DNA of 64,000 bases from Cucumis sativus (Eukaryota > Streptophyta > Magnoliopsida > Cucurbitales > Cucurbitaceae). The stretch spans positions 4,402,001 to 4,466,000 of the forward strand of contig NC_026659.2 of NCBI RefSeq assembly GCF_000004075.3, written 5' to 3'. Under the pieces are notes generated by a model that searched no databases, was not told where the DNA came from, and saw only the letters and a program-made list of their open reading frames with translations. Positions 1 through 64,000 of this stretch are shown here, piece by piece (the stretch's first letter is position 1; each line of letters opens with the position of its first letter). The translations under genes and the position numbers were made by a program.

Positions 1-1953
1 TACGCTCATCGATTCTCTGATGGATGTGATATGAAGCTACGTCTCTTTTGAGAGCTTTCTCAGAAGCAAAGTCCTACGCATCTAAGGTTTCACTCTCTAT
101 TCCCCTTTTCGTGTTTTGATAATGAGATAATCGATGAGAGTTCTGTTGTTTAGTAAACCTAGTAAATACGATTCATTGTGATTGTTTTGCATTTTCTCAT
201 GAATAAACTGTTGTTATAGCATAGGAAGTAGAATTGTGTTCATTTAGAGAAGGGAATGTTGTAATTATTAGTCTATTCTTTTGCATCTTTTCATTGATTG
301 ATTTCGATTTTCTCACTACAGGACATGGTTATCCACAATAGGCCTTTATCATTTCTTGTGTTGAGACACCATTTTGAGACTATTGAAAGAGAATTGGTAG
401 CAAAGTTTGATATATTGGGTGTCTATGATTCCACTCAGTATCAACAACTTTCATCAGGTATTTGAGATTTTCTTCCTATCTTTTCTTGTTTTTCTTTTTC
501 GTTACTTCTTAAATAACAACAGTATTACCGTCCATTACTCTAAAGTTGTATGTAACTAACTGTTCTTCTGCATTACCTTGATGGTTCTGAAAGATATTTT
601 TCTCTGTCACATAATGTTTTTCTATAGAGATTTTATTTTGGGTTCATTAGTAATTAGCTAGAAAAGTCATTTGGGAGATTGGTTATGAATAGAGCGAGCG
701 AGAAGGATGGGGGTATTATTTTAGTTGGTGAATTAAAGATCTCAAGAGTAGAGGTGCAAGTATCTTGATTTACTTGTTTATCCTTTGAGTTCTTTACCTT
801 TTGTACCACAGTACATTGTGGCTATGTTTAGATTCGTAGTAGTTCTATATTACTCGAATTATTAATCAAGATCCCACGTCGAATTTGTTTGGGGTTTGAA
901 CTGATAAACATTATCTCAACTAAAGATGTGCGTTCAAATATAAACTTTTGTGTTATACATGCTAACATGAAGAAATACAACATTAAAACCTGGTCTGGTT
1001 CACACAGATTCCTCAAAAGGAAATAGAATATTAACTTTCCAAGGAAAATTATGTCAGTTTTCTAGGAAAAGACCTGTCTTGAAACTATCTTTTACAATAA
1101 ATTGAAATATATGGGTGTTCGGTGACCCATAATGTGATAGGTTTGTAATGTAATATAATAAAAAATCATGTTTGGATTGAGCGTTTTGAGCCCGATTTGT
1201 GATACAAAACTCATTCTATTTCGACAGTTTTCAGTCCAACCATCTTTCTCACTGTTTTTATGTTTGACGATCTCATTTTCGTTTTGTCTTTTAGATTACT
1301 TACGCTTTCTAACACTTATTTGATTCTCAGTAATTCAAATTACATTCCAGCTCTCCAAACACCTAGATTATCCCCATGTATTCAAGATAATTGGAATCTT
1401 TCCTCTCTCGAGATGCCAATCAGCCTCAAAACTGTTTACTTGTCTACCCTCATTTCTTCCCTTTCCTCTCACTGAATCTATAACAATTTCCCATGAACTC
1501 CTTTGCTCAATACTAATATATCCTTAAGGTATTCCAACTTCTATCTAAATAACATTCGTATCTGCTCTTTGATAAGGTTGTACTTGGTGACGAATAGATC
1601 CATTCACTCATCATTGTCAATCTTCTAAAACTGTTCCTCAGAAAGAAAGTTGCTTTGTTTTAGATCAACCTTATAATTCTTGATGAAGGTGACTAGAAAC
1701 AAGATTATCTATTATATCTTCGTTCAGATGTCGGCCTTCTTGACAAGGATACGACTCAGCTAAAACTAGCAGGAAAAGAGCTCATGAAGGAGAAACAACT
1801 CTGCGATTATATTGGAAGAAATGAGAAAACTAAGGTATTTTGTCATTGGGTTTGTTCCTTCGTTTGTTTTTTTCATATAGATGACCAATTGCTCCAATTA
1901 TCTATTATCAGATCGTTCTTAAACTACAACCGAAAATTACACCCCCAAGTTGA
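1..1953 (+). CDS. CFAP298 (C21orf59/Kurly) family protein, 3' exons only, probably truncated
   Basis: Partial gene entering from the left edge. Exons inferred from GT-AG sites: up to 96 (its start is unclear, perhaps 53), 322-457, 1728-1834 and 1912-1953. The reading phase is kept across all three junctions. Exon 2 starts DMVIHNRPLSFLVLRHHFET. Exon 3 ends with KQLCDYIGRNEKTK and exon 4 begins IVLKLQP, which match the conserved KLSDYVGKNEKTKIIAKIQ block of animal CFAP298. That family is tied to outer dynein arm assembly in cilia; its role in flowering plants is not known to me. The last exon reaches TGA eight codons after the conserved block, where relatives continue for several tens of residues, so the C-terminus looks lost or replaced. 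In-frame stops at 18-20 and 27-29 mean the first visible exon must begin after them, or the copy is decaying. Family assignment is fairly secure; functionality is uncertain. Confidence 0.6.
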
Positions 1954-4149
1954 ATACTGATGCAATCTGTCAGCTATGAGTGCAACGTGCTTGACGAACC
2001 TGCTCGAGTTCAAATTCCTGCTATTATGTGAAAATTTTGAGATTTGATAGTAATGGGATATATGGAAAAGTGGACAAGATTTTGGACGTGAGAAAGCAGA
2101 TAAGATCTCAATATTTTAGTTTGATATATGATATGTTGAATATCATAATCCTTATATCATCAATGTGTTATCTCTATCTTCTGTTTGAGTAACCGATCCT
2201 ATGTTTGGGTTGTAAATTTGTTGGATTTAAACCATTCGCATAGCATTATTTTGGTTGAGTTCTTTAAATTTAAGCCAAAAAAAATGGTGAAAAGAAAACG
2301 TTAATATCTAAGCATTTATTTTCTTAATATTGAAACTCAAGTTATCATTTTCTTTCCTTTCAATCGTCCAATTTTAGTTTGAATTTTTTTTCTTCTTAAT
2401 ATTGAAACTCTATCTATCATTTTCTTTTCTTTCGGTTATCCAATTTTAGTTTGAATCCTTCTATTGAAAGTTTGAAACTAAGTAACCCCAAATATTTTGA
2501 ACGCTTGTAATCACTTTTCTATTCAAAATTAACTCACACCCATCTATTAATCGTAGACTTCTCTTATGTCCAAACTAATTTTAGGTTAAAAAAATGTAAT
2601 ACTTAATTGTATCTCGAGTATCACATATTTATACATCTCACTTTTATTATACACTTAACAAAATAATTAAAATATTACTACATATACAATTTAATAAAAT
2701 GCACAAAGATAAGTGATGTTGAAAATACCCATTCATCATGCCCATTGTTCGAGTAAGTTGTATTTACTTCTGACAGAATTAAAAAGTTCAGGTGAATAAA
2801 AAGGATTCTTCCAAGCAGAGGAAAGTAATAAAAGAAAAAAAGGTAATTTGAATATTTCCTTTATGGTTTCAACAACTATATATATATTTGTAAAATAGCA
2901 TTTAATAACAAAATGAATGCACAAAGAAGCTTTTCCAAAAAGACACCATTGTTTCTTCTGAAAAACACTGAGTTTCTTCTGGCTCTAATACTGTCTTCAA
3001 TTCTCTCTTCCTCTGATCTCTTCAACTTTTGAACTAAAAAAATTGACTAAATATTTCAACGTTTTCGTAAATCGGAAGGTTCGACCACTGGGACAATCAA
3101 TCAATATGATGTTGTGAGAAATAAAAATAGGACAGACATGAATTTATGTATTACTATTCAAAAATTGAAATTCATTGAAGAAATGTGAAATTCGTACTTA
3201 CATTATAATTCATTGAAGTTTACCAATCATAGTGGACCTATTTCAATTCAAATGCTAAATTTCATTCATTAATAAACATCCTCCATATCTATTAGTAATT
3301 TAATTAATTATCAATATTTTCGTTTAAAATTAATTAACTCAATATCAAATAAAGAATTATTCTTCTCTCAAGACTCAACAAAAGGCATTAACAAGACAAA
3401 GTATTACATGATCCTTCCTAAATAATTAGAGAAAAATAGGGGGGGAAATGCATAGATAATAAACCATTTATGTTAATCGAAAGTAGCTAATTATCTATTC
3501 AATTTCAACTTTTATGTTTGTCTGAAAAAAATCAATATAGATAGAAAAATTCAATAATTCTCCTTAGAAAAAAAATATATATATAAGCCATAACTGTGAA
3601 ATAATGTATTGACGATTTTAAAATGAAATAATACTTACCGTTGGCTAAATTGATTTCTTGAAAAAAGAAAAAAAAAAACCCAAAATTGTTATTACTTAAA
3701 AGTTTTAATTGATAAAAGTTTAATAATTTAGAGATGTAAATTAATTTTCATAAAATTGACATTATTTAAGTGGTTGTAACTATTTTTTCCCATTTGAAAT
3801 TATGTGAAATAAATGAAGGAACCCTAAAGTTGAGAAGTGAGATAAGGGGGCACACAAGAAGTCTTTTCAATCCATGATGGTGAAACTCAAGTCCCATCAA
3901 TGATAAATTGATAATAATACTCAATCTGACAAACCTTAATTCATCAATGTCTAAATCAAAGTTGTTCGAGATAAAAAAAAATGTGTTTGGTAAACTTTGA
4001 TTGAATTGGTTTTGGCTTAATGAGTGAGATTGACAACTCAATTGACAAGGTGTAGAGTTGTAGGGATTGTGTGCAAAAGATAAATTAAGAAAGCAACATT
4101 AGGTGCAAGTAGTATAAACAATAGAGAGAGGAAGTTACGCGAGAAATAT
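1954..4149. other. AT-rich intergenic region with a 72-bp tandem duplication
   Basis: No convincing gene is visible. A segment starting with TTCTTAATATTGAAACTC at 2321 recurs at 2393, an imperfect tandem duplication of about 72 bp. The rest is AT-rich sequence with homopolymer runs and short, shadow-like ORFs. Confidence 0.6.
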
Positions 4150-4482
4150 TCAAAATTTTGAAATATCTTAGTAGCTAGAGGAAAAAAAAAAGCAAAAGTG
4201 ATTCTTGTAGTGGCGGTGAGCAAAATAGGAGTCGCCTAAATTGTGAAGACGGAGTTGTGGGAGAGCAATACAAGTGTCGTGCTAGTAGGTGAAACGATGG
4301 AGTGTTGCATCCTAGATGGTGATGGTCCAGTAGCCGAAAGCATCACTAGCTAGCTTAAGCTCTAACCTGAATAGCATGGAGCGTGTGAAATTCTGTGTAA
4401 GTCAGCAAGGACCACATTAGAAGACTAAGTACTCCTGGATGATCGATAGTGAAGTAGTGCCATAAAGGAATAGTGAGTTGGA
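4150..4482 (+). other. Nuclear plastid DNA insertion (NUPT): 5' part of chloroplast 23S rRNA
   Basis: The segment follows the 5' third of plant chloroplast 23S rRNA. Recognisable blocks are CTTAGTAGC near 4168, GTGGGAGAGCAATACAAG at about 4257-4274, GTCCAGTAGCCGAAAGCATC near 4325, CAGCAAGGACCAC near 4403 and ACTCCTGGATGATCGATAG near 4430. Compared with the plastid sequence as I remember it, many differences are C to T or G to A, as expected for methylated nuclear DNA after transfer. It is a non-functional fragment of roughly 330 bp. I see no plastid sequence on either side, so the ends are approximate. Confidence 0.88.
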
Positions 4483-6035
4483 TTGTTTACGTGATTCACT
4501 TAATAAGTGGGTTGGCTAAACCCTCCCCTCCATTTACCAACTAATTCTATTTATCTTACCATTAACATTGTTCGAATAGGATATCTAACGTAAATATATA
4601 TATTATTTAAAAACACTCCATGTTAGCATTAAAAATCAATTCTAATTAATACACTTCCAAATAATGTGATTTGATATTAAAACAAAACAGTGAGAATAAA
4701 ATAAAAGTAATTGACAGTAAATTTGGGAACACATGAACGTATTATATTTAATTTTCTTACATAAAAATTATTTATTATTCTTTAATCAACTTTGAGAGGA
4801 CAAATTTTAGATGATGAAAGTATCCAAAATATATATCCTTAAAAAGACACACTTACATCATTACATGATATAGATATAGAATCATATGAATATTGAATTT
4901 TTTTTTTTTTCATATGCAAAAGAAAGAGTAGGAAATTTTTTGAAGAAAACAAAACTACTTTGTACAACAGGTGAGTATATATGAACAAATTTGAACAGAC
5001 GTATAGGTATATATATATATGTTTTATTTGGTTTATTGGGAGTGAGGTGAGGTTGTTATAATATTAAAAAAAGTAGGACAAAAGTAAGTGAGATTATATA
5101 TATGATAGATGGAGGGAGATGATCGATGAGGTAGAGTGTTGGTTGGTTATTTACTTCAAAATTAAAGATGGAAACAAGTTGATAGAGAGTGTCAGAAATA
5201 TCTAATTAACCATTTGATCAGAAACTCAGTTATTGAGTTCACAGACACATTTAATATTATTTGTTTGACCATTTATTACATTATTAATTATTATTATTAT
5301 TATTGGCTTCATCAAAAGTTAATTATTTCTTTCTGCTACTGTGTTTTGGTTGCATGTAAACCCATGCCTTTCATGCACAACCACTCACTCTGAGTATATA
5401 CATTTAGAAATGAGGGGTGAAGAAGCAACCTCTAGTGATGAAAGTGCTTCTTCTTCCAATCATTTTCTTTTTTAGTTTTAAATGTTAGGAGATCATGGTG
5501 AAAGATCGAATGATCGAAGTATTTGACGATATGTATGCATTGAATGTACGTGATCCTAAGAGTAGAATTTTCGACTATATTGAAAATAACGAAAAACAAC
5601 TTTTTATAGAAGAACCAAAACATTGAAACAACGAACTTAACCAGTGAGTGCACAATCAAATTACAAATTCTTAAACATTTAAAAAAGTGAACAATTCCAA
5701 AAGTAAAAGAGAGAAGAGAGAGATATATAACACATTATCATAGACAAATTGTCATGTATAATGTAAATTCTCCATTAGATTATTGCAAATAATATTACAA
5801 TTAAATGACTAATTCGAGAAAATTAATTAAAGAGAAACACACTTACAATTAATTAATTAGAGAGAGAAAAATTTATCAAAATTATTATCAAACAATCACA
5901 ATCAAGTTTATTTATTCAAATTCAATAGCCAAATGGGATATTACACAAAAACATACATAAGAGAGGGATAAAAAAAAACAATAATAATGCAATAATGGAA
6001 TAAGTAAAGCTTAGTTAATTATTAAGTGGTAGAGA
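4483..6035. other. AT-rich intergenic region downstream of the KCS gene
   Basis: Nothing coding is supported. It holds short AT microsatellites (for example near 5013-5022), an ATT trinucleotide run near 5284-5305 and purine-rich stretches. The last few hundred bases are presumably the 3' UTR and flank of the minus-strand KCS gene that ends at 6036. Confidence 0.5.
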
Positions 6036-8243
6036 TTAATTGTCTTTTATAAAATTAAAATCTTTATTCCTAATGAAGTTTAAAGATTCATCATAGATCC
6101 AACTATACTTCTCCATGAAAGGATTGGTCAAGGATTGAGGAGGGTAAGAATCAATACAATCCTTCCATACATTTTCATCTTCCAAATCTCTCATCACTTC
6201 CCATGCACAATTATTACACTTGAATCCTGCTCCAAAGCTTATCATTAATAATCTCTCTCCTTTCTTCAACCTCTTCTTTGCTTCCATGTACCCGAACACG
6301 TACCAAAATCCTTCACGTAAACAATGTCAAGCTATCTCAAATTCATGTCTTATTAACTTCTTGTCTATAATATAATTTTGCTATTTTTTTCAAACTTTCC
6401 TTTGAAGTTTTATCAACCCATTAGAAACGATGTTTAGAATGCTTCAAAACACTTCATATTTTGGGAAAAAAAATGTTTTCATTTTAAAGTTATGTTGTTC
6501 TAACCATTCTTTTACCAAACTACTCTTCCTCTTCTTTATTAAATCTACCCTTTTACCTGCAGATGAAGTGTTTCCGAATCGATGCAGTGCCATTCGAGCT
6601 GGCTCAAGATCGTAAGCATTGAGGCCCAAGCTCTTCCCAACGCTGTCAATAACAGCCCTCCCGCCGGGGTGAATGCAGAAGTGATCGACACCCGTCTTAA
6701 GATTCAAACCTGTAATTGGACCTTGACGTAGACCACCCCCTCCTGATCCCATGGCAGCTCCTTTTGGTGGTTTGTTCTTTTGAACAAAAGAATTAGCTAT
6801 AACATAACGAAGCAACTCTCTCAATGGCAAAATCTTTGGCACCAAAACCCTTAAATTCATTGCAAATATTTTTGAAGCTGCTTTTGGGAGGTTCTTTGTT
6901 AGCCTAAACCCACGATACCCTCGATCATCTTCAACCTTTCATACAAAATATAAATATAATTTAACTAAATTATTTTCTAGTATAACAAAACAAACTCAAA
7001 TATTTACGAAAATAATTCAATAATAATCATCATTAATTTTTTAAAAATATAATTCCATTTTTTATATATCCTTAGATTCCTTTTTATTACTATTATATAT
7101 ATATATAGATGAATGTTTGAGACTTTTTTAATATCTTTTTTAGAGAATGTTTGGGATTTTTTTAAATATCTTTTTAGAGAATGTTTGAGAATTTTTTAAA
7201 ATATAAATAAAAACAAAATTCTTTACTATACCCCTTTATTTTATTTGAAGTTTAAAAATTAGATATCCAACTATAAGGTCAATATTCAAACATTTATCAT
7301 TGTTATTTGAGCACATGACTCAATTGGTTTGTGTATATATAGATATATAGAATGTTTATCTATTAAGTCTTCAATGATAAAATGTTTCGTAATAATATTA
7401 TATTAAGAATGGAAAGAAAAAGGATGAAATTAAAATCAGTTAATTGATTACCTGAATACAACATTGGTAAGCTTCATCATTTGCACCAAGATGGGATCGA
7501 ACCAAACACTTGAGCTTCAACATGGCTTGATGTTTCAACTCTCTTTTATTAGTGAAAAGCATGGAACAACCACCCGAACGAAATAAACAATTTGAAAGAA
7601 CCATTTGTTTTTCCTTCCCAACATACCAGTTTGGTCCCATAGATTCAGTAGCAACAACAATGGCATAAGAATTATCATAACACTTAAACAAATTATTAAC
7701 CAAATCAATGGCGACAATGCTTGCACTGCATCCCATTCCTGATAGATTAAATGCCTTAATATCTTCCCTCATCTTGTAACGATTAACAATCCTAGACGTC
7801 AAACAAGGAGAAGGCGAAAACAACGACACGCTTACAACCAAGATTTTGATATCCGACGGGGAAACGAGAGTCTTTGCAAAGAGTTTGTCAAGCGTGTCGA
7901 AAATGATGTCATCCATCTCGGCAACAGCCTCACTTAACGTCGGGTTTTCTTCGTGGCCTTCAAGGACGTTTTTTGGGGCATAGGTGTGTTCGCCAATGCC
8001 AGAGCTGACGATTGTTTTGAGGAGAAATCGGTATTCTTCGAGGCCGAGGTTTTTGTTGCGGAGGACGATTTTTACGCAAGAATCTGTGTTGAGGGTTCGG
8101 GTTGGGTCGGTGGGTTTGTAGCATTGGTAGGCAAGCATGTAGCAGGAAGATTGGTTTTTCCATTGAAGGAAGAGCTTGAAGAGAGTGAAGATGGTGAAGA
8201 GGATAGTGATTAAACATAGTGCCATCATGAGTCCTCCTTCCAT
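6036..8243 (-). CDS. 3-ketoacyl-CoA synthase (KCS12/KCS19-like), three exons
   Basis: Condensing enzyme of the ER fatty acid elongase: joins malonyl-CoA to a long-chain acyl-CoA, the first step of very-long-chain fatty acid synthesis. Exons on the minus strand are 8243-7452, 6935-6557 and 6310-6036, joined in phases 0 and 1, giving 481 residues, a normal family length. One hydrophobic N-terminal segment (about residues 5-26) would anchor it in the membrane. The active-site cysteine is Cys172 in [10 protein letters not shown]. His349 and His353 lie in [15 protein letters not shown], His383 and Asn386 in [10 protein letters not shown]. All expected catalytic residues are therefore present. The start is the first ATG before the hydrophobic segment. 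The many family members with one or no intron make its two introns notable. A second, intronless KCS lies at 46.5 kb. Family certain; subgroup inferred. Confidence 0.93.
7111..7205. repeat. Three imperfect ~40-bp tandem units inside KCS intron 1
   Basis: The phrase GAATGTTTGAGACTTTTT followed by AATATCTTTTTTAGA occurs three times in a row with small changes. It lies in the first intron of the minus-strand KCS gene (6936-7451) and should not affect the protein. Confidence 0.7.
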
Positions 8244-10123
8244 TTTGGCTATGAGATTTAGGAGAAACGAAGGGTTTGTGTTTAAAAGTAGAAAAAAGAG
8301 AAAAAGAAAAAAAAATCTTTGTTGCTTATTGTTTGATCAACTAAGTAATTTGATGGGTTTCTTTTTTCTTCTTTTGGAAGAGAGAGTAGTGAATTCATGT
8401 TGTTTGGTGTTCTATGAATTTAAAGCCAAAGAAAGAGAGGGATTAGAATTAATGTTGATCACATCTTCCTTTGATTGAAAAAAATAATTATAATTTGTAG
8501 CTTTAGAGTTATATTTTCAAGGTAAGATTAAAGAATGGAGTATGTAGATGTCTCCTTCTAGTTATTATGTAAAAAAAATTGGAACCATTTTGATTGTTTC
8601 TCTGTCGTTCATTAAAGGATGAAAAATTGCCAATCAATGTTTTAGCTTTTCTTACTCCTCATCTCTCCTCTCACACAAACCAATAAGTACTAATGGATTG
8701 ATAATGTGTTATTATACACTACCATTTTTGGCGATAAAAGTAGAATTGATTAAATGCTCATTTAACAAAAGTTAAAGCATTAAATTAAAATTTCAAATAT
8801 CAACAACTAAAATGAGATCTATGCATGTATGAAGGTTAAAAGATCAAAATAAAAAATTTAAATAAATAAAAACATAGAAACGTTTCAATATGGGTTCAAC
8901 TATATGAACGGCCGGTGTACTATCGACTTCAATATTTAGTTTTGATCTCCACCTTATATATTGTCGAAGAATAAAAACTACCGTTTTAAATGGAACTACC
9001 CTCAATAAAAGAAATCATGTAGATGTATATATGTAATGAAATTAAACATGTGGTTGTAAAATATAGGTAGAACAATAATTTTGCTATATTATTTGATATG
9101 ATTGGAAGAATTTAATACAAATTTATTTGAGAGAGTGTGAAACCTTACTTTCTTTAAAGAATTTTATAACTAATTAGTGTATAAAAAAAGTGATAATTGA
9201 TTTATATGTTCTTTCTTAATATACACATGCAGGTAAGTTTACTTAAGTTCTATTCTTTTTTGTATAAACTATTATATTCAAAGTTTGTTTAGGGTTTTAA
9301 TCCAAGTTAACAATGGTAAGTACAAATTATAATGACAAACAACTCCTCTATGTATCAACAAGAAGATAAAAGAAAACTAGCAATTTTAATTCAATTTCAA
9401 TTTCTCGTGATGAGTATAGTTGTCATTTCGTATTATATATATAGAATAGGATCTCAACTTTAAACGACGTGGATGGTAACTTTAACATTCAAACCTAGTT
9501 TATTACGTTTATATTTGTGGTTAAAAGAATATTAAATTTGACGATTTGGAGTAGTTGAAATTTTAGAAAGGGATTGAAACCTTGGAAAGCATCTCATTCA
9601 TGTGATGGTTCTATTCCATTTTGTCGAGTGTAACTTCAATTTTGCGGTCCAATTTTTTACAAGATTATAGTGCTTTTTTTTTTTTTTTTTTTGTGTAATT
9701 TTAGTTCATTAAAATTTGAAATATGATACAAATATATTCAAATTGAAATTTTGAATATTAGTATTTAATAAAATGAATAAGAGTTTTAGGAATTGTGGAG
9801 TACAAAACTCCAAACTCATTTGTTTCTTAACCCATAAGAATTAAATGTGGTTTTAATTGGGCATTTAGAGAGAGAGGTGTTAATGGTGCTTTTAACCCAT
9901 AACAAAACTTTAAGCTTTTTCTTTCCCACAAGAAATATTATGTGTGTGTGTGAGGAAGAAAAAGAGAGTGCAACACAAGAGGTGTTAGCGTGAAGCACAT
10001 AGTGTCTTGAGCCCTTTTCTGTCGAAGAAAAAGCAAATTTGTGTCGAGAAGCCTTATGGGAGGAGAAGAAGAAATGCTCCAAACGAAAATTAAAGAATTA
10101 TTTAATTCTATCATCTAACTCAA
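8244..10123. other. Upstream flank of KCS and AT-rich intergenic DNA
   Basis: The first few hundred bases are the promoter side and 5' UTR of the minus-strand KCS; I cannot place a TATA box with confidence. The remainder has no recognised gene. A weak ORF of 88 codons at 9816-10082 on the minus strand matches nothing I know. Confidence 0.5.
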
Positions 10124-10275
10124 TCATATATTCTTATTGAACTAAGGGTTTCTCTTATTGTTCATTTCAAGTTACCAAAATCTATTCAATTCAAATAGGT
10201 CATATATTCTTATTGAACTAAGGGTTTCTCTTATTGTTCATTTCAAGTTACCAAATTCTATTCAATTCAAATAGG
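10124..10275. repeat. 76-bp direct tandem duplication, two copies
   Basis: Bases 10124-10199 are repeated at 10200-10275 almost perfectly; one visible difference is AAAATC versus AAATTC in the second half. Both copies contain GAACTAAGGGTTTCTC. The high identity suggests a recent local duplication. Confidence 0.9.
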
Positions 10276-11043
10276 TAGTGTTAGGCTATTTTGGTAGAAA
10301 GATTCATATATTTTTCAGTATCATTCTTGTTTTGTTTTCTATGTTTTATTTACACTGATGATCAATTAATTACGAAGTGTGAGTTTAGAATATAATTTAA
10401 TTTATTATATCTTTGGAAAGATATTTCACATGCTTGAAACTATAGGAGATATTCTCCTATTGAAACTAGAATCACTTTCTAAAAATACACAAAGAGCCAT
10501 CCATTAACTTCCTCCTTTTATATCCTAACAGATCCTTCCAGTGCGATTTTTTTTTTAATTTTTAACAATGTGTGATTTGTAGTAAACCGTATTATTTGGT
10601 TGAGGGGAGGATTTGTTTAAGCTTTCGATTGTATTGTTTAACCCATATTATTATATAAAGATTCTCCTAGTTTATGGACAAATTATGATGCGGATTATAA
10701 ATTTGGAGTCTACTAAATTGGGTATGAAAACATCAAGTACATTTCGAATTCATATGTACTCGAAAGGATAGTTCTACAACTGTACCCTTTTTAATTTAAA
10801 TACTTTTAGTATATTAACTTTTTGGTCAATTTACTTTCTTCTTAAAAATAAATTCTGTGTGAATTGCACGTGATTTATAATATCATAGTTTCAAACCACT
10901 ACAACAAACTTATCATCAATTGTGCAATTAACCCTTGCTCATTCATTATACGTCTTCATAAAAAATTAATAATTATGGTTTAACCTACAAGCCTTACAAG
11001 TATAAACAAATCTAGCATTTATAAAAGAATTTGACTAAGACTG

Positions 11044-11174
11044 TAGGGACCAATCCTGTAGGAAAGGCCCTCCAAAAATAGGCGTATGCCGCTTTGAACG
11101 ACGAGCACACGGTATTCTTTAGTAAAAGGCGAAAGAATAGTTCGCTCTGTGCTCACCGCACGGCTCCGTGGCTT
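11044..11174 (-). ncRNA. U5: U5 snRNA gene, copy 1
   Basis: Spliceosomal U5 RNA, transcribed on the minus strand. Read 5' to 3' it has stem 1 (GCGGTGAGCACA pairing with TGTGCTCGTCGT using wobble pairs), the invariant loop 1 CGCCTTTTACTAAAG that holds the exon ends during splicing, the Sm-binding site CCTATTTTTGGAGG, and a 3' hairpin closed by GGGCC/GGTCCC. Just downstream, CAGTCTTAGTCAAA fits the plant snRNA 3'-box consensus CA-N3-10-AGTNNAA. The 5' end is set about 30 bp from the TATA box and is approximate. Promoter at 11196-11246. Confidence 0.93.
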
Positions 11175-11195
11175 TAAAAGGAATATGATGATGGG

Positions 11196-11246
11196 ATTAT
11201 ATAGTCACTGGATGAATTCACTTACCAACTTCTTTCCGATGTGGGA
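11196..11246 (-). promoter_or_regulatory. snRNA promoter (USE + TATA) of U5 copy 1
   Basis: On the minus strand the USE TCCCACATCG is at 11246-11237 and a TATATAAT box at 11203-11196, with 33 bp between them. A spacing of 33-34 bp is the plant Pol II snRNA type, while about 10 bp less marks Pol III U6 genes. A palindromic CCACGTGG sits further upstream at 11346-11353. Confidence 0.92.
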
Positions 11247-12880
11247 ACTATGACTTTCCAAGGCTATTTTTGTCTTTTTAACTTATTTACTCTTACTTTG
11301 GATGCTGCTCTATTTGTTCAGATATAAGAAACCAAACAAAAGCTGCCACGTGGTTTATCCCATACAGCACTCTATTTATTCCTTTGTTTTCTTTTTTTTT
11401 TTTTAATTTTTCTGTGGAAAATTATGAACTCTTTTTTGAAATTTTGCATATATATCTGAAAATCCATAATCAATGTTGGATGGAACACAGTAGATAAGAG
11501 GATGGATTTTAGTGTTCTAATTCATCTATTGGTGTAATAGCCCAAATCCATAAATTTTGGACGATGATGAGATGTGATGATAGTTTGGTGAAATATTGCG
11601 GTGTATTTGGATTATTTTTTAAAATATTTAATTTAAAAAATAAAGAATTAGAGTGTTTGGAAACTATTTAAAACTATTTTTTAAGGGTATTTTAAATCAT
11701 TTAGTTTAAACAAAAAAAAAATTTTAAATATTATTTTATTAATTTAATCCAAACGTAACTCATAATATGAAATTATTTAGCAATTATCCCAATCGAGTAT
11801 TTGTTTAAAAAAATAGCTAATAAGTTACCTATATGAAAACTTAGAAGATGTTATTTTGAATATATTTTGAAGTTTGTTCAATTTTATTATATAAAAATGT
11901 TGGTTCTAATTTTAATATTGGTAGTTACAATAATTTTTAAATTTAACTCAAACTGTGAGGTCTATGGTTCACTCTGATATAAAAGAAAAAATTGTATATT
12001 TACATGTATTGAATTTTCTTTGTAACAAATATTATTGTTATTTAACCAAGTTTAGTAAAAACTAACTTTGGATGAATACATTTTTAATTGAAAATGTATA
12101 GATTAAAATTGAATAAACATACATTAAAGTCTATCATCCAAAATAATACCTTAACCTAATTTAAATATAGAACATGTTCACTCATATATTGTTTGTTAAA
12201 AAAATATTGGGAATGATATGATATTTGGTTGAAGTTGTTTAGGAAATCCACGTTGGAACTAATTGGAGAGAAAAATATTGGAAGAGTATTGGGCTACCAT
12301 TAATGCATTGGTTGATTACTGAACACAGTTAGGTATTTATTTGTTGAATTGACCTATATGTGAAATTGTATTGGTGTAATGGCATATATCTCATATACAT
12401 TCCAATGTTTTAAGTTATGGAAGTGAAGTGTTTCAAAGAACAAAACACCAATTAGTTGCATGTCACTGTGATGTATGAAGCTTTGCAATTTATATGGTCC
12501 TCTAGTAATCATGTATTTTGTGTATGTACATCGATGATAATGTCAAACGCCAAAATATTCAAGATAATAAAAAAAGTGAGGATGATTAGAACGCCTGACC
12601 TACTAATTTTTATTTTCGTGGAACAATCTCGTCCAATATAGATTTTGTAGGTTAATTAGTATGTTCCAAAATTTAATAGTTAAAACGTTGAGCTTCCAAA
12701 CTAGATGAAGTATACATGTAAAAGTGACTCAAACTTTTCAAAATCAAAAGATATTACTTATAATTGATCGCTTGAGCTTTTAAAATTTGTTTGATCAGTC
12801 CAAGCATAATTTTTATGATTTTCTTTGGACTAAACAAGTAAGAATCAATATATTAGTATTTAATGCAAGGGATAAGATAT

Positions 12881-13464
12881 CCAACACCACACACTTCCAT
12901 TCATTTCTTTTATGAATTCGTTTCGACCGTACGGACGTATTTGAATTGACTTTTTATGTAAACCTTATAACTTAAAATTGTATCTTTAATTTAATATGAA
13001 TTCAATTAAGTTATTTAACAAAATATAACAAAGATGAGATTAATATCGAAATTTTAATTTCACAAATATATTTATATGAATTTGAATATTTGAAGATTGA
13101 GTTGATTAACCGTAAATTTTGTATTTTTAAAATAAGATTAAAATTAAGAAAGTTCATAAATATATAAATTAAAAATTAAATAATGATTAAATAATATTCA
13201 CACTTAAATTGATTAATTATAATGAGATATTTATAAGTTATAAATTTAAAAAATGATTAAATAATATTCAAACTATTAATTATAAATGTAAGAAGTTCAA
13301 GGAATGATTGAGAAAATTATAAATGAAAAAAGATTAAATAATATTCAAACTTAAATTAATTAATTATAAATGAGAAAAGGTTGAAGAATGATAGAGAAGA
13401 AAAGTTAAGAGTAAAACTTGATAACCTTTTTCCCAACAAGGGTTGGTTAATCTAACCCTTCCCC
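12881..13464. repeat. AT-rich spacer with degenerate internal repeats
   Basis: Within about 13180-13400 the phrase GATTAAATAATATTCA recurs with AAACTTAAATTAATTAATTATAAATG-like surroundings at least three times. No gene is seen. Confidence 0.5.
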
Positions 13465-13995
13465 CTAATACCCCATAAGAATTTAATATAAAAAAATATA
13501 GATCTATGATTAATTACTAATTTATGTTTAGATTAATTACATGCATAGATAAATATTTCGAAGTACATATTTTGCCTTTATATTTAAAAAGATATTCGCG
13601 TCTGCTTATAATTCAGTAACCACATCATTTGCAATACACCATCATAGTTCACTTTTCTTCTCCGCACTTTCAATTCTTCCTGCCCTTACCCATCCCGTTT
13701 CAGTCCTTTTCTAAAAGAAATACTACAATATTACATGTTTTTCTTCCCTTCCATTCTTTGTCATTTAAAAAAATCTATAATAATAAATTTTCTAATTAAA
13801 AAGTTAAGAGACCAAAAATCTTCAAGTCATCAACATAAAATTCAACAAGTGAAATACGTTATTATTAATTAAAAAGTCATTGATTTCAAAGTACTTTCAT
13901 TATAGAAAAACAAAATGCAAGTACGTAATTTCTACACAAATACTTACCGGCTCCTCTGTCACCTACAGATTTAATAATTTTGGTTCTTACTATTG

Positions 13996-14125
13996 TAGGG
14001 GCTCACCCGAAGTAAGGCCCTCCAAAAATAGGCGTATGCCGCTATGAGCGGCGAGCACACGGTATTCTTTAGTAAAAGGCGAAAGAATAGTTCGCTCTGT
14101 ACTCACCGCACGGCTCCGTGACTTT
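13996..14125 (-). ncRNA. U5: U5 snRNA gene, copy 2
   Basis: Same architecture as copy 1: loop 1 CGCCTTTTACTAAAG, Sm site ATTTTTGG and stem 1 intact, with a G-U pair where GAGTACA faces TGTGCTC. The 3' hairpin closes with GGGC/GCCC, so both sides have changed relative to copy 1 while pairing is preserved. It looks functional. Confidence 0.93.
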
Positions 14126-14145
14126 CAATGGGGAAGGATACAAAG

Positions 14146-14196
14146 TTTAAATAGGCACTGGACGAATTCCCTTACCAACTTCTTTCCGATGTGGGA
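14146..14196 (-). promoter_or_regulatory. snRNA promoter (USE + TATA) of U5 copy 2
   Basis: USE TCCCACATCG at 14196-14187 and TATTTAAA at 14153-14146, 33 bp apart (Pol II spacing). CCACGTGG palindrome at 14279-14286. Confidence 0.92.
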
Positions 14197-14866
14197 AGTT
14201 TTACTTTCAAATCTGCTTTTGCTTCCTTTATTTTTTTTCTTTTCTTTCTTTTAGGGTTGCTGCTCCAAAGGAAAGCTGCCACGTGGTTATTCTATTCAGC
14301 ATGGGCATTTGTTAATTTGTTTTATTTCTGAATTTCCCTTTCTTGAAAATTATAAACTCTTTTTCGAAATTTATGAAATAATTGAAGGTGTGAAAATCTA
14401 TAATCAATGTTGGATGAATACAATAAATTTAAAAGATAGAGAAAAGGATAGTTTTGAGTGCTATAAAAGATATATTGGTGTGATGTTGAAATTGGATGGG
14501 GTTGCTATCTTATGATGATGAAAAATATTTATATATCAAATATGGCCGATCACTCCAATATGTAATAAGTAGATAAATAGGAAATATATTTTTTTTTCCT
14601 TTTATTTTATAGAAATTTAGTTTAACTTTAGTTTTTTACTTTTAATAATTCAATTTCTCCCATATGTTATTTGATAAAAATTATTGAAAATCTTTTTGTA
14701 TTTCCTTAAACTTGTATAGAAAATCCCCCTTCCGAACTTGTTCAAGAAAAAAGATTGTGAGACAACTCTCATTAGTGCTTAACAATTTAGTGTTTGTATT
14801 GAATTAATCTACACAAGAAATCGTCACAAACATTTAGATATTAATGGTTAGTAAAGTGAAGTATTT

Positions 14867-14946
14867 AATAGGGTAAAACACCAATTAGTTGCATGCCACC
14901 TTCACTTAATAGGGTAAAACACCCATTAGTTGCATGCCACCTTGAG
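14867..14946. repeat. 40-bp direct tandem duplication
   Basis: TAATAGGGTAAAACACC begins at 14867 and again at 14907, each followed by ATTAGTTGCATGCCACCTT. Unit A has one copy of the corresponding sequence near 12444, so the duplication arose within unit B. Confidence 0.8.
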
Positions 14947-15299
14947 TTATGACCTTTGATCATCATGTACTTGGAGCATGTGAGTTGATAACAATTCAAA
15001 TGTGAAAATGTGGAGTGACCAATTAGTAAAGAAAATGAGTTGACCTTTTATATAGATATATATTTCTTTTTGTGCAACAAAGATTCAAATTCATTTGAAA
15101 ATTTTGTGGGTTCATAACACACTAGAAGAAAACTACCCTACAATGACAGTTATATATCTCAAAAAATGAATGGAAGAAAAAAAAACTGTCACGAAATATA
15201 AAATTTCGCGTTTTTGGCGGGAAAAGACGGAATTTTTCGGAAAACACTTTTCGTGACAGTTATTAACTGTCATAGAATGTTAGGGTTGAAATTTTTTTC

Positions 15300-15660
15300 T
15301 TTTTTCCTTTTCTTTTCTTTTTCCTTTTTCTTTCTTTTCCCTATTTCCTTCTTCCTCCCGTGCGTCCTTCCCCTTCTCCCCAGCCGCAACCGCCGCGCCT
15401 CTTCTCCTTCCTCCCGTACGCCGCGACGACTCCACCGTCTCCTTCTCCTTTCCTTCTCTTTTCTCTTTTCCTTCCGCCGTTCCCTTCCGTCTTTCTTTCC
15501 GCCGCAGCCCAGCCGCCCCATCCTTCCCCTTCTCTCCGTTCGCGAAGCAAAACCGCCACCGCTCCGCCGGTAAGCTTCTCTTCCTTATCTCTCTCTCTCT
15601 CTCTCTCTATGAAGTTCTTCATTGTCTCCATTGGATTGTTTCGCCGGTAAGATCTTATCC
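15300..15660. other. CT-rich, GC-elevated tract inside the CACTA element
   Basis: Pyrimidine-rich on the + strand, far richer in C than its surroundings, ending in a (CT)n run at about 15588-15608. ORFs across it (for example 15360-15650) encode low-complexity Pro/Ser protein and are probably not genes. It resembles the 5' UTR of a plant housekeeping gene, so it may be another captured fragment; I cannot name a source. Confidence 0.5.
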
Positions 15661-15753
15661 TCATTTCCAAAAGAGATGTCATGGCTAGTGTCGATTTCTT
15701 TGCAATCTTTAAAATTATTTTCTTTGTTTTCAAGAATTTGTGTAGGTTGGTGA

Positions 15754-16449
15754 TGAAACATTTTGGTAGCTTACAATGTGTTTGATGAAATGCCTCAATG
15801 AAGCATTTGGTTGATTTTTGATTGATTTTTGTTCGTTCGAATTAGGAAATCAAGGCCAAAGGAGATGTCATGGCTATGGGCTGAAGCTTTGAGAAGAAAA
15901 GAATGAAAAATGAAATGTGAGATCTTAAACTTTGTACTTTGCCTTAAGTTGTGTCAAACTAGTCAATAAAGTAACTTAACTACCAATTTGCCTTAAGTGC
16001 CGGGTTGTTGGGATTTGTTTGCTGTAATTTGTCTAGGGTTATGTGTGTTTGTGATGTGTTGTTAGTGAGTATGTTGAATTTTGTGTTCGAGCTTCCAGAT
16101 GTGAAACATTTTGGTAGCTTACAATGTGTTTGATGAAATGCCTCAATGAAGCATTTGGTTGATTTTTGATTGATTTTTGTTCGTTCGAATTAGGAAATCA
16201 AGGCCAAAGGAGATGTCATGGCTATGGGCTGAAGCTTTGAGAAAAAAAGAATGAAAAATGAAATGTGAGATCTTAAACTTTGTACTTTGCCTTAAGTTGT
16301 GTCAAACTAGTCAATAAAGTAACTTAACTACCAATTTGCCTTAAGTGCCGGGTTGTTGGGATTTGTTTGCTGTAATTTGTCTAGGGTTATATGTGTTTGT
16401 GATGTGTTGTTAGTGAGTATGTTGAATTTTGTGTTCGAGCTTCCAGATG
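15754..16449. repeat. 348-bp near-identical tandem duplication inside the CACTA element
   Basis: Bases 15754-16101 recur at 16102-16449 with only a few differences (for example GAGAAGAAAA versus GAGAAAAAAA, and TTATGTGTG versus TTATATGTG). Each copy contains, in one frame, NILVAYNVFDEMPQ followed by a stop. This resembles a pentatricopeptide-repeat motif, but the match is short and tentative. Confidence 0.92.
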
Positions 16450-16767
16450 TGAAGTATAATAAAATGTTATTTGTAATTGTTTTAAACTTGAAACGCCTTT
16501 GATATTTGTTATTCTCTTGTGTCATATGATTATGTTTCAGGACATCTACTGATTAAAATCATGAGACCTCATGCATACGTGTATACGCATAGTTATTATA
16601 TTTAAAAGTTATGATTTTGGTAATCATCATCATGGGTAAAGTTTCAGTAGTGGTTTACATGACACCAAGAGTTAAGATTAAAGAGAAAACGAGTGAGTTG
16701 TACACTTATAGAATGGTATTACTTTGGTTTAAGGACTTGTGAATGATCTATATGTTTTCTTTGTAAG

Positions 16768-17672
16768 AAGGATAACAAGGTGGAGTCGAGGTCCAGCAAG
16801 GGTGCAACACTGAATGAGCTGGTTGAGCTCAAAGGTTGTTCTTCCAGCCTATTTTTCGAGGTTAGAACCTTTTCATTGCACTGTCGTAATCTGGAATTTT
16901 TAAGGTACAATGTTTTCTAATTTTTATTTTTAATTAGATATAGGATGATAACATTTTGGTTTTATTCTTGTGGTGTATAACTTATAAGGATGTTTTAACT
17001 ATCCTTTTGCTTTTCATTATATTACTTTCCTATATGGCCTTCTCATCATGTTTGTACATTGCGATCATATTTTTCCACTCATTGATATTTTTTTCTCTAA
17101 TTCCAGTGCAGAAAACATAAAGATCTTTATCTATGTATGGCAAAGTGCCCTAGTGGGCCATCTGTGAAGTTTTTAGTTAATGCCATTTGTTTTCTCTATT
17201 GTTGATGACCATATCTGGTTCTGGAATTACCAGGTATGCTTTATTTATTTCCTACTTGCTACAGAATTTAATACTAACCATGATCATGCTTTATTTATAA
17301 CCATCACTCCGTTAGCAACACCACTTGAGGAACAATGCGTGTTTTTAGTGAAGTACGTTAAGGTATATATAGATAAATGTCAGAAGTGTCGTTCTTAAGA
17401 TATGAGGCATACAATCGTCATTAGGAAAGGAATTTGGCATGGCAAAAAATTAATTGATTTGAAGAGTTTGAGATTAAGCAGATTTTGGGGAATAGTTTTT
17501 AGGAGTCCTAGTTGGGGATCTTGCTATTTTTCTTTCTTATGTCAATGATTTCATTGTTTTTCTAGTTCACTGTATACATTTCCATATAATTGATTGTTAT
17601 CCTTTAAACTTACATGTTCAATTTTCCATCAACTGTTGGTATGAGAACCCACTTTATGTATCGCCAAACCAG
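16768..17672 (+). pseudogene. BRX1: Captured fragment of BRX1 (Brix-domain ribosome biogenesis factor)
   Basis: Four pieces inside the CACTA element match plant BRX1, a nucleolar factor for 60S subunit assembly. Piece 16768-16860 reads KDNKVESRSSKGATLNELVE and ends CSSSLFFE at a GT donor. Piece 17107-17182 reads CRKHKDLYLCMAKCPSGPSV then KFLVN; family members usually have Trp where this has Cys. It runs straight into 17183-17233, PFVFSIVDDHIWFWNYQ, ending at a GT donor, so roughly sixty family residues between these blocks are missing. Piece about 17640-17672 reads YENPLYVSPNQ before another donor. Introns are retained, so the fragment came from genomic DNA and not from an mRNA copy. The start, the middle and the end of the gene are missing: a pseudogene fragment. 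Confidence 0.87.
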
Positions 17673-19264
17673 GTTAGATTGATTGTCCAACTTTTTGATC
17701 ATTTGGGATTACACTTCTTCACACTATTATTTAATGATCGTTTGCCTAATGTAGTCCTCATGTGCTTCTTTTCATTTCATGGAATCAAGTGTTGAAGTTC
17801 TTGTTTGTGTTCTGTATTTTGTTGAGACATTGATTTAGTTACTCATTGACTGTACGTATGTGTTATGGATACTTATATTCATGTTGTCTTTGTAGGTTCA
17901 ACTGGAGTCGACAACTTCATGAGTTTTCTTTCAAAGAACATTTCCAGAGACGAACATTCTCGGTTGGTCGTTTATGCTTCTGCAGAAAATCTTGTTAGAT
18001 GTATTCTAATGCTATTTAAAATATTTTTTGATTAAGGGCTAGTATTTCGTACATGTGGATTATTGAAACTTGTATTAAGATGTACAAATATTATAAATCG
18101 TATTATAGTGTATATATATTAAAGTGTTGGCTATTTTTTTGTACATTGGTGTGAAACTTGTATAATTTCAAATTTGTCATTCTCAGCTACATTATTGTCA
18201 TTCTAATGGTTCGTGTAATGGTGGAGTTGCAATATATTTGACTGGAAAAAATGTCGTCACTAGCAAAACAATGACATTTAATGTTATCGAAAAACTGTCA
18301 CGATTGCACAATCGTTGACTGGAAAAAAATGTCGTCAATAACTAAACAATGACATTTTTACAAAAAAAAACTGTCGCGAAAAACATATTCATGACAATTA
18401 ATACATGTCACGATAATAGAATTCGTGACAATTATTTAACTGTCGTTAATAAAGAAATGATGATAGTTATTGAATGTCATAAAATAAATTATGACAGTTA
18501 TTGAATGTCGTTGAATGTTGATTAACGACATTTATTTCATGTCATAAAATAACCTATTGCGACAGTTTTCAAAAACTGTCGTCGAAGGCCTTTCCATGAC
18601 TCCCGCTTCTATGACTGAAAATAACTGTCGCGAAATCCGTTCGCGACAGTAAATAACTGTCGTCGTAGACCACTTTTGTACTAGTGACAATGTTTCAAAA
18701 ATTAATAGTTAACGTTGAGTTTCCAATTGAAATGTATTATACATACTCAAAATTTGTTAGCATTAAAAGATATAACTGAGCTTTAAAATATAAATTTGCT
18801 TGTGTGATCAATCCAAGTACTTTATAGTTTATAGCTTCAATTTATTATGGTTGCTTTCAAACTAAGCAAGTTTGAATCAATATATAGGTAAGGTAAAACT
18901 TGGAGTGTCTTAACTTTATCTATAGATTTAGATATGTTCCGATCGAATATAGCAAGTAGCACAAATAAGGAAATGAATTAAAAATTGAACACAACAATAA
19001 AATACATATCATAGCAAATGTTGATTAGTCAATTAGTAAAGTTTGTCCTTTAATGACCGTAATTGATAGTCGTTATTAATAATAACAATTGGTAACACAT
19101 TTTTTAAATTGAAAGTCACTTGTAATGACAACTATAAATTATGAGTGTTATTACTGATATCTTTCAATTTTGAGAAATTGAAAGGAAATCTTTGAAATGG
19201 TAGTTGGACGTGAGCTTTTTAGTTTGTTTTACCAACTTTTGTGCTATATAGGCAATTCTTTTAT

Positions 19265-19580
19265 CATTTTTTATATGTTTAATTATTACAAAATGTTTCT
19301 CGACTTTATGGTTTATGTCAAAAACATTCATAAACTTAAAAAAATTTAAGATCGAAGTTTTTAAAATGATCTTAAACTTTCGAAAATGGTTCAAAAACAT
19401 CATTACTATTAGTTTTTTATGAAATCCATTAAAGCTTTCTTTCAAAAATACTTCAATTATTAAGAAGTTCATAAACACATTTAAACTTTTAAAAAAAATA
19501 CTTCCATTAATCCAACATCCACTATAAAAATCAAAATTTGAAGTTAAAACTACGGTGGTAAATTTTCATCGATGGGTTTA
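19265..19580. repeat. Dispersed AT-rich repeat, copy 1 of 2
   Basis: Collinear with 21060-21340: both contain CTTTCGAAAATGGTTC-like sequence, a GGTTTTTTATG/GTTTTTTATG block, AAGTTCATAAACAC and TTTAAACTTTTAAAAAAAAT, then a block with AAGTTAAAACTA. Moderately diverged; family unknown. Confidence 0.6.
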
Positions 19581-20196
19581 GGGGGCGGCTGGGCATTGGT
19601 GCACAAAACTGTGAGATTAGTTGGGTTTAGGTAGGATGCCAATGTGTGCTGCGGACGTGAATAGACATGCGCCCTGGTAAGAGGGCATATCAAGTCTTTA
19701 ATATAAAAAATATAGTGCAATGATTAATTACTAATTTATGTATAGATTAATTACATGCATAAATAAACATTTCAATATACGTGCAATATATAAATTCAAG
19801 TATATATTTTGCCTTTATATTTAAAAAATATATGCATCTACTATATAATTCAGTAACGACATCATTTGCAATAAGTTGATTTATTATCAATCAGCTCTCC
19901 ATACACCATCATCATACTTCACTTTCACTTCCTTTCCTTACCTTCCCGTATCAATCATTTCCATAAAATAATATAATATTACATGTTTTCCTTCCCCCCA
20001 ATTATTAATCATTTTAAAAAAACTATAACTCTGCGTCGTAAACAAGATTGTAACTGACTAATATCTCAGCAACATAACCATAAAATATGATAATCTGAAC
20101 CTTACTCTTAATATAGAAGGCAAATACGTTATTAAAATACAAAAGAATACGTTACACAATGTTACGAGTAGATTTAAAAATTGGTACTTGGTATTG

Positions 20197-20325
20197 TAGG
20201 GACCCACCCGAAGGAAGGCCCTCCAAAAATAGGCGTATGCCGCTATGAGCGGCGAGCACACGGTATTCTTTAGTAAAAGGCGAAAGAATAGTTCGCTCTG
20301 TGCTCACCGCACGGCTCCGTGTCTT
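20197..20325 (-). ncRNA. U5: U5 snRNA gene, copy 3
   Basis: Intact U5: stem 1 GCGGTGAGCACA/TGTGCTCGCCGC pairs over 12 bp with one wobble, loop 1 CGCCTTTTACTAAAG, Sm site CCTATTTTTGGAGG and a 3' hairpin with GGGCC facing GGTCC. It works as the reference copy for this cluster. The RNA ends are estimated from the TATA distance and the 3' hairpin. Confidence 0.94.
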
Positions 20326-20346
20326 TCAATTGATATGTACAGCGAG

Positions 20347-20396
20347 TTTAAATAGGCACTGGACGAATTCACTTACAAACTTCTTCCGATGTGGGA
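20347..20396 (-). promoter_or_regulatory. snRNA promoter (USE + TATA) of U5 copy 3
   Basis: USE TCCCACATCG at 20396-20387 and TATTTAAA at 20354-20347, 32 bp apart. CCACGTGG palindrome at 20472-20479. Confidence 0.92.
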
Positions 20397-20804
20397 AGTT
20401 TTCCTTTCAAAAGCTGCTTTCGCTTTGTTTATTTTCTTTTTCTTTTGGGTTGCTGCTCCAAAGGAAAGCTGCCACGTGGTTACTTTTTTGAGGCATTTAT
20501 TAATATGTTTTATTTTTGAATTTATGTTTCTTGAAAATTATAAACTCTATTTTGAAAATTGTGAAATATTTGAAGGTGGGAGAAAATGTATAATGAATGT
20601 TGTACAATAAATTTCAAAGATAATAAAAAGGATGCTTTTGATTGCTCTAAATGATATATTGGTGTGATTTTGAAATTGGAACGGTTTGTTATCTTATGGT
20701 GACGAAAAACTGAGATATTTAATATATTTACATATATAAAGAATAAAAATAGAAAAAAAAAAAAAGCTAATTTAATAAAGAAATATATCTTTATAAATGA
20801 AATA

Positions 20805-20808
<4 letters not shown>

Positions 20809-20868
<60 letters not shown>
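20809..20868. repeat. (AT)n microsatellite, about 30 units
   Basis: Uninterrupted AT dinucleotide run of about 60 bp. Other shorter runs occur near 33752, 37225, 49085 and 60262. Confidence 0.97.
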
Positions 20869-20873
<5 letters not shown>

Positions 20874-21059
20874 AGAAAAATAAGAATATGTAAGACTCAT
20901 TTATATTGTATATAAATAATGAAAAAAGTGTGAAGCGAGCAGAATTTATATATATATAAAAGAGAAAAATGTAAGGTGCAGGATTCACTTTATGAAAGTC
21001 GTGTACCCCATTTACAACTTTGCCTACAAACACTTATTTTTGTTAATAGTTTTACATAG

Positions 21060-21340
21060 TCAAAATTTACATTATTTTTTTAAAAAAAGTTCAAAAAGAT
21101 CAAAATTTCAAAAATAACCTTAAATTTTCGAAAATTGTTCAAAAATATCGTTGCTATTGGTTTTTTATGGAAGCCGTTAAAATTTTGTATAAAAATACTC
21201 ATGAACTATGAAAAGTTCATAAACACGTTTAAACTTTTAAAAAAAATTAAAACTACTTCCATTTTTCCAACTCCCACAATCAAAACAAAAAAAAATTAAG
21301 TTAAAACTATAGCTCTAAATTTTCAACGATATGTCGATAT
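21060..21340. repeat. Dispersed AT-rich repeat, copy 2 of 2
   Basis: Matches 19265-19580 in the same orientation, with the shared blocks TTTTCGAAAATTGTTC, GAAAAGTTCATAAACACG and AAGTTAAAACTA. Confidence 0.6.
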
Positions 21341-22660
21341 ATCTATGAATATTTTCACATTTACATTGCTTCAATAGCAATAGAAAAGGTGAATCGATAT
21401 TTCCATTACAAAATAAAAAAGTCATGAACTACAAAAATAAACATAAAATGACACATATTCTAGTATAAATAGAAGACATGTATACTTATTTGAAAATAAT
21501 AAAATATTTGTTTACTACTCCAAATTTATTTTATTTTTATAATTTTTAAGAAATATCCATTGATCAACATCAATATTTTAAATCTTGGTTAAAATATAAA
21601 ATTCCATAAACTTTCACGAAGTTTAAAAAACAAATCTCCTGAAAACATACTAAAAACACAACCAGTTAAATTTTTTTAAAAAAAAAATCTTACATTAGTA
21701 GATCTATCAAACTATATGTTAATAGTCGAATACATTTCGTGATCTATGAGTGTACGTTAAGAGCAATCAAATAAATTTAAAACTAAGATTTTAACTTAAA
21801 ATTTTGTTTTTATTTTAGTTGGTGAGAAAATCGTTCTAAATTTTGAATGATTGAAAGTAATTTTTAAAAAAGAAAAATGTAAACTTAAAGTTATTTATAA
21901 AATATTTGATTAGTTTAGAGTTGTTTTTTAAACAAAATTTTAACGTTTTCTCTCCTAACCGAAATATTTTTTAAAGTTTATGGCTATTCTTTAAACTTTA
22001 AAAAATTGAAGGGTGTTTTTCTACTCAAACAATTTGTTTTTTCTTTTTGTAATTTAAACTGTGTTATATATTCTATTTCTTGTGGTTAAGTATGATTTAT
22101 GCAACTTGTTCCCGAAAAAGAAAACAAAGATATAAATGGGTGTATAGAGTTGCAATGAAAGAAAACAGATGGTATGTAAATGTTACATTTATAAACAATG
22201 AAAGAAAAAAAAATCACCAAATAGTTATTCCAACCACTAAGATGGGTATTAATTTTACACTTTTGAGTCTACCTAGTAGTATATTGCTATGATATAAATT
22301 ATTTAGTCTACTTTAGTTGGAGCATGTGTTAAGCACATGGAAGCATTGAAATATATAAACATATATATATAATTCATTCCATCATATTTTGCCTATTCAT
22401 CACATTCAAAATTACTCACATTTTACCAATTTTTGAGGGCCAATTAAATTTTAATTTCAGCTCTTCCATTCAAATTTAATTAGAAACAAATGAATGAGAA
22501 AAAAGAGATGATGGGACAGTAATTTACATAAATATAACACATTCAAAATATTTATAGTATGTATAACAAATTAACAAAATTTCATGACTGCGATCATTTT
22601 TTCAAAAATTTCATATATGTCGTCGTGATTTATATCTTATTTGTGATTTATTAGTCATGA
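21341..22660. other. AT-rich intergenic region
   Basis: No gene or clear repeat structure is visible. Small ORFs such as 22080-22292 have no recognisable similarity. Confidence 0.5.
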
Positions 22661-22664
22661 TCTC

Positions 22665-23115
22665 TCTTAGTGCAATTAAGGCCCAAGATCAAATAAAATA
22701 AAGGCAAAATTATTTCATTCCAAGCCATCTCAGGCAATGTATTCCCAAGATCGAATAATATAAAGGTAAAATTATTTCATCTGATGTCACTAAGTCCCAA
22801 GATCCAATAACTAAAGAAAGAATTTTTTCATCCCTAGACATCTATGGGCATTGTATACCCGAGATCAAATGAACTAAAGGCTTCGGGGCATTTCGGTGCA
22901 ACTAAGGCCCGAGATTGTGTATCATGATTTACACGTGATCGTTTAAATTTGAAAGTCATTGTTTTAAAATAAAGTACAAGATCGTGTAGATCTACACTTC
23001 TGTCTTTCATATCAGGTCATCTCGGTGCACTGTATTTTGATATCAAATGAATTAAAGTCATAATTCTTTCATCTCGAGACATGATATGTCCGAGATAGTG
23101 TATTAAAATTTACAC
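22665..23115. repeat. Degenerate tandem repeat built on a CCCAAGATC-AAATA phrase
   Basis: Units of very roughly 60-70 bp recur: (C)CCAAGATC or CCGAGATC followed by AAATAAA-like sequence, AAAGGCAAAATTATTTCAT, and a CATCT-GG-CA-TGTAT block. Examples start near 22682, 22747, 22797 and 22860, with weaker ones near 22910 and 23035. Unit length varies. No family known to me. Confidence 0.65.
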
Positions 23116-23305
23116 GATCGTGTAGCTGATTTATCACGTATTGACTGGACTAATTTTTGTACTTTATATTGTTATTTATATTTAAAAAAAAAACCCTAAA
23201 AGACATTATCACGTGTCTCTTTTTTATCATATTGTCACTGAGATAAGGTTGATTAAATTCAATGAAAATTGCAATGGATGACTATTTTAGAAATAATAAT
23301 TAAGG

Positions 23306-23500
23306 ATATAACAACATTTTAAAAAAGTTGCAAATATAGCAAAACTATCACTAATAGACTTGTATCGCTGATAGATTTCATATGGTATATCAGTGATAGA
23401 CCAATATTTGCAACATGGTCTATCAGTGATAGACTTATATCATTTATAGAATTTGACAATTTTTGCTATATTTGCAAATTTTTTAAAATTGTGCTATATA
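23306..23500. mobile_element. MITE-like element with inverted ends, family 1 copy 1
   Basis: Left end TTTTAAAAAAGTTGCAAATA (23317) is mirrored by the right end, read on the minus strand as TTTTAAAAAATTTGCAAATA (23488); both continue inward with TAGCAAAA. The inside carries several palindromic CTATCAGTGATAGAC-type motifs, so the RNA would fold into a long hairpin. Related copies are at 31165, 38361 and 54142. Confidence 0.72.
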
Positions 23501-24700
23501 CTTAATTAATTTGAATTTAATTACTAAATTTGCAACAATCCCTAAATTCAACAATGATTTAGTCATCCGGGCTCGATGTTCAATCCAATTCAGGACACGT
23601 AGTAAAGAATTACTCAGAATATGTTGGGCTCTCAACCCAAACCCAACGTCAAATTCTTGGGCCCAAAAGGTAATTGGATCCAAGCCCAGCTAAGACATTT
23701 GAAAACCCCACAAAGGTATACTTTATGATCACTCGTTTTAAGGTAAAATCCAATCTTTGAAGATTTGAAAATTGAAAACTAAGACAATAACATCTCTTTT
23801 GTTCTTGATGAGTTTAGAGCTACAAATTCAAGAAAACTTGGACGATTTAAAGTTTTATGTTGAGAGAAGGCATAAAAAAAACATTTATTAGTGAATTTAC
23901 AACTCAATCAATGGGTAGAATAATCAACTTTTATCTCCCTCCAATGACCCAATCGGAGCACAAGAGGAGTTGCAGTACCATGTCTTCGCCAACTCAATGT
24001 AGCCATGAGGCATCCCATTCAGCACTATTATTCATCACTTGATTCCATTTCTTTTATAAAATATTCAACATGACATTAAAAGGTAATTAACTCCACAATT
24101 TAATTATTCACTCAGTATAGTTAAAAGAAGTGTTTTAATCAACACTACAACGATAAGAAAGAAAGCAAATTAGACTATTAACAATTCATTATTACATACA
24201 CCCAACGAAAGGAGTGACAAAAGAGATAGAAAAATTTAAATATAGCAAAATGTGGGGTTGAGAACTTTGAAGGTTTTATCAGGCAATCCTAATGAAATAT
24301 TGTTAGATTAAAATCCTTTCCAAAATTAGAAAGAAACAATTGTGATTCATATTTACTAACGTAGGTTATAGGGCATTTTTTAAACCCATTTAAGGCCAAT
24401 GCCAATAGAGGGAGATGGAGCATTACTAAAAAACCTGGCTATATATTATTATGTAATGTTCACAAAATCCAATTCATTACCAAAGAAAAAGATTGGGCCA
24501 TAACCCCATGTCTATTAATTGGGCCCAATCTCCCCCTTGAAAACTCTACAAAAAGAGTTTTAGTGATTGAACCCTTGCTTAGTTCAATTGACAACTACAA
24601 AATTTAAGCCAAACACCTATGCCATTTAATTTCAGTTCGAAATAAGATAGTTTCACTTCGATGAACGTTGGTAATACAAGATTTCATAAATAAATTTGAT
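23501..24700. other. Intergenic region, nothing recognised
   Basis: Contains GGGCC/TGGGC motifs near 23628-23660 and 24495-24530 and a few short ORFs, but no gene that I recognise. Confidence 0.45.
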
Positions 24701-24701
24701 G

Positions 24702-24831
24702 TAAGGACCAATCGTAAAATAGGTCCCTCCAAAAATAGGCGTATGCCGCTTGAAACGGCGAACACACGGTATCCTTTAGTAAAAGGCGAAAGAATAATTC
24801 GCTGTGAGTTCACCGCACGGCTTCATCCTCT
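24702..24831 (-). ncRNA. U5: U5 snRNA gene, divergent copy 4
   Basis: The most diverged copy. Loop 1 CGCCTTTTACTAAAG and Sm site CCTATTTTTGGAGG are unchanged, but the stems differ: GAAC now faces GTTC where the others have GAGC facing GCTC, a compensatory pair change, and ATTCTTT faces AAAGGAT with a G-U pair. The 5' leader reads GGATGAAGCCGTG instead of CACGGAGCCGTG. No clear 3' box follows. It could be a variant U5 still under selection or an early pseudogene; the paired changes favour the first. Confidence 0.82.
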
Positions 24832-24852
24832 CCAACTGAAAATGTCGATTGC

Positions 24853-24903
24853 ATTATGTAAGCAGAGGCCACGTTCACTACGGAATTTCTTTTCGATGTG
24901 GGA
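24853..24903 (-). promoter_or_regulatory. snRNA promoter (USE + degenerate TATA) of U5 copy 4
   Basis: USE TCCCACATCG at 24903-24894. A weak TACATAAT at 24860-24853 sits at exactly 33 bp, where the other copies have their TATA box. No CCACGTGG upstream. Confidence 0.8.
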
Positions 24904-25736
24904 TTTTCAGCTTCCAAGGGTATACTCTTCTTCAATTTTCAGTTTTCTTTTTTGCTTAACGTTGCTCTTCTTCTAAATAAACCAACGGAATGTCTTCATT
25001 TTGGAACTCATTCTTTCACTCTTATTTATCACTTTATTTATTTTCTCTTCTACTTTTATTAAAAAATATTCAGTTTTTCCTTCGGGAATAAGATCTAAGC
25101 TTCCCTTTTCTTTTAACTTTGAAGTTCGTGATCCAAATTTGATGAATTGATGGTGAATAACTTATAAGGATTCCAAAATACTTCGATGGGCCATTGATAC
25201 ATCCATAAATTGGAGGATTTGATACATGATGAGGGCATGTTTGATACATGAAGATATTAGATGAAATAATGAAATTGGAAACGGTGAACTGAGTAGAAAG
25301 AAAGATTTAAAATTATGTTTTAGAAAAATTATAGTTGAAAATATAAATAAATAAAAGAGAAGGAATTAATATGACCTTAATTCAGTTCATACCTATGATA
25401 ACACTAAATTAAAGAAATGGGAAAAGATACACGTTTCAACTTTATACTTTATCACACATTCTATAATTTGAAGTAGAACTTGGATACTTTATTGCAATTC
25501 AATTTTTCTTCTTGAAAGTGTGTTAATTTTTGTTTATGAGATAAGAAAAGATTATTTATCCACATTTTCAAAGTATTACTACTTACATATTTGAGTCAGT
25601 TAACTGTTTTACATACCAATACACCATCATACTTGCCACCGATTCAATAATTTTCAAGTTAAGAAGCAATTTCACATAAAGAAGACCAGGCAGTACGTAA
25701 AAAGTAAGTAATAAATAAAGTTCGAAACTGAAATTG

Positions 25737-25866
25737 TAGGGACCAATCCCAAAGGAAAGGCCCTCCAAAAATAGGCGTATGCCGCTATGAGCGGCGAGCA
25801 CACGGTATTCTTTAGTAAAAGGCGAAAGAATAGTTCGCTCTGTACTCACCGCACGGCTCCGTGGAT
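25737..25866 (-). ncRNA. U5: U5 snRNA gene, copy 5
   Basis: Intact U5 with loop 1, Sm site and stem 1 (GAGTACA/TGTGCTC with one G-U pair), and a 3' hairpin GGGCC/GGTCCC. The flanks are unlike units A-C except for the words ATACACCATCATACTT near 25620, shared with unit C. Confidence 0.93.
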
Positions 25867-25887
25867 TGGAAGGGCATCGTGAGCACC

Positions 25888-25938
25888 ATTATGTAGTAGA
25901 TGGAAGGGTTGTTTGAAGTACTTTTATTCGATGTGGGA
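25888..25938 (-). promoter_or_regulatory. snRNA promoter (USE + degenerate TATA) of U5 copy 5
   Basis: USE TCCCACATCG at 25938-25929 and TACATAAT at 25895-25888, 33 bp apart. The TATA variant is the same as in copy 4. Confidence 0.85.
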
Positions 25939-28423
25939 GTTTCTTCTTCTAAAATGTTTTACTCAACTATTGGATGTTAGCTGTAATCCTCTATCAGTTT
26001 ATTTTACATTATTAAATGTATATTTTAAATTTTCTATTTTCTATTTTTTGGTTTTAAATTCTAATATGCTCTATAAATTAAAATTATATATATATATATA
26101 TATATGAATTATGATTAAATGATTATGAATAAGATTATTGTAAAAATATATAAGAAGAAAATATAATGACGTTTGAACATAAATTTAAGGATATACTAGT
26201 TTGTGAATAATAAAAATGATGAAAAATAACCAAGAGAATGGTACCTAATGGGTGTGAGAAAACTCCTAAATAAATTTGGGTAAAAACCATGAAAAAATGG
26301 AAGAATTTTACAATATAAAATATAGGTTACAAACTTTCTCTATTACATAAAAAGATGAAGATTAAGCAATTTATATTTTATGTCATGGTTTGTTGACTTA
26401 GTCTATCTCACTTATTTATATTCTAAAGAAGTGTGTGTAAACGCTTTGAGTTTAAAAGGGAGACATGAATAAACCGATGTCACATCTAAATAAGATGGAT
26501 CTAAGGTTTAAAAGAATTAAAAGTTACTATTTGTACCAATAAAGTGCACATTTTTCTTCGATGACTCAATCATAAAAACTTTAAAGTTAAACATGTTTGA
26601 CTTAGAATAATTTTATGTTGTTAGATTGTAGGGATCGTAGGAGAATGTCGAAAAATCAAATTCTGAATCTTGGACCTGAGAGTAATAATTCAACTTTTGA
26701 ACACTTTTATAGTATATTTTAAAAACAAATAATAAAGTTTAATGGTATTTCTTTTTAATTTTCTCTTTAATTTAATATTACTACTTTATTATTAAAAAAT
26801 GCACAAGTTTAAACAATAAGTTAAAAAATAAAATCCATAGTTCAAGTGAACCAAAAATCTTTTATTTAAATTTCCCACTTTTTATTGGACTAAAAGTGTT
26901 AGAAACAATAGAAATTTATACTCATTTTTAAAATTTTAAAAATTGCAAATTCAATAAATTTATACTTCTAAATTCTAAATTCTAAATGGTTTTTGTTTGT
27001 ATAGACTCATCATTGTTTAAGTTTTTTTTCTTAAAAAAAAACACTATACTTTGTAACGCTCGTTAAATAAGCAAATCAACCCTAAAATTATATATATAAT
27101 TCGCTAATAATTTACCTATCATTTTAAATTTTCAAACTTTTTTTAGTTAGAAGTAGATTTCTCTAATTTTGATGAACCTTTCCATTTTGAGACTAAATTT
27201 ATATAACTTAACTCGTAAATAAATATTTTTAACTTTATGATTAAAATTTTTCTCCTAAATCTTTGAAACTCATTCTAATAAAATTAACTTTTAAAATAAA
27301 CTTGTATAATATATAATTATAAATAAATGGGTCCATTGAAATAGTCCAAGTCGTTACTTATTAATCACTTTTTTGTTAGATTAAAATAAAAAATTCAAAT
27401 TTCATCAAAACTTTTCCAATCCTCACTTTTTATGTTTTGCTCTTTTAATAATTGAATTTTTTAAATAGATATCAAATTACTTTATTCTTATTAAGAAAGT
27501 TTAAAACATTGATGTTAACAGAAACGTTCAGGTTTCAATTATATTGGAAAATCAATAAAATATAAATATTTTAAAATAAGTTTATACTATGCTTACAATA
27601 GCTTTTTTTGTTGCTTATGAACTTTAATTCAATACAATGGATGATTGGAAACATTGGTTTATGTATGATGTAAGACATCAAGTCTATACAAATGTGTTGT
27701 AAGTTGTTGTCCACAAAAACTCAATAATTTATTAGTGGTAAGAGACCTGTGGTTGTGGATTATTGTTTCTTTTTTCCTTTTAAATAGAAGATATGTTATC
27801 TTACTACAAACTTCATTATTATATATTTACTTCTGATGTGCTTTGCATTCATATAATTTTTGTGGTTGGCTGAATAATTTATATACAATTTAGATGGAGT
27901 ACTTTTAAATAATATTTTGTTGGTGTTATTTTGGTGTTATACACAGTTCAAATGTCATCTTCTTGTTTCTTGATTAATTTATATACTGAATTGAAAATTT
28001 CATACCAAATCTTACTAATAAACTTCGAGTGTTAAAAGAAAAATATTTAAAATTCCAACTTAAAACTAAAACTTATAATATATGTGTGTTTAAATAACGA
28101 TTATTCTAGTAGAATAACAAATTTTTTACTTCGATTTATGCCGTCGGATGAGAATTGTATATTATTGTAATTTGGAAGTCTAAATAAAATTGGCATGGTT
28201 CATCAATTTTTATATTAACATTTTAATTGTATCAAATTACTCTTAATTGATCAATTAAATATTTGAATATCTATTACTATTTTAACCTCCAAGAAACTTG
28301 CCTATACATTCACAAACGAAACTTCTTACTAAATTGATGGTTAGCTTAGAATTTCATAAAATTAGACGGAAAGAACTAAACATTAAATATATATTATTAG
28401 GAAGAAAATTGATACTGAAATTA
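25939..28423. other. AT-rich spacer between U5 copies 5 and 6
   Basis: Nothing coding is supported. Poly-A/T runs and AT-rich sequence only. Confidence 0.5.
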
Positions 28424-28552
28424 TAGGGACCAACCCCGAAGGGAAGCCCTCCAAAAATAGGCGTATGCCGCTGAAGGCGGCGAGCACACGGTATTCTTTA
28501 GTAAAAGGCGAAAGAATAGTTCGCTTTGTGCCCACCGCACGGCTCCGTGATT
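28424..28552 (-). ncRNA. U5: U5 snRNA gene, copy 6
   Basis: Intact U5 loop 1 and Sm site. The stem keeps pairing through a G-U (GGGCACA facing TGTGCTC). The small hairpin before the Sm site is shortened to GCCGCCTTCAGCGGC. The 3' hairpin is GGGCTTCCC...GGGGTTGGTCCC-like. Isolated from the other copies by 2.5 kb. Confidence 0.92.
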
Positions 28553-28573
28553 TGTAAAGGTTGATTTGCCTTC

Positions 28574-28624
28574 TTTATATATGAGTGAGGTGTAATACTA
28601 TAATCACTTCTTTTCGATGTGGGA
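28574..28624 (-). promoter_or_regulatory. snRNA promoter (USE + TATA) of U5 copy 6
   Basis: USE TCCCACATCG at 28624-28615 and a good TATATAAA at 28581-28574, 33 bp apart. Confidence 0.92.
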
Positions 28625-30797
28625 ACTTCTCATCAAGTTTATGTCAATTGTTCAGTTTTCCCATAAACTAATAGCTCTCTCGTTTGTTGAAGACAGAAAA
28701 TTCTTATGCATTAAAAAAGAGAAAACGCATTTTTCTTTGTTTTTTTGACGCGTTTCTATTTTTCATTTCCCAATTTAATTATAATGATTTTTTTTATTAA
28801 AAAAGTTGTTATATGCTATATTACATATATATTATAATAGTAGAGATAAATAATATAAAAATAAATAAATAACAAATCATCAACAAAAGCAAAATTTGCT
28901 TGTGAAAGATTGCTTTTAGAGTTAGATTGGTTAAGACGGATTAACAGATTAGAGAACCAACTTTAGTCCAAGGGGAGAAGATAAATCAAACGTAATAGAA
29001 CTTTAACAAGATCCTCACATTGAATAATAGCCTCAACAAGTTTAATGGATCGTCCTATTGAAAACAAATTCATGAACCTATCTTTATGATAATTATAAAT
29101 TCAGTCTATAATTTGTTTGAATCTTATAAATTGTTTTTATTCACCTAAAATTTAAATATATTCTTAATTATTTACTCGTGATGAAGTCGTTAATAAAGTC
29201 AAACAAATATTATAGTGAACATACCTTAACCGTCAAGTAAATATATAATTGATTTGAGATTTAAATTGAAATGAAGTGTATCTCATGAATTAATAATTAA
29301 TAATTATATTAATAAAAATATGAAGAAGAAAAAAGTGTGCATAAGAAATGATAAAAGAGAAAGAAGACAGTGATGTATAAGCTCAAAACAAAATGGATAA
29401 AGATGAATCAAAAGTAGACTATATAGTACCAAATAATAATATTATTTTTTTAGTACACTATATAATAAGATTCTTAGAAGAATACAAGATTTAAATTATG
29501 TTTTAATAATGAGGATGAAATGGTATGGGTTCAACTCAAGCTTCCAACATATGTTAAGCCACCTTTGGTTAAATATATAAAGTGGCAATCCCTATTCACG
29601 TAAATGTTGATTTAACCATATAGTTGAAACTTTAAATCTCTATTAGTTTATAAATATGAAAAATGTCTACGGTACAAAACAATATATTTAAAAGTGAAAT
29701 TAATCATTGAATTGATATTGAGTATTAAAAGTGTGTGGAGTTGGGTTTAAATGTGACTCTTAATAATTTGAAAATCACTCAATTTTAATATGATATAATA
29801 TGTATATATCACTTAGGCTACATTTATTTCGTAGGTTTTTTTTATGGGGTTTCAAATAGATATTCAATATTCATGTGTTTGTTTCATATAGTATATTACT
29901 CTTTTAAATCGAGCCATGAGTTTTTTAATATCTTACAAAAGTGTGAGAGTTTGTGTCGAGGAGATATACGTTGAAAAATATAGTTTAATTAATTATTTAT
30001 TTATTAAGTATATTGAATGATTATGTATATATTTGAATGGTAGAATATTTAAGGTAAATAGTTTAAACATTTGGGTTCGATTCAAATAAAATTAAATAAT
30101 TACTTAACTAAATGCTAAAAAATAAATTAAATTTAATATAAAATTAATTTAGGGTTACGTTAATTAATTATATAAATAAAATAAAAATAAAAAATTCTTA
30201 TGAATAACCAAATATAACAAAAAAAAAACGTTAAACGATCTATAAAAATATGATTTGTTATATTCTTTAAAATTTCTATTTTTTTATTAGAAACAATTTA
30301 CTTACTGGGAAATTAAATGAATGTAAATCATTGGCAATAATAATTTATATTAAATAATTAAGATAGCATTAATAGATATTGTTTGTAGTTTATTAAGCCT
30401 AAATAATATATTTATATTTAATAATTAATTAAGATTAATAGTAATTAATAATTGATATTAAATTATAAATTATTACTTAAGCTACATTTTTATTGTTCAT
30501 CTTTTAAACATAAAAATCTCATACTTTTCTAGGATATTAAAATACAGTTTTAAAGTTCCGAATTAATTTTAAAAAGTGAAATTATGAAACAAGAAAGGGT
30601 ATTAAATGTCTTATTGAAATTTTATAGGAAAAAGTATGTGTCTTAACTACTTAATATAAAGTATTATGGGTAATTATCAATATTCTAATTGACTTTTTAT
30701 TAATTTAATTGTTTTTAGTGTTTAATTTTAAAATATTTGTTTTTTATTTTATTGATTAAAAAACTAATGAACAACCCATGATATCTTTTTTTTTTTT
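28625..30797. other. Start of a 12-kb gene desert
   Basis: Extremely AT-rich. No ORF with recognisable protein similarity and no clear repeat structure beyond homopolymer and AT runs. Confidence 0.5.
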
Positions 30798-30955
30798 TTT
30801 TTTTGCATATTATGAATATGGTAAAATTAATGATATCAGACGGCTATCACACGATTAATAGACAACTATTAAACGGCTATCAAAAGGCTATCAACTTTTA
30901 GATTTGCTATTTTTTGTATTTTATAAAATATAGTAACATTGACTCTATTATCATA
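30798..30955 (+). mobile_element. Small repeat family 2, copy 1
   Basis: Contains GAATATGGTAAAATTAATG, then ATATCAGACGGCTATCA and repeated CTATCAA motifs, ending in ATTTGCTATTTTTTGTA. The reverse complement of 59945-60115 shows the same order, including the 30-bp GTGAATATGGTAAAATTAAT-ATATCAGAC block. The poly-T run at 30787-30803 may be part of it. Class unknown, MITE-like size. Confidence 0.6.
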
Positions 30956-31164
30956 ATTTTATTTACAATTTTTGCAAACACTTTTTATTTAATTTTAGAT
31001 TTTATATTCAAATTATTGGATTGAACACAAATATTTAACTTTTAAACATGAATTATTATGCGCATAAAAAAAATAGACATTAACTATCTCATACATGAGA
31101 TTTTAGATATTTAATATTTGAGATAGTTGCGACTATAGCAATTGAATTTAAAATATTTGCATAT

Positions 31165-31320
31165 ATGACAATATTTTTAAATAAATTGCAAATATAGCAA
31201 AATTTGTCAAAGTCTATATAGAAGTTTATCACTGATAGATCATATTGAAAATATTAGTCAATCACTTTGATAAGCTTGGCTATGTTTGTAATTTTTTTCA
31301 AAAAAAAATGTTGTAATATA
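31165..31320. mobile_element. MITE-like element, family 1 copy 2
   Basis: Left end TTTTTAAATAAATTGCAAAT leading to ATAGCAAAATTTG; right end TGGCTATGTTTGTAATTTTTTT; internal ATCACTGATAGATCATAT. Same layout as 23306-23500 but more decayed. Confidence 0.6.
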
Positions 31321-32769
31321 TTTACTTATTAATTTTAAAATTTATATCTATTACAATCGTTCTTAATATTTATACCCACGAAACAATATCTGCAATCCAA
31401 ACAATCCATACGGTCCATTAACATCGTTATAAAAATAAGAACTATTTACTTATCATGCCACCAAGTCAAATAATAATATGCAATATTATAGGCATTATAA
31501 ATTGTTTTTCTAACAAATTTAAGAAATTAAGCATTTGTTTATTATAAAATGTTTATTGTTTATTTGAAAGGGAAAAAAAACAGTGATTCAAATCATTTTA
31601 TACATTAGTACCTTTTTTCTATATATAAAATTGTACAATTAAAAACGCTATTTGCTATAGAATATATGGGGAAAATGTAATGTGATTGAAGAGTGCTTTT
31701 AAAATAAGATTTTAATTCTTTCAAACAAAAGAAAATATTCGACTAATGATAAAATGGTTAACTAATTTGTTTGTCGTCCAAAGCTAAAATAATTAACATA
31801 AAAGTTTATACTATCAATTTCGGACTTAAATTAATTTGATTCTCCCGATCGATACTTCTTTTTTTTGTAAAAAGAAAGTGTATGGTAATGAATTAAACAT
31901 ATACATTTTGATTTAATAAATGTGGTTCTTTAGACGTAAAAATAGTAAGAAATGTGTCTTGTACATGTTATGTGTAAGTAAATAAACAAACAAAAGAAAG
32001 TGTGCTATTAAAAGAGATAGCAAATAAATTGTTTTAGTAGGAAAACTAGTTAAATTACAAGTATCTCAACTTAAATTTAGTTTAGTTAGGATATCAAACT
32101 TATAATTCTCATTATACTTTCCTAACAAAAATTATTAAGTTATAAAGTTTTGATTTTATTTGATGAACTTTTAATTTTGATTTAAAAAGATTAAATTTAT
32201 AACGTAATTTAAAATTTATATATATACTCATCAAAACATGAAAGATTAAAGATTATATAATACGTTCTCGTTATTTCTTATTTTTATTTTTTTATGGAAT
32301 ATATGTTTTTAAATGTAATTAGAGAAGGAGCCTATAAAAACTATTTAAATTTAGAATTTATTAGCTAATTTATTTTTGACTTTTTTATTTTAAAATAGAA
32401 AAAATGTCTATGGCATAAGTAATGTTAATAATTGCTATTAAACTAAGAAAAAAGAAAGAGAGGGAGCGAGGGAGAGAGAAGAGGGGGAAAGAAAGTCTAA
32501 ATTAGAATGGCCAAAATGGGAATCATCTTCTTCCTTTCAATTTGGTGGGAAAAATGTTATGGCTTGACTATATCTTAAAAACTCGACTTTCCATATCAAT
32601 TAAATATAATACAACTTGGTTCAATAACCCTTTTTCTTTCCTTCTCAAAATAATAATAATGACAACGTTCGCCGAAAATATTTAATATCATAGATTGACA
32701 TAGACTATTATTTAGATCTATTGCTTTACATAGTCTATTACAATCGAATATAGATTAAAATTGAGGAAA

Positions 32770-33125
32770 ACACCATTTTAGTCTTCAAGTTTTGATGAAT
32801 ATATACTTTCGGTTCCTAAATTTAAAAATAGATATTTTTAGTTCACACGTTTATAAGAATAAACTTATTTAGTTTTTGAATATTCAAAATATACTTTTTG
32901 GTCATTACAGGAAATGTGATTCTATAGGCGGATTTGATTTTTTTTTTTTTAGAAGTTATTCCTCTAATTTAAAATGTCATATAATTATTTAAAATATAAG
33001 TATAAAGGTATTTGATAGATCTTTTAAACCTATATCTAAAAGTTCAAACTAAGAAAATACATTTTGAAAACTCAATAACCAAATGCAGATCATCAAAATC
33101 TAGAGACTAAAAAGTCAATTTTCTC
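32770..33125. mobile_element. Fold-back/MITE-like element, family 3 copy 1
   Basis: The left end CATTTTAGTCTTCAAGTTTT is mirrored on the right by ATCAAAATCTAGAGACTAAA (33100-33119), whose complement reads TTTAGTCTCTAGATTTTGAT. The interior alternates 'colour' phrases such as AACTTATTTAGTTTTTGAAT. It is collinear with 38085-38640. Confidence 0.65.
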
Positions 33126-33747
33126 GTTAAAATTTTACAATATAGTTAGTTTGTTATATTTGAAAAAGAGGAAATACCTTTTTCTTTTTGTATGAATTCA
33201 TATATAGCCATGAACTAAGCATCATGTCTACACACAAATTGTTATTTGCCCATACAATGAGTCATCATATTAATTAAAATAGTTAATCATACTTATGTGA
33301 GGTCAATAACATTTTTTAATTCACATAATTAAATGGATTTTGAGTGTGGTGTGGATTCTGATCCTTTGATTTTCTTTCATTAATAATATAATTGGTTTAA
33401 TTTGTAAGAAATTTAATTTAATTTGATCAAGTCAAGTTTTGTTTTAAATTGTTTTTTTGAACTATTGTTTATTATTATATATAAGGTGACAAGAATGATA
33501 TAAGAAATGTTATATTTAGGCTTTTTCATTTCATCTCTTAAATTGCAATTTTATAGAAATTGTTATGAATGTTCCCTCCTAATTTAAAAAAAAGGGTTTT
33601 ATTGATTTTCCAAGACAAAAGATTTGGTCAATTTTGATGTTACAGACTTCAAATATATACAATTTAAATTATAATATTGAACTAATTTGTTTTCTTAAGT
33701 ACAATATATATTACAAACAGTTTTCTTATCCATTTAAAACAAACAAA

Positions 33748-33782
<35 letters not shown>

Positions 33783-36700
33783 AATTGTCCCAACCTAGTT
33801 TTAATTTTTTTTATTTTCTTATAAATTGATACATAATTTTTCAACAACACATTATAGTGTTTCTTAAGTGATATGGTTGAAGTGTTGCATTCCAACAATA
33901 ATATTAGTAATTCATCCTATCTTGAAAAGCAATTGTTGATCACGATACCTCCTTAAGCTTCACAAAGAAAACAAATTGTCTTTAAAAAATTAAATAACAT
34001 AAATTGGTCGAGTCAAATTAATTGCCACGTGACAAAATATTAATTAGATAATGAATGGATTGTAAAAAGATATAAAAGTAGCCTAGAACCAACGATAATG
34101 TTCTTAAGAAATATGAAAATGCGTATCATGTTAGTAAAATTATAATATACATATACACATAGGAATAATAAAATGTTAGCTTTCTTCACAAACAATTCAA
34201 ACATAGATCATAATCTAATTCCTTCCCCAATAAAACCTTATTTGATATTATATACGATATGTTACTTTATAACAAAGGGTCATTTTTAATTGATTTATTC
34301 CTTAAAATTTGTTGGATTATTATGCATTCTATCGAGCATTATTTGTATCGTTTCTTTAAAAAATAATAATAATCTTACTTGTATTCTTAAAAGATATTTG
34401 ACTTTATTTATTTATATAGTATGAATCGAATGAAGATCAATTCCGTGAATTATGTGTGTCATGGTCAAAAGTTAAAGCATGATTAAGTTAATTATATATA
34501 TTTTATAAGTATTTAAGAAAAATAAAAAAGAAAACCCTTTAGAATTTTGTTATATTACCTTCAATGATCTCCCTGTTTTAAGAAGATTGATTTTCAATCT
34601 CCATGAAATAATTCTCTATATCTCATACAGCTTGTAACGATTTGGAATTGATTTTTTGCTTATGAGAAAAAAAATCAATAAACCTAAATCAATACTATGG
34701 AAAAGTTTTAATTAAAGATTAAAATGGCATTTTTTTCCCTCTAGTTTATTGTTATTATTAAATTGAGTAAGCTGTAGTTGACTAATAAGATAATTAGAAA
34801 TGAAAGTTGGGGGTGTAGTTCTCCATACAGAGTAGTGGGAAAGGGTATCAGCAGCAATCTTTTACTCCTTGACCACCTTGACTTTATAAACTCAAATTAA
34901 ATGCAATTAATCAAAAACCAATCCCTTCACATCTTTAACTACTTGATTAACCTCTTAGGATACTTTGTTTTTTTCTTCTTCTATAAAATATAAATATATA
35001 GATAGATTGTCACATATGTATGACATTTTTCAAGTGGTACTCACACAACATCAATCAATTGTATCCATTTAGATTGATTTAAATGTTTTTTTTTTTTGTT
35101 TTTCGTTTTTTCTTCCTAATAATTTTCAATTATAAAATAGTCAAATTTGACAAGTCATAGTTATTATCATCCATCATCATTACAAGTTGTTATCATATAT
35201 GTACACCTACTAATTCGGACACGTGCCTTACCTTGTACTTAAAAAAGTAATACATATCCAAAAGACAATTAAGAGTTGCGGGTAAGAAATTATAATTTGT
35301 TTAAACTTCAAAGTGTTTATCTTTCCGTCTACGGGGGTTTTGGAGTATTTGGTTGAGAAATTTCAAAATCTAATTTGTTTAGTTTTGAATAATTTAGCTG
35401 GTTTTTCATAAGATGGGAGTCACATTTTGATTGTAATTTCTTAAAAAGTTTGGTTATAGTCTAAATCAATAAAAGAAAAAAGAAAAATAAAAGTAGAAAT
35501 GTATGAAGATATGATGTTGCATCAATGAGGTGACGTCATTTCGACCATTCGTTTTGAATGTTAATGGAAGACCGGTCCGGTTCTGCGATTTTTCTTTCCT
35601 TTTCTTTTCTCAATATTTCTCTACCAACCCAACTTAGAAATGTAAAAGAAAAATGTAAACTATCCTTTTAAGTAATTATAATTCTTTTATTTTAGGAATT
35701 AAAGTCTATAAAAGAAAACTTCTTTGACTCTTTCATAGAGGTTTTGAACTTTTAAGCGTTTTGGTTTCTAAAAATTTAGTTTATTTCTATGATTTTCATC
35801 TTCTAAATAAAAAGAAAAGTTAACATGACCTTTTTGATTTGAAATTTTCATTTAGTTTTTTATGGATTGTAAATAAAGAAATTGTCAATTTAGAGTTAAA
35901 AGGAGTATTTATAAGTTTAATTTTGTTAAATTTAAAATAAAAAGCTAAGATGTTGATGGATAATCATTTAGTTTCATTTTTAAATTAAGCCTATTTTTTA
36001 TCCATTTTGTACTAATAGTTTATATCTTTTTTAAATATAATTATCGAGTTTTTAGTTAAATTACAGCCAAAACTGATTTTTGAAAAAAATATTTTTGTAG
36101 TTTTCTAAATCGATAATAAAAAATAATGGAAGTGAATATATAAACAAAAACTAGCCTAACCTAACTAATTTTTCAACTCGAAAGACCTCTTTCATCAAAT
36201 TCCAATTATTTACTTTTTTTTTTTTTTACAATAATATAGTCCCAATTTTCTTGCATCTATATGCCATATTCGTATTTTTTTCGATGGTTTTCTATTTTGG
36301 GAATCATGATAAAAATAGTATTTTAATTGTGTGGTTGTCCATTACATGATGGTTTTCAACCAAAGGAAAAAGAAAGTACTTTAGGGTCATAGGGATCAAT
36401 TGCTCCCATTATTTCATATTTGAAAAAAGAAAAGGATAACAGTGTTAATTAGTTTTGATTAGGTAGGTGGAAGACTTGCTTGTTGTTTTTCTTTCTGTTT
36501 TTTTCCAATTCATGACCGCGAAGTGTTTTGCATCGATCGATTTTGAAAGAAATGATGAGTGAAGACTCACTTAAATTTTAAGAAATTTAAATGGAATATA
36601 CTACCAAACTATTCACACTTCAATTAAAAACAAATACGTTTATACAATTTAAAACTCAAAGCTTAGATATATAAATAATCAAGACTTCAAAAACTGTATA

Positions 36701-37221
36701 TATATACTCAAATCGTGTTGAGACACGCTTATGGTAAGTATTGTCATGAAGAAAACTACTCTAATCGTACAAAATTCTTAAATACTTTATTGTCTCAACT
36801 CAACTCAATAGTAAAATAACGAAAGAAAGAAAGAAGATAACTCTTCAATTTTGGAATGAAATGTTACAAATAAATTGATAGATACGTTCCTATTTGGCTA
36901 AAATCAAACATAACTCATTCAGGTTGAAGAAACTATAAATTCAACTTTCGCACCATGTTAAATTTGAAATTTCTAACAAATAAATTTAGATTATTAAATC
37001 TATTTGTATGTTTCAATATACACCAACTTTCATAATCAACAAAAAAAAAAAAAAAAAAATTCTAACAATCTCTCTAGTTTTTCAATGATATATGATCAAA
37101 CTTTTTAAATGGATGCATATGGTCAAATCTTTAGTGGTGTGGGTAACTTCCCTCCATTATTTATAGGTATTTTTTCTTGGCCCATTGGATGGTCAGGTCA
37201 ATGATTATTGATGAAGAAGAA

Positions 37222-37263
<42 letters not shown>

Positions 37264-38084
37264 GATATTAATATTTTTTATAAAAATAAATACTTTAGTG
37301 TATATATGATATATATAACAAAACATTCGTAAACTTCTTGACATATTCTATATTTAATAAAAACTATAGGAGATGATTGTAACAAATATGATATAAGATT
37401 ATAATAACTTTATTCCAGTGTTCTAATTCAATATTGTAACGTCTCAAATTATTTATAATTAACATTATTTCAAAATTCTCATTAGTTTGTTACAATATTT
37501 ACTTTTTTTTTTCAAACTAAAACAGTTTACATATCAAACACATTATTATAACCAAAATTAAAATAATCTACATCACAAACATAAATTATATACTATAATC
37601 CAACTAAATATAATAATTTAATACTATAATTAATAAATAATTTCTTATCCTAATTAAACATCTCACAAATATTCAACAACCTATTATGCTAAGATTTAAG
37701 AATCTATTAGATAATTATATTAAAATTTTATTGAGATGTTTGACGTTTAAAAAATTTATTATATGAAAGTTTAAAGTTGAAAAGCATACTAGATGAAAAA
37801 CTTATGATTGAACTAGATTAATTATACCAATCAACTTTTGGTAAAGCTACAAAGTATTCAACGATGATTTAATAGCACTTCGAGGCAAGTAATAAGAAAA
37901 CAATAATAAAAAGAGAAACTTGTACTTATAGTTTTAATTTACTCCAATTTATGTCCATTAAGTTCATAATTAATGATGTAATATGGCTTAGTAATGACAA
38001 TTACTACTCCTAGTCACATATCTTAAGTCAAATCATTCAATTATTAATTTTTTATAAACACATTCATCATATACAAAACTACTT
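33126..38084. other. Gene desert, central part
   Basis: No gene found. Contains AT microsatellites at about 33752-33778 and 37225-37256, a GA-rich tract just upstream (32447-32497), a poly-A run near 37039-37059, and one GC-richer spot at 35525-35585 holding TGACGTCA (35531-35538) and ACCGGTCCGG. Confidence 0.5.
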
Positions 38085-38640
38085 TTTTAGTCTCTTCCAG
38101 TTTGAATGAAAATGTACTTTTGATTCCTAAGTTTTAAAATTGGGACATTTTAGTGCACGAATTTATAACCATAGACTCATTTATTACATTTTTAGTGCCT
38201 GAATTTTAAAAAATATAGGTTTGTAAAGTTCTAAAAGTACAGTGTGAATTTGATTTTTAAAAAAATAATTGTATGATATTTAAAATTTTAAAAAATAGTT
38301 TGAGAGATTTTATAAATTTTAGTGGTTATTATTCTAACTTAAAATATCATATAATTATTTAAGGTCATTTTTAAAAATAACAAAATAAATTAAAATATTT
38401 ATATAACAAAATTTCTAATTCTATCAATGATAGTTATTTATCACTATAACATATCAATAACTATCAGATATAATTTGCATTATAAATATTTTGTAAAATT
38501 CGCTATTTTCTAATTTTTTTTGAACTACCTTTTAAACCTATTTCTAAAAACTCATAAACTAAAATGGTATATTTTAAAAAGTCAGAAATCAAACGCACAT
38601 ATTCATCAAAATCTAAAGACTAAAAAAGTAATTTTTTCTA
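38085..38640. mobile_element. Fold-back/MITE-like element, family 3 copy 2, carrying a nested insertion
   Basis: Collinear with 32770-33125: left phrases TTTTAGTCTCTTCCAGTTTG and TTTTAGTGCACGAATTTATA, right end ATCAAAATCTAAAGACTAAA. The conserved stretch ATATCATATAATTATTTAA (ending 38359) is continued only at TTTTAAACCTA (38531), because a family 1 element sits between. Confidence 0.65.
38361..38529. mobile_element. MITE-like element, family 1 copy 3, nested
   Basis: Internal motifs ATCAATGATAGTTATTTATCACT and ends TTTTAAAAATAACAAAAT and ATTCGCTATTTTCTAATT mark family 1. It interrupts the family 3 element at 38085-38640 and is therefore younger than it. Confidence 0.6.
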
Positions 38641-40500
38641 CACTTTATTGTAAGAAAAACAATTCATGAACATTAAAAAAAGAGTAACAAAATATCATTG
38701 TTATTCCAAAACATAGGACATAACTATACCTAACTTTCATAATCCAATACTTAAGTTAATTAGTAAAAAAAACGTGAAAGCTAATTAAGAAGTTCGAGAG
38801 TCAAATTCAAGCTACCTCAAATAAAACTATAGAACTCTAGAAATAGATGTGATGGTTTAGGTCACAAATTTCTTAGTTATTTTCGTCTATAATGATATCT
38901 ATGTATTTTATAAACTTGGTTTATTTATAGATTTGTGAGAAAAAAGAAAGTATATATTACAAAATACACAAAATTATATAAAAAATAGCATGCTACATGA
39001 CCCTAAGGCCTATTATCGAAAGTTTGAAACATTCAACATATGAAGAAGCACAAGAACAACGTTACTATTAAATTTATGAATATTATTCTAAGTGTCAGCC
39101 GTTACTTATACTATATACATTATAATAATATAATATTTGCTTTTTTTTTCTTCTTATGAGAAAGTCGTGAAGCCAATAGATAATTAGTCAATCTCCACAC
39201 AATAAAGATACCAAACAATATCATGATCAACTCCATCAGATTAATTAATAAGAATTAGTCTTTGGAATTTATTTATTTAAAATAAAATGTTATTTATTTG
39301 GCCATTTATATATTTTAATTTAATTAATTTGGTTAATTATTTCAAATGATGACTTGTTTTACAATCCAGTGCTTTATAATCAACTGTATCAATAATATTA
39401 AATAAAAATTATTATTTCAAATTGGTTTAGAGAAAAAGCCTAAATTTTGGTTTTAATTATTGTTGATGTAAATGTGAGTTTTGAAATTAGTCAATTTTGA
39501 TATTATTAGGGTTTAAGTTTTGACACAAGCCATCTTCAATTATTAGTATTGTAATTGGGAGATTTTATCTACTCTTCAAGCAAGGTGTGTACATAATATT
39601 ATGAAAATATTAAGAAAAACCAACAAACTAATACTCTAATTACATTCAAAACCAAGATAAAAACAATATTTTAAGTATACTATTATTGATATCAAGTTTG
39701 TGTTACAAATAAATAGTAATTTTCATTCACTTGTTACATCAATTAAATATCGAACATATATGTAAACTTATGGATCAATAAAACGGATGAATTTTCAAGT
39801 GTATAGAGAAATCGTACTAAGTCCACTAAGTTGATTGTCTCCCAAGTCCTTACACATTATTGTTAGTCCATCATTCCATATCTTATCATATATACCAAGG
39901 GTATGCATCAATTGTGTCTTAATCAATATATCTTATTGAATGAACATATTTCCAATTTTTATAGGTAAATGATGTCCAACTCATCAAATTAAAAACATGG
40001 GTATCACATCTTACAATATAATAATATGTGTGATAAAGTCAAGTTCACAATTTCAATGTTAGTAAATACCTTTAATTAACAAAACTTATTGCAAGTCAAT
40101 TGAGATCATGTTAACCTAAATCATACATCACTACTTAAACACACTATTTAAGTTAGAAGTTTGAATTCTAATATTCATTTTTTAAAAAAAAAAAAACTTA
40201 AACTTTAAAAATGATATTAACTAAAATTTCAAATTAATTCTTATGTTTATCTTAGCTTGAAGTTGGTTAATAATTAATCTATGGTTATATTTGAACATAC
40301 ACTAATGTTAATTGAGTGAAACTTTGGTTGACAGATCCATAATTAATTATTCCTAAACAAGGAAAAAGAAAATATGCCTCCAATTATATTAATGTGTTTC
40401 CGAAATTAAAATAAGTATAAACATAACACAAAGTTGAGTCAGTCAATGATTCTTTAGTCTAAGAATGCTGTTTGAAATCAACTCTTCATCTTCCTTCGTT
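38641..40500. other. Gene desert ending at the EXO70 promoter
   Basis: AT-rich with no gene or repeat that I can name. Confidence 0.5.
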
Positions 40501-40503
40501 GTC

Positions 40504-40602
40504 TATAAAAATCCCTTCACACTTCAATTGTTCTAACAGCCATAGCCATCTCTTAAAGCTTTTTCTCTCTCTCTCTCTCTTTCTCTCCTAATTTCAGTTC
40601 CA
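40504..40602 (+). promoter_or_regulatory. TATA box and CT-rich leader of EXO70
   Basis: TATAAAAA at 40504-40511 lies about 90 bp before the ATG. A (CT)n-rich stretch at 40561-40590 is typical of plant 5' UTRs. Transcription should start near 40535. Confidence 0.75.
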
Positions 40603-42462
40603 ATGATACTCTCAGAGCCCCCTAAGAGTAACAACACCACCAAATTAATGCACATAAAAGAATTTTTTGGCTTCTCCCACTCTTCCTCTCCAAAATCCAT
40701 CCACTCCTCTTCTACTTTCACCAACTCTCCTCGTCGGAGACTCCCGCCGCCGACCTATGACCCATCTGAGTCCGCTGCCATGGAAGAGGCCATCGTAAAC
40801 TCAGAACCCATCATTACGAAATGGGACCCCGATGCTTCTGAGTTCAACAGAATCACCTTCCTCTTCCGCCATGGCAGAGCCGAATCTGAGGAGTTTCTCA
40901 ACTCTGTCAACAGTCTCCGACGAGCAATGGACTTCTTTATTTCGGCAAATTCCACCTCGTCTGTTCTTGTTATTGCTCAGAAGTTGATGCAGGCCGCTAT
41001 GAGACGATTGGAGAAGGAGTTTTACCAGATTTTGAGTGAGAATCGCCAGAATCTCGATCCTGAATCCATCTCCAGCAGATCCTCTGACCGGTCAACGGCC
41101 GAAGGGGAAACTGTTGGGGATTCTATAACTGAATTCGATAGAGTTTCGGCGGATTTGAAATCCATTGCGGATTGTATGATTGATTCTGGGTATGGGAAAG
41201 AGTGTGTTAAAATTTATAAAGTAATCCGAAAATCTATTGTTGATGAAACTCTGTACCGTCTGGGAACAGAGAAATTCAAACTTTCGAGAATTTTGAAATG
41301 GAGTTGGGATTCGCTCGAGAACATAATCAAGAACTGGATGAACTCGGTTAAAATCGCGGTGAATACTCTGTTTCGTGGCGAAAGATTTCTCTGCGATCAT
41401 GTTTTTTCGAGATCGGAAAGAATCAGAGAGTCCTGTTTTTATGAGATCACAAAAGAAGGTGCAATCACTTTATTCAAATTCCCGGAATTAGTCGCAAAAG
41501 GGAAGAAAGATTCCGACAAAATCTTCATATTAATGGAGCTTTACGATGCGAATTCTGACGTATTACCGGAAATCGAACTCATATTCGACTCTGTCTCAAC
41601 GTCCGTCATTAGAACTCAAGCACAAACGTCAATGACGAAACTCGCTGATTCAATCCGCGACATCCTTTGCGAATTTGAATCAACAATTCAAAAAGATTCA
41701 TCAAAAAACCCAACTCCCGGCGGCGGAATCCACCCATTAACCCAATCAGCAATGAGTTACATCTCCTCTCTCGGAGATTACGCCTCAACCCTCTCCGACA
41801 TCCTCACCGTCGAAAACTCCCCAATTCCGTCGTCATACATGGAAACCATCGCCGCCGACGACGCACTCTCATCGCCGGTGGCTGCGCAACTGGGCTGGCT
41901 AATTCTAGTCCTTCTCTGTAAACTAGACACAAAAGCCGAGGTATACAGAGACGTATCGTTATCATACTTATTCCTAGCAAACAACTTGAATTTCATCGTG
42001 AAAACGGTGGCGACGACGAATCTAAAGATGCTAATCGGTGGCGAGTGGGTGGCGAATCATAGAACCAAAGTGAAGGTGTATGCAACGAACTACGAAGCGA
42101 CGGCGTGGAACAGAGTGATAAAGTCGTTGCCGGAGAGAGGGTCGGAAGAAGTGGGGTCGCCGGAGACGGCGGAGGAGGGGTTGAAGAGGTTTAATGCGGC
42201 GTTTGAAGAGGCTTATCGAAAACAAACGTCGTGGAGAGTGGAGGACGGGAATCTGAGAGATGAACTGAAGGTGTCGATAGCGAGAAAAATAGTGCCGATC
42301 TACAGAGAGTTTTACGAGGGATGTATTGAGAGAATGAATGTGAATGTGGGCGTGAGATTTTCGCCGGATGATTTGGGTAACTATTTGTCGGATTTGTTTC
42401 ATGGGGTTTCTTCTTCGGGGAGTTCTTCATCATCATCTTCTTCTTCTGCATTGAAGAGATGA
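40603..42462 (+). CDS. EXO70: EXO70 exocyst subunit, probably EXO70H clade
   Basis: Subunit of the exocyst, which tethers secretory vesicles to the plasma membrane; EXO70 binds membrane phosphoinositides. A single exon encodes 619 residues, a usual length, and intronless genes are normal for most plant EXO70 clades. The N-terminus (to about residue 50) is Ser/Pro-rich and probably disordered. Then follows the helical region with ESIITKWDP-type sequence (here SEPIITKWDPDASEF) and RHGRAESEEFLNSVNSLRRA, and the Exo70 domain from about residue 230 to 600. LANNLNFIVKTV is a typical conserved stretch near residue 460. The C-terminus ends in a polyserine run from TCA/TCT repeats. The first ATG is chosen because a TATA box and CT-rich leader precede it; a second Met at residue 16 is possible. 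Clade H is inferred from the N-terminal organisation and is less certain. Confidence 0.95.
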   Translation: MILSEPPKSNNTTKLMHIKEFFGFSHSSSPKSIHSSSTFTNSPRRRLPPPTYDPSESAAMEEAIVNSEPIITKWDPDASEFNRITFLFRHGRAESEEFLNSVNSLRRAMDFFISANSTSSVLVIAQKLMQAAMRRLEKEFYQILSENRQNLDPESISSRSSDRSTAEGETVGDSITEFDRVSADLKSIADCMIDSGYGKECVKIYKVIRKSIVDETLYRLGTEKFKLSRILKWSWDSLENIIKNWMNSVKIAVNTLFRGERFLCDHVFSRSERIRESCFYEITKEGAITLFKFPELVAKGKKDSDKIFILMELYDANSDVLPEIELIFDSVSTSVIRTQAQTSMTKLADSIRDILCEFESTIQKDSSKNPTPGGGIHPLTQSAMSYISSLGDYASTLSDILTVENSPIPSSYMETIAADDALSSPVAAQLGWLILVLLCKLDTKAEVYRDVSLSYLFLANNLNFIVKTVATTNLKMLIGGEWVANHRTKVKVYATNYEATAWNRVIKSLPERGSEEVGSPETAEEGLKRFNAAFEEAYRKQTSWRVEDGNLRDELKVSIARKIVPIYREFYEGCIERMNVNVGVRFSPDDLGNYLSDLFHGVSSSGSSSSSSSSSALKR

Positions 42463-45070
42463 GGTGGCATGGAGATGCCCACGTGTCAAATTGTATAAAA
42501 TTTGAATTTTCTGAGCTGGATATGTTTATTTATTTTTAAATAATAATACATAAAGTCAAAAATGACTTTTGGTTTGCAAATTTTGAGCCTATGCTATGGT
42601 TTTGGTTGTTGGTAAATATGGTCTCTAAGGTGTGAAGAGGGAGTTTCAATTTGGTGATTTTAAGAGTTCCAATTTGATTTTTTTTGGGGTCAAATTTGAC
42701 AAAATACAATATTGAATATGTGAGATTAATAATATTGGGAACTAGAATATATAAATTAATAAAATAATGTTGGGAATTAGAATATATTGAAAAAAAATGT
42801 ACTTGTGTTTCTTAGAATGTTTGTAACATGAAATATATCCCACTACTTCCATTTATAATTTGATAATTTTATGAACTCTATATTGTTATTATAAAATATG
42901 TTGTCGTGATAAGTAATGAATAGAGAAAAAAAAGTAACTTTCGAGTTCCACTCTTCTTTTTTCTCTCTTTTCTCATTTTTGGCACATATAAGGTTAATGG
43001 ATCTCAACTATTTACTGGACTATGATTGGGCCTCAAACGTTACATAGTTTTGGGCCTAACCAATATAGAAAGACAACTTGATTCAATTTCAACGTGGCTA
43101 TTAGAGAATTCTTTTACCATGCTCTCATTTTCGGTTATTTTAGAAATAAAGATTTAGAGAAAACACATAATACATATATACTATTTAATGTATTTGATAG
43201 TATATAAATATTTTATTAGTATATACATCTATATATATTAATTGTATTAATAAATTCTTGAAGAGACAATTGACAATGACAAATACCTGATGATGTTTCG
43301 TCCATTGTCATCCTCTCACCGAAAATAAAATGTTGAGTTGGTCAACTAAAAAAATTAGAATTCCTTCTAAAATTGAGTTGTTAAATGTGATCGTTGGGAA
43401 CGTGTTAAACATAACCAAAAGCGATGCAAGCTTTCTTTACTAAACTAGTTTTTTCTTTTTTCTTTTATTAGATTTTTATTATATTGTTTCAAACTTTTAT
43501 TTTGTGTATACTCATAAATAAGTTTTTAATTCAATTAATTTATTTTTCAAAATTTTCCATCTACGGTTACTAATGACATATATCACATATACTCGTGATA
43601 AAGTTTTATCAATCATGTCTCTGGAAACAAATTTTCATAAACATTTAGTTTTAAAATATATGTCCTATTATTACATATAATCACGAATCTCAACAATTTA
43701 TCATATATCACATATACTCTCACCATAAACCTTTATTTATAAAATAGATTACATATACTCCTCGTAAACTTGTATTTCTAAAATATTTTACATATACTCA
43801 TCGTAAACCTTTATTTCTAAATATATACCTTTTTATTTCCAATATAATGCAATTAAACCAATTGAACATGTTCTCTCCATTCAATTGAACGTATTCGTTT
43901 CAAATATACTAAATGATTTTTATCTTCTTTATTGTGAGACATAGTTGTCTTCAATGCCCAAATTTTGGTTACTTCAAAATTGAAGAAATCTTAAATTTTT
44001 CGCTTTCAAAATCTACGTATACATTTTTTTGCTAATCGAGTTAACATTTTGTTTGAATATCTACAATATACTCAATATACCCTAATCTTTATATGATACG
44101 AATATACATTCTTACTAACCTGAAATTTCTCTCCAAAGTGTGTCGAAAGTTGATTGGTTCAATTGGTCGTGGAGTATGTTCTTCTTCACTGCCAATATTT
44201 CACCAAATCTTCTACTATCTAGAGGCTTTTATGAAGAGAATGGAAGGAATAGAGTATCGTTGTCGAAGAAGGAAATTTTCAAGCGTTATTTCAATTTTCC
44301 TAAAACGTAACCTACGTCTATGACCTGATTTTCCTCCTTGTCAATCCATCTTCTATTTGACATATTTTTGTTTATAAATTCAAATTAATAATACAAATGA
44401 GTATATATGTAATTTGAGCCCTACTTTTATGTAATATTTAGGCCCATTAAGAACAGTACATGTGAAAATTATTGGAAACAGAAGTGCATCATGAAATATC
44501 AGATAGCATTTTATGTCTTCTTAGTTAAAGCTAAAAAAGAGTAGAGAATACATATATTGGGTTTGATCCATTTTTTTCGTGTAATAGGGTGAATCGTAAA
44601 TTTAGTACGTGCTTCATTTCTAGAAATAAGAGATGGTGTGTGGTTGGATAGTATGTCTCACCACCTAAGTATGTTGTGGATTTTTAGGCTCATTTTTCTA
44701 ACATGGTGTGGATGGTTACTAGTTAATGAAAGTTAGTTTTTTAAAAATGTTATTTTATTATTTATCGATAAAACTAGGGTATGGGAGAAATAATCCATAA
44801 AAGTAGGGCAATGAAGATGTGTATTTGGTACGCGGTCAATTGCGTGAGGCATCTACGAGTTCGTGCCACATCACCACATTTACACTCGCCTACTAACATG
44901 TCTATATCTTCCTCATCTTGACAAACTTCTTTTCACACACACCCATGCATATATGTATTCAATAAAAACAGATAATAATTTATTTTAGTATATGGTAGTC
45001 AAAACAGATAATTAGATAATTGAGATAGCAAATTTTATTATATTTTCTTTTCTAAATATTTTAGTTCTTC
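42463..45070. other. Intergenic region downstream of EXO70
   Basis: The first part is the EXO70 3' UTR. The remainder is AT-rich; between about 43560 and 43830 the words CATATACTC-CGTAAAC-TTTATTTCTAAA recur imperfectly. A 76-codon ORF at 44093-44323 has no similarity that I recognise. Confidence 0.45.
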
Positions 45071-45475
45071 TTCCCCACCTCCACAGAACCATACCGGGGC
45101 CGCCTCCGTCGAACAGCGACGAGCTTGACCGACGCACCATCCAAGTTCAAGCCGGTGGCCCTCCGTCTGCCACATAACAAAAGTTAAAAAGTCAGAAGCA
45201 CACCCGTCGCCATGGAAGAACCTCCATTCTCATCTGTAAATTTTCCATCGATCTTAGCATGTTTTCATCATTCTTTCTTCCCAACCACCAAGGGACCCAC
45301 CACTCTCCAACATTTTTCTCCTTTCTGCAAAACCCCTAAATCCTACGTGCCGTCATCTCACCATGACGCATCAATTCCTACAGCCTTAAATCTCTCTCTT
45401 TCCTTCATGTGGCAATGGGAGAGGAAGCTCTGTTCTCCTTATCAACGCTACATAAGAAGAAACTTGCCTCAAATG
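45071..45475 (+). other. GC-richer block, possible leader exon or small gene upstream of KCS
   Basis: This block is richer in G and C than its surroundings. A reading frame opens at ATG 45212 in a good plant context (CGCCATGGAAG), runs 88 codons (starting MEEPPFSSVNFPSILACFHH) and meets a possible GT donor at 45476 after CTTGCCTCAAATG. I do not recognise the peptide. A plausible acceptor follows at about 45740 but does not extend the frame. It may be the first, partly non-coding exon of the KCS transcript or a separate short gene. Confidence 0.3.
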
Positions 45476-46388
45476 GTAATCGAATTTAACTTCATTGGTT
45501 AGGTTTGTAATGAGGTCAAAGTTTTAATCAATTCTTCAATGGAATTGTAATGGGGCCTTTCATTTACTTTAACAATCAGAAACTTGCATGCTTGATTATA
45601 TACCCATGTTATTAATTGCATACTCGATTTGAAAACATCTCATTCCTCTGTTTTTTTTTTTTTTTTTTTGGTTTGTTGTCTTGTAATTTTGATAATTCTG
45701 ATGTGATATCGATTTCCCTTTGTTTCATGATTGCTACCAGTTACCATACTGAATCTACCAGAGCCATTATCCATGTTACTGATTAGTTTCTTTGTAAAAT
45801 TCAACGTACTTATTTCCCTACTCTCTCTCTCTCTCTACTCACTATTGAGAATGGTTTGTTTCTCCTCAGTTAATGTATTAATCTTTAAGAGGAATTTTAA
45901 GAAATGGGACTGTCAAATTATAGATTTTTTAATCTACTTCCAATGGTTATTATGTAGCATTATCGACTAACTTTTGATCTCAAGGGACTATTTTGTTACC
46001 AACTACCCCAACTAACCAAAAACAGAGCAAAGAGAAAATTTCAGGTACTGTTTCCTTATGAAACGACAATTTTGAAGAATCCTCTTAATAATTAAACTGA
46101 AATTTATGACTTGCGTGTTTTGAACTTCTGAAAACCAGATGTTAGTTTTCTAAGGGGATCATATTCTATGCTATTTAGTAAGTTTTCTTGTAATATTGGG
46201 AGCATGTACCGTGTTTTAACCATATGAGGTGGGTGGGTTGGTTACCGTTTGTCTCAGAGTCTTTTATTGGCCCATCAAAATTTAATGGCACTTTTTATAA
46301 ACCAAACTATTTACAGCCTGGAATTCTCATCTCTTTGTGAGCAAAGTAATTACATGGCTGTCTTAGTTGGTACAGAGCTTGAATATGT
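45476..46388. other. AT-rich stretch upstream of the second KCS
   Basis: Poly-T run at 45651-45669 and pyrimidine tracts. A second short ORF (45731-45970) is hydrophobic and not recognised. It could be an intron of a transcript starting in the 45.1-kb block. Confidence 0.35.
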
Positions 46389-46398
46389 TATATATATA
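46389..46398 (+). promoter_or_regulatory. TATA-like box of the second KCS gene
   Basis: TATATATATA 59 bp before the ATG of the KCS at 46457. AT-rich sequence makes chance matches likely, but the distance suits a core promoter. Confidence 0.5.
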
Positions 46399-46456
46399 CA
46401 CTCAATAGAATGAGAAGAGCCAACTGAAACTTGATCTCCTCACTCTCACTCTGTCC

Positions 46457-47866
46457 ATGGAGATTTTCGTACCAGTATGTTTGCTATCTCTTTTCTATGT
46501 TTTCTTCTACATTTGGAAGTTGATTCTGCAAAGGAGAGGGCAGTGCTGCTACTTGTTAGGGTATGAATGCTATAAAGCTAGTGAAGACAGGAAGCTGGGG
46601 ATAGAATCCTGTATAAATATTATCTTGAGGAACAATAACCTGGGGCTTGAAGAATACAGATACCTACTCAAAAGCATAGTCAATTCGGGATTAGGTGGAG
46701 AAACATATGGCCCAAGAAACGTAATTGCAGGCACAGAAGAAAACCCTTCTCTATCAGAAGCTATTTCGGAGATGGATGATGTATTTTCAAGTATACTTGA
46801 CAAGCTCTTCGCTAAGACGGGTGTTTCACCATCTGACATAGATATACTTGTTGTGAATGTGTCTTTGTTCTCACCAGCACCCTCGTTGACTGCTCGAATA
46901 ATAAACCGTTACAAGATGAAGGAAGACATCAAGGCCTTCAACCTCTCTGGGATGGGTTGCAGTGCAAGTATTGTTGCTATTGATCTTGTGAAACACTTGT
47001 TCAAGACAAACAGGAATGCTTATGCTGTTGTTGTTAGTACAGAATCTATAGGGCCAAATTGGTATAGTGGAAAGGAACAGCCTATGATGCTCACGAACTG
47101 TTTGTACCGTTCGGGAGGTTGTTCAATGCTCTTGACAAACAATGCAGCTCTGAAGCACTCTGCTTTGCTTAAACTTAAATGCATTCTTCGAACGCATCTG
47201 GGATCAAGCAATGAAGCATATGGATGTTCCATTCAAGTTGAAGACGACCATGGTCACCGAGGTTTTCGTCTTACCAAACACATAAAAGCTGTTGCAACTC
47301 AAGCTCTCACCTTCAACCTTCAAAGTCTACTGCCTAGAATTTTACCATTAAGGGAACTAATTCGCTATGCCATCCTAACTCATCCACTTTACAAACTTGT
47401 CGACAGAAACATAGAAGCAAAGAAAGTACGTTTGAATCTGAAGACTGGAGTCGACCACTTTGGGATACCACCAACTGAAAGGGCAGTCATCGATGGACTC
47501 GGTAAGAGCTTAGGCCTGAGTGATTATGACCTAGAACCTGCAAGAATGGCACTCCATAGATTTGGAAACACATCTACAGGTGGCCTTTGGTATGTTTTGG
47601 GCTACATGGAAGCCAAAAAAAGGCTTAAAAAGGGTGACAAGGTTCTGATGATAAGCTTTGGAGCAGGCTATGAATGCAACAGCTGTGTTTGGGAGGTAAT
47701 GAGCAACTTAAAAGATGACAATGTCTGGAAAGACTGTATCCTTAGCTACCCTACAAAAAACACCAAGCATCCGCTTGCAGAGAAGTGCAGTTGGCTCAAC
47801 GATGAGCGTCTATCTTTCGTTAAGTTCGACGACGTAAAACAAACTCTACAGCAACAAATTCTTTGA
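46457..47866 (+). CDS. 3-ketoacyl-CoA synthase-like, catalytic His replaced by Pro
   Basis: Member of the elongase condensing-enzyme family, 469 residues in a single exon, closest in layout to the KCS at 6.0-8.2 kb (KCS12/19-like). An N-terminal hydrophobic segment (about residues 4-24) anchors it in the ER. The nucleophile Cys168 is present in [10 protein letters not shown], as are the lesser histidines His334 and His367 and Asn371 ([10 protein letters not shown]). The motif that normally reads [13 protein letters not shown] reads HFGIPPTERAVID here: the family's catalytic His (His391 in FAE1, equivalent to His303 of chalcone synthase) is Pro338, and the following Gly-Gly is gone. All else is well conserved and the frame is open, so this is not an ordinary dying gene. 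It may be inactive as a synthase, act as a non-catalytic partner, or use altered chemistry. Family certain; activity doubtful. Confidence 0.93.
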   Translation: MEIFVPVCLLSLFYVFFYIWKLILQRRGQCCYLLGYECYKASEDRKLGIESCINIILRNNNLGLEEYRYLLKSIVNSGLGGETYGPRNVIAGTEENPSLSEAISEMDDVFSSILDKLFAKTGVSPSDIDILVVNVSLFSPAPSLTARIINRYKMKEDIKAFNLSGMGCSASIVAIDLVKHLFKTNRNAYAVVVSTESIGPNWYSGKEQPMMLTNCLYRSGGCSMLLTNNAALKHSALLKLKCILRTHLGSSNEAYGCSIQVEDDHGHRGFRLTKHIKAVATQALTFNLQSLLPRILPLRELIRYAILTHPLYKLVDRNIEAKKVRLNLKTGVDHFGIPPTERAVIDGLGKSLGLSDYDLEPARMALHRFGNTSTGGLWYVLGYMEAKKRLKKGDKVLMISFGAGYECNSCVWEVMSNLKDDNVWKDCILSYPTKNTKHPLAEKCSWLNDERLSFVKFDDVKQTLQQQIL

Positions 47867-50800
47867 AAAAAAGGTCTGTTTTCTTTTTTTCCTGTTTCTC
47901 TGGTTCAGCTTTGGGAGGGGAGGTAGTGTAACTTTACTTCTTGCTTTGCATGTAAAAGATTGGTTGTTCTTGTTGCTTCTCTATTTTCTTTAGTGATTAC
48001 CTAGATCTTCCATCATGTTCAACATCTCATTTTGAGAAACCACAAATATAACATATTTAAATTCTGCTCCATTTCGATTCAAGTCGATTTAAAAACTATG
48101 ATTCAATAATCTGATTATCAATAATGATTCAGTAATTGTTTGATTGGTATATTTGTAAAAAGATTCAAAACTTTGGTTACTTTTTGTTGGTATTATTTTG
48201 GTATTGAATTATGATTCTATAATTTTCTGTTGCTGTGGAGATGCACTGTGAGAGTGCATTAAATTTTGTAGTTTTGATGAGTTCTGTATTATTATATGCC
48301 ATAATGTCTTCAAATAATTTTGTGCCCCAAAACACTGTTGAGTATATAACTTGTGGGGGAGAACCTCACTAGTAAATTGAAAGAAAAAAGAAAATGTTAT
48401 ACGTGGAGGTCGAAAGTTCAAATATCCATAGCCATGCCGTTACCTCACTGTTACGAAGTTATTTATGGACAAAGGCCAAAGATATCTGTTTGGTCTTATC
48501 AAAGCTTTAATCAATTATCGGTTATACCCTAACTTAATATAGATGATAGAACATTTATAACAAGTTTTTAATTTCAAAAGGTTTTATTTGCACTTGTTTA
48601 GACATGAAAATTTGGAAATATTTGAAGGTGGAGAAGAAAAATTAAGAGGTAAAAAAAAAAAGAAAAAGAAATGTAGAGTCACTCTCAAATGATAAATACA
48701 AAATGTTGGATTGAGGAGACAGTGTTGGAGGGTTATACTTTAACACTTTCACCAACTTTTCATCACTATGCATTTACATTTGGACCTTCTTTACTTTTTC
48801 TTTCTGATGCAAAACAATAAATCCTCATTAAGAATACCACCTAAAATCTCTCTTTATAAAATCAAAAAACAACGAAAGATTTATCTCCCATTATTATTGG
48901 TCAATGAATTTTCTATTTTCTCTAATTGAACTTTCCAAATATTTGTTTATTTTTGTAATTGCCCTTTTACCCTTCAAATTTCTATTATACTTCTTAAGCT
49001 TTTTATTTGTTCTTTAATCTTTTCTCACTTTTACTCAATACTTGTATCATAATTTATGTGATTCTAAAAATATTTCCCTTTTCAATATATATATATATAT
49101 ATATTGTGTACATCCAACCTAATGAAAAAAAATATATTTTATTATAGTTCTTATACTAAGACATGTCTCGTCTTATTTTTACTAATTTGACCAAAAAAGT
49201 ACCCCTAAAGTATTAATTAACTTTCTATTGATGTGACAATTTTGATCCAAATTTAAATAGTTAACTCACTCTATAAATTCCAAAATAAAGATAGTTCAAT
49301 TCACATAAAACATGTACTATTAACTTAAGATAATAAAGCGTTGTTGGTATAAAAAAAAATCACACACACCCCAAACACAAACAAACACATGTACTTTACA
49401 AGAGCCACCAAAAGTTGAGAAATTAATAAGTGATGCTAAGAAGTTAAAGTCATGGACCCAAGCCTAATTTATTATCCATGGTTTTCCTGTATGAAATAAT
49501 ATTTTCCTTCTTTAGATCTGTTGTGACTAAGTACTGTCTTAATTATGTAAAGATTATATTATATTATGACCTACCATCTTGATTATTATTTATTTTTTGC
49601 ATAAGATGTTTGTGATTAATGATGTTAGTTGAGAGATGTTAACCATATAATAGCTATGTTGATATAACACACTCATTCTATTCATATCTCAAAGGTTTTG
49701 TTTTAGTTGGACAAAGGAGCGAGAGTTTTGAATCTCCTACGTTTGAAATGAGTTGAGAAACGTTATGTTATGTTTAAAATATTTGTAAATTTAGTTGATG
49801 GGTAGTATACATTTGAGGGATCTTAACGTACCAAATAATTTTAGGAAAGTTAAACAAAACATTACAAACTTAATTAGTATTGCTTTTTCCTTTGGTTGAA
49901 CGAAGTAGGGATTGAAGCTTTGACCTTCAAAGTTATATAATTAGTATCTTATCAAATGAGCTATGTTTGAATTGATATATCGTCTTAATCGTTTCAGACT
50001 GTTTTTTGTATGTGTAGAATGTTATTCACAACACATAAATAACATGTAGTACGTTGACAGCTATACTTTGTTTCTTTCTCGAGCATGTTTAGATCAATGG
50101 GTTGACCGAATTAATATCTCACATTCTCCTCAACTAGGGATTGGTCATCAAAATAACAAATTATGTAAATGACTGTTAACCTATATTATATAATAATTAG
50201 AGTTGTTCATGGTTTGAATTGATCTTGTTCTTAAAAGACACTCAATTTATCTAACACCCCTAAAAATAAACCATTACAATTTCAACAATGGAAACAAATG
50301 AAAACAAATTCAAATTTGAAGGGAATGATTTTAGTAGACAATAACACATTTGATTTTAATTCAAAACTCACGAATAAATTTTGAATATATTTACAATTCT
50401 ATCAAATTTTAGAAGGATATATTTAAAAGGTTCTATATAAAATAAGCATACCAATGTGTTTTTTCTTTTTTGCTTTTGAATAGATATAAACCAAAATAAA
50501 TGACGAACCAAACAAGCCTCTTTTATTCAAATTGGTGGAAGCTAAGATAAGGGAGGTGTCAAGAAAATCCTCTTTTAAACTTATATTAGTTGACATTGAA
50601 TGTTTACCAAATAACTTAACATTCCTCAATCGATTCAACTTCCAAAGAGAGATTTTACTGCATCACCTCATAATTTGCTGTACTCTTGTCTTATAAAAAG
50701 ACTTCATTTAATCGAAACCCAAAGAGAAAGATGAACATAACAAAAATTCCAACATTTCACTCAACCTAAAAGTCTTATAGGTTATGTAAAACTCTATAAT

Positions 50801-51467
50801 AATATGAACTTAATTTGATCAACTTCCAAAATCCTTCCCTCTTTGAACCACAATGAATAAAACAGTATGAATTACTTTGCTTCCAAATATTTAACATATA
50901 CATCTACATCCAAAATTACCATATATTGTTTATCGAATTAAAATGGCTACTGAAAAGCCTAACCAATAACTATGACCCAACATGAGTGCAGTTATGAGAG
51001 AGTTAACGCAAGTGTTTCTTTTGTTTCAACGACAGAAAATCATATCCGATTACTAGACACTTGAAGCATTTAAAAAGAGTTTGTGGTTCACTCCAATTAA
51101 TCCAATTGGTCTTACTCAGTCAAAAATTAAGCTCAGGTAAAGAGAAACACCAAATTGCTGCAGATTTATTGCTTAGGAAACTAAAGAATCAAATGGAAAT
51201 ATAGAGCTGCCTATGGTTTAAAATCAGAGCACATTCAACTTAGCAAAAGATAGAGCTGCCTAAGGTCATTAACCAAAACAATTTCATTATAACTTGGGAA
51301 ACTAAAGTATTACATGGAAAGAAAGGAAAGATTTCAAAGTTCAAAGATCTAACAATAAGATTGAAAATAGGCACTCAAGTCTGAATAATGTTATAGATAA
51401 ATCAAAAGCCAAAATGAGTAGAAGATGCATGATACCACGGAGGATCATCAATCAATTCCCTCTAAGC
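47867..51467. other. Intergenic region between KCS and RPL35
   Basis: KCS 3' UTR, then AT-rich DNA with an AT microsatellite near 49085-49104. On the minus strand about 49985-49910, ATAGCTCATTTGATAAGA and, further on, AAGGTCAAAGCTTCAATCC resemble Pol III A- and B-boxes, so this may be a worn tRNA-derived SINE. No protein gene recognised. Confidence 0.45.
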
Positions 51468-52663
<1,196 letters not shown>

Positions 52664-52720
52664 TAGAATCTGTTAAGCAGAGACCGGGAGTTGAGTTTTG
52701 GGATTCGGCGGTGGTCTGCA

Positions 52721-52900
52721 AAACCCTAGGTTGAAGAAACTGAGGAAGATCAAACCTATTTAAGACGCCCGTAATTTCCTTCGTTTCAAATTGGATGGGC
52801 CGTTTCTCGATCTGAATTGGGCTTTTATCTATAGGCCCATTAAGAAGAGTTGATGTGGAATGGGCTTTAAATTTGTAGTCCACTAAAACTTCGCTGGGCT
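52721..52900 (-). promoter_or_regulatory. RPL35 promoter: telo-box plus five site II (TGGGCC/T) motifs
   Basis: AAACCCTA (telo-box) at 52721-52728, close to the expected transcript start. Site II-type TGGGCC or TGGGCT, or the complement, at 52796-52801, 52818-52823, 52834-52839, 52861-52866 and 52895-52900. Together these are the classic TCP-bound arrangement that coordinates plant ribosomal protein genes in dividing cells. Confidence 0.85.
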
Positions 52901-52999
52901 AATAATTTGATTTTGGGTTAACTACGAAAATAGACCACGTAGATCTCATATTCTTAAAAAACACAGAGATTATTATACAAACTAATATCTTACCAATAT

Positions 53000-53460
53000 G
53001 GTTAATTTATACCGTCCAACAAAATCCAAAAATATTTACTATCCATGTCCATGTAACAAAAAAATAAAAATTTATGAATTCACCATTGTATTTTTACAAA
53101 TTAAAATTTTACCTTTCTTGATATTGAATTTCGAGTTAAATGTCGACCCATTTTCTTCGTATTATTACTTATCTCCTCCTTCTTTTCGATATGCTTGTTA
53201 TTTCTCTATCTTCTCTTTTAAAATTTATTTCTTGTTCGTCATATCTCATCTTCACCGACGTCTTTTTTTTCATCAAAACAATATGTTTTTCATTATCAAG
53301 TATTGTGTCATTATTCTTTTTTCACTATACGATCGTGTACCAATATTTAAACGATCAGTTGTCTATTTCAGATAGATAAAGATAGACCACTATCACTAAT
53401 AGATCGTTTAGATTGAGTACAAGAGTATAAGATCGAGTGTAATCAAAATTACTAAACAAA
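53000..53460 (+). repeat. Repeat family 4 (GATCG/AAACGATC), copy 1
   Basis: Ends with ACGATCGTGTACCAATATTT, AAACGATCAGT, GATAGACCACTATCACTAAT and AGATCGTTTAGATTGAG. The preceding pyrimidine-rich part resembles the complement of 62090-62300. The weak ORFs here are probably artefacts of this repeat. Confidence 0.5.
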
Positions 53461-53622
53461 TACAACCAAACTTCGTTTTTTATATAAGTATTATTGAAGG
53501 AAAAAATCGATCGGATAGGGAGGAAATAATTGAATTATTTGAGTGAATCATACATATATATATTAATAGTTGATAAAGAAAGTGACAAGGAAGCTCATTG
53601 GTGGTGCTACATTATTGTGATC

Positions 53623-53704
53623 CTATTCCATAGTATATGACATCTTATACTATTTAACTCTTTCTATTCTATAGTATGTGACATCTTATACTACTTAACT
53701 CTTT
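53623..53704. repeat. 41-bp direct tandem duplication
   Basis: CTATTCCATAGTATATGACA at 53623 is repeated as CTATTCTATAGTATGTGACA at 53664, each followed by TCTTATACTA-TTAACTCTTT. Confidence 0.88.
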
Positions 53705-54141
53705 CGAAAAATATAAACGAAGAAGAGTTACAATGTTTGACTACTAAGAGAATGATGTATCTCTAATTTTCCATTAAATCTTTTTAATATTTTTCAACCA
53801 ATTAATTATATACACACCTTTACAATATAAAACAAACAATAATATGATCCTAATTCCCACCTTATCTTTGACTTTACAATATATAGTTTTGTGATAATTA
53901 AACCCAATTGATAAACAGTGACCTCTTACGAACATTAATAGTGGTTACTTGCCACGCTAGAAAATGTGGAAAATTTTAAATATAAAGTGTATTTGGTAAC
54001 ACATTTCACAAATTAAATTTAAATTGGAAGAATTTTTTTGAAAGGTGTGAAAATATATTTATAAATTGTTAAAAAATTATAATAATTAAAGATATTATTA
54101 TGGATAAGAAAATATATATATATATAATATAAAAAAGATAG

Positions 54142-54385
54142 AACATTTTTTAAAGTAGTGAAATAAATTAGAATATTTATAAGTTATAACAAAATATTGA
54201 GTTCTATGAATCATAATAGAAGCCAATAACATTTTATGAAATTGTCTATCAATGTTACTGATAAAATGATATATAGAATCGATAATCTTATATGGTCTAT
54301 CAATTTCTATTATGATAGAATTTGAAAATTTTGTTATAGATTAGTAAATATTTTATCAAAATTGCTATTTTTTTATAATTTTTCT
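54142..54385. mobile_element. MITE-like element, family 1 copy 4
   Basis: Ends CATTTTTTAAAGTAGTGAAA and AAAATTGCTATTTTTTTATA enclose ATTGTCTATCAATGTTACTG and TATGGTCTATCAATTTC motifs. The longest and one of the more decayed copies. Confidence 0.55.
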
Positions 54386-56080
54386 TTTGAAATTTTTTTC
54401 TTATAATTATCTATTAAAAGAGAGATTATATGAACTTGCTTTATTTTAAAAATTTGAATAATTATTATTTTATAACATCCTATATTATATAATACATTAC
54501 ATTTTTAAACAGAGATTATTATTTGTTACGAGAAAAAGAAAAGAATTCATATTTTAATATTTTAAAATTTATTTAAATGCCTTATATTTTAATTTAATAG
54601 AAAAAGAAAAGAATTCATTTGGAAGAAGAAAAAAACAACAACAATTAAATTTGTAATATCAAATACTATATTTGTTATTATTATTTTTATTCCATCTCAA
54701 TATAACTATTGATTTTAAAATTTGAATCATATAGATCCGAAAACATAATCTAGATTGTCAACTAAAAATTTACGCTCGTTGGATAAAAATATAACACAAA
54801 ATTCAAGTTACCTACTAAACAAAACTTAGTTTTTTTTATTAGTAGACACTATGTTTCCTAAAACTTATATAGGAAAAGCTTTTATTGAATTCAAGTAATT
54901 ACCATCTTGATAATTAATAGAAACTGCATATTGACCTATTCTTCTTATGTTATGCTTAAATGAAGTTTTATCTCTTTTGAATAATTAATCTACAAATTGG
55001 ATTCTTAAGTAGAAAGTAAATCCAAATATAATTTCAACCATTAAATATAATTAATTCCTAATGTTGAATTGCCCAGCTTCCATTTTATATATCTATCTAT
55101 TTAATCAAATAAGAACACTGTTCTCATATTTCTTAATCAAAATGAGTTTTTTTTTAACATACTAAACCCTTTAATTTTGTAGTACAGTATATACTAACTT
55201 CACATAATTAAACTCATTCAAATATACTTAAAATCAAATGTTTAGTGATAATATATTTAATTTCAGTTTTAACTAATTTACAGTTTAGTTTTGCAAAAAA
55301 TCAAAACATGGTTTTTTTTATTATTATTGTTATAGGAAGTTTGTATAAGATGAAGTTTTATATATGAAGGAAAATATGTGAAGATATAATTAAAATGTTT
55401 AATTCCCATAATTTAGTAAAAAGTTCGAAAATTAAAATATATTACAACACACAATCTAGTTTTCAACTTATATACGCAATTAAGCAACGGCCCACTAGAG
55501 ACTCATTCACTCATTCATTCATTCAACCATTGAACATTGATAAAGAAAGATTATTTTTTGTAATTAAAGATACACTTAGATTGTGAAATTAAAAAAAAAT
55601 GTCACTCATAGATTTATTATTTGTGAGATTTTTATTATTTGGTTAGTTATTGTTTTGTATGTTTTAATAATTTTTTTTTTTGAAATTTTGAAAGTTTGTA
55701 GATAATTTTATTATTTTTAAATAAGTATACACGTCCATTATTTATATTATATTTATATTAGTATCATTTTCATGTTTATATTTTATGATTTGTGAATTTT
55801 TCTACGATACGATGGTAATATTGATTCATCCAACCTATCGATATCAAACCGATAGAAATGTTCGCATATCAATAAAAATTTAAAACTATAATTTTGTTTT
55901 AAAATTTTGGTTTTTATTTCAAGGGTTAAGAAATTTAATGTAAAAATTAGTTGAGAAATATTTTTTAAACACAATTTTAATGGTTTCCCTCCCAAACTAA
56001 CCATAATCTTACTTTTTTATATCTTTTACGGTTAAAAAGACATTTTTTAAATGAAAGTTTACATAAATTTTGATAATCTA
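54386..56080. other. AT-rich intergenic region
   Basis: No gene recognised. ATTC repeats (55506-55526) and poly-T runs only. Confidence 0.5.
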
Positions 56081-56204
56081 TTAAATTTGATAGCTTTTTT
56101 ATATATATAATTTCTTAAAATGATTTAGGTATTCTATTCATATTAAATTTGATAGCTTTTTTATATATATAATTTCTTAAAATGATTTAGGTATTCTATT
56201 CATA
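56081..56204. repeat. 62-bp direct tandem duplication
   Basis: TTAAATTTGATAGCTTTTTT begins at 56081 and 56143; both continue through ATATATATAATTTCTTAAAA and GATTTAGGTATTCTATTCAT with no visible difference. Recent. Confidence 0.93.
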
Positions 56205-59200
56205 TTCAATGACATGACATCTCATCAATAAGTTGAGGGGTAATTCCATACTTTCCATTTTTGTTTGAGATGATCTCTCTCTACCACATTAATATAATTA
56301 TGATATTTTATAGATCAATTTTTCTTTGGTCCATTTTTCATTTTGTCTCTGTGCATGAGTGTTGGAGGTCCATAATCTTCCATTGTTATGCTCCTCCACA
56401 TTTTCTTTTATCAACTCATCTATTTTCATCTATTTTATTTGATTTTTTATTCTTGTTGAATGTTGGATTTGAAATACTTTTTATACTTTTAAAAATAACT
56501 TAAAAAAAAAAGATCGAATATCAAATATAATATATCACCAATTTTTAGCATATACATGTACCCTTGAGTGAGTGAAAGAATTCAAAATTTTAAATGTCTT
56601 ACGTGTTGAATTAGAAAAAAATTAAAGATATTTCAATAGTAATTAATAATAGCTAACACACACGTCAACATCTCAATAATCGAGATTTGTGACCTACAAC
56701 AACCAAATTGTTAATTAATTAACAAATAAAGTATGGGTTAGTTTATAGGGAATTTTATAATCAATGTAGAATTTTCCATTCATTAATTATTGCTTATAAT
56801 AATAATATAAATAAAACTACCAATTTAATTCATTCTCATTATTGCTTATAATAATAATAAATAAATAAATAAGAACAACAACCAGGATAATGAAGAAAGA
56901 AAAAGAGAGGAAAAATCCATGGAAGAGAGATAGTGATCATCCAATCTCTTTTCCATGAAAAGCCATAATATATATATACACACACATATACAATATAATA
57001 TAAAATGTAGATATCATTCCTAAAGAAAGAAACAAAAACCAAATTAATCACAACAAATAAATTAAAACTCCCCATCTTAAGGACCAACAATCACAATCTT
57101 CCAAGAAGAAAATTAGAATACATATGAGGTTAGCAATACAGGCCTTTCAAAAATATGTGGTTATTTTATTATTGTTAGTTTTTTTTTTTCTTAAAGATTT
57201 ATACATACCTATCCTAAATCAAAAGAAATATCAAAAGTATGAAAAGTTATTTCTTATTTTTACAGAATATATATATATAATAATAAATGTACTAAAATTT
57301 ACATATTTATGGTAAAAACTTTCAATACAATTTTATTTTCAAAACTCATATATATACAAAAAAAAAAAATTGTTACCTTAAATTTGAAAATAATCGTTTC
57401 TACATTGAATAAAAGTATAACTAGTAAGATACTTTGAAACGAAAAAATAATTGTCGACTAGAAACTTTTTCATATATATTGAATAAATTATTGAATATGT
57501 TTAGAAATGATTTTATTGATTCTTTAGTATATATTATATTCTTAATTTATATATATATATATAAACAAATTAAGTGTTTGGACAAATTAATTACTTATAT
57601 AGTATAACAAATGTAATATATTATATAAGTGATTTTAAAATATCAAATCATTTTTTGGGGAAAGTTTTAGCCAACTATTTAAGAAGGTTAAAAAAACTCT
57701 CAATTATTTGTATGGGAGGGTGTGTTGGTATTTTTACCCAATAGCGTTATTGTCTATATGATAGGTGTGGTCTTTAGAAATGACGTTATGCTCTACGCAT
57801 ACAAAATTGTACATCAAAAATTAGATATGACAGAAAAAATTATTGGTAGTGCCAAGAGTTCTTGTAGTGATTGTGAGTTTTGAAATAATATTGATGCTAG
57901 CTAATTGAAAAGTATAAAATAATATTACGGTAATAAAAGATGATTATGATAGTCCCTTCCAAATACCTCTTAGGGATTAAATTAATATAATTGTTAATAA
58001 ATGATTTTTTTTCCATATTTATTTTATGAAAATTTCTAACCTTTTTTTTTTAGCTTACTTAGTGTTTGCAATGTGTCAAAAATTCTGCCAAGGAAAATAA
58101 ACATAGTGACAATAGTACTCTTTGTCACTCTTGTGCCAAAAGTGAAGAATCTATTGCTCATTCTTATGTGCCCTTGAAAAAAAGACTAAAAGTGTTTGTT
58201 TTTAGTTTTTAAAAATTAAGTTTACAAATTTCACTAAAGTTTTGTTCACTGTAAAATTGAATGCTTTCTAAGAGATAGATTTTGAAAGATAAAAACGCAC
58301 AGATGTTGTTTTGTAACTATTTTTTTTAGTTCATTTTTCTTTAGATTTACTGTATCAATCTTAATTTTAAGTAGAAGAGTACCATTGTTAGCAAAATTAA
58401 GAAAATAAAATAAGTTTTTTTAAATTATATATTTTTTAGTTTTCTAATTTTGACTTTTGATTTTAAACGTGGATAAAAAATACATAAATCAAAACAATAG
58501 ACTTAATTTTTTTAAAAAAAAATGGTTATAATCCAACGAGGTTGTAGTTTTAAAAAATTTACAAGAAAATATGTATAGTACGAGTAAGATATGGGAAGAA
58601 AACAAGTAGACACTTCAAACATAAAAGAGGAAATATTTACCACAGGAAGATTTCCATTTTTGTTATTGATTTTTTTTTAAAAAAATTAATTCTATTTTCT
58701 CTTTATTTCTTAGTATGCCAACAAATATTTAGTCTATTTAATTTTGAATTCTAAGCAAAATTTCAAAATCAAAAATTAGTTCTTAAAACTATTTTTTTTA
58801 GTTTTAAAATCATGGCTTGACTATTGAAAACATTTAATAAAAATAGATAACAAAACAAAAAATTTGTAAAGGAAAATTGCATTAGATGATAAAAAAAAAA
58901 ATCTCATAACATCTATTTTAATATATTGTAAATTTGGAAAATATAATTAGATGATAATCGACTTTTAAATTTGTCATTTTTGCAATTTAGAAAGTGTAGG
59001 TGACATGAGCTATTTATCATAATTTTTTTTGCTATGACGGTGACTTTATGTGACAATGGCTCTTCTTTAAGGCATTACCAATCAAATGAATTTCATTCAG
59101 AAAAATAGATATAGTGTGAAACTTTAGTACTACTAGTGGTGGACAACATTTTATTTTTTTGTGTAAATGAAATTCAATCACTCGTTTACATGATATTTTT

Positions 59201-59944
59201 TAGAATGACAACGTTGGAGAGTAAGATTCTAATCTAAAACTCACAAACTTCAAATAAAACCAACACACCACATTTTTGTAATGAAAAATTTTCTAAGAAT
59301 AAAATCAATTTTTTAATTTTCTAACTTTTTATTATAAACTTAATTCGATCCCGTTTGGTAATTATTTGATATTTTATTTTCATAAATTAAAATCATTGTC
59401 TCTTCGTTTCTTAAAATAACTTGCATCCAAATTAAAAAAAAAACAAAACCGATTTTTAAAATTTGGCTTTTGTTTCTTAAGGGTGTTTTTGAAGCTTTTA
59501 AAAGTTGAGAGGTATTTTGGACACAAACATCAAGTATGAGGGTTATTTTTGTAATTTAACTTTGTTATTATTATTATTGGATTTGGATTTTATTTTTAGA
59601 TTAGAGATTTTGTTAGGATTTATTTTCAATTTAGTATTATCATTAACATGTGCTTATCTTTTGAACTTATTATTTTATTGGATAATTGAGTAAAAGATAA
59701 TTTCTCAATGAAAACACTTTGACGTGTAGATGTTTATACAAAGAAAGAACTTTAGGGACTGTTTTGAGAGGAAAAGGAAAGGAATTGATAGTCATTTTCA
59801 CGTTTGGGGCAAAGACTAGGGAGGAAGAGATGAATGAGTCTATTCTTCCTTAATTCTTCTTAACCATTCTCTTTCTTCCTCTCAATTTCCCTCCTTCATC
59901 CTCTTAATCCTTCTTTTTCTTCCATAAATAATTTAGGGTCATTC
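56205..59944. other. Repeat-poor gene desert
   Basis: AT-rich with AT microsatellites near 57268 and 57550. Short ORFs show no similarity that I recognise. Confidence 0.5.
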
Positions 59945-60115
59945 CAAAAATAGTAAAAAAAATTATAATAGTAAAAATCATATTACTACACTTTCTAAAT
60001 TGTAAAAGTAGCAAATTTAAAATTCATAGTCATCCGATAGCCCTATGATTACTGTCTGATATCATTAATTTTACCATATTCACAATATGAAGAAAAAAAA
60101 TAAAAAACTATGAGC
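59945..60115 (-). mobile_element. Small repeat family 2, copy 2 (inverted)
   Basis: Reverse complement carries GTGAATATGGTAAAATTAAT and ATATCAGAC as at 30815-30842, then GGGCTATC and TTTGCTACTTTTACAATTTA. It lies in opposite orientation to the copy at 30.8 kb. Confidence 0.6.
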
Positions 60116-60254
60116 TGTTTTTTTCTAAATGTTTTTGCCAAAATTTTCCAAATAGTTCTTCAATTGCATCAAAATTTTATCTTTTTTCAAAATACAAATA
60201 ACTTTTTTAAAATAATTATATTTTAACAAATATAATTATCTTTTAATTTTGTTC

Positions 60255-60287
<33 letters not shown>

Positions 60288-61440
60288 CCACAAATACATA
60301 TAATTATCAAAATTCCACTATTCAATTTAATTAAATAAACAATGAAAAAATATTTAATTAAATTCAAATTCAATAATACTAAAAATCCAAATCCAAAAAT
60401 TAATTAAATATTCAACCCATAAATATCTAATTAATTTTAATTCCACAAAACCATAAATTATAAATCAAATATAGTGTAATTGTGTGTCTGCTTGAACCGC
60501 ATAACCAGTTATTGTTTCGATTTTCATTGCTTTTTTATTTAAATTATTTTGCATTATCTGATGTACAATGTAATTAACGTTCACTGTTTAAGCGCATTCC
60601 GAATAAAAAAAATCGTATTTCATTTCGTTTAAATGCTATTATATTAGTCGTCGTTTGTTTAAATTAATTGCTAACGATACACAAATTTTCACTTACAACA
60701 CCAATTTTAAAAAATAGGTATAATTTATTCCGTAAACATAACACATCAATTAATTTATTGGCATATAAATCTTTCAAAATTGACATCATATTTACGAAAA
60801 CTAATAGAACATGTAATTCAAATTTTGATCAATTAAAAATACAAGTATTTGAATATTGAATCTACAAAATAGGTTTTTAAAAAATAATAATAATAGTTTT
60901 TTGTCATAACCCTCATCTTTTTCCATTTATTCCATCTTCGAAACAGAGATTATAATAATCCTTTCATTTTCATAATTCTGTTATGGATTGATTCTTTTCT
61001 CTCCCGCAAAAAACTTAATTAAATTCTAAATGAAGAAAAAGAAACATACAAATATTGACCTTTATTGTTTTAAACAATCTTATTGTATAATCTTGAAATT
61101 AAAAGTATAGATTTCACAAATTATTCCATTTCAAATCAGAAAAGGATAGATTAAAAAAAGTGTAGAGGAAGATAAAAACAATGTCAATGTCGCAAATTTG
61201 ATGCTTTGCCATTTAAAGGAAAAGTCAAGAAGTACATGATGTAGACGCTATAGAAGGGTTACCAATATTAAAAAAAAAATGTACACAATCGTTGTAATCA
61301 TGTGAAAAATAATGAGAATAAATGGTCATTATTTATTTCATCAAACAATAAAAAAGATTCCCATGGAGGGAACGTGCCTATGGATTACCACATTTATTTG
61401 TAATACGGTAAATTTTCTCGTCACCTAAAAATTTTCGAGC
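60116..61440. other. AT-rich intergenic region
   Basis: AT microsatellite at about 60262-60287. Nothing coding recognised. Confidence 0.5.
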
Positions 61441-61500
61441 ATTCTAATATGTTCTTGTAGAGATATCTTAATTCTAATATGTTCTTGTAGAGATATCTTA
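61441..61500. repeat. Exact 30-bp tandem duplication
   Basis: ATTCTAATATGTTCTTGTAG plus AGATATCTTA occurs at 61441-61470 and again, identically, at 61471-61500. Confidence 0.97.
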
Positions 61501-61689
61501 AGAATTTTGGAGATTCTCTAAGCTCAAATTAGATTAAATTAATTATTAATTGTTAATTAACTAAGAGTTGCAAGAACATGTAAATTTTTTAATCCATCTT
61601 AAATATAAATGTGGTTTTAAAAAAAAATAGAAAAATATGTAAAAAATTAATAAAATTAAAACATATAAAAAAGTCTACAACATGAAATA

Positions 61690-62340
61690 ACAAAAATACC
61701 CCGCGATTAAAACTTGGTTCAAATATTGATATACAATCGTTCAGATCTTGTACAACATTTAAACGGCTGTGTACCAAATATAAACGATATTGGTACATGA
61801 TTTTGTACCAAATCTAATTGATCTTGGTACACAACAATCTTGTATCAAGATTGTTTTGATATTGGTAAATAATCGTTGGATAGTATACACGATCGTTTAA
61901 GATATATTACAGCGATAGACGATTGTTCAATGAAATATAATATATTTTAAACGATCATGTTGATCATGGTAAACTTTCGTGTTGAATTATGGTAAGCGTT
62001 CACGTAATCCAATGTAAATGATCGTGAAAAGCTTTAAATCTAACGATTGTGTTGATCATTATTTAAATGTTCTTGATATTTTAGAATATGAGAAAGATAA
62101 AGAAGAGTATTGAAATAATCGTGAAATAGCTTCAAAACATCTTGTTGAAAATAACGGAGATGAAATATGAGGTTTAAACACAATAATAAAACCATTTAAA
62201 AATAGAAGAAAAAAATTTTGAAAGAAGAGAGAAGATGAATAAATCGTTTCGCAATATTAAAGGACATATCTAAAATTTACGAAAGTACAATCGTCACTTC
62301 ATAAGCATTTTTATTTATTTTTTTTATGGGTTTTGTTAGA
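61690..62340 (-). repeat. Repeat family 4, copy 2: degenerate ACGATC-rich array
   Basis: Between about 61730 and 62075, short phrases such as AAACGATCATGTTGATCATG, TTGGTACATGAT, TCTTGGTACACAACAATC and ACACGATCGTTTAAGATAT recur every 25-40 bp with many changes. The following purine-rich part resembles the complement of 53100-53280. Overall orientation is opposite to copy 1. Confidence 0.5.
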
Positions 62341-62668
62341 TTTATGTAAAATATCAAATATAAATTTTCTTCAAATCATTATCTCGTTGGAAAAATGATA
62401 AAAACTACATCTCAAGTATGACGACAATTGCAATTATAATCTTAAATTTTCAAGTTTAAAATTTAAACTCGAAACTTAATTTTCTAATATTTAAAAAAAT
62501 TAAAAGTTAAAATACTATTAATAAAAGTTGAAAGATATAATTACAACTCGATGGATGATTTTTACGGTTTATAAAAAATAACAACAATAGAGGCTACTAT
62601 GATTAAAAAAACAAAAGAAATGAGAGAAAGAAGGAATTAGGGCTAAGTAAAAGGGTTGTTTCCAAAGT

Positions 62669-62679
62669 CTATATATAGA
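62669..62679 (+). promoter_or_regulatory. TATA box of the hydrolase gene
   Basis: CTATATATAGA lies about 230 bp before the ATG at 62904; a pyrimidine-rich leader (62800-62895) follows, as expected for a 5' UTR. Confidence 0.65.
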
Positions 62680-62903
62680 GATTTTAAAACACCAAAATCC
62701 AAAATATCTCATGAAATAAAAAAAACCTTTCCTATTCCAATTCCCAATTCCTTCATACAATCATTTGTTTGTTTCCTATAAATTAAAACCATTCCTTAAT
62801 TTCCCATTAACCTCTCCATCTATCTTCTCTTTTAAAATCCCCCTTTTCTCCTGTTCTCTTTCCCTCACAGTAATTTCCCTTCTCTAGTTTTCTCTCGACG
62901 GCA

Positions 62904-64000
62904 ATGGAGATTGAGAATGTAAGATATGAAGAGGTAAGTTCCTTTTTTTTTTTTTTTTGAAAATTTAAAATGGGTTTTTTTTTTGTTGGGGGGTTTGCTC
63001 GTGAATTAATGGTGTTTTTTGTTTATTCTTTTTGGGCAGGAAGTAATAGTGAATGGACGTGGGTTAAAGTTGTTCACGTGCAATTGGGTTCCAAAGAATG
63101 AAGAACCAAAAGCTTTGATTTTTCTCTGCCATGGGTATGCCATGGAATGTAGCATCACAATGGACAGTTAGTATACTTTTTCATAAACTCTTCTTCATAA
63201 CCAACTATTTGGTTTTATTTTGTTAAAAGGGTTTGGAAATTGAGCATTTCTTTTTCATTTGGTTAGGTAGTGCAAGAAGATTAGCAAAAGAAGGATATGG
63301 AGTGTATGGAATTGATTATGAAGGACATGGAAAATCCAGTGGATTACAAGGGTATGTTTCAAGTTTTGATAACGTGGTGGACGATTGTTCTTCCTTTTTC
63401 ACTTCAATATCAGGTAAATATTTTTCATATATACAATTTGTGTTTCATCCTTCCTTTTGGAATTGAAAGCTGATGATGATGATGCATAATAATAATAATA
63501 ATGGAACCAGAAAAGAAAGAAAATAGAGAGAAGAAAAGGTATTTGATGGGAGAGTCAATGGGAGGAGCAGTGGCTCTGATGATACACAGAAAACAGCCTG
63601 ATTTTTGGGATGGTGCCATCTTGGTTGCTCCTATGTGTAAGGTAACTTTTCCTCTCTCTTTTTCTTTTTTCATTCAAAGTTTCATTCATTTAACAAAATT
63701 CCAACTTAGACTTTATAAACAAAAAACAAATTCCAACTTGGCTTCTTTAAAAAAAATACAAAATTCCAACTCATTACTTCTCTGCAACAATCCTTTTTTA
63801 CTTAGGCTGAGATCAAATCAAATAAAATTCAAAGAATGTGATTATTGACTGAATAAAACGAGTGATAATGAAGCAAATTCAAAAGGAAAGTATAATAATA
63901 ATAATACGTACATGTGATGTGATGCGTTGTGCACGCAAAGGCACGTTGACCATATCAAAGCCTTTTGATATTAAGAATAGAAAAACAAAAGAGCATTCGA
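62904..64000 (+). CDS. Monoacylglycerol lipase / caffeoylshikimate esterase-like alpha/beta hydrolase, 5' part
   Basis: Serine hydrolase of the plant MAGL/CSE family, which cleaves monoacylglycerols, lysophospholipids or caffeoylshikimate; the substrate cannot be told from this part. Exons seen: 62904-62933, 63040-63166, 63267-63413 and 63511-63641, all GT-AG, in phases 0, 1, 1 and 0. The peptide starts MEIENVRYEE, then EVIVNGRGLKLFTCNWVPKN. It contains the oxyanion motif HGY (residues 41-43, in LCHGYAMECSITMD), the family signature GIDYEGHGKSSGLQGY (67-82) and the nucleophile elbow GESMGG with Ser117. The visible part ends DFWDGAILVAPMCK at a GT donor. The catalytic Asp and His lie in exons beyond the window edge; at least 359 bp of intron 4 are included. 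No damage is visible. Confidence 0.93.

Follow-up and report, generated by a model that had tools for sequence, protein, structure and literature searches.

CACTA transposons often capture fragments of their hosts, and most members are described as lacking a transposase (lettuce, PMC8195511). In Ipomoea nil, the mostly non-autonomous Tpn1 elements keep conserved ends and have exchanged their interior for captured genic regions; some are transcribed, and the target-site duplication (TSD) is 3 bp with one exception among 339 (PMC5105172). Soybean Tgm-Express1, which lies in an intron of F3H, is reported to carry exonic as well as intronic parts of five genes, whose splice sites are used (PMC1947982). 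Also in soybean, Tgmt* is a 20.5 kb element that encodes a transposase and has CACTA ends, a three-base duplication and asymmetric, palindromic subterminal repeats (PMC2613891). Jozin elements of Chenopodium, as described, retain a transposase and possess subterminal repeats, and captured gene fragments are reported from Jozin-related elements (PMC8978399). The Pack-CACTA elements, treated with other Pack-TYPE transposons in PMC8903248, are non-autonomous elements with terminal inverted repeats (TIRs) and captured gene DNA. In the two-protein system described for these transposons, TNPA binds the subterminal repeats, the transposase is TNPD, and both can act in trans (PMC2613891, PMC5105172). 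BRX1 or Brix-domain cargo in a transposable element was not found in print among the matches listed in our literature searches.

We analyzed a 64,000-nt stretch of the Cucumis sativus genome (NC_026659.2, positions 4,402,001 to 4,466,000; hereafter the window). It contains a 3567-nt element that we class with high confidence as a CACTA (En/Spm) transposon, non-autonomous and of the type that carries gene fragments, as known from Pack-CACTA, Tpn1 and Tgm-Express. The element keeps the terminal and subterminal repeats that CACTA transposons require in cis, and its insertion into a U5 snRNA gene array, where it interrupts a spacer, is marked by a 3-nt target duplication. Part of the interior is genomic BRX1 DNA, exons as well as intron, which has lost internal segments and the reading frame. 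Like Tgm-Express1, the element combines exonic and intronic host sequence within CACTA ends; in contrast to that element, pieces of one gene were identified and the insertion lies in an snRNA spacer. The element and its ends are as follows:

15120..18686, plus strand: element, very probably a non-autonomous CACTA (En/Spm) transposon with BRX1 fragments, 3567 nt; TIRs, TSD, subterminal repeats and an unoccupied paralogous site
15117..15119, no strand: left TSD, ACA; the unoccupied paralogous site has one 3-nt counterpart, AGT
18687..18689, no strand: right TSD, ACA, identical to the left one
15120..15156, plus strand: left TIR, starting CACTAG; 28/37 complementary to 18650-18686
18650..18686, minus strand: right TIR, finishing CTAGTG; 28/37 complementary to the left arm
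15145..15271, no strand: left subterminal repeats, four copies of ACTGTC/GACAGT by motif count; CpG o/e 1.56 for 15120-15290
18241..18686, no strand: right subterminal array, nine copies of ACTGTC/GACAGT by motif count, strongly palindromic by DNA folding; CpG o/e 1.93

As a control for chance, every CACTA in the window was paired with every TAGTG lying 300-15000 nt downstream, which gave 382 pairs. The arms of the element, 37 nt each and 76% complementary (28/37), were the best of all these pairs, the runner-up reaching 23/37. Identical 3-nt flanks were seen in seven of the 382 pairs, and the best of these after the 15120/18686 pair had arms of 18/37. The flanks of the element match over 3 nt (ACA) and do not match over 5 nt. 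A 3-nt TSD is the length reported for CACTA elements (PMC8978399, PMC2613891, PMC5105172), Tpn1 included, whereas CACTA elements of rice and maize are described with a 5-nt TSD in one paper (PMC8903248), a difference that we counted against our preferred explanation.

The left 171 nt contain four copies of the ACTGTC/GACAGT motif and the right 446 nt nine, hence 13 in 617 nt, versus one in the 2950-nt middle of the element and 11 in the 60.4 kb outside it. Dinucleotide shuffles (2000 per end) contained on average 0.06 copies on the left and 0.26 on the right, with maxima of 2 and 3. When the right array (18241-18686) was folded as single-strand DNA, a z-score of -5.73 was obtained, and none of 100 shuffles was equally stable. 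This asymmetric arrangement is akin to that of Tgmt*, for which 4 repeats in 159 bp on the left and 24 in 732 bp on the right are given (PMC2613891); the repeat motif differs, the one found here having a 6-nt core. The first 13 nt of the ends are similar to those of Jozin (e.g. CACTAGTACAAAA), although the subterminal motif of Jozin is another one (PMC8978399). CACTA-type TIRs, a 3-nt TSD and subterminal repeats that are both direct and inverted, the hallmarks of the superfamily, are therefore all present, and the proper CACTA ends, the ACA duplication and the subterminal GACAGT arrays proposed in an initial annotation of this DNA hold.

Six U5 snRNA genes were found in the window using Rfam, all on the minus strand (11052, 13999, 20200, 24704, 25745 and 28432), and the element sits between the second and the third (13999 and 20200). 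An snRNA upstream-element pattern demanding a leading A or G was found at one of the six; with that letter dropped, TCCCACATCG could be recognized by eye in the 110-nt upstream stretch of all six. The window has 28.5% GC and also codes for Exo70 and 3-ketoacyl-CoA synthase-like proteins, which together with the U5 genes is in keeping with a flowering plant. Within the array, one further site was recognized:

12642..12758, plus strand: paralogous insertion site, unoccupied, outside the element in the spacer that separates U5 genes 1 and 2; joined-flank alignment

When the flanks of the element were joined without it, they aligned across the join to 12642-12758 with 71% identity over 121 positions. 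The local score was 81, compared with a maximum of 31 both in 300 two-base-block shuffles and in 248 other pieces of the window. When the right flank was shifted through 13 offsets, the highest score was obtained at zero (81), and the next best was 72. Scored singly, the right flank reached 68 and the left flank 22, so the left flank contributes modestly, which we counted against our explanation. The same applies to the three letters at the insertion point, which read AGT at the unoccupied site in the position of ACA at the occupied one. Additional matches of 84-85% lie further to the left, 14854-14899 with 12421-12466 and 14916-14952 with 12442-12478, and a longer alignment, made without a shuffle control, spans both flanks. 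The third U5 unit was considered as a further unoccupied site and rejected, as it lacks the matching stretch: alignment stops at 20709 and resumes at 21080. The simplest reading is that the element inserted after the U5 spacers had been duplicated; a clean loss from the neighbouring spacer is possible and needs more steps.

The BRX1 part of the interior consists of four coding pieces and a retained intron:

16768..16860, plus strand: BRX1 piece A (KDNKVESRSSKGATLNELVELKGCSSSLFFE), followed by GT; joined-piece search, not significant alone
16861..17106, plus strand: retained intron between A and B, GT...AG, read from the sequence
17107..17184, plus strand: BRX1 piece B (CRKHKDLYLCMAKCPSGPSVKFLVNA), significant alone; the frame then reaches TGA at 17203-17205
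17186..17233, plus strand: BRX1 piece C (FVFSIVDDHIWFWNYQ), fused out of frame to B and followed by GT; second aligned stretch of the joined-piece search
17640..17672, plus strand: BRX1 piece D (YENPLYVSPNQ), followed by GT; third stretch of the joined-piece search, weak and collinear

Joined, the four pieces matched six BRX1 or Brix-domain sequences of the PDB at E values from 6.8e-16 to 1.5e-12, plus one chance match at E 0.99, and they follow one another as in BRX1 (chain 10zy_b: residues 72-115, 169-194 and 236-246). An unjoined search, in which the whole +1 frame of the element with stops as X was compared with the PDB at E<=1, returned six matches (E 0.0011 to 0.11), every one a BRX1 or Brix-domain protein. 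Absence of such protein similarity had been named beforehand as the outcome that would refute captured BRX1; similarity was found with joined and unjoined pieces alike. Piece B alone recovered the same six sequences (E 1.1e-4 to 0.015) together with two chance matches. Three results were counted against the assignment: piece A alone found BRX1 at E 0.96, as the fourth of four matches; the Pfam Brix family matched A plus B at E 0.0024 with 18.3 bits, below the cut-off of 28.2; and Pfam returned no family for A alone, B alone or C plus D. The whole plus frames of the element gave no Pfam family at E<=5 either. The GT...AG intron between A and B and the GT following C and D indicate that the source was genomic DNA and not a reverse-transcribed message. 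Captured host coding DNA thus lies between the ends, as in Pack-CACTA, and BRX1 exons with introns kept, which the initial annotation had proposed, are borne out by four pieces and at least one intron (16861-17106).

Two observations go beyond that annotation, the neighbouring unoccupied site and the state of the BRX1 copy, which shows two internal losses and a frame break. At the junction of B and C about 60 residues are missing and the frame is shifted, running into the stop TGA at 17203-17205. Between C and D about 44 residues (relative to 10zy_b) or 32 (8fkp_SO) are missing, and 406 nt of other sequence are found there. All five alignments compared, out of seven matches, share a tryptophan (LYLW/LYMW) and an arginine (IWVR/IWFR), though three of the five are near-identical chains of one protein; at these positions the element carries cysteine and tryptophan. 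Owing to the two losses, the out-of-frame fusion of B and C into a stop and the replacement of two shared residues, the BRX1 copy is, as judged from its sequence, dead and unable to encode working BRX1. A coding copy was rejected on account of the out-of-frame B/C fusion.

The remainder of the interior is less easily assigned; about two thirds of it are without known origin, which we counted against our explanation. Two features stand out:

15291..15580, plus strand: pyrimidine- and CpG-rich stretch with a GGTAAG splice-donor-like site at 15569; 54.8% GC, CpG o/e 1.78
15754..16449, plus strand: tandem duplication with a 348-nt unit; 2 differences between the copies

GGTAAG recurs at 15646. Whereas CpG o/e is 1.56 and 1.93 at the left and right ends, it is 0.29 in the BRX1 part and 0.69 and 0.84 in the flanks. 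Maize En/Spm has a GC-rich leader. By analogy, 15291-15580 may be a transcribed leader exon; a leader captured from another gene fits as well. Literature on the GC-rich En/Spm leader was not found among the matches listed. The 348-nt duplication, with just 2 differences between its copies, indicates that part of the interior changed recently. In the 3' part of the element, 17892-18032, read as a single piece, gave no Pfam family and no PDB match. Two Pfam hits below the cut-off were set aside, Calmod_bind_M (E 0.022, 15774-15866 on the minus strand, inside the 348-nt repeat) and DUF4604 (E 0.31).

No transposase family of Pfam was found in the six frames of the element, in agreement with the initial annotation. 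The scan is insensitive to short remnants; it failed to detect the BRX1 pieces as well and so rules out a transposase only if fairly intact, a limit that we counted against our explanation. A CACTA transposase is a mark of autonomous members, and its absence is expected of non-autonomous ones and compatible with membership. To the same extent, namely for a fairly intact transposase, the element shares with Pack-CACTA the lack of a transposase of its own. In the window the element occurs once. The end pattern with one mismatch allowed was found at four places, its own two ends and two internal ones, and BLAST of the element against the rest of the window gave nothing better than E 0.016. Searches of other collections, none of them a plant collection and all therefore silent on copy number, returned no match to one terminal pattern in bacterial and archaeal genome contigs, no match among plasmids, and 13 pattern matches in viral contigs, none of which was confirmed.

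How far could the same sequence be explained otherwise? In one rival reading no transposon is involved, and the CACTA ends happen by chance to flank a BRX1 pseudogene fragment to which they are unrelated. In its favour, CACTA (35 sites) and TAGTG (58 sites) occur often in the window and seven of 382 pairs have matching 3-nt flanks. However, arms of 28/37 together with a matching TSD are unique among the 382 pairs, subterminal repeats are present at both ends and the uninterrupted paralogous site has its breakpoint at these ends. Chance pairing of the ends was rejected on the 382-pair comparison, and the probability left to this reading is very small. Another possibility is that the transposon is genuine and that the BRX1 DNA entered after it had landed, by nested insertion or local duplication, and was never mobilized. 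The single copy within the window searched is consistent with such a late entry, as is the recent rearrangement of part of the interior by the 348-nt duplication with its 2 differences. As indirect evidence against it, published CACTA elements are described as carrying such pieces as mobile cargo (PMC1947982, PMC5105172), and we consider late entry unlikely.

The element might also be an active regulator whose RNA silences or tunes the parent BRX1 gene, an effect that the initial annotation had raised for antisense or small RNA. BRX1 pieces and splice sites are present, and siRNA from captured fragments is reported to act on donor genes in the case of maize Helitrons, Pack-MULEs and Sireviruses (PMC13317346). 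The anatomy of the element does not support this effect: it contains no long inverted BRX1 copy, and its BRX1 pieces have the sense orientation with respect to the likely leader. Among the best 6 of 38 minus-strand matches to 16768-17672 within the element, one covered 44 positions at 75% (E 1.4) and the others 14-19 nt (E 0.032 at best), and these are taken as chance. Moreover, selection may act to eliminate such silencing where the donor gene is essential, as noted in PMC13317346. We regard a regulatory role as improbable. Readthrough from outside the element may be a source of antisense RNA. Equally doubtful is a chain in which a working leader end (15291-15580, GGTAAG) would yield spliced sense BRX1 RNA and, from it, small RNA directed against the parent gene from within the U5 array.

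A non-autonomous, gene-fragment-carrying CACTA transposon therefore remains our preferred reading. Such an element would owe its movement to an autonomous relative whose TNPA/TNPD-like proteins acted in trans, and the BRX1 DNA would occupy the former place of the transposase genes. A possible route of capture is the joint movement of two adjacent elements as a single unit, which is suggested for Pack-TYPE elements (PMC8903248). Transcription from the left end would yield a spliced, non-coding chimera in sense orientation, and no BRX1 protein function would be expected from the element.

Capture of gene fragments by CACTA elements is already known from soybean, morning glory and Chenopodium, and the element described here is a new example. 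As such cargo is a documented habit of CACTA elements, the example is sound but ordinary. It provides a CACTA element with proven boundaries and with fragments of a ribosome-assembly gene as cargo; the unoccupied paralogous site belongs to the same array and lies at a distance of about 2.5 kb. The example adds to the known pattern without changing it. Greater weight would come only if RNA from the element affects BRX1, or if its family spreads the same pieces.

The following features were annotated in the window, among them several members of the U5 snRNA gene family.

4131-4470: partial match to a bacterial-type large-subunit rRNA (Rfam, 98.6 bits, model positions 35-511 of 2925)
6141-8336, minus strand: 3-ketoacyl-CoA synthase-like gene
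11052-28544, minus strand: array of six U5 snRNA genes (Rfam, 87.0-91.5 bits)
15754-16449: tandem duplication of a 348-nt unit, within the non-autonomous CACTA transposon that carries BRX1 fragments
23297-23508: inverted repeat, arms of 48 nt, 90% complementary, separated by 116 nt
46409-47866, plus strand: 3-ketoacyl-CoA synthase-like gene

The rRNA-like stretch was taken as a decayed insertion of organellar DNA. The minus-strand synthase-like gene is divided into two separate open frames, reflecting either an intron or a broken gene. Within the CACTA element, the duplicated units differ at two positions, at each of which the first copy has G where the second has A. The inverted repeat is possibly a MITE-like hairpin.

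Starts of the U5 genes are spaced by approximately 1.0-6.2 kb, and inspection by eye revealed TCCCACATCG upstream of all six. An Arabidopsis survey (PMC545797) describes 14 U5 genes, with U5.1 tandemly duplicated once, one U2-U5 cluster and a single region with three U5 genes. In light of this arrangement, six U5 genes within 18 kb may represent an unusual density.
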